The notes under the pieces are model-generated. The model was given only the letters and a program-made list of their open reading frames with translations. It did not search any database and was not told the DNA's origin. The position numbers and the translations under genes are program-made. From NCBI RefSeq assembly GCF_008831285.2, contig NC_045139.1, forward strand, positions 33,143,706 to 33,207,705: a stretch of 64,000 nucleotides of DNA, in the 5' to 3' direction. The stretch comes from Nymphaea colorata (lineage: Eukaryota > Streptophyta > Magnoliopsida > Nymphaeales > Nymphaeaceae). Positions 1 through 64,000 of the stretch are shown here, in pieces. Within the stretch, counting starts at the first letter, position 1. Each line of letters begins with the position of its first letter.

Positions 1-151
1 AAATTTTTGAATGATTGGTTAAGGGAAATTTTTGTCTTTTTCCCAAAGTGCATCTGAGTCGACTAGTATCGCTCGCTGCAATTTTTGTTACCGTTGAAGT
101 GTTTCAAAATGTTTATGGTTGGATTGATTAATCGAGGAGTTGTTAATGCAG

Positions 152-1694
152 GGCTAAGTCTATATCCAAGATGTCTGAGAAGGTAATGACAGGGATCTTG
201 TCAGGGGTGTTGAAGGTGTCTGGGTTTTTTACCAGCTCCGTGGTGAACTCTAAAGCGGGTCAGAAGTTTTTCAGTTTGTTGCCAGGGGAGATTGTTCTTG
301 CTTCCCTTGATGGCTTTGGTAAGTATGCAAATTCCAACATTCTTTTTTGTTATTATGGTGGTAGATTAGATCATATGGGGATTGACTGTATTTATATATT
401 AAGGACGCTAGGCTTAATTCTTTTGTCTGTCTTTTGTTTAACAAGTCACAATGCAGTCATTCCCTCTTAGTTTCCTTGTTTCTTCCTCATAATTCAGGCA
501 ATATCATGTTATCAGCCGCTTACAAGCTTCATTTGTTATTGTACATGAGATCTACTGCATATTTTTTGTGATGGTGTGCTTTGCATACTCTTCTGCGTTG
601 ACCAATTATGTCTGTCTATTAGACCTGAAGTGAAGCTCTGGTTCACGGGCGGATGACTATTTTTCAAGTTTGGTTAGGTGTGTAGGTGAGTTGGTGATAG
701 CAAAGTGCTTTGCTTCTTCCTCTATCTCCCACCTGGCATCGGGATTGGTTTGCTTCTCATCTGATCTCCTAACAGTCTGGCGTTTCAAATCATGGTCCTA
801 AGACTTATTGGCTCTTTTTTCCCCTTGGATGATGCGGATGGCATGATTGCCAAGCAAGATATTGGTAGTTTAGCAACTATTGGCATTTCGCTGGATTTTG
901 GTATACTTGTTTTTTGGAGACGACGAGTCTTTAATTGGTTATGGTCCTTTTTTCTCCTTAATGTAGGACATGTTAGCTTAGATTGAGTTAGTTCATAGCC
1001 GATAGGATGGGGTTTTACTTGCTTATTCGCTCCTTTCAATGGTATTCCATGAACGGCATTTTTTCTTTCTGAGGTTTGTTTTGTGACTTGAACCCAATAA
1101 TCGGGTTCAGCAGAGGCGAGTGTGGGGGCCAGCATGTTTTCAGATTCGTATATATCGGCTTTCTCTTTTGATTCCTTAGTAGTCCTTTTTATTATTTCCT
1201 CATAGTCTCTGTCCATCTAGAAGCAGGACCCTTGACATGCATGCTCGTATACCTGCTTCAAATTTATGGTTTCTCTCATTGTAAACGTTGGTTTAGGTTT
1301 CTCTTGCCACCTTACATCTCATGTTTCTATCTCCGTCTGGTACACGGTGTACTTCCGACTTGTTTTTTTTATGTAAATTTCTTGTCTGCATTTAGGATCC
1401 TTTCTAGCATTTCTTTTGCATTTCAAGTTCCTGAACTTCTTGTATTTACAATGAAAAAAATCAGTCTCAACTCTCAAGCAACTAAAACAAGCAAAAACTA
1501 GGTTACCTGGACACGTCTGATTTGTCCCTCTATGCGTGTCAACATGGGGATAGGGGTACGGGAACACGTCATAGTACATTTTGGATCAGGCCTCGACCTA
1601 ATCCAAAACACATTAAACCTTTAATTTTCAACAAAGTCGGACCAAATCCAAAGCAACATCAAAACCCTTTTCCTTTTTAACAAAGTACATGAAT

Positions 1695-1743
<49 letters not shown>

Positions 1744-3036
1744 ATCTCATACCCACATTTTTCTAAAATTGGCATACCCGTAACCATACCCAGGCGACTT
1801 AAAGCAAAACTCTTTCCAAATGAGGCTGTCAAGTTATTAACTACCATCAAGAGGGTAAGGCATGAAGTTACATACATGGTAAAAATGTCATTATTGGCTG
1901 ATGCATATTAAACAATCTTGGTTTCCTTTGCCTTAGAAGTCACAGTAAATGCTCTTTAAACTATTCAGAGTCTCTGACTGTCGTCGTTGTTCATGCTGCT
2001 GATATTTGGAATACCATCCAAATCTCCAGTTTTCTTTTCATGTTCTTACGATTGAGAGGAACTTAGAAGTACATTGCTACATTTTATAATTTGATTTGTA
2101 AAAGTACAGGAACTTCAAAAATCTATTACCAAATTGAAATGTGTCTCGGTTTAGTTGTTTAATTCCAGTCCTCTGCAGTAGCTTCTCATGATTACAACTG
2201 TTTGGCTGAAGATCTTTTTTCTCTTCTACTGCAAGATGATACTGATATTTTAATTCTGGATCAGGTAAAGTCTGTGATGCTCTTGAAGTTGTTGGGAAGA
2301 ATGTTCTGTCCACATCGTCAGTTGTGACAACTGGGCTTGTATCCCACAGGTACTTTTAGTTTCTTTGATGTCTTTCACTGTTTGAACTCGTACTTTTGCT
2401 TTTATGTGCTGGATGAGGTACAAAAATGAATTGCTTGTATAATGTTATTGGTTGTTCAGTTTGATTTTTTCTGTTTCTATGTTTGTTATCCATAGTTTCT
2501 ACGGCGACACATTGTTTCCTTATCATACATTGACAATCCAGATCTACGTGGATGCACCAGCTTGGTCGCTGTTTCATCTTTTGCATATATATGTAGTTGT
2601 TGTCACATTGGTATCTTCTTAAACTGGCGATGTTGTCCAGTCATATCCTGCTAGATGGGAATCTATATGTCTGCAGATCATTCCTGCTATTATCAGGTTT
2701 CCAGTAATTCCGGTATTAGTTTTCTACTGTAAGACGACAACTTGTCAACACGTTGGTGGAATTTAGTGTTTAAGTTCCCCTTGGATTGGCTTCTAATGCA
2801 AATTCATCAACCAAACTAATCAGTAAGCATTTTTTTTTTCCTCCTGCAGGTACGGAGACCAAGCTGGTGAAGCGACCCAAGAGGGACTTCATGCTGCAGG
2901 TCATGCCATTGGCACGGCATGGGCGGTCTTCAAGATAAGGAAAGCCTTAAATCCAAAGAGCGTCTTAAAACCATCAACGATCGCCAAAACTGCAGCTAAA
3001 GCAGCTGCAGAAGCAGAAAAGTCGAAGAAGAAATAA
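152..3036 (+). CDS. ERD7-like senescence/dehydration-associated protein, 3' part
   Basis: This is the C-terminal part of a plant senescence-domain protein of the ERD7 type, a family linked to drought, cold and senescence responses and to lipid droplets and membranes. Three exons join in phase: 152-318, 2265-2349 and 2850-3036 (stop 3034-3036), with GT-AG introns of 1,946 and 500 bp. Residues read SKMSEKVMTGILSGVLKVSG, then FFTSSVVNSKAGQKFFSLLP, then LVSHRYGEQAGEATQEGL-like text, and the end is Lys-rich (EAEKSKKK). Family members start their senescence domain well before this point, so the 5' exons lie left of the window; the ATG at 171 is an internal Met, because in-frame coding matching the family (AKSISK) precedes it after an acceptor at 150-151. 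About 145 residues are visible. No break was seen. The family assignment is firm; the exact paralogue is not known. Confidence 0.88.
785..1216 (-). other. unassigned 143-codon antisense ORF inside ERD7-like intron 1
   Basis: An ATG-started frame runs antisense through the first intron of the ERD7-like gene. The product is basic and Lys/Ser-rich, starts MDRDYEEIIKRTTKESKEKA, and shows no membrane segment or motif I recognise. It could be a fragment of a transposon or captured gene, or chance. No splice partners or promoter were identified. Confidence 0.15.
1695..1737. repeat. compound (TG)n(TA)n microsatellite
   Basis: An uninterrupted TG run passes directly into a TA run inside intron 1 of the ERD7-like gene. 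Confidence 0.9.
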
Positions 3037-4525
3037 AAGCAGCATGGCAGAGCAGAATTCAGTTGTGCCTGTAAATTTTTGACGGATCCTTTGTACACTT
3101 GGCTACTTTTACTCTTATTGCTTGAAATGGATGGTCATGTTTCCTGTTTTTTCTGGATGATTTTATACTCCATTGTCCTTTACTTTTATTTTTTTTTTGT
3201 TTAAATTATAGTTTCTCGGAAATGATAAAATATGTTTCATGTGTTGTGCATCTAAGCCAAACAAGGTTACCTTTATCACACGGGATACTCGTACTTAGCC
3301 ATAACATGGAGAAACCACTTGTTTTAGAATAACACGTTGCCTATGCTTTACTCGATCCCAGATTAGATTCTCGATTGAAGATGTATCCAATCTGAATTCG
3401 ATCCGTTGACATCCTCTAGTCAGAATTCGATCCGTTGACATCCTCTAGTCAGGAGCTGAGTGAGTGCCTAGTCAGGAGCTGAGTGCCTGATTTCGAGAGA
3501 CAAAAATATTATCCTTATATGTCAATCAAAAAGGTTGGAGAGGCAATACAAATAACCCTCAAAAATATATAGAAGTGTCACTTAAAAGGGAAACCGCCAA
3601 CAAATCTAACATAATGATGATGATGTTTAACTCAAAGTGAAGATTTGACATGTATACCTGAAATCATATGTTAAAAGGCTTAAGCCCTCTAAGAACTTAA
3701 TAAAGGGCTAAAAGAGATGTTATGAAACAAACTTAGATATTAGGTGTTACGAAGAAAATAATTGAAGGCAGACTCCCACTTCCCTCTGAGTTTCACAAAA
3801 GTGGGAGAAGTCCTGTTTTCTTAATTTTAATCTCCAACGCTTACATATTTCTAACCAGCACGTGGACGACACGAGTCCGGTCATTTCTGGCCGGCATCCC
3901 CAAGTCCAACATGGTGGGACGGTATGGGGCCTCCTAGAGCGACACTCTGAGGCAGCGAGACGCTGGAACAGAGCATAGTGAATGAGTTTGCGTTTCCCGC
4001 CCATAAATCTGCAGGTCAGAACTCGAATAGTTTTGGCAACAAAGCTTGTCACTATTTCGATTATCTTGATTTGTTTTTTATGATTTATTGTAAATTATTC
4101 ACAACTATAGTTTTTGATCTATTTTGTTAAGACCAATTGTGAATTTGTTCATGGTTATTTGGTTTACTTTTGAAGGCCAATTGTAAATTCGTTTATACTA
4201 GTACCCTCAGTCCCCTGATCCGGGTAGACGATACGAGGACATTGATTTCACGACAGTGAAGGACGCAATTCTATGAGATTAGAACTTTTTTCTACATGCA
4301 AGAAGAGGAGTTGCAGAATCCACTTGACCATCAACTCGACATAAGAGAGAGAGAGATGACTGTTCTTCTGTGCCGACCTTCACAGCTCTAGCTCTCCAAT
4401 AGCAGAAACAACATCAACAATCTCTTTCGGACAAGAAATGCACATTGGGGAAGAAAGATGCAAGAAGAGCTTGTCTACTGGACTCCCTAGAAGTGATATA
4501 TCGCTCGTTTTGGAAATGCTTATCG
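3037..4525. other. spacer between the ERD7-like and PPR genes
   Basis: This holds the ERD7-like 3' UTR, then AT-rich spacer, then the probable PPR 5' leader (a GA run near 4345-4355). A short direct repeat lies at 3394-3451: a 29-bp unit starting GAATTCGATCCG occurs twice, followed by a second small duplication of CTAGTCAGGAGCTGAGTG. No gene was recognised between. Confidence 0.6.
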
Positions 4526-6883
4526 ATGCACGCAAGGATTATGCTGCGGTTGGCGCGACTGCGAAACATAACATCATGGGTCCAGCAAAAACTACCATTC
4601 TCACCGCTCTCCTCACAATTCGCACCTCCCATTGTGTTCAAAGATCTCAAGTCCTTGCAGAAAACTCACGCTCTCCTCATTCAAACTGCGCTCGTGGAAG
4701 ATAGTTTCTATATCAACAGACTCATCAATGCATACGCTGAAAATGCCAGGCTTGAGGATGCAATCTTAGTGTTCGAGCATGCGAAGAAGACAAATATTTT
4801 CATCTGGAATTCAGTTATAAGATGGGCTTACTTGTGTGGTTTTAATAGAGTTGCACTTGATTACTTTTATCGCTTGTTGGATCATCACGAAGCCATCAAA
4901 TTCGATGTGTGTTCGGTCAAATTTGCTCTTAGAGCTTGCTTTGATTTGGGTTCTGTGGAGGATGGGGTCTTCATACACAGGCAAGTTTACAAAATTGACG
5001 GCGAGATGTTGCGTAACTTCTATGTTTGTGCTGAATTCATCCACATGTACGGTGGTTTAGGCTGCATAGACTCTGCTCGCCAAGTATTTGACGAAATGTC
5101 TGAAAGAAACGAGGTGGTTTGGTCTTTGATGATCTCCAAATACATCCATAATGGATATGATGGGGAGGCTATGAGTTTGTTTTCTCGGATGCGATATGAG
5201 GGATTCTCTTTTAATTCATTCATCATGGTCAGCCTGATTGGATTTTCAGCTTCCCTTATCGATTTGAGTCTTGGTTCTTGCATCCATGGTTGCGCTATCA
5301 AAAGTGGTTTGGCAGGTGATTCTTTCGTAAGGACCTCTTTGGTGGACATGTATGTGAAATGTGGATGTATTAATGATGCTTATCGAGTTCTTGGGGAAGT
5401 TCTTGAACCGAATATAGCTACATGGAATTCGATCATCTCTGGGTCAGTGAATCGTTACTTGTTTGGTGATGCTGTGAGATTGTTTAAGAAAGTCCAATTG
5501 TCGGATTTGAGGCCTAATTTAGTGACAATGTTGAGTCTGATCTCTGCCTGTGCTGGGCTGGGGTCAGGAAAGCTGTGCAGATGCATTCATAGCTTTACTG
5601 TTAAACTTGGAATTGATACACACCTTAAAGTAGGTAATGCACTCTTGGAAATGTATTCGAGCATTGGAGCCATTGATGATGTGTCTAAGCTATTCAACAT
5701 AATGCAGGTGAAAGATGTGATCAGTTGGACCACAATGATCAACATGTATGGTTCTGCTGGTTGTCCTGTTAATGCTATGCAGTTCTTCTGGCAAATGAGA
5801 AGTGCAAATGTTGAACCCGACATGGTTTCAATGGTGGCCCTGCTTAGTGCATGTGCAGTGTTAGGTGATATACAGAAACTTAAGATCTTCCATAATCAAA
5901 TTATCCTTTGGGGTCTGGAGTTTGAACTTCATATTGGAAATTCTTTAATATCAGTATATTTTAAGTGTGGTGACATGCAATCTGCAGAGATGTTATTTTC
6001 TTTGATGTCCCAAAAGAGTCAAGTTACTTGGGGTGCCATGATTGCAGGGTATATAATGAATGGCCAAGCAGAAAATTCTATGAGATTGATGATAAAGATG
6101 GTAACTGAGGATCAGACCAACAAAATGGATGCAGCTCTGTTGGTTAATGGACTGTCAGCAATTGCCGACCTTGCCAACTTGGCATTGTGTAAGCAGGTTC
6201 ATGCTTACATGATCACTACTGGACTCGAGGAATGTTCCACTGTTCAAAATGCTTTGATTTCAGCATATTCCAAGTGTGGAGTAGTTGTGGATGCCAGAAA
6301 GGTCTTTGACAAGATGAATCAGAAGGATACCGTATCATGGAATGCAATTATATCAGGACATGGGATTAATGGTGATGGGGAAAGTGCTGTGTCTCTCTAC
6401 CAGGAGATGGGCAGAAGAAATGAAGTACAAAGAGACTCTATAACATACACCAGTATTCTGAATGTTTGCAGTCATGCCGGCTTAGTGGATGAAGGATTGA
6501 ATATTTTCTCCAATATGGTGACGGATGCTGTGATCAAACCAGAGGCTGAGCATTATGCATGTGTAGTAGACATGCTTGCACGTGCTGGGCGTTTGTCTGA
6601 AGCAGAGAAGTTTGTGACGCACATAGTTGAGGAGCCAAGTTCTAGCCTGTATGGAGCATTCCTGAGTGGTTGCAGGCTTTATGGCCATGTAAATTTTGTT
6701 GAACATGTTGTTCATATGGTCCCTGATGGTGATCCAGCAGACCCTGGACATTCAGTTCTCCTTTCGAACATCTATACAGCTGCTAGCATGTTCGATGAAG
6801 CAGCAAAACATAGATTTTCAATGAAGATCAAAGGTTTAATGAAAAAGCCAGGAATGAGCGTGGTTCAAACTTGTTACTCTTAA
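4526..6883 (+). CDS. PLS-class pentatricopeptide repeat protein with E-type C-terminus
   Basis: A single-exon PPR gene of 785 codons from the ATG at 4526. PPR proteins bind organellar RNA one base per repeat; PLS/E-class members act mainly in C-to-U editing in mitochondria or plastids. The protein is almost wholly repeats (about 18-19 units by length), with typical cores such as LVDMYVKCGCINDAYRVLGE, NALISAYSKCGVVVDARKVF and VSWNAIISGHGINGDGESAV. The end has an E-motif (YGAFLSGCRLYGHVNFVEHV, VLLSNIYTAASMFDEAAKHR, GLMKKPGMSVV) and stops with no DYW deaminase, so editing would need a partner in trans. The frame is open upstream to a TTG at 4445 but has no earlier ATG; 4526 or 4541 gives an Arg-rich, acid-poor N-terminus like an organelle transit peptide. 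An ATG at 4438 in another frame opens an 88-codon overlapping ORF that could act as an upstream ORF. No stop or frameshift is present. The target RNA is unknown. Confidence 0.9.
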   Translation: MHARIMLRLARLRNITSWVQQKLPFSPLSSQFAPPIVFKDLKSLQKTHALLIQTALVEDSFYINRLINAYAENARLEDAILVFEHAKKTNIFIWNSVIRWAYLCGFNRVALDYFYRLLDHHEAIKFDVCSVKFALRACFDLGSVEDGVFIHRQVYKIDGEMLRNFYVCAEFIHMYGGLGCIDSARQVFDEMSERNEVVWSLMISKYIHNGYDGEAMSLFSRMRYEGFSFNSFIMVSLIGFSASLIDLSLGSCIHGCAIKSGLAGDSFVRTSLVDMYVKCGCINDAYRVLGEVLEPNIATWNSIISGSVNRYLFGDAVRLFKKVQLSDLRPNLVTMLSLISACAGLGSGKLCRCIHSFTVKLGIDTHLKVGNALLEMYSSIGAIDDVSKLFNIMQVKDVISWTTMINMYGSAGCPVNAMQFFWQMRSANVEPDMVSMVALLSACAVLGDIQKLKIFHNQIILWGLEFELHIGNSLISVYFKCGDMQSAEMLFSLMSQKSQVTWGAMIAGYIMNGQAENSMRLMIKMVTEDQTNKMDAALLVNGLSAIADLANLALCKQVHAYMITTGLEECSTVQNALISAYSKCGVVVDARKVFDKMNQKDTVSWNAIISGHGINGDGESAVSLYQEMGRRNEVQRDSITYTSILNVCSHAGLVDEGLNIFSNMVTDAVIKPEAEHYACVVDMLARAGRLSEAEKFVTHIVEEPSSSLYGAFLSGCRLYGHVNFVEHVVHMVPDGDPADPGHSVLLSNIYTAASMFDEAAKHRFSMKIKGLMKKPGMSVVQTCYS

Positions 6884-7262
6884 ATGAACAAGCTTATACA
6901 TTTCCAATTAAGCTGCGCATCAATCATTGGTTTTTTGGCTTAGGGAACTCATATGTACAAGTTTCAACGGACTCAATACAAACAAAACCAAAATGAACAA
7001 CAATTAGCCATATTGCTGCTTTCTTCTTCTTCTCTTCACCTTCTCCAAGAGCCTCACACACCACAAAAGTGCAGCTGCCCTTTTTCTTTTTTCTTCTTCT
7101 TTTTATTTGTTCAAACAAATTAAAATGCACTTTTATTGAAAACTTTTGAAAGTATGAAGGCTCCCTTTTGAAAGTTTGATAAGAAAAAACTCCAGGATGC
7201 ATTTCACTCCGATTATGCTTGGTGTGATTATTGATTATACTTGCTTGAACGAAAAACTTAAG

Positions 7263-7417
7263 GAGGCGTTTGGCAGTAGTAAAATATTGTTACAGTCCCA
7301 CACAAAGAAATAGAGCAGATTCATGAAGCACTTGTCGTAATGTTTCATGAATCTACTCTATTTTTTTCAGTAGATTCATGAGATAATAACGATGAGCTGT
7401 TATTAACAAATAGCCTC
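7263..7417. mobile_element. MITE-like element downstream of the PPR gene
   Basis: The ends form an imperfect inverted repeat (GAGGCGTTTGGCAG on the left; GAGGCTATTTGTTA on the other strand at the right), with a possible TA-type target duplication. Internal foldback sequence (AGATTCATGA...TCATGAATCT) lies at about 7317-7355. It is non-coding and the family was not identified. Confidence 0.35.
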
Positions 7418-7698
7418 TAGGTTCATGGGAGGCGTTCATGGCAGAACTGAATTTCACCACGGTAGGCAGAAACCACCCACTGTGGGTTGTTAGCTTACCA
7501 CATAATTCTGATTTTCATGTCCAAGTACAAGACAGACCAATTTAAAGCTACTTTTTTTTGGTTTTGTGATTCATATTTATGTGCTGAAAAATAGCCAAGT
7601 GCTGAGACCGAGGAAACTCTACGGGCTGAAGAAAAGCAAATATTATGGAGGACTGAAGTTGCAGGTGTGCCTCAACTAGGACAAGTCACATTTCCTAC

Positions 7699-9726
7699 TT
7701 GGAGGTTATTATTTTCTTTTCATTTTTTTTGTGTTGAAGGTTTTAATATAAAGTGAAATTGGGATTAGGGTATAGCCCCAGATTCGGATCATGGCCTTTC
7801 AACACCTCTCTTTTGCCCTAATCTTTCTCTTATTGCAGCTATTAGCAAATTTCTAACTCTTCCAATAACATCAGCAACATGAATTCTATGACCATTATAT
7901 CAAGAGGAACGTAGTGGAGCGGGAGAACATAGTGAAACCGTCAAGGTTTTATTGCAGATATATATTTCTTCTATCTTTGATTAGTCTAGACTCTAGACAA
8001 GAGCTTTGCTATTGTAGATCTGCACTTTAGATTTACGCACTTAAAGTTTTACTCAAGGTTTAGGTATTATGAACTGTAACAAGGTTTGACGGATACACTT
8101 TTATTTATATACAAGGTTCGTTAGATTTGCGGACGACTTACTTTCTAATTAATGTTTTCTTAATATAAAGTAAGTTTTCAAAATTATCTTGATTTTTTGT
8201 AACATTTTCTTATTTTTACATTTTCAAACTAAAAAACTGTAACTTTTTTGGTGTCAGTCATCAAATATTGGTTTGTCTGATAGAATGTTGATTTTAAATA
8301 TTTTTCTAAACTTAAGAGTTTTCTTAATTTTAATTTTATTTACAAATAAGATCTTTAATACTTTTTCCGAATTTACGACCGATTCAACCGAATTTCTGAA
8401 TCGGCCGATTCGCCTCGGGCAATTCAAAAACTTATTTTTTGGGATGGGTGATCGCGCACCCACACCCCCCAAAAACTTATTTTTGGGATGGGTGATCCGG
8501 CACCCACACCATCATTCTCATCCGACATGAAAGGTTTTTGCCAAAAGGAAAAGCAATATAAAGGGTAGCGGTGGAGGGACAAGGATCACGGTTCATGTGA
8601 TGCAGCTTCTCCTTTTGAGGAAAATAGCGGGCAACTTTCGTCAATCCCCAAAAAGAGAAGTTTGTCTTGCTTTGCCAAGTTGGACCCACATCCACCAGGC
8701 CATGCGATTAAAATGCTTGTGCCTTTCTTCATGATGGCATTCAAATTTCTAGCCACTTGCCAATGGATTCAGAAAACACTGAATACTACTCGCAGTGAGG
8801 GATGGGAAGCCAATCGAAGGAATAAAAACTGCAGTTTTGACTGCTACATTGGTTGCAACTCTGCAACTGCAACTTGTCCACAGTCACTCGATTTAGACAA
8901 CATGAGTCCAGGACACCTCTTGATTCAAAAAAACTTCTCTGCCCACAAACAGGCTGCAACCGCTGAGAGACACCATAGACCAGGCTTCTTGCAGAATCTG
9001 TAACAAGTGCAGCGATGCCAGCTAGTGCGGAGCTGCTGCAAGTTACAACTTGGAAATTAAAATCCATACCTTCTACTAAACTTTATCCCATGGAACCCCA
9101 AATTGTGTCTAGACATGGACGGCTTCTCTGTCTACTTCATTTCATTTCAGCAAGAAAATTTTCTCCTTACATGATCTCCATTTTTGCTATTTTTTGCAGT
9201 AGCGGAGCAACATATAGGCAGGCGTGGGCATTTACTCTTGATTTTCACATTGATGCTTTTCAAAAGGTTTGCCCATTTATATAAAGTGTTGCCCTCTAAA
9301 GTGTTAAGAGTTTTTTTTTTAATTAGTATCCCTCTGTTAGGGCTATAGCCCCCTCTTAGGTTTTGAAAACCAAAATTTACTATACTAAAATATTTAAAAA
9401 TTCTGGTTTGGCCCCTGTAAAACTTCTGAAAAGTTATGATGGCCCTTTCCCTGTTAGGGCCATGACTCTTGGGTTTTGAAAAATACAATTTTTGCATATT
9501 AATATTTTAAAAGTTCTTGTTTGGCCCCTATAAAACTTTTGAAAAATTACGGTGGCTCCTTCAAAATATTTTAAAAAACTCTATTTGGTGCTTCACTTGG
9601 TTGTTCGGTTGCTACTAAAACAAAACAAAATCCTGGCTCTGCCCCTTCTCCCATATAGTCCTCCCATTCCCCCTACCTCGAGGGTCTTTGCACCATTGCA
9701 TAGACATCAGTAATGACAATCTTAAA
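7699..9726. repeat. 2-kb dispersed repeat, copy 1
   Basis: This matches 57080-59101 in the same orientation over about 2.03 kb, with roughly 17 differences noticed by eye (about 99% identity). Homology stops abruptly at both ends: TGGAGGTTATT at the left and AATGACAATCTTAAA at the right. No terminal inverted repeat or target duplication could be made out. Inside are a 40-odd-bp tandem duplication around GATGGGTGATC (8440-8510) and a degenerate duplication around TTTGGCCCCTGTAAAACTT (9360-9600). The longest frame (113 codons, 8662-9003) resembles nothing I know. It could be a non-autonomous transposon or a segmental copy. It lies between the PPR gene and the truncated mannosidase. Confidence 0.85.
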
Positions 9727-11283
9727 CTCTTTATTTAGGTACTGCCTTCCATCACTGTAAATTGCACAGGCCTAGTACTCATTAGAATTGAACTAAAAGC
9801 ATGTCTTCTCACATGCCCCTAACTCTACCTATTACACTATACCCTAGTATGCTTTTTTATTTCCTTTTAAAAAGAAAGAACCAGTATGTTAAATTTACTG
9901 TTTAAAGTTATATTTAAAATTGTGGTCGGTAATGGGACACATTTTTTAGCACAAAAATTCAATGGTTAAAAAAAGTCAAAAGAGATGTAAAACTCACAGT
10001 CCCCACAGTTATTTTTGTTCTTATTTCAAGGTGAGCGGTTTATTTCACCACCTCGAAGAGAGGCCCTTTTGCTTTGCCCCTCCCCCTACCCCCTTCCCTT
10101 CTCACAATGTGCCTCGTACCTCAGATCATGTTCGGAACCTTACCGATCCAAAGGAGGAACACATGTGTGACAGCGACAACGGGGGTATCGTAACGTATAC
10201 CTCTTGTGAGTGGACTCCCTTCCTGTCCAATGCACTATCCCCCCTCAGGGGGCACAAAGTGGTGGTAGTTGCACTTTATTTTTTCTCAACAATCTTCATA
10301 TTGTAATGAGTAATAAGGGAAATGTTAAAAACATACACCCCACAATCAACAACAATCCAAAGCATACATGTAAGTTTTTTTATGGTTAATTAAAAGCATT
10401 TATAAGGTTATTTGTGAACATTTACTCATTGAATCAATAAAAATTACCATTCTTAAAGTAACATGAAAGAAAAAAATGCCAAACTTTAGTCGCAAAACTA
10501 AACTTTCCTCGAAGACCTCTCTAACACCAATAAGGAAATATCATACAAATAATCATGTACATAACCCGTGCTTTTTGCACCAAAGATATATCTAAGAATG
10601 CTAATACAGAACAAATAATTAGCCTTTTTAACAATATTTTCATCCTATTAACATAATTCACCCATGCTAATAATAGTTTAAAATAATTTTTTGTCAATGC
10701 TGCAAATATTAGTTTGAAAAAGCTCTGTACTAATCATTGTCACACAAAACACGTCTTAAATAAAAAAAAAGTTAAATATGTGAAAAACAAGTCAGTTGTA
10801 TAAAACTGCAATTAAAAGCGTCTTTTCTAAAAAAAACCAAAAAATAAAAAAAAACGTAAAAGGAACAGGTATTATACTCATTTTTTTCACGTTTTTAGTA
10901 TTTTTATTATTTTTAATATTTATTAAATGTTTTAAAAAAAAATAAAATTTGCAGAGATTTTTTTGAGATATTCTCGAGAAATTCTTCATCTATAATACCG
11001 GTACACAATATATATGTCACAATGGTACTAATAAAAAAGGTTTTTATAGTTATTTGACAAGTTTTTATGCAATCATCATTTATAAATAAAATGTCGGCCT
11101 GATATAAAATTTGTAGCAACGAGTAAAAATTTTGGGCTTCATTCCCCACCTGCGCAGGAGGGGTAACAAAGGCTGGTAGAATTAAGCGATACAAGAAGAG
11201 CGTGTTAGACTGCCGTAAATTAGTTGTCTCACAGTTCAAATCATTCCGCATCAAGAGTATATTACACCATAGGGAACACTTAC
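9727..11283. other. AT-rich spacer downstream of the mannosidase remnant
   Basis: No gene was recognised. Positions 10798-10990 are A/T homopolymer runs with scattered CG and the motif GGTATTATAC, like stretches at 59102-59260 and 63600-63960. A 114-codon frame at 9962-10306 starts in low-complexity DNA and matches nothing I know. None of the later GH38 mannosidase exons expected on the minus strand was found here. Confidence 0.5.
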
Positions 11284-13079
11284 TTGTGAGGATGACCCAA
11301 GAGTCCTAGAGCCTTGCCACACAAACTCCAGATTTTTTTCATCCTTTCTCTTTTGTCGATCTTGATAATCAATCCGAGCGAAGAAAAATGAATCAAATCC
11401 AACCTGAAAGGGTTGACAAAAGGCATAAAACTGAACCAGTTTCCCATTTACCATGCAAAATAACATATTCTAGTGTATCCAGCTAATGTAGCATGACCAC
11501 TGAAGCAAGAGTTTTAGACAGTTTATGTTCAGAAAACTGTAGCCTTGTGCAGTGTCAAGGAGTATTGTTTTCATTCATTGATACCTTAGCCTCCAGAAGT
11601 GTGAACAACAGCACCAGTATCTGGTATTACAGATTTCAAATTTCATGCAGCACTAGCGAAGACTCATAAACCAAAATGGCCACTTGACTCTATATATAGT
11701 CAGATATGAGAATAACGATTTGCACCGCATGCACCAAGCTAAAACCTTTGAGGGCCCATGTACTTGAAAGCGCATGTCAGTTGCACTTGTGTGTAAATTA
11801 TGCGCATGCCCCTCCCCATGGATCAGCACTGAAAAAAGAAGAAGAAAAAATCCTAGTTTCACACACCTCCTTACTATGTCACAACTCACAAGGGCAAGGC
11901 TAAAAAGAAACCGACCACCATTTCTTTTCAAGTTTCCAATGTAATTTCTATGTCAAGGGATACATAATCAGAATCAAAATGGAGTGTTCTTGTGACATAG
12001 CCACGTCACCAGGTGAAAAAAGATCAAGAAACAACAAGACCAAAGCCAAATTAAAGTGGCAACGTTTCGCCCCAAATAAAAAAACTTAAGTACAAAAAGT
12101 CGCAGCAGAAAACTCACTTCTGCAAATAAGCTTGTACCGCTGAGTGTCCAAATGGATCAATCTGCCAACCAATTCTAGGTGTCTTGCCAAACTCTTCCTT
12201 TATAAACCGATGACCTAGAGTCGTCTGTTCAATCATATCTATGTAATGGGGCGCAGCTTTGTCATGCATACACATACCACCATTTCTACAATGTCAAAAG
12301 GCAAGTCGGTCCATTAATTGCAGAACCACCATCCATAGTTGACATCATAGGAGGAAAAGGGGAAACGAGAACACCTAATTGAGAACATGATTACAACAGA
12401 TTGGAAAAATCAGATTATTCGTACATAAATTCAAGCTGTCCGGAGTCAACTAGTTCTTTCACAATTTTCTGCACCATAGGGCTCTGGTTTCTCCACCATC
12501 GCTGAAAAAATGCCTGCGTTGCTCAAATAAGTCAGTTTCAAGCAATGCGTGTTGCCCGGCCTCGAACAGCTTTAATGTTTAGCTAAACACCTAAACAGAA
12601 TCAACAAAAGTATCCCAAACGAGGGTGAAAAGGAGACAAATACAGGGAAATTCCATTGCCTGCTCTACATAGATGAACTTCCGATTCTTATCAGCTAACA
12701 AAGCAGAGATAACTGAGTCCAGGACGTTCTGTACGCATGCTCCCTGCACCCCGTAGGGCAGAAACAAAACCAGAAATGCCAAACACCGATTAATCGAGAG
12801 AAAGACAGAGACGCAGACAAAGGCAGAAAGAGAGGGACAGACCTGAATGGAATTGTTGGAGCCGACGTAGTACTGGTCGACGGTCTTTAGCCACCCGACG
12901 TCGTCGTGGGTGTGCGCCACCAGATGCACGTTAATTTTCCCTTCCACGATCCCCTGCGACGTGTTGTACGCGATGTACGCTCCCTCCCCGGAACCCAACG
13001 CCGACGCCGACGCCGACGCCAACGCCAAGGCCACCAGCATCGCCACCTCCATCACCAAACTTCCGCGCCTCAACATCAT
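11284..13079 (-). pseudogene. truncated GH38 alpha-mannosidase, five 5' exons only
   Basis: GH38 lysosomal/vacuolar alpha-mannosidases trim N-glycans. Exons on the minus strand: 13079-12843 (79 codons, hydrophobic signal-like start), 12743-12660, 12513-12425, 12285-12118 and 11403-11284. They carry the zinc-site motif [15 protein letters not shown], then FFQRWWRNQSP, QIDPFGHSAVQAYLQ (catalytic Asp region) and VGFDSFFFARIDYQDR. Signs of decay: (1) everything after LGSSSQ is missing, about three quarters of a roughly 1,000-aa enzyme; (2) exon 4 ends in phase 2 (CAG AA, then GTGAGT) but exon 5 opens in phase 0, and no connecting micro-exon was found; (3) the usual HDEA reads HDKA. Intron 2 would need a GC donor (CAG, then GCAATG). 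The first ATG is at 13079; a GTG lies one codon upstream. The family call is firm. It is most likely a non-functional 5' remnant whose promoter may still work. Confidence 0.8.
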
Positions 13080-15441
13080 CACTCCGCCGGACCACTCCCC
13101 TGCCTCTCACCCGGACCGATCACAAGCGTACAAAGACGGAATCACGAAGCCATACTCACCCCAACATCTCGACAGAAAAAACCCAATGGAGATTCGGCGG
13201 AATCCTTCGGGTTCGATCACTCCATTCCTCCACCTACTTATTCGACGACGATCTCTCGGAGAATCGGAACTCGAATTCCGAGCAACGGAATTCAGATGGT
13301 CTCCGAGAGAGCAGACTGTGGAAGTGTCAGCTAAGCAAGAAAGTTGGGGAAAGTCGTATTCATTTATTATTTTTGAATTTAATAGTTTATCCATTGTTGA
13401 TAAGAACCGAGAACGAGAAAGTGACGGGAAACGCCCCACTTATATTTTTGGGGATTAAATTATAGAAATGAGAGTCAATTTATTGATTATTTCAGGAGGC
13501 TGCTAATCATCCTGCTATATCGATCCAACACCCTTTTCTGCTTTTCCCTGCTCCGGAAGAAAAAAAAAAAAGCTTTTGAAATCACTCTGGTTGTTTCTTC
13601 TGGGCGAACTTGTCAAGACGGCTAAAAGCTACGGCTAGTGTATGAAACTTAAAATTTTCATGTCAATTTTCCAAATTTTAAAGTGAAGTACTTTTAATTA
13701 GGACTAGAAAATGGCCCAACAACTCGATTCAAGAGTTGATATGTTAAACGAATTAAGAAAGTCCGATTCAAAATGTGTTTGTGAAAATTGGCTTCAATTA
13801 GTCTCTTGATTCTTCGAATTAAATTTGTAGGAAATTGTTTTGATTTGATGGTTGTTCAAAATGTGTTATGTAGTATATAAAAAGGTTCTGAAAAATGTTC
13901 TATGAATATCGGTGATGTGTATGATGTGTATGTGGGGTAACTCAAATCTAAGGTTACATTTTAAAGCTTTTACTTTTTTTTTTCAAATATTGTATGCAAT
14001 AATCATTTTTTATGGTTCTCGATCAATTTTAGCTGAACCACTAAACTGCGCAAATCACAGGATCAGCAGAGGATTTAATTTTATTATTTATTCACACAAA
14101 ACTGCTTAATATTAACTCCAGGTCAAGGTTTGCATACATAAATTGTACTTTGTTGTATAAGCTGGTGATACAGTGCCAAATTTCGGCTTTCGCTTTCAAA
14201 TAAACGGCTTCAAGAATCGAACATATAGAAACTTTGAAACGAAAAGGAAAAGCCACGAGCCAGTTCATCGTAATTCTTCGAAATCTTGGCTCTTATCGTA
14301 AATAACCGTGAATTGCGGTGCTTCTGGTCATTTCTGTTTATTAAACAAACTAAACTTCAATCCCACGCCACGCCTTTCACCTGACGAGGCCAAAAAGGTA
14401 AAATCGCACAACGATATTTTGTATTCGCATGCCTATGACGTGCCACCAATCTGCCATTGTGCCTTTTTTTATCGAAGCTCCGCTGAGTTAGACAGATATC
14501 ATTCTTTTCTTTTCCCGCGCTCTAGCGATCCAACCAGTCCTGCTGAACGTAGAAACTATTATATGATAATTCATTTAATTTATACATCAAGCCCAAGATT
14601 AACCAACCCCTTGACCTACCCCGTGACTCAGACCAGCCAATCTCAACCTGCTTGGTCTGAAAAAAACTATAAACCACGACAATTCTGTTTATAAGTGTTT
14701 GAATATCTCTCACAATCTTAATACCAAACTAAATTATTTGAATGTTACAATCTACTTTCCTTAAAGCACATGAATCCGCATGTATGGGACCTCAAGTTTG
14801 AATGTTGAACTGTGTTCTAATACCATTGTAATGACTCGCTCTAGTCTTAAGCTTTAATTCAACCCCAAAAACTAAGAATCAGTACAACCAACTATTTTAA
14901 CAACCTAAGTCATTTAAGTTCCCTCACATTCTTTAATACAAAACTTGAATTTTTTGGATGTTATAATTGTCATCTCCTATGCCCCATTATTAGGGTCGAC
15001 TATCTTCGTGTGAAATTATAAAAATGTGACTCTTTAGTTTTGTATGTGGGAACACATCTGTTTGACTAGTGTCCAACGGGCAAATGCAGTAGCATGAACG
15101 TTCAAATGTGTGTCTACGTTAAGAATGTTCAAACCCCTTGTGTGTTGATGCACTACTTGGCATGCAACATGAACTTCAACCCATATATTTGTCGATGTCA
15201 ATGTCCCTTAGTTAAACCAGTGGCTGGTAGACAATCAATTGTTATTTTGAGTAGCACAAGTGTTTAAACCCTCCAACCCCTATGTTAATAAGTAATAGTA
15301 ATGCATTCATCTACATACAACACAAGTTCTAATATAAACCTTGAAACCCGCTTAGACTTTGAAGGTAGATAAATGAGATTTAAGCTTTAAGCCTTGTGTG
15401 TGTGATGCACATGCAACACAAGCTCTAACATAGATAGATAT
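13080..15441. other. mannosidase 5' flank and spacer left of the retrotransposon
   Basis: The first 370 bp or so probably hold the 5' UTR and promoter of the truncated mannosidase. The rest is AT-rich spacer. A 30-bp stretch at 14539-14568 recurs inverted at 33848-33877 with one mismatch, suggesting the end of a repeat family. A 128-codon frame at 14308-14694 has no recognisable motif. No complete gene was seen. Confidence 0.5.
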
Positions 15442-18400
15442 TGTCACGCCCCGACCTTTTTAACCCTCAAACTATTTTTTTTTTTTTCTCAAAACATAAA
15501 GCATCGAGATGTGACTACCAAACAATTCAAATTGACGATGAGCCAAGCAATTCAAAACAATGGGGCGAACTTTCATTAATATAACCATTTTGTTTCATAC
15601 AAATTCACATCTATGTGCATGACCAAAATGCCCCAAAATCAATAACATTGATGCCTAACAAAAAGAAGACATCAATAAAACCAAAACATGACGCGCCGGC
15701 ACTACAAACGACAATCCCGAAACCACCCCAGTAGGACGTGAGTGAAGCCATCCGCTCAACCTGTTGCCCCGGGTCCGCCAAAACCTGAAAAAGAAAACAA
15801 CTGAAGGCTCAGCCTTCGCAGTATGGCAACAAGCCAGAAAAATGCCAAACCCTCTCAAGTAAGGCTCAAATAAAGGGACAAATATCAACCCATCTATCGT
15901 CATGTCGCGTCTGAGTGCGACACGTAAAAGCCACTTGATGGCCACACTAACACAACATCAGTCACATGCGAAGCATGCTTAAACATAACACTTGCATTCA
16001 TATCAATCACATATACGTCAGTCACATGCATTCTGTCAAACACTTTGCATTTTCATTAACTTTAGTGCATTAACAGTTCCTGTGGGTGCAACACAGGCAC
16101 GTGCACACCGCGGGCGGCCTACAGCCGAGAGACAACCCCCGTGGTGGCCCATAACAGTATGGATCCATTTCACCCGCTGCAGCGGTAGAGCACTCATCCC
16201 TGGATGTGTGACGTCCAAGGTGAGATACTCAGCCTTCCCTAGGACACCCAGGTTGGGAAGGCAGGAGCCCAACGCTCCAAGCACAACACACAACAGAACC
16301 CTGGGGCCTTGCACCGCCTGCGCTCTGACAGGCGAGACCAGTGGCAATCAAGGGGGACGTCTCCCAAACACATAGCTACATCCCACTGGCCTCTCATCTC
16401 TTAGTTATTCATTCTTATCATTACAGTTACACATTCACAAGAAGACTGGCTAACACACGAGGTTAGTACACTTCCCGAGTGCACCCACACCTCCGATTAC
16501 CTCCACATGAGGTCTATACATACAGTAACAGTCATTGCTAGCCGTCATACCATACGGGTACAACTACCCTCCAAACATCCATTTGCATCATTGCCCATGG
16601 CAATGCATATGCAACAACATACACATTTATATCAATCATCACATCAGTCATGTCAATCACCTCTTTGAAAAACATAGCCAATCCACGGAGAGTAGTCTCG
16701 ATCTGCGGTTGGCTCGTAGCTGTCCTATGCAGTTATCATTCTATGATGCTTTCTAATGCACAATTGGGGTCGAGGAGACACTCGACTCGATACCCCACCT
16801 CATCTGTCCTAAACAGATATCAATTCTAGCATGCACATGCCAATGCGTAACATTTTTAAATCGAATGACTAATAATCTTTCTAACCCATTCATATCATGT
16901 AAGCAACATACACATACTCAATCACAAAACCGTCAATCAATTAACATCACAATCCTAGGATCCCTTGATCCTAGGAGCACCCAATCACACAATTGCCCCA
17001 GGCAGGAATTTGCCTGGAAAGTTGCCATACCTGTGGCGCGCTCACCAAATTCTTCAAAATGCCTCAAGCTTCGAACTCAAGGTCGACGGGATGAGCCCGG
17101 TGCACCTGCAAACATAAACAAGAATAAGGTTTCTACTAGATTCTTACACCAATCAACCAGAAATGAACAGATACAAAAATAAAATCCTTGAGGCACGTGT
17201 CAGCGCCTCAAGAGGGCATCGACAGGTAGTGTCGACCAACGGGCTCTCCACAAGGCCTCCTCCTTTACGTCTTGACGTTGCCTTGAATTATCAAGGCCTT
17301 CAACCATCAATCAAACCGTCACTAAATCCTTCCTCAATAACGTTCTTTAAGTAAGACATCAACCTCAAGTCACATCCCAAAACGCATATATCCCTAATTA
17401 ACTTCATGATACACCCGTTCACCGAAGTCTGCGCTACACTCCCTAAGACGGTTCCAAAACTTCCCCACAACCTCACAATCTCTACCATGTTTCCTTAAAG
17501 CTTCGAAACTTAATCCATCATGCTAAAACGATCATTAAGTACGTGAATCATCACTTTCCAACGCAAATCCTAAGTTTCCCCCAAAAACAAAATTACTAAC
17601 ATGCGTCCCAAAATCATCAATTCTAAGCTCTAGCATGCTCGAACCATAATTATACATGCTCTAAAAGATAAATACTCATCATTTTGAGCTTGATTAGGTA
17701 TTGCTCACCCCAAACAAGCGTCCAAACTGCTACAACCCTTCTAGCAACCACTTAACACGTCCGATCAAGTGCCAATGCTCGAGATTGCTTGCTGTCGCTG
17801 CTCACTACACACCCTACTAGCAGGTAAGAGGGGAAAAACGTCCCCTAAACTGCAAACCAACCCCAAACGCCCAAAAAGTTTAACACAAACTCTGTTGCTA
17901 GGAAAGACCCACGGTAGTAGTTGGGGAAAAAAAACTGAAATAAACAAAGAAAAGGGACGCTGACAGAGAGGAGAGACAGAGAGAGGAAGGGTTCGGTCAA
18001 GGGGGAAAACAGCCGTGGGGTGAGAAGAGAGAGAAAGAGCATGCGGGGGAGTGCGGGTGAGTGAGAAGAGGGTCGAGCGGTAGAGAACCAGCGGAAAGAG
18101 GGGAAAGAAAATGGCGAGAGAGAAGAAGAGGGGACGTGCGGCAGAGAGCAAAACAGAAAAAAGGGCATGAGTGGCAGAGCAAGAAAAATCGCACGAGAGA
18201 GAGAGGGTTTACCCAGCAGCCGCCGCCGCCGTCGCCGCTGCCACCTCCGTCGCCGTCGCCGTCGCCGTTCCAGCCACCACCACCCGACCGTCACTCTCCT
18301 CCCTCTGCGCTGCCACAGGAGACCACCGGAGACAACGAAGAAGGAAGGGAAAAGCGAGGGAGAAGGGCCTCGTGTCGGGCCCTTACGCGAGTGGGGGTCG

Positions 18401-18454
18401 GTTCCGGGTCTGGACCCTAGCTCGACCCGACCCGTCGAACCAACGAGCATTACA
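15442..18454 (-). repeat. 3' LTR of the retrotransposon
   Basis: The downstream LTR on the element strand, 3,013 bp. It differs from the other LTR by about 16 substitutions and a 6-bp gain in a CGCCGT-type run near 18250. The frames at 17765-18450 are LTR sequence repeated in the other LTR and are not genes. Confidence 0.95.
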
Positions 18455-18466
18455 TCCTACCCTCCT
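18455..18466 (-). promoter_or_regulatory. polypurine tract
   Basis: AGGAGGGTAGGA on the minus strand directly abuts the 3' LTR. This is where plus-strand synthesis is primed in LTR elements. Confidence 0.8.
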
Positions 18467-18503
18467 AAAAAGAAAATTTCGTCCTCGAAATTTAGCTCAT
18501 ACC

Positions 18504-21500
18504 TCAATGCAAGAACAAGTGCGGATATCTCTTCCGCATGTCCTCCTCATGCTCCCATGTACTCTCCTTCAACCCATGGTACTGCCATTCCACTTTCACT
18601 AAAGGAATCCTCTTGGTGCGAAGCACTTGCTCTCGATGATCCACAATTCTAATGGGCTGTTCTTCCATTGTCAAATCATCTTGTACTAGAATACCTTGAA
18701 AATCAATCACATGTGTCGGGTCGGGTACGTATTTTCGAAGCATGGAAACATGGAAAACGTCATGAACATGACTCAAATCTGGTGGTAACGCCAATCTGTA
18801 TGCCACCTCTCCAATCTTCTCTAATATCTCAAAAGGTCCTACAAACCTCGGGCTCAATTTTCCCTTCGCACCAAAGCGAAAAACACCCTTAGTAGGAGAA
18901 ATCTTTAAAAACACATGATCACCCACCTCAAAAGCCAATTCTCTACGACGAATGTCAGCATAACTTTTCTGTCTACTCTGAGCAGTCAACAACTTCTTTC
19001 TTATCAATTCCACTTGGTCGGTATAGTGTTGCAAAACTAAAGGGCTTTCGATCTTACCATCACCCAATTCGGCCCAACAAGTTGGCGATCTGCACGGTCT
19101 TCCATACAAAGCCTCAAAAGGTGCCATCCCAATACTAGAGTGGTAACTGTTATTGTAAGCAAATTCTGCCAGTTTCACATGTTTGTCCCATTCTCCTTTC
19201 CACTCTAAGACACATGCACGCAACATGTCTTCTAAGGTCTGAATAGTCCTCTCTGATTGCCCATCAGTTTGGGGATGAAATGCTGTGCTCATCTTAAGCT
19301 TGGTACCCAAAGCCCTCTGTAATTGCCCCCAAAACCTAGAGGTAAAACGCGGATCTCGATCCGAAATGATAGACTTTGGCACTCCATGCAATCTCACTAT
19401 CTCGCCAATATACAACTCTGCGAGACTTTCTAATGATTGACTGATTCTGATTGGCAGAAAGTGGGCGGACTTCGTAAGTCGATCAACAATCACCCATATG
19501 GCATTCTGTTGTCTTTTGGTACGAGGTAACCCAACCACAAAATCCATCGTAATGTCTTCCCATTTCCACACTGGAATATCGATTCTTTGCAACAAGCCTC
19601 CTGGCCGCTGATGTTCTGCTTTTACCTGTTGGCAAATCAAGCACTTTGCCACATATTCTGCAATTTCACGCTTCATTCCAGGCCACCAAAAATTTCTTCT
19701 CAAATCTTGAAACATCTTTGTACTGCCCGGGTGAATAGAAAACTTAGATTTGTGAGCTTCATCAAGCAACAGACGCTTCACCCCTTCATCTCTAGGAACC
19801 CATAATCTCTGCCGAAAACGCAATGAACCATCTTCATCTTGATGCCAAAGAGAATCGTTCTTCTGGCTTGCTTCCATGTTCTTAGCAAACTCTGGATCTT
19901 CCTTTTGTTTCATTACAAGTTCTTCCATCAAAGGACGCCGAATCAAGGCCGTCATCGTTGCCTTGTGCTCATCACAAATGCAAGGCTGCCAAGCTATCAC
20001 ATCTTGCAATAATGTCCAAGAACGAGTCAACATACTGCACATTGTCGCCTTGGCATGCCTGCTCAACGCATCTGCCACCACGTTCGTCTTGCCTGGATGA
20101 TACGATATGGTGAAATCATAATCCTTTAAATATTCCATCCATCTTCTTTGCCTCAAGTTGAGATCCTTTTGTGAGGATGTATACTTCAGGGACTTGTGAT
20201 CTGTAAACACCTCGAATGTTACACCATAAAGATAGTGTCTCCACATCTTCAATGCGAACACGACTGCTCCCAATTCCAAATCATGAGTGGGATAGTGCTG
20301 CTCATGGGTCTTCAACTGTCTTGATGCATAAGCCACTACACGGCCATGCTGCATCAACACACAACTATAACCGATCCCCGAAGCATCAGTGTACACCACA
20401 AAACCGGAATGACCTGATGGAAGCGTCAGAATAGGGGCAGAAGTAAGCTTGTCCTTTAGAGTTTGAAAACTCTTCTCACAATCTTCATTCCACACAAACT
20501 TCATCCCTTTTCTCAATAGCTTAGTCATGGGCGTAGCTATTTTCGAAAAGTCTTGTATGAACCTGCGATAGTATCCTGCCAATCCCAAAAAGCTTCTAAC
20601 CTCAGTTACACTGCAAGGTGTTCTCCAGTCCTGAACAGCTGACACCTTAGCCGGATCGACGGATACTTCATCCTTCGAGATCACATGACCCAGAAAGTTT
20701 ACCTTCTCTAGCCAAAATTCACATTTTGAGTATTTGGCGTAAAGCTTGTGCTTGCGCAGAAGACCTAACACACTTCTCAAGTGGTCTCTGTGCTCTGCCT
20801 CACTCTCTGAGTACACCAAAATATCATCAACAAACACAATAACAAAACAATCCAAGAACTCTTGGAAAACCCGATTCATGAGGTCCATGAACGCTGCGGG
20901 AGCATTAGTCAACCCAAAAGGCATGACCCTGAATTCATAATGTCCATACCTAGTTCAAAAGGCAGTCTTAGAAACATCTTCCTCCCGTATCAATAGTTGA
21001 TGGTAGCCTGTCCTCAGATCGATCTTAGAGAAAACCTTTGCATTCCTAAGCTGATCAAACAAGTCTTCAATTCTTGGAAGCGGATACTTATTCTTGATGG
21101 TGACTTGATTCAACATACGATAATCTATACACAAGCGCATAGTCCCATCTTTCTTTTTCACAAACAGTACAGGTGCTCCCCAAGGAGACACGCTAGGTCG
21201 GATGAAGCCCTTATCTAAGAGCTCCTGCAGTTGCTTCTTCAACTCTTCTAACTCTGCTGGTGCCATACGGTAGGGTGCCTTAGAAATGGGAGTTGTCCCT
21301 GGTAACAACTCTATCTTGAACTCCACTTCTCGAGTTGGAGGCAAACTCGACAATTCCTCAGGAAACACATCAGGATACTCACTCACCACGGCAACATCCT
21401 GCAATATCATCCGTTCAGCCTCATTGATCAACACATTGACCAAGAAGGCAACGCTTCCACCTTCTATCCATCGCTTAGCCTTCAATGCAGACACCAATAT

Positions 21501-23111
21501 CTTATCAGTTCGACTGGCCCTACGTGCACGAAATTCCACAGGCTGCATCTCATTAGTCAACATCTGTATCTGCTTCTTCCTGCAATCTATAATGGCATAA
21601 TGCGCATACAACCAATCCATACCCAAAATCACATCAAACTCATTGAGACCGAGGATCACCAACTGTGCAGGTAGGTGAAATTGAAGGATTTCCACGTCCA
21701 CATCAGGAAGATACTCACGACACGACTCTTGAGCATGCATCGGACTAACAACTTTTAAAACATACGGCATTCTTCTAGCCGACACTTCGAGTGAGGTAGC
21801 AAATCGACTAGATATAAAAGAATGTGTCGCTCCTGGATCAAATAACACTCTAGCAAAATGAGAACTGACAAGTAAAGTACCTTCAACGAGGTCGTGTGCC
21901 TGGAGCTCCTCCACAGTAGTAGCGTAGACACGTCCCGACGTCTGTCGTGCGCTAGAAGAACCGGCTTCAGGCTTCTTCAATTCTCGTTCTTTCTTCAACG
22001 GGCAATCCTTGATGAAGTGTCCCATACTTCCGCAGTGTAAACAAGCCCCAGTCACCCGATAGCACGGCTTCCCGAGGTGCACACGAGAACAAGTGGGGCA
22101 CTTCTGAGAAGTCGGAGTGGCCACTGACCCCTGGGTGGCCTCACTACGGGTAGACTGGTTCCGTCTGAAAGTTCGGTCATCCCGCCTCTCATAAGGCCTT
22201 GTCCTGCCCGCAAAGTGTTGGCGCTTTACCTGTGTCCGTCCACCTTGTGAATGCTGGCCTGCTTTCTTCTGATGATCCTTCTGTGTCCTCACCCAATCTT
22301 CTTCTATGCATCGTGCCATTGTAACCGCCTCATCCAAGTCACGAGGTCTACTTGTCAACACTTTGCTTCGTAGTCCATCTCGCAGCCCGCGCACAAACTT
22401 GCCCGCTCTGGCCTCATCGGTAGTGTAAAGGTGTGGGCAATACACCTCCAAGTGCCGATATCTCGTAATGTACTCTTCTAAGCTCGACTGATTCTGCTGC
22501 AAATCCAGAAACTCCTGCATTTTCTTGTCTCTGGCATACACCGGAAAGTATGTGCTGAAGAAGGAATCTCTGAACTGCTTCCATGAGATTGACCATTGGC
22601 CAGCGAACCGAATCTCACTAGTTGATTGCCACCAATTCTTGGCATCACCCTTCAACAAATAGGAGCCATAGTTCACTCTATCTTCTTCTGGCACCTTCAA
22701 AAGCCCAAAAATACGTTCAACCTCTTCAATCCAGTCCTTTGCCTTGTCATGACTGCCCCCTCCTGAGAAGATAGGCGGCTGCATCGCCATAAACTGCTGA
22801 TAAGACACTGTCGTTGCCTTCTCCCGAACTGGAGCACTGGTGTCCCCCGAAGGAGATGCGTTACTTCTCTGATTACCGACCATAGACTGCATTAACGTGG
22901 TCAGCGTCTGCAGCGTGGTCAGCAATATAGTCTGCTGATCCACTGGCGGAGTCTGTCTCGGTGGGGTTTGGGCACCCCCACCTAGCTGTGCATACTGGGG
23001 CTCTGACGCACTGTCACCCCGCGGAGTATGTGCATCAGAATGGGTTGGGCTGGGCTCTCTATGTGCCTCTGAAGACGGCCCAGCTCGCTTCTTACCCCTC
23101 TGTACAAACAA
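18504..23111 (-). pseudogene. gag-pol polyprotein with one in-frame stop
   Basis: One frame of about 1,535 codons, interrupted only by a TGA at 20955-20957 inside the reverse transcriptase, just before the [12 protein letters not shown] motif. Counting from 23111: gag capsid region about 105-280, zinc knuckle [14 protein letters not shown] 357-370, protease [10 protein letters not shown] about 423-432, then RT with FVDDILVYS, RNase H ([12 protein letters not shown]), integrase zinc finger ([11 protein letters not shown]) and core ([13 protein letters not shown]), and a chromodomain-like tail ending near YPHLFLH. The frame opens with TTG at 23111 after an in-frame stop; the first ATG is about codon 74, so the true start is uncertain. 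This copy should not make a full polyprotein by itself but could be mobilised by relatives. The domain calls are secure. Confidence 0.93.
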
Positions 23112-23319
23112 GATCCTTAATTCTCAAATCACGACCAATACCAAACTCACAAGTCAAATCACAACGTGCATTAGCACGAAGTTCAAAACACAGATCACAT
23201 TACATACCTATACTTGAAAAATCAAAACTACAATAACCAACTAATCAAACAAATGCGTATCTGGGCAACACGACTTCACAAATAGGCTTTAACTCACATC
23301 CATAATGGGGTTTGCCATG

Positions 23320-23331
23320 GCTCTGATACCA
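23320..23331 (-). promoter_or_regulatory. primer-binding site for initiator tRNA-Met
   Basis: TGGTATCAGAGC on the minus strand, four bases inside the 5' LTR. It is complementary to the 3' end of plant initiator tRNA-Met, the usual primer of many plant LTR elements. Confidence 0.92.
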
Positions 23332-23335
23332 AAAC

Positions 23336-26300
23336 TGTCACGCCCCGACCTTTTTAACCCTCAAACTATTTTTTTTTTTTCTCAAAACATAAAGCATCGA
23401 GATGTGACTACCAAACAATTCAAATTGACGATGAGCCAAGCAATTCAAAACAATGGGGCGAACTTTCATTAATATAACCATTTTGTTTCATACAAATTCA
23501 CATCTATGTGCATGACCAAAATGCCCCAAAATCAATAACATTGATGCCTAACAAAAAGAAGACATCAATAAAACCAAAACATGACGCGCCGGCACTACAA
23601 ACGACAATCCCGAAACCACCCCAATAGGACGTGAGTGAAGCCATCCGCTCAACCTGTTGCCCCGGGTCCGCCAAAACCTGAAAAAGAAAACAACTGAAGG
23701 CTCAGCCTTCGCAGTATGGCAACAAGCCAGAAAAATGCCAAACCCTCTCAAGTAAGGCTCAAATAAAGGGACAAATATCAACCCATCTATCGTCATGTCG
23801 CGTCTGAGTGCGACACATAAAAGCCACTTGATGGCCACACTAACACAACATCAGTCACATGCGAAGCATGCTTAAACATAACACTTGCATTCATATCAAT
23901 CACATATACGTCAGTCACATGCATTCTGTCAAACACTTTGCATTTTCATTAACTTTAGTGCATTAACAGTTCCTGTAGGTGCAACACAGGCACGTGCACA
24001 CCGCGGGCGGCCTACAGCCGAGAGACAACCCCCGTGGTGGCCCATAACAGTATGGATCCATTTCACCCGCTGCAGCGGTAGAGCACTCATCCCTGGATGT
24101 GTGACGTCCAAGGTGAGATACTCAGCCTTCCCTAGGACACCCAGGTTGGGAAGGCAGGAGCCCAACGCTCCAAGCACAACACACAACAGAACCCTGGGGC
24201 CTTGCACCGCCTGCGCTCTGACAGGCGAGACCAGTGGCAATCAAGGGGGACGTCTCCCAAACACATAGCCACATCCCACTGGCCTCTCATCTCTTAGTTA
24301 TTCATTCTTATCATTACAGTTAAACATTCACAAGAAGACTGACTAACACACGAGGTTAATACACTTCCCGAGTGCACCCACACCTCCGATTACCTCTACA
24401 TGAGGTCTATACATACAGTAACAGTCATTGCTAGCCGTCATACCATACGGGTACAACTACCCTCCAAACATCCATTTGCATCATTGCCCATGGCAATGCA
24501 TATGCAACAACATACACATTTATATCAATCATCACATCAGTCATGTCAATCACCTCTTTGAAAAACATAGCCAATCCACGGAGAGTAGTCTCGATCTGCG
24601 GTTGGCTCGTAGCTGTCCTATGCAGTTATCATTCTATGATGCTTTCTAATGCACAATTGGGGTCGAGGAGACACTCGACTCGATACCCCACCTCATCTGT
24701 CCTAAACAGATATCAATTCTAGCATGCACATGCCAATGCGTAACATTTTTAAATCGAATGACTAATAATCTTTGTAACCCATTCATATCATGTAAGCAAC
24801 ATACACATACTCAATCACAAAACCGTCAATCAATTAACATCACAATCCTAGGATCCCTTGATCCTAGGAGCACCCAATCACACAATTGCCCCAGGCAGGA
24901 ATTTGCCTGGAAAGTTGCCATACCTGTGGCGCGCTCACCAAATTCTTCAAAATGCCTCAAGCTTCGAACTCAAGGTCGACGGGATGAGCCCGGTGCACCT
25001 GCAAACATAAACAAGAATAAGGTTTCTACTAGATTCCTACACCAATCAACCAGAAATGAACAGATACAAAAATAAAATCCTTGAGGCACGTGTCAGCGCC
25101 TCAAGAGGGCATCGACAGGTAGTGTCGACCAACGGGCTCTCCACAAGGCCTCCTCCTTTACGTCTTGACGTTGCCTTGAATTGTCAAGGCCTTCAACCAT
25201 CAATCAAACCGTCACTAAATCCTTCCTCAATAACGTTCTTTAAGTAAGGCATCAACCTCAAGTCACATCCCAAAACGCATATATCCCTAATTAACTTCAT
25301 GATACACCCGTTCACCGAAGTCTGCGCTACACTCCCTAAGACGGTTCCAAAACTTCCCCACAACCTCACAATCTCTACCATGTTTCCTTAAAGCTTCGAA
25401 ACTTAATCCATCATGCTAAAACGATCATTAAGTACGTGAATCATCACTTTCCAACGCAAATCCTAAGTTTCCCCCAAAAACAAAATTACTAACATGCGTC
25501 CCAAAATCATCAATTCTAAGCTCTAGCATGCTCGAACCATAATTATACATGCTCTAAAAGATAAATACTCATCATTTTGAGCTTGATTAGGTATTGCTCA
25601 CCCCAAACAAGCGTCCAAACTGCTACAACCCTTCTAGCAACCACTTAACACGTCCGATCAAGTGCCAATGCTCGAGATTGCTTGCTGTCGCTGCTCACTA
25701 CACACCCTACTAGCAGGTAAGAGGGGAAAAACGTCCCCTAAACTGCAAACCAACCCCAAACGCCCAAAAAGTTTAACACAAACTCTGTTGCTAGGAAAGA
25801 CCCACGGTAGTAGTTGGGGAAAAAAAACTGAAATAAACAAAGAAAAGGGGCGCTGACAGAGAGGAGAGACAGAGAGAGGAAGGGTTCGGTCAAGGGGGAA
25901 AACAGCCGTGGGGTGAGAAGAGAGAGAAAGAGCAGGCGGGGGAGTGCAGGTGAGTGAGAAGAGGGTCGAGCGGTAGAGAACCAGCGGAAAGAGGGGAAAG
26001 AAAATGGCGAGAGAGAAGAAGAGGGGACGTGCGGCAGAGAGCAAAACAGAAAAAAGGGCATGAGTGGCAGAGCAAGAAAAATCGCACGAGAGAGAGAGGG
26101 TTTACCCAGCAGCCGCCGCCGCCGTCGCCGCTGCCACCTCCGTCGCCGTCGCCGTTCCAGCCACCACCACCCGACCGTCACTCTCCTCCCTCTGCGCTGC
26201 CACAGGAGACCACCGGAGACAACGAAGAAGGAAGGGAAAAGCGAGGGAGAAGGGCCTCGCGTCGGGCCCTTACGCGAGTGGGGGTCGGTTCCGGGTCTGG

Positions 26301-26341
26301 ACCCTAGCTCGACCCGACCCGTCGAACCAACGAGCATTACA
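23336..26341 (-). repeat. 5' LTR of the retrotransposon
   Basis: The upstream LTR on the element strand, about 3,006 bp; its promoter should drive transcription leftward. The right edge (GAGCATTACA, then GATAT) is next to the MHF1 fragment. A plus-strand frame at 26060-26455 runs from the LTR in frame through MHF1 exon 2; it is probably fortuitous. Confidence 0.95.
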
Positions 26342-26366
26342 GATATTGAAACCCAGATATCGGCAG

Positions 26367-28266
26367 CTGGGAAGTATGCAATGGAAGTGTCCCAGCCGGT
26401 CGTTTCATGCATCGCCGATCTCGCTTTCAAATTCACAGGTACGAGGGAAAACTGAAGTGGAATTTCATTTTTGCTATGGTTTGGTGAATGGCGAGATTCT
26501 GTTTCTTGACTACTCTTGCACTATGAAAAATTGGTTTCCTTTTGTTGTTCTCTGTTTGGATATTGCGGGGTTGGAGTTATCTAGGATTGTCGAACCTTTC
26601 CTCTTCTGAGTAAGCGACAAGCAGGTCACTTGAGTCTTTTATGTTTCTGCATCTAGGCTTGGAATCGGAATTGTCTATCTGATCTTCACGTCCTTTCTTT
26701 GGAGGATTCACGTGGAAAATTTGACTTGTTTCAATGAATTAAGCTGTTTTTCTTGAATGATTGTTACAGCACACTGCTAGTTTGCAACTAATGAAGTGTT
26801 ATGAGAGACGACACCCCCTCGATCTGTTTAACAAGCGGAAAAAACTAACAGGCCTGTCAATGCTATGAATCCAAACATGAAATGGATCCGGATCTAAAGA
26901 GCATACATCAATCGGATACGATGCAACCACACGCAATCATGGCCTCATGGGAGAGAGCAAAAATCATGGGATCACACATCAGCAGGGAGCACAGCAAGAT
27001 AGACAAGCCAAGAGCGTAAGATCTGGGATTGAAAAAGATAAATATGACAATCTTGTGAAAATGGAAAGAGGAGATAATGATAATTCAAATGAGACCACTA
27101 CAATCAAGGAAATGAATACGAGAATGGAAACCTCCCAATGATTGATTAAGTTGGAGGCATTGTGGATGTAGCAGAATACTCAGTACTACGTTAAAAGACT
27201 TTCTTCTTGCTTTTTGAATTTTCTGTCATGATATCAGAGACAGTGCTCATGTTTGGTGGAGTAACCATTCCTTAAGAAGCAAATGTTGCCCCTTTTGGGT
27301 TCTCATTTGCTCTTTCCATTCTAAGGACACCAAGAACAGGACAACCTGCTCCTGGTAAGGGTAATCCTATCTACAACGTATTTTAGAAGGGACTTCATGG
27401 TTAGCCCGTCAGCACATCAAGTAGCCTGAACCTGGCATACCAATCCTAGTTTATAGCCGGGTGCTTGTTGGTCAGGGTGTGAATTTGCTGCCCAGCACAT
27501 ATGAGCTGGGTCTTCAGTCTTGGGCTACCTGTTCAGCCCGTTGTCTAGCTCTATTGTACATTTGATGTTCACGGAAATATAAGTACCGGTTCATTTTTTT
27601 ACCTAATATATTTCTTTATGTAATATTTTTTGTCAGTTTTTTCCAAGATCGCATCTTTAGATTTAAAAATATCTTTGTACAAAATTTAGGAACTCTATAA
27701 TACTTTATATTATGTTATGTGTACATTACCTATATTATTTTGTACAGTGTGGGCTATGAAATGGACTTTTACAACATTGGTTTGATACTTTGATGTAATA
27801 GACTGAATATATCATGGGATAAAGAACAAACAGATTCATGAATTTGTATATATACTCCATTGTGTATGAGAAAGCAATGAATTTTGGTAAGGGATTATAA
27901 AAATAAGGACCATGGGAATCATGCTTCTATTTCCCCTCTTTCTCTCTTCTGGTTAATATTGCACTATCAATTAAAATTTGGATTGGACAGAATGCTCATT
28001 GAACGGTGTGCCTAGTTCACTTCAAATTGCAAGTTCTCTAGCTGGCTCGTTCTCCAAGCGAAAGTTCAAATTCCAAAACCATTTCACATCTTGGTCTAAG
28101 CAGAAAGAAGTTATGTTATTTTTGCGACTCATCTATACAAAGGCTGTTCAGTTGGGAATGACACCATTATATGTTTTTGGGTTTAAGGAATTTTTGACGA
28201 ATCAATTGTGTGTGAGTGCAAGCATGTATGTGTTTTGCATTTTTCAGGTGTGTGTAACTTGATTCC
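26367..28266 (+). pseudogene. MHF1: MHF1 fragment, copy A (exon 2 and intron 2 only)
   Basis: Exon 2 (26367-26438, GKYAMEVSQPVVSCIADLAF) and intron 2 match the intact gene at 54443 onward, ending at 28266, shortly before the exon 3 acceptor. Exons 1, 3 and 4 are missing, so no histone-fold protein can be made. At eight sites noticed across intron 2 it agrees with copy B and differs from the intact gene. The frames at 26947-27141 and 27978-28262 are intronic. Confidence 0.93.
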
Positions 28267-29696
28267 GCACTTGATGTCAACTTGAAGTAGGGCCTCTTAT
28301 CTTTATGAGGACACGTGACTCTTCTCTTTAAGAGGATAAGTGTGATGACAAGTTATGTAATGCTTATATTCAAAATATTTTATTTTTGAAAGCATTGAAG
28401 TATTTATAATAATTTACTGTATTTAGTATGGAGAGATAAGGGGTTGGGTGGAAACTTCACTCTTTTTTTGGGTGGTGGGAAACCCGCTCAACCATATCAC
28501 ATACTAATGACAAAGTTAAGCATCGAATTATTGCGATTTGAATGACATAGAAGAGCCCTTGCACATAAAAAAAAAAGGGACAACCAAACATATTTCTCGA
28601 ATATTCAATACAATGGAAGACCAAATAAGTGAATATGATGCCTAACTAACAAGAGATATCTAAAATATATGACTAATTCGCTTATTCCACGTCTTAAATG
28701 GAATTTAATAATGCAAACCGTTGTCATTTTTTAGGAGGGAATCATCCCTTAGTCGCACGCATGTGCATAACGGAAAATTGGTAAAAACCATACCAAGGAC
28801 AAAAAATAGACTCATCAAAATTAATCAATAAAATATTTGTTCTACAACCTAACCTTTATAAATATGATACTAATAGTGATTTGGTGAGAAACATATATTA
28901 AGTTAATAATTTCTTCACTTTGATCACGTATCCTTAGTAACAACAAATTGGATGGCTTTTACGGCATCAAGATTCTGATAGTAGAAATGATAAAATTTTG
29001 CAATAAAAATGATTTGAATTAAAACATAATTTAGTGTTTATAAATACATCGAGAGGTACCCATTTTGTTTAAGACACATTTAAGAGGTATGGTTTTTATC
29101 CTTTACTCTAGTGCATGGTATTTACCAATCTCTCTCTTTTTCTTTAGATGCAAATGGTTCGATTCGGTCTGCATTTAACTTTTATTAATTTGTTCTCAAT
29201 CAAATCATATGCAATCAGACTTGAATTTAGATTTTTATGTTTTCAAAACTCTACGTGGTTCCGACTAGCTTAAGACCCGTCATCTATTTGTAACCAGGTC
29301 GGGCCCTTATCAAATCTAACCAAATCAAATAGACAAATACAAATGTCAAATCTTATTCTACTTGTTTAAAAATTTGAGCACGTTCCAAATCCAAATACGA
29401 TTACATATAATCTAATTGAGTCGAATCCAGTAAAAGCTGGATCCAACCCAAACCAGAACATGAGAGAGAAAGTCAACATTTGAAAAGAAAGAACAAACTA
29501 AGTGCTAGAAATGGCAAAAGCATAATAAAACCAACCAAGAATGCCGAGCGCGAGACAAAGAAACCGCGGAGAACAAGTTCTTCCGTATTGAATGACAAAG
29601 ATTTCTCTTATTTGATATTTACTTAGAACCTTTCTACCCAGGGAACAGAACGTTCCCCCTCTCCCCTTGCGTTCATGAGCTGCTTTCATCGTCCGT
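28267..29696. other. 1.43-kb segment of unknown origin in the left arm
   Basis: It joins the MHF1 fragment to the UTP7 leader copy and is present inverted at 34005-35435, but it does not occur between or beside MHF1 and UTP7 at the source locus. It is AT-rich with no coding frame of note. Neither clear terminal repeats nor a target duplication was found, so its nature is open. Confidence 0.75.
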
Positions 29697-32600
29697 GGCG
29701 CTAGGTTTTTCCTTTGTTTTTTCCTCTCTCCCTCGCGTCTCCCCTCTCTCTCTCTCTCTCTCTCAGGCGTCGTACGGCAAACTCCAAGTTCTCTCTCCCT
29801 CTCAAGCACGCAGGTTGCACTCTCCCGCCCTCTTTTAACTCGCCTGCTGCAGTCTTCTGTAGTTCGCCATCCCCCTCGCAGGTAACCCTAACCTCTCTCT
29901 CTCTGTCTCTCACTTTCTCTCTCCCCTTGTCTGTTGCGGCAGAAGAAGGGCGTAACGTATTATCGTAGCGATCAGACATGGTTCTCCTCGATGCAACGTC
30001 TCAACTTTAGGCTATTCTGGCGCTAGGTTTTTCCTTTTTTTTTTCCTCTCTCCCTCGCGTCTCCCCTCTCTCTCAGGCGTCGTACGGCAAACTCCAAGTT
30101 CTCTCTCCCTCTCGAGCACGCAGGTTTCCTCTCTCCCTCGCGTCTTCCCTCTCTCTCAGGCGTCATACGACAAACTCCAAGTTTTCTCTCTCTCTCGAGC
30201 ACGTAGGTTGCACTCTCCCGCCCTCTTTTAACTTGCCTGCAGCAGTCTTCTGCAGTTCGCCATCCCCCTCGCAGGTAACCCTAACCTCTCTCTCTCTGTC
30301 TCTCACTCTCACTCTCTCTCTCCCCTTGTCTGCCAAGGGCGTAACGTATTATCGTAGTGATCAGACATGGTTCGCCTCGATGCAACGTCTCAACTTTAGG
30401 CTATTCATTTGCTTCAGTGAGGCTGGACGACGGATATGGACCTAAAAAGGATAAGTGGTCTCACAAACATATACTTTTTCTGTTGAATCGTTTTAGACAG
30501 TGATATCGTGATATTGACTCTTGCTCTGAGCAAATAATGGTTATCACAGTACTAGTGTTCCAAGTTTTCTCTCCCTCTCGAGCACGTAGGTTGCACTCTC
30601 CCGCCCTCTTTTAACTCGCCTGCAGCAGTCTTCTGCAGTTCGCCATCCCCCTCGCAGGTAACCCTAACCTCTCTCTCTCTGTCTCTCACTATCACTCTCT
30701 CTCTCCCCTTGTCTGCCAAGGGCGTAACGTATTATCGTAGTGATCAGACATGGTTCGCCTCGATGCAACGTCTCAACTTTAGGCTATTCATTTGCTTCAG
30801 TGAGGCTGGACGACGGATATGGACCTAAAAAGGATAAGTGGTCTCACAAACATATACTTTTTCTGTTGAATCGTTTTAGACAGTGATATCGTGATATTGA
30901 CTCTTGCTCTGAGCAAATAATGGTTATCACAGTACTAGTGTTCCAAGTTTTCTCTCCCTCTCGAGCACGTAGGTTGCACTCTCCCGCCCTCTTTTAACTC
31001 GCCTGCAGCAGTCTTCTGCAGTTCGCCATCCCCCTCGCAGGTAACCCTAACCTCTCTCTCTCTGTCTCTCACTATCACTCTCTCTCTCCCCTTGTCTGCC
31101 AAGGGCGTAACGTATTATCGTAGTGATCAGACATGGTTCGCCTCGATGCAACGTCTCAACTTTAGGCTATTCATTTGCTTCAGTGAGGCTGGACGACGGA
31201 TATGGACCTAAAAAGGATAAGTGGTCTCACAAACATATACTTTTTCTGTTGAATCGTTTTAGACAGTGATATCGTGATATTGACTCTTGCTCTGAGCAAA
31301 TAATGGTTATCACAGTACTAGTGTTCCAAGTTTTCTCTCCCTCTCGAGCACGTAGGTTGCACTCTCCCGCCCTCTTTTAACTCGCCTGCAGCAGTCTTCT
31401 GCAGTTCGCCATCCCCCTCGCAGGTAACCCTAACCTCTCTCTCTCTGTCTCTCACTATCACTCTCTCTCTCCCCTTGTCTGCCAAGGGCGTAACGTATTA
31501 TCGTAGTGATCAGACATGGTTCGCCTCGATGCAACGTCTCAACTTTAGGCTATTCATTTGCTTCAGTGAGGCTGGACGACGGATATGGACCTAAAAAGGA
31601 TAAGTGGTCTCACAAACATATACTTTTTCTGTTGAATCGTTTTAGACAGTGATATCGTGATATTGACTCTTGCTCTGAGCAAATAATGGTTATCACAGTA
31701 CTAGTGTTCCAAGTTTTCTCTCCCTCTCGAGCACGTAGGTTGCACTCTCCCGCCCTCTTTTAACTCGCCTGCAGCAGTCTTCTGCAGTTCGCCATCCCCC
31801 TCGCAGGTAACCCTAACCTCTCTCTCTCTGTCTCTCACTATCACTCTCTCTCTCCCCTTGTCTGCCAAGGGCGTAACGTATTATCGTAGTGATCAGACAT
31901 GGTTCGCCTCGATGCAACGTCTCAACTTTAGGCTATTCATTTGCTTCAGTGAGGCTGGACGACGGATATGGACCTAAAAAGGATAAGTGGTCTCACAAAC
32001 ATATACTTTTTCTGTTGAATCGTTTTAGACAGTGATATCGTGATATTGACTCTTGCTCTGAGCAAATAATGGTTATCACAGTACTAGTGTTCCAAGTTTT
32101 CTCTCCCTCTCGAGCACGTAGGTTGCACTCTCCCGCCCTCTTTTAACTCGCCTGCAGCAGTCTTCTGCAGTTCGCCATCCCCCTCGCAGGTAACCCTAAC
32201 CTCTCTCTCTCTGTCTCTCACTATCACTCTCTCTCTCCCCTTGTCTGCCAAGGGCGTAACGTATTATCGTAGTGATCAGACATGGTTCGCCTCGATGCAA
32301 CGTCTCAACTTTAGGCTATTCATTTGCTTCAGTGAGGCTGGACGACGGATATGGACCTAAAAAGGATAAGTGGTCTCACAAACATATACTTTTTCTGTTG
32401 AATCGTTTTAGACAGTGATATCGTGATATTGACTCTTGCTCTGAGCAAATAATGGTTATCACAGTACTAGTGTTCCAAGTTTTCTCTCCCTCTCGAGCAC
32501 GTAGGTTGCACTCTCCCGCCCTCTTTTAACTCGCCTGCAGCAGTCTTCTGCAGTTCGCCATCCCCCTCGCAGGTAACCCTAACCTCTCTCTCTCTGTCTC

Positions 32601-33193
32601 TCACTATCACTCTCTCTCTCCCTTGTCTGCCAAGGGCGTAACGTATTATCGTAGTGATCAGACATGGTTCGCCTCGATGCAACGTCTCAACTTTAGGCTA
32701 TTCATTTGCTTCAGTGAGGCTGGACGACGGATATGGACCTAAAAAGGATAAGTGGTCTCACAAACATATACTTTTTCTGTTGAATCGTTTTAGACAGTGA
32801 TATCGTGATATTGACTCTTGCTCTGAGCAAATCATGGTTATCACAGTACTAGTGTTAGAAAAAACAGCTGGTCTTCGTAGTTTTGATTAATGTTGGTCGT
32901 ATTGGTTAGTTTGTTGGAAAAATCGGAAAGACTCCTGAAACGTAGTAAATTATCACTCGAGCAGCAATTTCAGGTAACTACAGTATTCTACAAAAGACTA
33001 TAGGTCACGAGGCTGTCTTCCAGACAACAAATCCAAGTTATCATGGTTTCTGGTACAAGAGCAGGTTTTTAAATATGATAGAGAATTGCTAGGAGCTTAA
33101 TATCGGTTTTGGAGATTTTAGTTGGTTCTTGTGTGTGTGTGTGTGTGTTTTTGTTTTGGTTTACATCAGGAAAAAAACAAATGTCCACATAAT
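29697..33193 (+). repeat. copy of the UTP7 5' leader region, expanded
   Basis: This is homologous to the reverse complement of 51423-52410, the region upstream of the UTP7 start codon, and so reads rightward in UTP7 sense. Compared with the source, one 383-bp segment is repeated seven times, and about 145 bp (near 32918-33061) is present that the source lacks. Each leader copy has a GC-rich pyrimidine exon-like part and CGCAG/GTAACC, a good splice-donor context. The UTP7 coding exons are not included. Confidence 0.85.
30176..32855 (+). repeat. tandem array, seven units of 383 bp
   Basis: Unit starts (TCCAAGTTTTCTCTC) fall at 30176, 30559, 30942, 31325, 31708, 32091 and 32474, exactly 383 bp apart; the last unit is 382 bp (one C fewer). 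Units 2-6 look identical. Unit 1 has a few changes, and unit 7 keeps AAATCATGG as in the single source unit at 51607-51989, while the others have AAATAATGG. Each unit holds a UTP7 leader segment with a possible splice donor (CGCAG/GTAACC). Confidence 0.96.
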
Positions 33194-33886
33194 TTGGAAA
33201 TATATTTCTGGAAATATAGGAAATATAAAAATGAAATGGGAAAAATCTTTTCGGTTCCAATTTTGGTATGTGTTTGATTTGTTGGAAATATATTTCCAAT
33301 TCTATATTTCTGAGTTTGATGGTATAGAAATATATTTCTAGATTTGAGCACATATTAAGAACAATGAGCAAATCTACTAGAAAAGACCTGAACCTATTTG
33401 AAATTCTACGAAAGGATAGTGTAGGATTGTGAGAACTCATAAACTTAAACCTTCTGAAATCCTAACTGTGCTCATTTTATGCAACTGCATTTGAGGAGGA
33501 AATCAAAATTACACATCTTCGTCCATTTTATGCAATTGCATTTGAAAGCAATTGAATACTGATCACACGTTGGCCATTATATAACAGCCCTTCCCATCAA
33601 TGTATTTTATTTTGATTCTGGTACCAAAAGAAAGGAAGAAACCAAAATAATTATAATAATGATAATAACGCCACAATCAATATAAGAAATTCATTGTGAA
33701 TTGGCTAGAAGCAAATTCATACATTTTTTAATGTTTTAGTCCAACTGCAACAAGGCAGCTAATTTTGCTGGACTGTCTTTGGAGAAATTTTCAGAATTTG
33801 AATTTTTTCTCTTCTGCTACAGTACTTTTCTCTTCTGCTACAGTACTATCATATAATAGTTTCTACGTTCAACAGGAAGACAACTT
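33194..33886. other. AT-rich remainder of the inverted-repeat spacer
   Basis: Non-coding. Positions 33194-33345 hold several foldback copies of GGAAATATATTTC. Positions 33820-33877 hold a duplicated CTCTTCTGCTACAGTACT motif and the 30-bp stretch shared with 14539-14568, suggesting MITE remnants next to the inner edge of the right arm. Confidence 0.5.
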
Positions 33887-36800
33887 GGAGAGTGCAACCT
33901 GCGTGCTCGAGAGGGAGAGAGAACTTGGAGTTTGCCGTACTACGCCTGAGAGAGAGGGGAGACGCGAGGGAGAGAGGAAAAAAACAAAGGAAAAACCTAG
34001 CGCCACGGATGATGAAAGCAGCTCATGAACGCAAGGGGAGAGGGGGAACGTTCTGTTCCCTGGGTAGAAAGGTTCTAAGTAAATATCAAATAAGAGAAAT
34101 CTCTGTCATTCAATACGGAAGAACTTGTTCTCCGCGGTTTCTTTGTCTCGCGCTCGGCATTCTTGGTTGGTTTTATTATGCTTTTGCCATTTCTAGCACT
34201 TAGTTTGTTCTTTCTTTTCAAATGTTGACTTTCTCTCTCATGTTCTGGTTTGGGTTGGATCCAGCTTTTACTGGATTCGACTCAATTAGATTATATGTAA
34301 TCGTATTTGGATTTGGAACGTGCTCAAATTTTTAAACAAGTAGAATAAGATTTGACATTTGTATTTGTCTATTTGATTTGGTTAGATTTGATAAGGGCCC
34401 GACCTGGTTACAAATAGATGACGGGTCTTAAGCTAGTCGGAACCACGTAGAGTTTTGAAAACATAAAAATCTAAATTCAAGTCTGATTGCATATGATTTG
34501 ATTGAGAACAAATTAATAAAAGTTAAATGCAGACCGAATCGAACCATTTGCATCTAAAGAAAAAGAGAGAGATTGGTAAATACCATGCACTAGAGTAAAG
34601 GATAAAAACCATACCTCTTAAATGTGTCTTAAACAAAATGGGTACCTCTCGATGTATTTATAAACACTAAATTATGTTTTAATTCAAATCATTTTTATTG
34701 CAAAATTTTATCATTTCTACTATCAGAATCTTGATGCCGTAAAAGCCATCCAATTTGTTGTTACTAAGGATACGTGATCAAAGTGAAGAAATTATTAACT
34801 TAATATATGTTTCTCACCAAATCACTATTAGTATCATATTTATAAAGGTTAGGTTGTAGAACAAATATTTTATTGATTAATTTTGATGAGTCTATTTTTT
34901 GTCCTTGGTATGGTTTTTACCAATTTTCCGTTATGCACATGCGTGCGACTAAGGGATGATTCCCTCCTAAAAAATGACAACGGTTTGCATTATTAAATTC
35001 CATTTAAGACGTGGAATAAGCGAATTAGTCATATATTTTAGATATCTCTTGTTAGTTAGGCATCATATTCACTTATTTGGTCTTCCATTGTATTGAATAT
35101 TCGAGAAATATGTTTGGTTGTCCCTTTTTTTTTTTATGTGCAAGGGCTCTTCTATGTCATTCAAATCGCAATAATTCGATGCTTAACTTTGTCATTAGTA
35201 TGTGATATGGTTGAGCGGGTTTCCCACCACCCAAAAAAAGAGTGAAGTTTCCACCCAACCCCTTATCTCTCCATACTAAATACAGTAAATTATTATAAAT
35301 ACTTCAATGCTTTCAAAAATAAAATATTTTGAATATAAGCATTACATAACTTGTCATCACACTTATCCTCTTAAAGAGAAGAGTCACGTGTCCTCATAAA
35401 GATAAGAGGCCCTACTTCAAGTTGACATCAAGTGCGGAATCAAGTTACACACACCTGAAAAATGCAAAACACATACATGCTTGCACTCACACACAATTGA
35501 TTCGTCAAAAATTCCTTAAACCCAAAAACATATAATGGTGTCATTCCCAACTGAACAGCCTTTGTATAGATGAGTCGCAAAAATAACATAACTTCTTTCT
35601 GCTTAGACCAAGATGTGAAATGGTTTTGGAATTTGAACTTTCGCTTGGAGAACGAGCCAGCTAGAGAACTTGCAATTTGAAGTGAACTAGGCACACCGTT
35701 CAATGAGCATTCTGTCCAATCCAAATTTTAATTGATAGTGCAATATTAACCAGAAGAGAGAAAGAGGGGAAATAGAAGCATGATTCCCATGGTCCTTATT
35801 TTTATAATCCCTTACCAAAATTCATTGCTTTCTCATACACAATGGAGTATATATACAAATTCATGAATCTGTTTGTTCTTTATCCCATGATATATTCAGT
35901 CTATTACATCAAAGTATCAAACCAATGTTGTAAAAGTCCATTTCATAGCCCACACTGTACAAAATAATATAGGTAATGTACACATAACATAATATAAAGT
36001 ATTATAGAGTTCCTAAATTTTGTACAAAGATATTTTTAAATCTAAAGATGCGATCTTGGAAAAAACTGACAAAAAATATTACATAAAGAAATATATTAGG
36101 TAAAAAAATGAACCGGTACTTATATTTCCGTGAACATCAAATGTACAATAGAGCTAGACAACGGGCTGAACAGGTAGCCCAAGACTGAAGACCCAGCTCA
36201 TATGTGCTGGGCAGCAAATTCACACCCTGACCAACAAGCACCCGGCTATAAACTAGGATTGGTATGCCAGGTTCAGGCTACTTGATGTGCTGACGGGCTA
36301 ACCATGAAGTCCCTTCTAAAATACGTTGTAGATAGGATTACCCTTACCAGGAGCAGGTTGTCCTGTTCTTGGTGTCCTTAGAATGGAAAGAGCAAATGAG
36401 AACCCAAAAGGGGCAACATTTGCTTCTTAAGGAATGGTTACTCCACCAAACATGAGCACTGTCTCTGATATCATGACAGAAAATTCAAAAAGCAAGAAGA
36501 AAGTCTTTTAACGTAGTACTGAGTATTCTGCTACATCCACAATGCCTCCAACTTAATCAATCATTGGGAGGTTTCCATTCTCGTATTCATTTCCTTGATT
36601 GTAGTGGTCTCATTTGAATTATCATTATCTCCTCTTTCCATTTTCACAAGATTGTCATATTTATCTTTTTCAATCCCAGATCTTACGCTCTTGGCTTGTC
36701 TATCTTGCTGTGCTCCCTGCTGATGTGTGATCCCATGATTTTTGCTCTCTCCCATGAGGCCATGATTGCGTGTGGTTGCATCGTATCCGATTGATGTATG

Positions 36801-37343
36801 CTCTTTAGATCCGGATCCATTTCATGTTTGGATTCATAGCATTGACAGGCCTGTTAGTTTTTTCCGCTTGTTAAACAGATCGAGGGGGTGTCGTCTCTCA
36901 TAACACTTCATTAGTTGCAAACTAGCAGTGTGCTGTAACAATCATTCAAGAAAAACAGCTTAATTCATTGAAACAAGTCAAATTTTCCACGTGAATCCTC
37001 CAAAGAAAGGACGTGAAGATCAGATAGACAATTCCGATTCCAAGCCTAGATGCAGAAACATAAAAGACTCAAGTGACCTGCTTGTCGCTTACTCAGAAGA
37101 GGAAAGGTTCGACAATCCTAGATAACTCCAACCCCGCAATATCCAAACAGAGAACAACAAAAGGAAACCAATTTTTCATAGTGCAAGAGTAGTCAAGAAA
37201 CAGAATCTCGCCATTCACCAAACCATAGCAAAAATGAAATTCCACTTCAGTTTTCCCTCGTACCTGTGAATTTGAAAGCGAGATCGGCGATGCATGAAAC
37301 GACCGGCTGGGACACTTCCATTGCATACTTCCCAGCTGCCGAT
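33887..37343 (-). repeat. right arm of the large inverted repeat
   Basis: These 3,457 bp are the reverse complement of the left arm: UTP7 leader start (33887-34004), the 1.43-kb segment (34005-35435) and MHF1 intron 2 plus exon 2 (35436-37343). MHF1 homology continues beyond the arm to about 37892 (exon 1 and promoter), so this side is the more complete copy. Confidence 0.93.
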
Positions 37344-37577
37344 GCAAACAAAATCAGGGAAAAAGGAAAAAGACGAAGAATAAAAAAAAAACGAAATGAC
37401 GAGAGAGCGCGTTCTTGGAGAAAGGAAAAGCGAAATCCAGCCAGAAATTAGACCTTCCGACTCCGCGATCTTAATTACGGCGAGGCGGACTCGATCCCCT
37501 AGCTCCCCGGATACGGGATCGTCGCGATCATCGGGATGCGGCTCGTCCCTCTGGAAATCGCCATCTTCCTCTGCCAT
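35436..37577 (-). pseudogene. MHF1: MHF1 fragment, copy B (exons 1 and 2)
   Basis: Exon 1 (37577-37454, ATG retained), intron 1, exon 2 (37335-37264) and most of intron 2; homology ends at the same base as in copy A, so exons 3 and 4 are absent. One exon 1 codon differs from the intact gene (GELGDRVR here, GELRDRVR at 54201), replacing an Arg that is conserved in plant relatives as I recall them. The open frame can give only the first part of the histone fold. Its 5' flank matches the MHF1 promoter, so leftward transcription into the inverted repeat is plausible. Confidence 0.92.
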
Positions 37578-37892
37578 TTCTTTCTCAGCGAAGGGCGGGA
37601 AAAGAGGCGGTCGTCGCCAGAAGGGTATAAATAAGGGGAGAAGCCCGCGCAACTGTGGGTTTTGAACCGCCTCGGGCAAGACACGGGGCAGGTCCTAGTG
37701 GGAAGCTCCAACCCGGTCCGAAGATGTGAGGAAACGGTTGGTTTTTCAAGGGAAATTTATTTTTTCCGGTCAACTTTTCTTATAATTTCAAAAAGACGAT
37801 CAATATTTCGCAATTTATCTAATGCGGGCGATATTGTTTAGGAATATTATCAAATAAAGGGATAAAATAGAGTTCCTGTAACTAAGGCCATG
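37578..37892 (-). promoter_or_regulatory. duplicate of the MHF1 5' flank
   Basis: This matches 53890-54200 upstream of intact MHF1, including the TATTTATA box about 50 bp before the ATG. It could drive transcription leftward through right arm, spacer and left arm. The outer boundary is near 37886-37892, where homology to the source fades. Confidence 0.75.
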
Positions 37893-38142
37893 TTAAAAGG
37901 GAAAAAAATGCCTAGTTTGGTAAATTGGAAAATTTTTTCAAGAAAATTTTTTTTTACCGTTTAAAAGATATCATCTCCTCAGGTAACAATTATGCATATC
38001 ATATACATCTTTTTAAATGCACGAGAGAAATAAAATGGCTTTGCAAGACAAGATCAAATAGAAGATGGATTATACAGAAACTTGGGCGGAATAAACATAT
38101 AGATTTCATTTAGCATCTGAACAAATAGATACAGCGATAAAC

Positions 38143-38623
38143 ATGTGCAATTGTTTCATAGATTGGTGTGACCACTTTTTTCGGAAAGGCCTCCTCCTCA
38201 CCACCACAAGCGGGCTTTATAGTTTCACCTGTCATTGGACGCACATTGCCAGCAAGCATTCCATAAAGTTCGAAAGCCATCTGCAAACAACACCATTACT
38301 GAAAAAAATTTTGTGTAATATTCACTTTGTAGATTAGCCAACTAATATTAGATTTTGAAAGAATGGGAACTATAATGACAAGTTAAAAAAAAACCTTAAA
38401 AATCATAAGTAAAATGTACCAAAGTACTAGAAAAGGAAGCAGGACTAGTGTAACATTTACAAAACCAACATGCAATGTATGCAAAAGTACACCTACAAAA
38501 TGATAAATGTAGCAAAGACACTCTGGCATGAACCGAAGGTTTGCAGCCTCACCCCAGATAAGCAGATAAAGGCCCATATACAATATCTTACGCTGCTGCA
38601 CCTCTTGGTGGATGTTTGGCAGC
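38143..38623 (-). pseudogene. callose synthase (glucan synthase-like) two-exon fragment
   Basis: Callose synthases are large plasma-membrane beta-1,3-glucan synthases of about 1,900 aa. Exon one, 38623-38497, encodes LPNIHQEVQQRKILYMGLYL then IWGEAANLRFMPECLCYIYH; exon two, 38280-38143, encodes MAFELYGMLAGNVRPMTGET then KPACGGEEEAFPKKVVTPIY. They splice in phase (donor GTAGGT, acceptor GCAG). This is the conserved stretch before the catalytic domain. No neighbouring exons were found on either side, so this is about 88 codons of a gene that normally has dozens of exons. Changes such as YHF for the usual YHH and PACGG for PAYGG suggest decay. It adjoins the outer edge of MHF1 copy B, consistent with a region that collects gene fragments. 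Confidence 0.88.
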
Positions 38624-39960
38624 CTGAAAACCAAAATGACAGGTTAAAGGATTAATAAGGATGCAGAATCACATATGGTGGAGGAAGATTCATTAGCATG
38701 TTGATGATTGTTTTACAGTGGGGCAGAGATTAAATTAACAGGTCCCAGACATAATTCTTACCAAAGGCTTTGATGATTGTTTTACAGTGGGCCAGAGATA
38801 GGAAGATTTATTAGCATGTTGAGGAGCACATCATCTATTCTGAGATCGTGTGCAGCTTTTGCCCTTTTGCAGGTGCATATCATGTGTTTCTGTGAATGAG
38901 AACTGAAGTCTATATATTATGAGAATTTTTGGACAGACACTGACCACTGGAAAGCTTTCCAAACCTTCACGTGGCTGCCAAAGGCAAACATGTTTGCCAG
39001 TTTCTAGACAAGATTGGTGCTTTTTCAATGCTCATCATGCCAATTTTATTGGAGACTGGTAGGAAGTCATCAGACTGTGATGGATACTTCGTGAGCTACT
39101 GCTCTTATAAATATTGCAGATCTTTAATTTGCAATTTCTACCATCTGAAATTTAATTTCTAGTTTCTCTAATATGTTAGCTGGTGACATTTTTTACTGTT
39201 AAGGGGCTTGCTTAGTTGTTTAGCATAATCGCTGACACATAAGAAGCACCACAAAAAGGGAGAGAAATTTACAAAAAAGCATTACTATTCAAACTTTGCG
39301 ATGTACAATGGTGTCTAGAAGACTTTGCTGATATATAACTAGAGGATTCTAAGTTTATACTGATGGAGTGGCATGAACAAGAAAATGGTGTAAAATCCGA
39401 ACTCATTGACAACATCCAAGTAGTGAAGGTATCCAGAGATTGAAGATCTTGTACATCAGAGTGCTTCCAACTTTAGAGCCCTTGCACAATTTAGTTGGTC
39501 CACATGAGCAGGTTAGCTAAGGTTGGGAGTCTCAGAACATCCAAGACAAGTCTAAAAAGAGGAAAAAGTAAAGAGGGATTGCAGCAAAGATGGAAATAAA
39601 GAGGGATTGAAGCAAAGATGGAAAAGAGACTCACCAGAATGGGACGAACACTGCTTCTTCCAACCACACGCAGCGCGAAGGAGGAAGAGAAAAAAGATAG
39701 TGAGAAGGAGAGGGCTTCCCCCAACGGATGTAGCAATTCTGAGGGCTTCGATAGAAGACAGGATTTTCACGGAGGGAGAGGAGCACCGATAGGGGGAGAG
39801 GGCTTCCACATAGGTAGAGGCCTTCGACTGCGGAGAAGGCTTCGACAGAGGAGAGGTCTTCGACGGAGGGAGAGAAGCACTGATAGGAGGAGAGGGCTTC
39901 GACGGCGGAGAAGGCTTCGACAAAGGGAGAGGAGCAGTGAGAAGGAGCAAAGCGAGGAGA
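38624..39960. other. spacer with local duplications and a purine-rich repeat
   Basis: Positions 38683-38825 contain a rough tandem duplication around GATGATTGTTTTACAGTGGG. Positions 39740-39960 hold a degenerate 15-30 bp repeat (GGCTTCGACGGAGGAGAG variants) that opens long Ser/Pro-rich frames on the minus strand, which I take as repeat artefacts. No gene was recognised. Confidence 0.5.
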
Positions 39961-39987
39961 GCCCTAACGGCTCGTAGAAAAATCCCT

Positions 39988-40160
39988 GGAAAAAAGTCGG
40001 ACCTCTGGAGGTCCGACTTTTTTCCGCGTTAAAATCTCTCTTGTCGTACAATTTTTTCGAGGTAACATTTTCGGCGTTTGATGGCCAGCGGAAAAACCGT
40101 ACAAGGGAGTGAACTTTACCTCGATAAATAGTGTTTTTCCTTGCAATCAAACGTGACCTA
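39988..40160. repeat. nested foldback sequences
   Basis: A perfect palindrome occupies 39988-40025: an 18-bp arm (GGAAAAAAGTCGGACCTC), a 2-base centre and its exact complement. Next to it, 40040-40160 folds back imperfectly (CGTTTGATGGCC... against ...GCAATCAAACG; TCGAGGTAA against TTACCTCGA). This looks like the end of a MITE or MULE-type element; its other end was not located. Confidence 0.7.
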
Positions 40161-42684
40161 AACAACAAAAAAAAATTGACTCTAGAGGCAAAGATAATGA
40201 GGAGGCCTTGGAGCTTAGTTTTCGAACAGTGGGTTGTTAACCTCTCGCTTATACACATGGAAAGTACTTCTGCAAACAACATTTAAAAATACATTGAAAC
40301 CTAATATAAAGCATGCATGTGCCTTTGCGTGTGTATAAAGTTCATGAATATGTAAATTAAACAAATGCGAAAAATTACGTAAACTAATTATGGACCATTT
40401 GGTCAATTTAACCGAAGGATTTTAAAGTGCCGTTTGTAAAGTTATTTTTTGAAAGTCAAAAACTTACAGCTGCCAATTGCCACCACCTTTTTTAGAAATT
40501 AACCATATACTTGGTACCTTTCATACGAGACATAATGATATGCAAATGTTTTCTCTCAACACTTAATGTCCTTCATGTTGGTATTCTTTCATGACAATTG
40601 TTTTATCCAGTAGCTTTAGAGTCCAACCACCTTCCAACAATATAGTAAGCGATGAATAAGCGTATTGTTGCAATGCAAATCATATTGCGTTTTTTCATTA
40701 TGTTTATAATTTTTTCTTCTTGTTGTTGTTGCAATCTAATTATAGAGCTTGCTTTTGATGCCTCGGGGCACTACCTCTTCTACGCTTCAACTTGTGTATT
40801 GGCGAGTTAGTGGCTATTTGTTAAAACATTTAATTGGTCTTGTAGGATCTATTTTGTTTTTGATACACTTGCAACATCTTCATAATGATCTAAGCCAAAG
40901 AAAACTACCAGCGTTTCTAGTGTTGTGGATCCTTACCCACCCTTTTATGTTCGTATTAAAAAATAGCATGAACCAAGATGCTTGATAATATGTTAGATGG
41001 GCATATGTGACCCCTAAAATCTCAATTTTTTGTTCAAAGTAAAGCTGTTTCTAAGTCTTATTATTCAAAGTAAAATCCTTACCCGCCTCATAGCCAGGTT
41101 TTATTCAGAAAAAGTTGAGAACCATATAACTTGGTATTATGATATGATACAAAAAACCTTCAATCTAGTGTTATTCAGTTCTTTTACTTTTTCCATATAT
41201 TCTCTTAACCAAAATCTAATGGGAAAGGTAGCTATTATTTTGGAGGACTTGTAATTAAGAAGAGGTTGGCAAGGAGATTTGAACAGGTTTTTCAAGAGGT
41301 TGACCAATTGTTATTATTGCTGAAATTCAGATAGCTTTGGAGTCCACATTTCTTGCTATGATTAAATTCTCAATAATCATTCATATATTGTTAATATGGG
41401 GAAACTCGTAGCTATTAGACTTTGATGAGGATCATCCAAGTCATCGATTCTAAAGAGATTCGCTTGAAAGTGAAATGTTTTTTTCGAGAGTACAACATAG
41501 TACCCATCAAAAGAATAAGGAATTTAGTTTAAGGAAACCCATTTGTTTCTTTCCTTTTTTGCTTCTCTCTCATCATTTGGATGGTATTTCGTACTTCTAA
41601 AAAAATGAAAAACAGTTTGTCTTTTGTATTTGCAACTGAATCTCCACCATTAATCTGCATTAAATCCAATATATGAGCGTCCAACAGCTACCTGTTTTCT
41701 GTTAATATGATATATGAAATTAGACGTTAACCTTCTTAGTGCATAAATTCTAATAGTCAATAATAATCAAAATGTGGATATAGAATATAAAGATTTAAAG
41801 AATACTTATTTGCCAAGACCTCAAACATGCCTTTTTGCATAAACATTAAGTCTCCGTTGCTACATATGCTAACATAATGACTGTAGCTCAACAGTTGTAT
41901 TTCTGAACTTACTGACATATTTCCTTTTATTGTGTTTTCTTCACATGGTAAAACATGTTCTTTTCCTTTAATGTTAAAACTAAAGATATTCTTACTTTCC
42001 ATATGTGAGCCTTGCTTCTTGTTCCTCACCAGATTCCATTTTCATATTCCAGTTTTGCTTAAACAAATGAACAGGTAAAAGTTTTGAATCGGTGGAAACT
42101 TTGGTATTCAAAGATAGCGGAAAATTATCAGATACGTTATCTAGACATGAAATCGAAGCTTGCTTTGTTTTTGCAATAATTGGAAAATACAAACATGTTA
42201 TGTTTCAAGCATGATCTAATTAACAGGCCAAAAGAAGAGATGGCAAGGTCTGTAACATGTACAGTTCCAGACAACCCATATTTTGGTCTAGGGAAAGAGA
42301 TTTGAGAAATTAACTTCATGCATTAATAATATGCTTGAAAAACAGAACAAGCTCTTGGCTTAAAGGCCAACTTTCTCTGAACCATAAACTCTAGACTCGC
42401 AAGATCTATGGGTACAACATTCAAGAGAAGAAAATAATAAAATTTAAGAACAAAAGAAAAATTCGTGAGAATTTTTATCTCGAGCCAAAAAATGTGAGCC
42501 TTCATGCCGGGAACACCAAGCACATGTTTGACTAGGTTGCCAGAGAAGCAGTGCCTGGACTTGACCTCCCCATGCAAGGTCACGTTTACCTCCACAAGAA
42601 AAGGAGGTTGAACTCAGAATTTAGCTTCCCCTGCAGAGGGAACTCGGTTTAAGAATCAAGATCAAACTCCAACTTGGCTGCATC
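40161..42684. other. AT-rich spacer and UTP7 3' flank
   Basis: No gene was recognised. A 78-codon frame at 40749-40985 has hydrophobic runs but no known motif. The last few hundred bases should include the UTP7 3' UTR. Confidence 0.5.
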
Positions 42685-44666
42685 TCATTTACGTACAAAT
42701 CTTTGAAGTGCCACCGGCAAATCCATTTGCTTTTTCTCAATCTTCTGTTTCTTGGAACGCTCCTCCTCAATTTGCTTCTCCAAGAAAGGTCGCTTCGCTT
42801 CGCTAATTGCTTCTTTTTTCTTCTTCTCTACTTTGCTTGGTTTACTTCTTCCCTTGGTTTTCTTGCTCCTTCGTATGCTCTTAGCATCGGCAACAGCTTC
42901 AGCCATTTCAGCTTCCAGTTCCTGCTTATTGAAGCCATTATCGCTCCCTTTTCTTTTTCTTTTGACAGAACCTATTTTTGTTGGGTTCAACATAATCATT
43001 TCTGGTTGCAGTTTGTCCAGCAGTTGATGCACCTCCCTCTCCCTCTGTTGCCGAGTAGTTTCAAATGGGTTTGCAACAAATGTATCGAAATTCGGCTCAC
43101 CAGATCCTGGAACAAGAATAGAGGAGATGCCCATAGAATGCCCTAGCCCAAGAACATCTTCATATGGCTGGAATAGTAGATCCCCTACTTGAAAACCTTT
43201 CACCATTCTGTGTTTCATGTAAAATCTATAATCTTGATTGCCTGCTTCATCTCTCCATACTTGCACCAAGGACCCGCCTGCTAGGGCTAGGAGACCTTTC
43301 TGACTGAAGTCCATTGTTTTTGCATGCCCTGAATATGTACGTAAAACTTCAAACTTTCTAAGGTCCCACAATTTAATTTTCCTATCCACACCTGCTGTTG
43401 CCATGAGATGTCCTCCTCTGTGGAAGGCTATTGATGAAACAGGACCATGATGACACAACATTTTCACCAGAGGAGTGCCATTGTTGGGGTTCCACATTGT
43501 GACTTTCCCGCATGTGTGACCCAAGCCTATGACAGAATTGAAGGGATTTACCTTCATCACGTCACAATGTCCAAGGCCTGTCCTATGATGGCCCACCATT
43601 TCACCAGTACTAATATCTTGAAAATGGATCTGTCCAAATTTGTTTATTGATGCAAGGATCAGGTGATTTGTCAAGAATTGAACCTTCAGTGGTGACACAC
43701 GCTCCTGCAATCCATTTTCCCCCATGGATGTTGCAAATTAACAGCAGGAAATAAGAATTTGGATTATTTCATGTAAACATTAAACAAGAACTAAAATACC
43801 TAAACTCAGCTCCAATAACACATAGATCACTTCAGGATGCACAATGGACTAGTAAAACAAGTTACTCAGGTAGCTGAAAGCAACGTGATCAAATAGACAA
43901 TTTCCATTTCATAATTCATCTTGTTTTTTGTCAGGGGAAAAGAAATCAGATTCAGAAACACGTGCATTCATTAGTGTGCTCCCCAAAAGCAAAATCCAAC
44001 TTAAACCAGTTGGTTTGCCACAAAGTTAAAGGTGGGAAAAAATGTTGACCAAACCTGACAAAGGGGACAAATTTGTCTTAACATCTCTAACTAGAAAAGG
44101 GTAAAGGAACAAGCAAAAATACAAACCTTAAGACAGTGAAATTCTGTTCCCTTCATGTCATATATATAAGCATACCTGCAATGAAGACCGTGTCAGCTTT
44201 TGAATTGCAACAGAACATCGACCCAATTGTCAAACCAATAATAACTAAATAGATATGTTCATCAGAAAACGCATGATCTTATAGTACATTTGGCTAACAA
44301 AAATGACAAAGAAATATGACTTCTTAAATAATAAACAAATTGAATGCCAACTCCAAGTGCTGTAAAATTTCTTAACAGCAAAGCAAAGCAAAGCAAGTTA
44401 TGCTATTACTAAAAGCTGAAAAATAAATGTCTCGGCTGTTTTAGAAAGGGCTCAATGGCTCTGGTAGATGACATCAAGTTCCTTCCAAACATCTACTCTT
44501 CTTTCTGAACCATGGGTTTAGAATCAATTTGAAGATGCAGTGCAAACGAGATAAAAAGTTATCCATTAATTTCCTAGGCCACATGGGTGCTGCAAATAGG
44601 TAGCCACACCTGTTGGTGTGGTTCTTAACGATTTATCGTTATTACACTATTATGCTTTAATTCAAA

Positions 44667-44715
<49 letters not shown>

Positions 44716-46517
44716 GTTAAGACTTAAGAGTGCACCAAAGCACCTCCCTAGGTGCCCACCTTTTTTACTAGGCTAAACCACCTAGGCTCTTAGGTTTCAA
44801 GGAAGTGTTTTACATTATTTTCTCCTGTTTTATGGTTCATAAAATGTCATGTTTTAAATTGTTTTGCTTATTTTTTCTTTTTCTTCTTCTTTTGTTTTCC
44901 TTGTCTTTTTTTTTCTTCTTCTTTTACCTCTTTTCATCTGTTTTCTTCTGCTTTTTGCCTTTTTTTTCTTCTACCTCTTCGTCCTTTTTTCCTTCCACAT
45001 TGTTTTTGGCCCACCTAACCACTGACTGGTCTCTTGTATAGTTGCCACCTAAGCTTGCCTAACACTTTTGACCACTACCTATATAAACGGTTCACAGAAT
45101 GTCACATGCAAAGTTTGTTTTTGGAAAAGTGGATGACAATGAGTACCTTTATTTTGTTAAAAAAAAACTGCTCGACAATCAACATATAGCACCTTATGAA
45201 TGATAAAATAATGTTAATCGGACACTTCATATCAATGCTGCATGCTAGTCCGGGTATTACTATGATGATTCAGAAAGTGTCACGTGTAAATTTACTTTTC
45301 AAAGGTTGACAATAACTAGTATTTTAGCTTTGAAAAAAATAATTCTATACATGACCTGTGAACCATGAACAACCTTAATTGGGACAGTTCATAATCAGTA
45401 CACCTAGCCCTCATATTTACTTGGTTTAATGTCACTTGATCATATGTATATACATATGTAAAATGAGTTGTTTACTCTTGTCAACTGGATGGTTCTGTTG
45501 CTGTCAGTTCAAAAAGCAAGGCCCAGAAAACACTTATTTTGCTACTTTTTCCATTTACTTTCTTTGCAGGCTATCAGGACTCCAGCCTTCTGAGTTGGCC
45601 GAGCAGAACTATCTGATGAACCAGATGAATCTGCAGTCTACACAATCCTCATATTCTTGCAATCCATATCAGCACATCCACCCATGTTTAGTTTTCATAT
45701 TCTTGCAATGCATATATCAACACATCCACTCATGTCTTTTTCAGAATGGCACACATGCACTCGGGCAGGCGCCCACGTTTCCATTGTCAATGGTTTACCA
45801 AAATTAAGTGGGGTTAGGGAAAGATATTTAATTTTTCAAAACAAAATTGAAGGACACAAAGATGGCAATATTGCCCGCTCTGTCTCACTCTCATCACATG
45901 AATGATGTCATGGTATCATAAGATTTCCAAGATGTACGACATAACCATTATCTAATGAAGAAACATGCTTTGAATTAAACCTGAAAACTACAAGGTCAGG
46001 ACCAAAATGAACTTTTCTAGCATGGTCCCAAAAGTCAATATAGCATATCAGCAGCAGAAACTTTTGCTACAAAATAGCAATATTGATGGGTCAAGTTTCA
46101 TCCAGAACTCTATAGGATTCTGGTTCAGTTGTAAAAGAAAAGACATCCATTTAATGCTTCATTTACTTGTTTAACCATTTTTGAATCATATTAAGCCAAA
46201 TAGAACTCTGATATGATAATAAGAAACAAGGAATACATACCTCACCCAAATTCCAAACAGACGGATATAGTTGGCAATTTTTACAAATTGACTGATAAAT
46301 TTTAATTAGCAAGGTATCCCAATTTTTTTTTTTTTTGAGACTTACATATATCCACCCTCCCCCCCCCCCCCCAACACCTCTAATTATTTTTAAAAATTTA
46401 CTAATGCAACATTCATATTGGAACGCATTTGATATTTTATCTTGGATGAATTTAGAAAAAGGAGACAGTGCACCACAGATATGTATATACTATATATTTG
46501 TGTGTGTGTGTGTGTGT

Positions 46518-46556
<39 letters not shown>

Positions 46557-49500
46557 CAGAAGTTCATGCAAACACTGCTTACTTCTTTTGAGCTGTTGCA
46601 AAAGTATTCATAACAGGTGAAAATGCCACATCACGAACTGTCTCACGAACCTGGAAAAAACAACCATAAGCCAAAGCATTTCCACATCACACTTTCTGTT
46701 TCCTTTCAACCAAATGCATAGCAATCAGCATTATTGATTTAACAACATGCAGTCATGCACCTATTCAAATGCATTAATGCAAATAAAAGCACAACCAAGA
46801 AAAAATATTTTAACATGGATTTAAGTTAGTAGTGACACTAAAAGAAATGTGTATGTTCTACACAGAGAGAGATCAGAAAATTTATCCTGCAGCAGATACA
46901 GATGTCCCCTTTGATTTTCATATATCTTTTTGGTGTGTCATTCTTCTATTACTGTGTACAATGCAAGAGTGTCATATTCTGAAATTTTTATAAAGAACTG
47001 AAGATTAGGCAAAACAACAAAAACATGCTAAAATCTCAAAAATTTTCATTACACTCCTAACTTGAAACATATTACACGAGATTGGCAGTTAAATGAAACT
47101 TTTTGGAACATAAGCTTTTTTTTGCTATTTCAATTTTCACCAACAGTAAAGCATCCTTTCATTTTTTTTCATCGTACTTTTATTTTACATATTGGCATCT
47201 GTGTTTTTACATCTACTACAGGATGGCATTGCATCCACAAGTACGCAATGTTTAGTAACTTTTCCAGCCCTGGCAAAAGCATCTAGAGGTTAAAACAAAT
47301 ATATACAGAATGCATCAATGACAGAAACCAACATTTTTGTCATGGATAAAAATAATAAAAAAGCCAATAACATGACAAGAAAAGAACCAAACCACATTCA
47401 TTTTAGGAATCAGATAAGAAGCTTTCTCCTGTTTCTTGCCATCTAAACAATGTCAAAACTATAGAAGAACTTAAAGAATATGTGTGACAACAGTCAGTGA
47501 CATGGTTCTAATTGATCTTTTTAAGATGCCTTTTCTTTCTTCCAGAAATATCTGGTGCAGACATAATCCCCTATCTACAGAACCTTTCCAAAATATTCAA
47601 AAGAGAAAACCTGAAATTCTTTCTTCAGGTGCATGGTTCTTGTCTCAATTATTGCTAAGTGTCCTTTCCGTCCTGCAAACACCATGTGGCGACCATTCAA
47701 GGAATAATCCAGTGTGTACGGTCCAAAGTCTGTCATCAAATGCAAGGTGCAGTTTAATCACTGGCTTTAATGCTGAACAGGAAATCTAGATCATTTGTGA
47801 CAGAAAGTGAAAGTGGATCTGCTTTTGAATCCATAACTGATTAGAGTATTTTCCTACTGCAGTGAACAGGTTAGGTCCTAGCAATATATCAAAGTAAAAT
47901 AAAAAACCCTAACGAAAATGAGATCATTAAAAATGTAAAGACTTCTACCAGTGTGACAAATGTCAATAATACTTTACAAGATTTGTCTGATGCTATCGCC
48001 AAACAGAGTAACAAATTCCTTACCAGAAAATATTGTGATATTTTCAACTTCTCAAAAAAATAGTTATCATGATATATAATTTTTACTTTTCCATCAAAAT
48101 TCCAATTTTACTAGTATTTTAACTTTTTAAGCATATATTTTCATTTTTATTTTTCAAATTTAAAACTTATTTAAATTTTTATCAACATTAATGAAACAAT
48201 ATTAGTAGAAAAATCATAATTTCCTTTTTTCCATTTTTTATATGTTTTAAATTTTGAATATCTGAGGATTCTTACCAAACAACAACAATTTTGATGCCAA
48301 ACTCCCAAAAAAAAACCTTGCCATAGAGAACAACATATGTCACAAAGCTTCCTACCTCATGACAAGCTACAAAGACAGTTAAGCACAAAGAGAAAGTACC
48401 TGATTAACAAGCTACAGTTCAGTTGACTACAAGCAGAAAACACTATTTTGGACATGCCCCTGGATAAACTATTCATATATAACAGCTTGAGGGATAATTA
48501 AAATCTGATTATCTTGTCATCAAACTTTAGTGATTTGTATAGGCCAGTATTACCTATTGACATTTAAAACCATCTCAGTTATCAATGTAAGATTTTGTCC
48601 TTAAAACAGATTATGAAAAAGATTTTTTTTTTTTTAAAAAAAAAAAAACCGCAAGGATCAGCTAATATGAGGACATTCCTGTACAAACCTAAGCATTGAA
48701 GTCAGAGAGAACAAAAGGGCATAAAGGAGTAGAAAATAGCCGCATGCTGGTGTTATATGAAACGCCCATCGTTTGCTCAGAACCTAACCTGGTAGGACTA
48801 TATCAAATGCCTTCCTAGAGCTCAAAAGATCAACTTCACGAACTATAGCATCCTGTTTAATATTCCAAGTTTTCTCCAAACCTTCAGCCTCCAAATAGCC
48901 ACCTTCACTTGGCATCAACCACTGCAGTCATTTGTCAACCAGTCAAGGCTCTTTCGAAGAAGAAACAAGGTTTACCATTCACCTCCAATACCATAAAAAC
49001 AACTGATAAGAAAAATTAAAAAAAAAAAAAAAGGAACCCTGGCATGCATGCACAAATTATGGCATTAAAAGGTAAAAGCAACAAATTTTAAGTGCTTCTA
49101 AAATCATAGATTTTGGTTTTGTAGCTTAATATTGCATCTTGTCAGTTCAGTAGCTTGTAGAAAACAAATGTCACTGCAAGCACTCCATTAGTCCTTCCAA
49201 CAGCAAAGTTGGAACTTCAGCCTATGTAATGCATCAAGCAAGATAGGGATTAAAAGGACTGACATAATAAAACGAAATCATTTCGCTTGAGGCCTGAAGT
49301 GCGACACACATCACTACTCCCTATGTCAATGCATATATACAATACCTTGACAACCCAAACAAATTACATGTGTTAGCTTACTATCACTAATAACATGAAT
49401 TGTTTTATTATGTCCACGCATTAATATGTCTATAACGAGCACACTTACACATAAGGCCCCTGAATGATCCAAACAAAATGTGTACATTGTCTATTATAAC

Positions 49501-51048
49501 TAAACAAATCTGATTGTCCTATTATTACTAATAATATCTAACTACCTTAAAATATTGATGTTGAAAATACTTTTGCATGTCAAATTTGGAAACACGACAT
49601 CTGAGAAGAGGTTCATATAAAGATTATCAGCTAGAAAGCTGTTGACAGCATAAAACAAGTCCCCAAACCATCACAAGGCATCCAAAGAACTGGAGTATAA
49701 AACAAAATCAGGAGGATCCGTCCCCAAATCAAACAGTTAGGATTTTCTCTCCTCGAGCATCAAGTTGGACTATTAGGCACTTCAAGACTTGGTTCCTGTT
49801 CATGAGAAGCACGCTCCTAAGGACACATATTTTTTATATCAAAACAACGATTTAATCAAACAAAACATTATGTAATCAGAAAGTTGCAGTTTCTAAAAGA
49901 AATATGAATGATTGATTTTGATTAGACACTGTTTAGTGCTCTGTTCTTTCTGAAAACATTTTTCAGTCTGTGGGAAAGTTTGTTCTTTATTTCTTAAATG
50001 CTTCTCCTTCTCCTTCTATATGAAAATTATATGACCTTCGGAATAGGAGGAACTCCTGGTTTTTTAGTTACATCCCCCTTCCCACTTGAACCACCATTTC
50101 ATGCCTCCACTTCCTAATGGCTTCTCGATTATATTCCCCTCCTTGGACCTTGTGATAAACACATTTGTAAGCTAAACCTTGTCAAAATACCAACATGGAA
50201 AGCTGATTCCCAATACTAAACTGCAAGAACACATACTTAATTCACACTCTGAATGCTTGGAAGAACTGCAGTTCAGAAACTTTTGCAAATCTTGCCTGAA
50301 ATGGCGTCTACTTGAGAAACCAAAGGCACCACATGAATCAAATATGAATCAAATCTACTACCTCATCTACACCTGCTCAGAATATTACAAGCCATATTTG
50401 CAAGCAAAAAGCAGTACCAATGTTTTGCATACAGCATGGTGAGACAAGGCATGCAATTATGCAAAACCAAAAAAAGAAGACCCAAAAATCTCTCACAAGT
50501 GAAAGGTATCAAAATGATTATTTCCTACCAAGGATATCTGAATATATTAATGTGATTCTACAATCCAACATACGAATTGTGGGAAATCACGTTTGCAAAT
50601 GACATATACTTGAATTGCGAAATCACAGAATAGAACACCAGTTACTTGATTAACATATTTCCATTTTTTTTTCTTTTTTCTCAGGAATGCAAAAATCAGC
50701 ATGTGTATATCTGGAAGAATAATGGTAAGACCAAGACACCAATCTGAAAAATAAACAATACCTTGTCAACTTTAGCAGCAACTGTTGCAGATTTTCCATA
50801 TAGCTCTTCTCTAGCAGACAATTGACCTCTAAGCTTTTTATCTTTAATTGCCTGCCGAAACAAAAGATGCAACGTCTGTCAAATTTCCACCAAGCCAATC
50901 TAGTGAAGAGCCGCCACAGAATTTCAACACAAGGAATGTCGACCAAATAATTCAATGATGTCAGCAGAACATATAGTACCTGTAACTTGGTATTATCTCC
51001 ACGCAGATATTTCTTGAAGTCCAAATCATCTTCATCATGCACAGCCAT
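42685..51048 (-). CDS. UTP7: UTP7/WDR46 (BING4) small-subunit processome WD40 protein
   Basis: A nucleolar WD40 protein of the SSU processome, needed for 18S rRNA maturation. Seven exons join in phase: 51048-50980, 50851-50762, 48921-48789, 47729-47611, 46650-46583, 44175-44127, 43704-42685; 515 aa, close to plant relatives. All introns are GT-AG. Exons 1-3 give MAVHDEDDLDFKKYLRGD, KDKKLRGQLSAREELYGKSA and WLMPSEGGYLEAEGLEKTW; exon 4 FGPYTLDYSLNGRHMVFAGR; exon 5 VRETVRDVAFSPVMNTFATA; exon 6 YAYIYDMKGTEFHCLK. The last exon has the WD core DRKIKLWDLRK (about 283-293), the BING4 C-terminal region GEPNFDTFVANPFE (about 378-391) and a Lys-rich nucleolar tail. An ATG at 43725 in the last frame is intronic. 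No damage was seen. The leader lies in 51050-52410, head-to-head with MHF1. Introns are large (up to 2.4 kb) and hold microsatellites. Confidence 0.95.
44669..44712. repeat. (TA)n microsatellite
   Basis: A continuous TA run inside UTP7 intron 5. Confidence 0.95.
46500..46553. repeat. (TG)n microsatellite
   Basis: A TG run with one C interruption at the 3' end of UTP7 intron 5 (plus-strand view), just left of exon 5. A 14-base or longer C run lies at about 46360. Confidence 0.95.
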
Positions 51049-52410
51049 TTTTCCGCTTTATGCACAATCAAATGCTCCGTGTGATAAACTGCCAAAAAGA
51101 CATGCATCTAAGCCAACATTTAAAGCCTGCGAGATCTCAAGTTTTGAGAACCTTAAAGAGAAACAGTATTGGATCACATGAGAGGTCAGCAGGGGCAACT
51201 AATTGACAATTATCATTCCATCTAGGTGAAAACATAGAAGCGACGAACCAGACACTTGAAACACTAAAGAATCTCATAAAACCAAACATGCTTGAACCCT
51301 ACTTAAAAATTAAAGTAATCACGCTCTCCATCAGAGGTCATAAATAGATTAAAAGCCGCAATGACAACGAAAAAAATAAATAAAACACAGTATAGCTGAA
51401 TTCGCAAGGAGAATTTAGAACGATTATGTGGACATGTGTTTTTTTCCTGATGTAAACAAAAAAAAAACACACACACACACACACACAAGAACCAACTAAA
51501 ATCTCCAAAACCGATATTAAGCTCCTAGCAATGCTCTGTCATATTTAAAAACCTGACCAATACGACCAACATTAATCAAAACTACGAAGACCAGCTGTTT
51601 TTTCTAACACCAGTACTGTGATAACCATGATTTGCTCAGAGCAAGAGTCAATATCACGATATCACTGTCTAAAACGATTCAACAGAAAAAGTATATGTCT
51701 GTGAGACCACTTATCCTTTTTAGGTCCATATCCGTCGTCCAGCCTCACTGAAGCAAATGAATAGCCTAAAGTTGAGACGTTGCATCGAGGCGAACCATGT
51801 CAGATCACTACGATAATACGTTACGCCCTTGGCAGACAAGGGGAGAGAGAGTGTGAGAGTGAGAGACAGAGAGAGAGAGGTTAGGGTTACCTGCGAGGGG
51901 GATGGCGAACTGCAGAAGACTGCTTCAGGCGAGTTAAAAGAGGGCGGGAGAGTGCAACCTGCGTGCTCGAGAGGGAGAGAGAACTTGGAGTTTGCCGTAC
52001 GACGCCTGAGAGAGAGGGGAGACGCGAGGGAGAGAGGAAACCTGCGTGCTCGAGAGGGAGAGAGAACTTGGAGTTTGCCGTACGACGCCTGAGAGAGAGG
52101 GGAGACACGAGGGAGAGAGGAAAAAAAAGGAAAAACCTAGCGCCAGAATAGCCTAAAGTTGAGACGTTGCATCGAGGCTAACCATGTCTGATCACTACGA
52201 TAATAGGTTACGCCCTTCTTCTGCCGCAACAGACAAGGGGAGAGAGAGAGTGAGAGTGAGAGACAGAGAGAGAGGTTAGGGTTACCTGCGAGGGGGGATG
52301 GCGAACTGCAGAAGACTGCAGCAGGCGAGTTAAAAGAGGGCGGGAGAGTGTAACCTGCCTGCTCGAGAGGGAGACAGTTTGCCGTACGACGCCAGAGAGA
52401 GAGAGGGGAG
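51049..52410 (-). promoter_or_regulatory. UTP7 5' leader and upstream region (source of the 383-bp repeat)
   Basis: Upstream of the UTP7 ATG lies a pyrimidine-rich leader (minus strand) with a donor-like CGCAG/GTAACC near 51890 and acceptor-like TTTGGCAG near 51096, suggesting a 5' UTR intron. Positions 51607-51989 are the single copy of the unit repeated seven times at 30176-32855. A second, partial leader copy at about 52147-52400 shows that small duplication already exists here. Positions 51423-52410 are the part copied into the inverted-repeat locus. The leader is interrupted at about 52411 by a transposon-like insert. Confidence 0.7.
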
Positions 52411-53880
52411 CTATGTCACCTGAGTGCGGGGTGCGGGTGCAGTGCCGGTGCGGCACATTCCAAAAAATTTAGGTGCGGCGGTGCGGTTAGAGTATTTTAT
52501 ATTTTTAAAATATAATAATATAAACCACAAAATTATTAAATAACAAGATCAAAATTACAATTTGTTAACATGAAATCATTATCAATTCAAAATTCAACAA
52601 CAAATATATATCATCAATTCAACATTCAACAAGAAATATCATCAATTCAACATTAATATACAATTCTTCCTAAAAAATATCCACCCAAAAACATATTCTT
52701 TACATTTAATCACCACAAACACCAATGTGATAACAACATCAAGTATTGCCATTGTTGGTAGTTAAATAAAAGCATCATACAAAAATCCGTATATAGTATA
52801 TACATACCAAAAATGCTTTAGTTCGTCTGGACATCTGAACCAGAAAAGCCAAAAAGGCTTCTAAAATTATGATTAGGTGAATAAAGAAGTCTTACATACT
52901 GAGCGTCAAACCATGCAACAACTTTAGTCCAATCCGCTAGAATAATCCGCCTTTGATGATCAAACACTTGGAATTTGGAAAGCAGGCAGTCTGATATGCC
53001 AGTTTTCGGCTAGAAGCGAGCGCAGACATGAAAAGAAATGGGAACACAGAAAAATTACAGACAATATGCCGCCCCCAGAGAAGGAATGAAGCTCTGCATT
53101 CCGAATATGTCCGTTTTACCATCTTCAACGCACACCATTATCATCTCACAACCACATACAACCCAAAAGAACACAGCCCCCAAAGCAAATCCCGACCAAA
53201 ATTCACCAACAGAGAAGGAACAAATGAAGGACGAAGTCTACAGACGACAAGCAGAAAACCCACCAACAAATCAATCAAAGCCCAATCTTTATTAGGCTAA
53301 ACTCTCCAAGGAGAACCTCAAGGAAAAAGAGAAGCTCAATAAGATCTCAGCTCTCACCAAGACCCGAAGAACCCCAACACTCTTAAGGTAAATCTGACCG
53401 CATTAAAGCCACCATCAGCAGCAGCATACTAAGCCCAAGCAATCAAGCTGCCCAGAAAACTAAAAATCATGCTGCCCAACGCAGAGAGAGGGAGCAGCGC
53501 AGACAGAAGGCAAACCGTCCTAATTGAAATCTCGGGCAAGAAGGCAAGAACTGAAGAACAAGAGAAGCGAGAGAGAGAGTTTACCGATGGGTAGTAGTGT
53601 GCGTTGAAGAGGGAGCAGCGCAGAGAGAAGGAGCGGCCGGCGGCGTCGCAGAGAGAGGGAGCAGCCGGCGGCGTCGCAGAGAGAGGGAGCAGCACAGAGA
53701 GCAGAGAGATAGAGAGGGCAACACAGAGAGCAGAGAGAGGGCGAGAGGGAGAGAGGGCAGCACAGAGTGGCTGACTGCACCCGAGTCACGTTGACCTTTT
53801 TGGGTGTGCACCTAAAGCGCACTCGCACCCGCAACGCGTCGACACGAGTGCGTTGGACGCACCCAGGTATCATTGGAGGA
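52411..53880. mobile_element. putative non-autonomous DNA transposon between UTP7 and MHF1
   Basis: About 1.47 kb separates two stretches that fit as one GA-rich leader. The ends are similar and inverted (ATGTCACCTGAGTGCG at the left; ATGATACCTGGGTGCG on the other strand at the right), followed by GTGCGG-rich subterminal runs at both ends. GA-rich flanks (GAGGGGAG and GAGGAGAG) may be an imperfect target duplication. The inside is AT-rich, then at 53590-53760 has a GGCGGCGTCGCAGAGAGAGG minisatellite whose frames look spurious. No transposase was seen. The family was not identified. Confidence 0.5.
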
Positions 53881-54143
53881 GAGACGCAAAACATAGTTAC
53901 CGGAACTCTATTTTATCCCTTTATTTGATAATATTCCTAAACAATATCGCCCGCATTAGATAAATTGCGAAATATTGATGGTCTTTTTGAAATTATAAGA
54001 AAAGTTGACCGGAAAAAATAAATTTCCCTTGAAAAACCAACCGTTTCCTCACATCTTCGGACCGGGTTGGAGCTTCCCACTAGGACCTGCCCCGTGTCTT
54101 GCCCGAGGCGGTTCAAAACCCACAGTTGCGCGGGCTTCTCCCC

Positions 54144-54152
54144 TTATTTATA
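54144..54152 (+). promoter_or_regulatory. TATA-like box of MHF1
   Basis: TATTTATA lies about 50 bp upstream of the MHF1 ATG, a fitting distance for a short leader. It is conserved in the duplicate flank at 37578-37892. Confidence 0.45.
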
Positions 54153-54200
54153 CCCTTCTGGCGACGACCGCCTCTTTTCCCGCCCTTCGCTGAGAAAGAA

Positions 54201-56751
54201 ATGGCAGAGGAAGATGGCGATTTCCAGAGGGACGAGCCGCATCCCGATGATCGCGACGATCCCGTCTCCGGGGAGCTAAGGGATCGAGTCCGCCTCGCCG
54301 TAATTAAGATCGCGGAGTCGGAAGGTCTAATTTCTGGCTGGATTTCGCTTTTCCTTTCTCCAAGAACGCGCTCTCTCGTCATTTCGTTTTTTTTTTATTC
54401 TTCGTCTTTTTCCTTTTTCCCTGATTTTGTTTGCATCGGCAGCTGGGAAGTATGCAATGGAAGTGTCCCAGCCGGTCGTTTCATGCATCGCCGATCTCGC
54501 TTTCAAATTCACAGGTACGAGGGAAAACTGAAGTGGAATTTCATTTTTGCTATGGTTTGGTGAATGGCGAGATTCTGTTTCTTGACTACTCTTGCACTAT
54601 GAAAAATTGGTTTCCTTTTGTTGTTCTCTGTTTGGATATTGCGGGGTTGGAGTTATCTAGGATTGTCGAACCTTTCCTCTTCTGAGTAAGCGACAAGCAG
54701 GTCACTTGAGTCTTTTATGTTTCTGCATCTAGGCTTGGAATCGGAATTGTCTATCTGATCTTCACGTCCTTTCTTTGGAGGATTCACGTGGAAAATTTGA
54801 CTTGTTTCAATGAATTAAGCTGTTTTTCTTGAATGATTGTTACAGCACACTGCTAGTTTGCAACTAATGAAGTGTTATGAGAGACGACACCCCCTCGATC
54901 TGTTTAACAAGCGGAAAAAACTAACAGGCCTGTCAATGCTATGAATCCAAACATGAAATGGATCCGGATCTAAAGAGCATACATCAATCGGATACGATGC
55001 AACCACACGCAATCATGGCCTCATGGGAGAGAGCAAAAATCATGGGATCACACATCAGCAGGGAGCACAGCAAGATAGACAAGCCAAGAGCGTAAGATCT
55101 GGGATTGAAAAAGATAAATATGACAATCTTGTGAAAATGGAAAGAGGAGATAATGATAATTCAAATGAGACCACTACAATCAAGGAAATGAATACGAGAA
55201 TGGAAACCTCCAAATGATTGATTAAGTTGGAGGCATTGTGGATGTAGCAGAATACTCAGTACTACGTTAAAAGACTTTCTTCTTGCTTTTTGAATTTTCT
55301 GTCATGATATCATAGACAGTGCTCATGTTTGGTGGAGTAACCATTCCTTAAGAAGCAAATGTTGCCCCTTTTGGGTTCTCATTTGCTCTTTCCATTCTAA
55401 GGACACCAAGAACAGGACAACCTGCTCCTGGTAAGGGTAATCCTATCTACAACGTATTTTAGAAGAGACTTCATGGTTAGCCCATCAGCACATCAAGTAG
55501 CCTGAACCTGGCATACCAATCCTAGTTTATAGCCGGGTGCTTGTTGGTCAGGGTGTGAATTTGCTGCCCAGCACATATGAGCTGGGTCTTCAGTCTTGGG
55601 CTACCTGTTCAGCCCGTTGTCTAGCTCTATTGTACATTTGATGTTCATGGAAATATAAGTACCGGTTCATTTTTTTAGCTAATATATTTCTTTATGTAAT
55701 ATTTTTTGTCAGTTTTTTCCAAGATCGCATCTTTAGATTTAAAAATATCTTTGTACAAAATTTAGGAACTCTATAATACTTTATATTATGTTATGTGTAC
55801 ATTACCTATATTATTTTGTACAGTGTGGGCTATGAAATGGACTTTTACAACATTGGTTTGATACTTTGATGTAATAGACTGAATATATCATGGGATAAAG
55901 AACAAACAGATTCATGAATTTGTATATATACTCCATTGTGTATGAGAAAGCAATGAATTTTGGTAAGGGATTATAAAAATAAGGACCATGGGAATCATGC
56001 TTCTATTTCCCCTCTTTCTCTCTTCTGGTTAATATTGCACTATCAATTAAAATTTGGATTGGACAGAATGCTCATTGAACGGTGTGCCTAGTTCACTTCA
56101 AATTGCAAGTTCTCTAGCTGGCTCGTTCTCCAAGCGAAAGTTCAAATTCCAAAACCATTTCACATCTTGGTCTAAGCAGAAAGAAGTTATGTTATTTTTG
56201 CGACTCATCTATACAAAGGCTGTTCAGTTGGGAATGACACCATTATATGTTTTTGGGTTTAAGGAATTTTTGATGAATCAATTGTGTGTGAGTGCAAGCA
56301 TGTATGTGTTTTGCACTTTTCAGGTGTGTGTAACTTGATTCCTTATTTTGTTTATGAGACCAGAACAATTAGCAAAGGATCTGGAATTGTTTATGCAGCA
56401 TGGTGGCAGGAAATCTGTCAATATGGAAGATGTCATCATTTCAGGTAAACTTGACACACTTTCTTTAGACTTCCACGTTAAGCATATTGCTTCTTACATC
56501 CAGATCATCCTGATAAGTGTGTGTTTGTGTACGTTCTTTGCCCGTAATTTCTTCAGCCCTTGGTCATTTACCAACTTCACACTTTTTATGAGTTTAACTT
56601 CAAATGGTGCTTGTGTGGATTAGCACATAGAAATGAGGATTTGGCTGCCACATTAAGGTCCTTCTCAAAGGATCTGAAAGAACAGGAACCTCAAGCTGAA
56701 AAGAAACGTAAGAAAGCTGCCAAGAAGGAAGAGAAGATTGACTTGGATTGA
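54201..56751 (+). CDS. MHF1: MHF1 / CENP-S histone-fold protein, intact
   Basis: MHF1 pairs with MHF2 (CENP-X) as a histone-fold heterodimer that helps FANCM at branched DNA; in plants this limits meiotic crossovers. Four exons: 54201-54324, 54443-54514, 56364-56444, 56624-56751, all GT-AG and in phase, giving 134 aa (close to relatives). It reads an acidic N-terminus, ELRDRVRLAVIKIAESEAGK, YAMEVSQPVVSCIADLAFKF, EQLAKDLELFMQHGGRKSVN, MEDVIISAHRNEDLAATLRS, and a Lys-rich tail ending KKEEKIDLD. Intron 2 (1.85 kb) is the part copied in the inverted repeat. No damage was seen, and only this copy has exons 3 and 4, so it is the working gene here. It is divergent from UTP7. Its 3' flank runs straight into the 2-kb repeat at 57080. 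Confidence 0.95.
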
Positions 56752-57079
56752 TAGATTCATCTTTGAGGTAACATATTCCATTCTTTCTTTTCTTTTTCCA
56801 AAAGTGGGCAAAAGTTGACAACCCAAATCAACCTTTAAGTACTATCCTTGCTTATGAAGATCAAGATGATATACTGGACCCTGTGCTTGTTCTTGATTCT
56901 GAAGAAGTGTATGTTCCATGACATAGATTTTGTTTCCTGAAAAATAAGCAGCCTATATAGTTGAAAAGAACTTGAGGAGGCTGTCAAGGTATATTGTTTC
57001 TGGACTGGGGTTCAACTGAGACATGATAGAGTTATTCTACACAGTGTGTGTTGTATATTCTTATAATTTCTGTTTTACA

Positions 57080-59101
57080 TTGGAGGTTATTATTTTCTTT
57101 TCATTTTTTTTGTGTTGAAGGTTTTAATATAAAGTGAAATTGGGATTAGGGTATAGCCCCAGATTCGGATCATGGCCTTTCAACACCTCTCTTTTGCCCT
57201 ATATCTTTCTCTTATTGCAGCTATTAGCAAATTTCTAACTCTTCCAATAACATCAGCAACATGAATTCTATGACCATTATATCAAGAGGAACGTAGTGGA
57301 GCGGGAGAACATAGTGAAACCGTCAAGGTTTTATTGCAGATATATATTTCTTCTATCTTTGATTAGTCTAGACTCTAGACAAGAGCTTTGCTATTGTAGA
57401 TCTGCACTTTAGATTTACGCACTTAAAGTTTTACTCAAGGTTTAGGTATTATGAACTGTAACAAGGTTTGACGGATACACTTTTATTTATATACAAGGTT
57501 CGTTAGATTTGCGGACGACTTACTTTCTAATTAATGTTTTCTTAATATAAAGTAAGTTTTCAAAATTATCTTGATTTTTTGTAGCATTTTCTTATTTTTA
57601 CATTTTCAAACTAAAAAACTGCAACTTTTTTGGTTTCAGTCATCAAATATTGGTTTGTCTGATAGAATGTTGATTTCAAATATTTTTCTAAACTTAAGAG
57701 TTTTCTTAATTTTGATTTTATTTACAAATAAGATCTTTAATACTTTTTCCGAATTTACGACCGATTCAACCGAATTTCTGAATCGGCCGATTCGCCTCGA
57801 GCAATTCGAAAACTTATTTTTTGGGATGGGTGATCGCGCACCCACACCCCCCAAAAACTTATTTTTGGGATGGGTGATCCGGCACCCACACCATCATTCT
57901 CATCCGACATGAAAGGTTTTTGCCAAAAGGAAAAGCAATATAAAGGGTAGCGGTGGAGGGACAAGGATCACGCTTCATGTGATGCAGCTTCTCCTTTTGA
58001 GGAAAATAGCGGGCAACTTTCGTCAATCCCCAAAAAGAGAAGTTTGTCTTGCTTTGCCAAGTTGGACCCACATCCACCAGGCCATGCGATTAAAATGCTT
58101 GTGCCTTTCTTCATGATGGCATTCAAATTTCTAGCCACTTGCCAATGGATTCAGAAAACACTGAATACTACTCGCAGTGAGGGATGGGAAGCCAATCGAA
58201 GGAATAAAAACTGCAGTTTTGATTGCTACATTGGTTGCAACTGCAACTTGTCCACAGTCACTCGATTTAGACAACATGAGTCCAGGACACCTCTTGATTC
58301 CAAAAAACTTCTCTGCCCACAAACAGGCTGCAACCGCTCAGAGACACCATAGACCTGGCTTCTTGCAGAATCTGTAACAAGTGCAGCGATGCCAGCTAGT
58401 GCGGAGCTGCTGCAAGTTACAACGTGGAAATTAAAATCCATACCTTCTACTAAACTTTATCCCATGGAACCCCAAATTGTGTCTAGACATGGACGGCTTC
58501 TCTGTCTACTTCATTTCATTTCAGCAAGAAAATTTTCTCCTTACATGATCTCCATTTTTGCTATTTTTTGCAGTAGCGGAGCAACATATAGGCAGGCGTG
58601 GGCATTTACTCTTGATTTTCACATTGATGCTTTTCAAAAGGTTTGCCCATTTATATAAAGTGTTGCCCTCTAAAGTGTTAAGAGTTTTTTTTTTTAATTA
58701 GTATCCCTCTGTTAGGGCTATAGCCCCCTCTTAGGTTTTGAAAACCAAAATTTACTATACTAAAATATTTAAAAATTCTGGTTTGGCCCCTGTAAAACTT
58801 CTGAAAAGTTATGATGGCCCTTTCCCTGTTAGGGCCATGACTCTTGGGTTTTGAAAAATACAATTTTTGCATATTAATATTTTAAAAGTTCTTGTTTGGC
58901 CCCTATAAAACTTTTGAAAAATTACGGTGGCTCCTTCAAAATATTTTAAAAAACTCTATTTGGTGCTTCACTTGGTTGTTCGGTTGCTACTAAAACAAAA
59001 CAAAATCCTAGCTCCGCCCCTTCTCCCATATAGTCCTCCCATTCCCCCTACCTCGAGGGTCTTTGCACCATTGCATAGACATCAGTAATGACAATCTTAA
59101 A
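57080..59101. repeat. 2-kb dispersed repeat, copy 2
   Basis: This matches 7699-9726 in the same orientation at about 99% by eye, with the same abrupt edges. An 8-bp loss relative to copy 1 falls near 58240. It starts 328 bp after the MHF1 stop and may overlap the MHF1 3' UTR or terminator. No transposase or clear terminal repeats were seen. Confidence 0.85.
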
Positions 59102-60063
59102 GTTGTCACAAAAAACGCCGTTTTTTTTTAAAAAACGTGTATTTAACCCAAAAACAGTTCTGCCGTATAATACCCTACTATTCTCGTTTTTTTAAAAAAA
59201 ACGTCAACTTACAAAAAACGCGTATAATACCCATTTAATACCTGTATTATAAGACTTCATATCTTAAACTGTCAAAAGGTCTGATCTAAGAATGGAGGGA
59301 CGAGAGTTAGCTTAAATTTCGATTTCATGCCTTTGTGTTGTTTGGCTAGTTGAAAAGACAACGGTCCATATTGCATTTGAACTTGATGGCAGAAGAAGTC
59401 AATTTTTTTGTCAAAGCAACAAAAAACTTGCATTTTGGGAAATGACTGATGGTAAACACATACATTTGGCTTAGATTGAATCAGAAGCAACAGAATCGTA
59501 TATTTTATTCGTTGGCGGTGGTGGAGAAAGAATGGAATGCGTTTTGCGGCGTCACTTCGCACTTTAACTGGAAGCACAGATTCGTTTGATCGAATTAAAA
59601 AAAGTGGCGCGTGGGCGTGCTCATCCCATCTCCTCGTATCCTAATATTCCTACTTTTGTCTGCATGCCCTTTGACCGTTGGGAGATCTGCACTAGAGCCG
59701 TCACCGCCACCACCCCTTTAGCCTTTCTGCTTTGGTGAATCCAGCGTCACTTTTATGATTGATTTATAAGCAACGTGAACTTTAATGAGCATCTTTTGTA
59801 CGATTAATTAGTTATTTTTTATTTGAATAATGCTTTTAATAATAAAAATGAATGGTTTTATAACATCAAAATTTTGATAATAGAAAGATCAATTTCTTTT
59901 TTTTTTTTTTATAAAAATGACTTGAACTAAAGTCTGATTTATATTGAGTTAGTGTTTGTAGAGTATTAGAAGGTTTACATTTTACTTAAAAGACCTTTTA
60001 ACACAGATTTAAGAAGTCTGGTTTTTATTTCTTACTCAAGTAGTTTGGTATCTACCAATCATT

Positions 60064-60116
<53 letters not shown>

Positions 60117-60872
60117 CGGGAAATATTAGAATTGTAATGCCTGCTTCTCCATATAACATTCGTCAAAATAGACAAAAAAAGAGTACAAATATTTGAGATT
60201 CTTTGTTTGAGGGCCAACTTGCTTGGGATTTATATATACAGGGTTTGGGGTATTCTAGTCAAGAATCTAACCGCATATATTAAAGCAGGATGCGAAAAGA
60301 TATAAGAATCAAATTAAAAAACGATCGAATTTTCTGAGTCAAGAAAGCTAAGACTGTTGACTGTAAATCTAGTTTATATATCAAATATTCATTGTCGGCC
60401 ATCCTCTATTTTTGGACATCTGAATTCTCAATCCATTCATAGTACTGGGAAGTTTGGCAAGAACAATTTAAGAATTATGAAAAAATGATGCTAATTTGAA
60501 AGGCTATATATATAGGATGAAAGGTCTTGCCGGATGTTGGATACTGTCAAACAGTTAATATTTACACATTTGTCGCTAAAAAAGCAGTCACAATATTGGC
60601 ATTAACGACCTTTTATGGGTTTTAGTGATGATTTACAGTCATTAACGATGAATTTATATATATATATACATTAAATAATGACTTTAGATTTTCAAAGTCA
60701 TTTAGCCATCTAACTGGAGCTGTCTGATCTAACATGATGGATGGTGATTAAAAAAAAAAAAGAAAAATGTGATTAATTCACATTTTTTTGTCCTTATTTT
60801 TCTTTCAATCATTTATTTATTTAAAATGAACAACCCTGGTTAGATTGGTAGGTGACTAAAAGTTATCATTTA

Positions 60873-60935
<63 letters not shown>
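59102..60935. other. AT-rich intergenic DNA with microsatellites
   Basis: Positions 59102-59260 hold A/T runs with CG and CGTATAATACCC-type motifs, as at 10798-10990 and 63600-63960. A compound (CA)n(TA)n microsatellite lies at 60064-60115, and a (CT)n(TA)n tract at 60872-60935. A 101-codon minus-strand frame at 59272-59577 was not recognised. No gene was identified. Confidence 0.5.
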
Positions 60936-60956
<21 letters not shown>

Positions 60957-61124
60957 CTAGCTAAGTAAGGGGCACGTATCTGTCGATATCCATATGCAGG
61001 ATTGAATATGTTAATCACCCATAGTGTAAGTATATTCATGCTCTTTCCATACGTCCCTCTTATTCAATCATGCTTTACGGATATGGACGGATACGTCCCT
61101 CTTACTTAGGTATCTCTCTCTCTA
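60936..61124. mobile_element. MITE-like inverted-repeat element
   Basis: Two arms of about 45 bp face each other: AGAGAGCTAGCTAAGTAAGG on the left, with its near-complement around CTTACTTAGGTATCTCTCTC on the right (61101-61122), both followed inward by a CGTATC...ATATCCATATG-type sequence. A (CT)n(TA)n(GA)n palindromic microsatellite abuts the left arm. Confidence 0.5.
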
Positions 61125-62315
61125 AATCTGCGTGTACAGCAACTTGGTATGCGCAGTAGAAAGAAAGAAAGAAAAGGATAGTTGAAAGGGATTGGCTAAA
61201 AACTGTTAAATCTCAAAGCAAGTTAGAAGAATAATGCAGCATATAAATGTGGGGTGACATGAGCATTGGGGCACGCGAAGTTTATTCTAATATTTTGATC
61301 AACTTCATGATTTGGGCCACCGCATTGTTGCAGCAAAAGTGATATTCTGACAAGGTTGGAAGCTGAGACTTCAAAGTGATCTCCTCTATCTTTTTTCTGT
61401 TTTTTGTTGCATGATAAGATAAAAATATGTTGGTTGGTTTTGGAATTACAATATTTTCCTAGGTGTTATATAAAGCTGCATCCTGATTAACAATATTATT
61501 GTTTATTTATAAAAGACAAAAAAGCAATATTATTAAACAAATCAACATAAGAAAAGTTTTAAAATATTTGAAAAATTAACCCAAAAAATGATGGTATATT
61601 ACCCATGGCATTCTTCTGTCCACCAACAAATCAAATTAATTTTCTACCACATGATTCAACTCTAAGTAGCTGATTTAGGGCAATTCAAGCCCTTTTTACT
61701 GATAAAAAATGTTGGTTAAAAAAGTTTGTGTAGTCTTCATATATATATTAATTAGCACCTAAGACAGTTGATCAACAAGTTCATCACTAAGGCTGAGAGA
61801 AAAATTTTGTGAGCTGACCGGCGCCAAAACTGCTAATTTTTTGGCTTGTTTTGAAGCACTAACAGAGGTTTAGTCCTTAGAGACATGGCTTCTCTGGTCC
61901 GACTAACGGTCTGTAGGAAGACAGATATCTAGTTTGATTTCTGTGGGTGATGTGCTCCTGTGTCTTAGGGTGGTGAAGTGAAGCATCCAAATTGGTGGAT
62001 GCATTGTTGTCACGGCTGATGCTAACGCAACTCAGGACCCTAGAAGTAAGGAGAGTCAGGTGTTTCAAGTCTCATTCTGGGCGGCGGGGATGAACTTTTG
62101 ACTCACCCTAAATTTTCAAAAAGTATAAAGAAATGTGAAATTAACTACTACCACTGGAGCAAGTATGGGTGCCAACTAAGATTGCAACCTTCTTTAACTT
62201 CATAGGTTGCTGGCCATGGATGACAATTTGCCTACCACAGTGGAGCCAACTTCATCTGTAATGACATGGAAAGAGATCATTAACATCTTTATAGGTCTTC
62301 TAAATTGCACAAACT
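61125..62315. other. intergenic, nothing recognised
   Basis: AT-rich sequence with short frames only; a 63-codon minus-strand frame at 61877-62068 has no known motif. Confidence 0.4.
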
Positions 62316-62667
62316 AAGGTGCATGCATTTGATCACCTTGGATCTAAATTTTTATGGATTTAAAAACCATGGATCTTAGGTCAGTAATGTTTCAATGTAA
62401 ATATGCATTAAGATGCACAGTTTGCTTCGACAATGGGTGTGTTGATAGCTTAGTTCTCATATACCAGGCCGATCTAAGATGTATAAACAAACACTAGATT
62501 TTACCATTGTGTGAAAAGAAGGATTTGAGATTCTCAGTTTATGGCCAAAATCTCAGATTTTGAGATCAGATGGAAGGGGAGTCGGAGCTTAAATTAGTGG
62601 ATCTGAGATTTTCAATGATATCAAATCACCTCAAATCACAAATCTGAAGCTATCAAATGCCCCCTAA
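62316..62667. mobile_element. MITE-like element
   Basis: The ends carry facing GCATTTGATCACC and, on the other strand, GGGGGCATTTGATAGC motifs about 350 bp apart, with repeated GGATTT/AAATC words between. It is related in ends to the element at 63014. Confidence 0.4.
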
Positions 62668-63013
62668 ATGTTTACCCGCCTGAATCTCAGACCAGATTTG
62701 GATTTGAGGCTGAGGCTATTGAGTGAAACTAAAAGCAAAAGGCTAGTCTATAGTGGGGTTAAAGATAAGAGTATAGGTAAGCTTCCATGATGTTGGAGAA
62801 TTCCATAGTGAGAAGCACTGGAGACCCACTTTCTAGATGTTCATGGTAAAATATCCCTCAGTGGAGGTAAGAAGGCCATGTGCTCAAAGAAATATTTAAA
62901 TCTGTGTGGGATCATATTTCATGGATAAGATTGTTTTTTTGCCACCCAAGTACTTAGCTTTTTGATGAACTCTGATAAGAAATTGGTTCAACAATATAAT
63001 TTCAAATCCTTAA

Positions 63014-63233
63014 AGGGGCATTTGATAGCCTCATACTTGAGTTCTTAAGAACCATGGATTTAAGATCAGACCCTCTCCCCTCTGATCATAATCTGACCTT
63101 TTATCGATGCAAAAAAGTAAAATAAGGATCTTAAGTTTAATAATAAACCATGAATTTTATCGTGGATCTTTTGTCACGTCAGATCCACATCAGATTCATG
63201 GATTTCAAATCAAGAGTAATCAAACGGCCCCTA
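63014..63233. mobile_element. MITE-like element with PIF/Harbinger-like features
   Basis: About 220 bp. The left end is AGGGGCATTTGAT and the right end, on the other strand, AGGGGCCGTTTGAT. TAA flanks both sides, as expected for a 3-bp PIF/Harbinger-type target duplication. It is non-coding. Confidence 0.5.
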
Positions 63234-64000
63234 AGTGTGTTTCTGAGTGTCACTAAAAGTTTAGATGCATCTTGTGTTGTTCTTCTCTCATCTTCCTTAA
63301 TAGTGAGAGTGAGACTGCTGATTTCTTTCCTGGTTTTCCATATTGTGAACAATTTACTCATGCTTTATTTAAGACGCAATTAAAGCTCTTGCCAATCCAT
63401 CATCATCTTAGTTTAGCCTTGTGTAATCATGCTGGAGAGAGTCTACGAGAAATCTGTGAACGTAGATAAACTTGATTGAACCATGTTAAATCCTCCTCTT
63501 TGTGTAACTGTTTTTTCGATACAAAACATGATGGTATAGCATCGCAGGAAGTCATAAGCATCCAATATTAAGCAGGATATCAGTCCAAAGTCACAGAAAA
63601 CACTTTTTTTTTCAAAAAAAAGAAAAAAGAAAAAAGCCCGATAAATTAAATGGCCATTTAAAACTAAAAAAACACATTTTTTAAAAGAAAACATTAAAAA
63701 CGAAAAAAACATTTTTTTCGCGTTTTTTTCAGTTTTTCTTAATGTCAAACAGTTTTTTTTTGTTTTCTATTCTTTATTTGTTGCAAATCTACTTATTTTG
63801 TGATGTTTGTGTTATTAGCTTCTCACTTATTTTATTTTCCCCTCATTTTTTGTTTTTTTTAAATAAAATTTACTGTATTTTTCTCGTTTTCCCCCTTTTT
63901 TTCAAGCTCGCCGTATTATACCCAATAAAAAACTTCGCCGTTTAAAACTCCGATACGTTATTTGTGATTATGATTCAAACTACTGCTAATACATAATATC
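63234..64000. other. AT-rich intergenic DNA at the window end
   Basis: From 63600 on, poly-A/T runs with interspersed CG (CGCGTTTTTTTC, GCCGTATTATACC) resemble 59102-59260. The frames here are low-complexity. No gene was recognised. Confidence 0.45.

Follow-up and report, generated by a model that had tools for sequence, protein, structure and literature searches.

A composite inverted duplication of MHF1 and UTP7-leader-like fragments, probably young, with the anatomy of a hairpin-RNA locus in Nymphaea colorata

The stretch of Nymphaea colorata DNA analysed here (64,000 nucleotides of contig NC_045139.1; hereafter the window) carries a palindrome of about 11 kb, whose arms each combine a fragment of the gene MHF1 with a 1.43-kb segment of different origin and the beginning of a UTP7-type leader. 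Self-BLAST within the window aligned the two arms over 3469 columns at 99.48% identity (4 mismatches, 3 gaps, 6175 bits), which is far beyond chance, and placed a 4061-bp spacer (29826-33886) between them. This bore out the original prediction of two near-identical, inverted arms of ~3.46 kb around a 4.06-kb spacer, together with the predicted 11-kb span and exon content. The locus is a gene-fragment inverted duplication, a kind already known. Probably, it is a young composite duplication made by local rearrangement, whose siRNAs, if it is transcribed, would be directed chiefly at the locus itself and at MHF1 exon 2/intron 2. We expect the palindrome to have no selected function. New here are the clustering of substitutions at the inner edge of the arms, the agreement of the arms with each other wherever they differ from the intact gene, and a pair of UTP7-type leader starts opposed across the spacer. 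Coordinates of all features are presented in Table 1.

Table 1 Features of the palindrome, its presumed sources and its surroundings (positions in the window).
Feature	Position	Strand	Basis or remark
Ty3-type LTR retrotransposon	15442..26341	-	LTRs, domains, GATAT on both sides
Left arm of inverted repeat	26359..29825	+	BLAST 99.48% vs 37343-33887
MHF1 fragment of left arm (exon 2, most of intron 2)	26359..28266	+	Equals 54435-56342, 8 mismatches/1908
Segment of other origin, left arm	28267..29696 (about)	+	Right-arm copy ~34006-35435
UTP7-leader-like stretch, left arm end and spacer	29697..33193	+	Piecewise match to 52405-51423 reversed
Seven tandem 383-bp leader units in spacer	30176..32856	+	TRF 7.0 copies, 99% matches
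31-bp inverted match to 14538-14568	33847..33877	-	30/31, E 1e-6
Right arm of inverted repeat	33887..37343	-	Self-BLAST and comparison of arms with intact gene
Truncated UTP7-type leader start, right arm inner end, facing the left one	33887..34005	-	
Right MHF1 copy (5' flank of 307 bp, exons 1 and 2, intron 1, most of intron 2)	35436..37884	-	
Presumed UTP7 leader region	51423..52409	-	Assigned by position and orientation only
Intact MHF1/CENP-S gene	54201..56751	+	Pfam, PDB

From the outer to the inner end, each arm consists of the MHF1 fragment, the 1.43-kb segment and ~120-130 bp of UTP7-type leader, the composition proposed beforehand, with most of intron 2 present alongside exon 2. The left-arm MHF1 fragment starts 8 bp before exon 2 and ends ~21 bp before the position of exon 3. 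The right MHF1 copy corresponds to 56342-53894 of the intact locus with 12 mismatches in 2449 bp (BLAST). Its part inside the arm is confined to 35436-37343, and intron 1 and exon 1 reach beyond the arm. Exon 1 is missing from the left copy and, as had been claimed, is kept in the right copy, where it and the 5' flank point into the repeat. At their inner ends the arms also differ, the left one continuing into the leader units of the spacer and the right one being truncated.

The intact MHF1 gene contains four coding exons (54201-54324, 54443-54514, 56364-56444 and 56624-56751; exon 2 is 72 bp) with GT/AG ends, giving a coding sequence of 405 bp including the stop and a product of 134 aa. This product matched Pfam CENP-S (E = 4.5e-17), and all nine of the PDB sequences listed as matches were CENP-S. 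In the right copy, exon 1 encodes glycine instead of arginine at residue 27, the second position covered by the Pfam CENP-S match, and the frame read past exon 2 terminates in GTREN-stop, so that a useful protein is unlikely. The promoter of this copy shows no difference from that of the intact gene in the 220 bp preceding the ATG. Both contain the words TTTATA and TTTCCCGC, which we take to be TATA and E2F sites.

Comparison of the three MHF1 copies established their relative divergence. Over the 1908 bp common to all three, no differences separated the arms from each other, compared with 8 between the arms and the parent gene, and the arms agreed at every one of the sites differing from intact MHF1 (8/8). 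The palindrome is therefore younger than the copying of MHF1, or else the arms convert each other. Outside the arm, the right copy differed from intact MHF1 at 4 of 541 sites, and its longest difference-free tract against the parent (932 of 2449 bp) was weakly unusual (P = 0.041). All four arm-arm substitutions were located in the innermost 228 bp (29598-29825), along with two of the three indels; for the substitutions, such placement has a probability of ~2e-5 under an even spread. The outer 3.24 kb contained no substitution, against ~13.6 expected at arm-parent divergence (P = 1.3e-6), and a single one-base indel in a run of A. Conversely, the inner 228 bp held more substitutions than expected at that same divergence (P = 0.016). 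This inner excess is in tension with a palindrome younger than the MHF1 copying, unless conversion has acted or the edge changes faster. The clean outer 3.24 kb and the inner excess can both be explained by conversion between the arms that weakens towards the spacer. They would also fit a copy made very recently whose inner edge changes fast, or reads polished unevenly.

Palindromes maintained by conversion on the primate X and a willow sex chromosome are a parallel in having arms >99% identical, and the present arms are closer to each other than to their paralogue. At six of the seven differences that set G/C against A/T, the arms carried G/C. This is the direction of GC-biased conversion (PMC8981503, PMC7023750) but, in contrast to the maintained palindromes, the bias here has p = 0.125 in a comparison without an outgroup, which leaves the eight arm/parent changes unpolarised, and a recent origin would account equally well for how alike the arms are.

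The UTP7-derived material has a longer history. The UTP7 ORF (42685-43725, minus strand) encodes the C-terminal part of the protein, as judged by a PDB Utp7 match (4.7e-60) and Pfam BING4CT. We infer from its position and orientation that the stretch at 51.4-52.4 kb is the UTP7 leader, and presume it to be the source or sister of the leader units in the spacer. Leader-like sequence occupies the spacer from 29826 to ~32915 and again at 33062-33193. Tandem units 2-7 showed zero substitutions among themselves over the 274-275 bp compared. The seven tandem units differed from the closest UTP7 leader unit (51950, minus strand) at 8-12 of 274-275 positions and from the other UTP7 unit at 34-37 of 255, and the first left-arm leader unit differed from these two at 22 of 251 and 26 of 268 positions, respectively. 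On any pairing, these values exceed the MHF1 figure of 8 in 1908, which places the separation of the UTP7-derived material before that of the MHF1 material. Within the window, the 1.43-kb segment matched neither the intact MHF1 locus nor the intact UTP7 locus. Stretches at two places in it resemble 59845-60060 (81% and 70%), and on this likeness it may include a piece of a dispersed repeat. As to a Pack-type DNA transposon carrying gene fragments, a search of the 120 bp around either end of the segment gave no 7-bp inverted seeds at the settings used, and the flanks of the whole unit were checked by eye.

These divergences and the unequal ends of the two copies are consistent with a stepwise origin, given here in its simplest order. 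An older copy of the UTP7 leader, with its upstream segment, would have gained an MHF1 5' fragment, and the full unit (MHF1 5' part, segment and leader units) would originally have lain on the left. Its outer ~4 kb would then have been copied, inverted, onto the right, for which template switching is the simplest route, and the left unit would afterwards have lost exon 1 and the promoter. The near identity of the arms would follow from a recent event or from arm-to-arm conversion, and polishing of reads could have evened out the middles of the arms. A haplotype duplication within the assembly was rejected as the origin, given that the repeated blocks at 7.7/57.1 kb and 26.4/54.4 kb are out of order. 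Finally, a hairpin under selection would share the same anatomy as an unselected duplication.

The original prediction had proposed an endogenous hairpin-RNA locus able to lower the dose of an anti-crossover factor. The anatomy that it described is present, namely near-perfect arms and a promoter copy aimed into them, and the locus shows two features of hairpin-RNA loci, a long near-perfect inverted repeat and sequence in common with a separate intact gene (1908 bp with 8 mismatches to MHF1). The step to crossover control is unsupported and amounts to speculation. RNA read leftward from the MHF1 promoter copy would fold back on itself. Whether it began there or at the opposed leader starts, the RNA would form a duplex and be diced into siRNAs, whose main targets would be the locus itself and the DNA of MHF1 exon 2/intron 2; MHF1 mRNA would be little affected. 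The stem contains 1723 21-mers from the MHF1 gene region and 38 from the UTP7 leader region. This includes all 52 of the 21-mers of exon 2 and none from exons 1, 3 and 4. For the MHF1 mRNA, taken as beginning at 54160 and excluding the 3' UTR, 54 of 426 21-mers were in the stem (52 wholly in exon 2), in agreement with the earlier claim that the 72 bp of exon 2 are the only spliced MHF1 mRNA found in both arms.

Hairpin silencing of MHF1 is thus plausible on the anatomy. Nevertheless, an active locus, in which leftward transcription gives a 3.46-kb stem whose siRNAs reduce the dose of MHF1 or cause its methylation, perhaps reaching UTP7 via the leader, is the less likely reading by a wide measure, even with a promoter copy unchanged over its last 220 bp and the 21-mer content given above. 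The stem does not include the MHF1 promoter. Silencing would therefore need to act on exon 2/intron 2 or to spread, and the direct routes we infer are methylation of exon 2/intron 2 and cleavage guided by exon 2. Between the outer ends of the arms, the leftward strand contains six AATAAA and four ATTAAA words, which could stop a transcript early, so that a full 11-kb transcript is not assured. Furthermore, the arms showed no C-to-T decay of the type left by long methylation, in a tiny and unpolarised sample of 8 arm/parent differences. At three of these eight, the arms have CpG where the parent has TpG or CpA, and over 1908 bp the arm counts 36 CG and the parent 33, too small a number of changes for a verdict on methylation. 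A scan for splice acceptors leftward from exon 2 gave 0 sites, but the strictness of its pattern would exclude even the true exon 2 acceptor, making the scan uninformative. Rfam at gathering thresholds and ARAGORN (bacterial settings) each returned 0 matches.

Arabidopsis PAI and soybean CHS are familiar cases in which inverted gene copies are related to further copies of the gene; there the inverted duplications comprise whole genes, compared to one exon plus an intron here. The Populus sex locus is closer in plan, with inverted partial copies of ARR17 and an intact source gene elsewhere. The inverted ARR17 fragments are reported to yield 24-nt siRNAs with methylation of the target (PMC9636151), whereas here siRNAs are a prediction and the target promoter lies outside the stem. 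Maize Mu killer is also a partial inverted gene duplication with a proposed fold-back RNA, but its target is a transposase gene, ~1.3 kb is inverted and silencing was shown genetically (PMC3440606). The same study describes two short antisense transcripts in silencing plants, with the long hairpin as a possible minor contributor (PMC3440606), suggesting that the acting transcript need not be a long hairpin. Taken as analogies, these precedents make silencing possible, yet they do not show silencing here.

The facing leader starts, missed in the first reading of this DNA, represent a second possible source of dsRNA. In both arms the leader start GGCGCTAGG follows the same upstream segment, and the two copies are mutually opposed across the spacer. 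If segment and leader start acted as putative promoters, convergent RNA would give dsRNA over the leader units, with UTP7 as the main target, and run-through would give antisense MHF1 exon 2 (plus exon 1 on the right). The right leader start is trimmed to ~119 bp, and we regard this arrangement as a still slimmer prospect than the active hairpin. An assembly artefact, in which mis-joined or over-polished reads produced the inversion or made the arms look alike, could yield 3.24 kb free of substitutions with differences near one unique edge, as uneven polishing might, but is very improbable given a 4.06-kb spacer unlike a simple fold-back chimera, arms that differ by 4 substitutions and 3 indels, departures from the parent at the same 8 sites in both arms, and outer ends cut at different points.

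A young, unselected composite duplication remains our preferred reading, and what it may do can be graded. By judgement rather than computation, siRNA production of some kind has about an even chance, a measurable effect on MHF1 is distinctly unlikely and an effect on crossovers is highly unlikely. In Arabidopsis, MHF1 acts against crossovers, less strongly than FANCM (PMC4132730). That a natural, segregating MHF1/UTP7-leader hairpin sets the dose of this anti-crossover factor, making crossover rate differ between individuals with and without the palindrome, is a long shot. If siRNAs are made, this would be a very young natural silencing locus against a meiotic anti-crossover gene, close to the intact gene from which it came, its stem, promoter copy and target all lying within ~31 kb, and would offer a direct test of the effect of gene-fragment palindromes on recombination rate. 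If none are made, the locus is a readable example of local rearrangement building such loci ahead of selection. No such MHF1 locus was found among the titles of the literature matches listed, which is not proof of absence.

Two further features lie close to the arms. The 31-bp inverted match in the spacer is 9 bp from the inner junction of the right arm and reads as though it may be a template-switch insert, a single match and thin evidence. On the other side, the Ty3-type retrotransposon ends 17 bp outside the left arm. Its 3-kb LTRs differ by 16 mismatches over 3013 columns, and the GATAT on both flanks indicates that it landed beside the end of the left arm by simple insertion.

Across the 274–275 bp compared, units 2–7 of the tandem leader array, which lies in the spacer between the two inverted arms of the candidate hairpin locus, differed by no substitutions. 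The first leader unit was complete at this locus, whereas it was cut at the presumed UTP7 leader. The cut point coincided with the start of an insert-like stretch, and short inverted seeds were found close to the ends of this stretch.

Coordinates (window positions) of features in and around the candidate hairpin locus
Feature	Position	Strand	Description
Leader-exon tandem array	30176-32856		7 x 383 bp; each unit with a GT donor and the word AACCCTAACC
Insert-like stretch	52410-53880		UTP7 leader on one side, MHF1 promoter on the other
Direct 2-kb duplication	7699-9726 and 57080-59101		98.8% identity, 15 mismatches
ORF	12591-13082	minus	

The 1.43-kb segment, the middle part of each arm that is of other origin, may contain a dispersed repeat, because parts of it (28945-29130) resembled a stretch near 60 kb (59845-60060; 81% over 64 columns and 70% over 89). 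Beside the right arm's inner junction lies 33847-33877, which had an inverted 31-bp match (30/31) at 14538-14568.

One copy of the direct 2-kb duplication was located shortly 3' of the intact MHF1 gene and the other (7699-9726) past a PPR gene; no target duplication was visible at the ends of the duplication. Judging from its residues, the minus-strand ORF may encode the beginning of an alpha-mannosidase.
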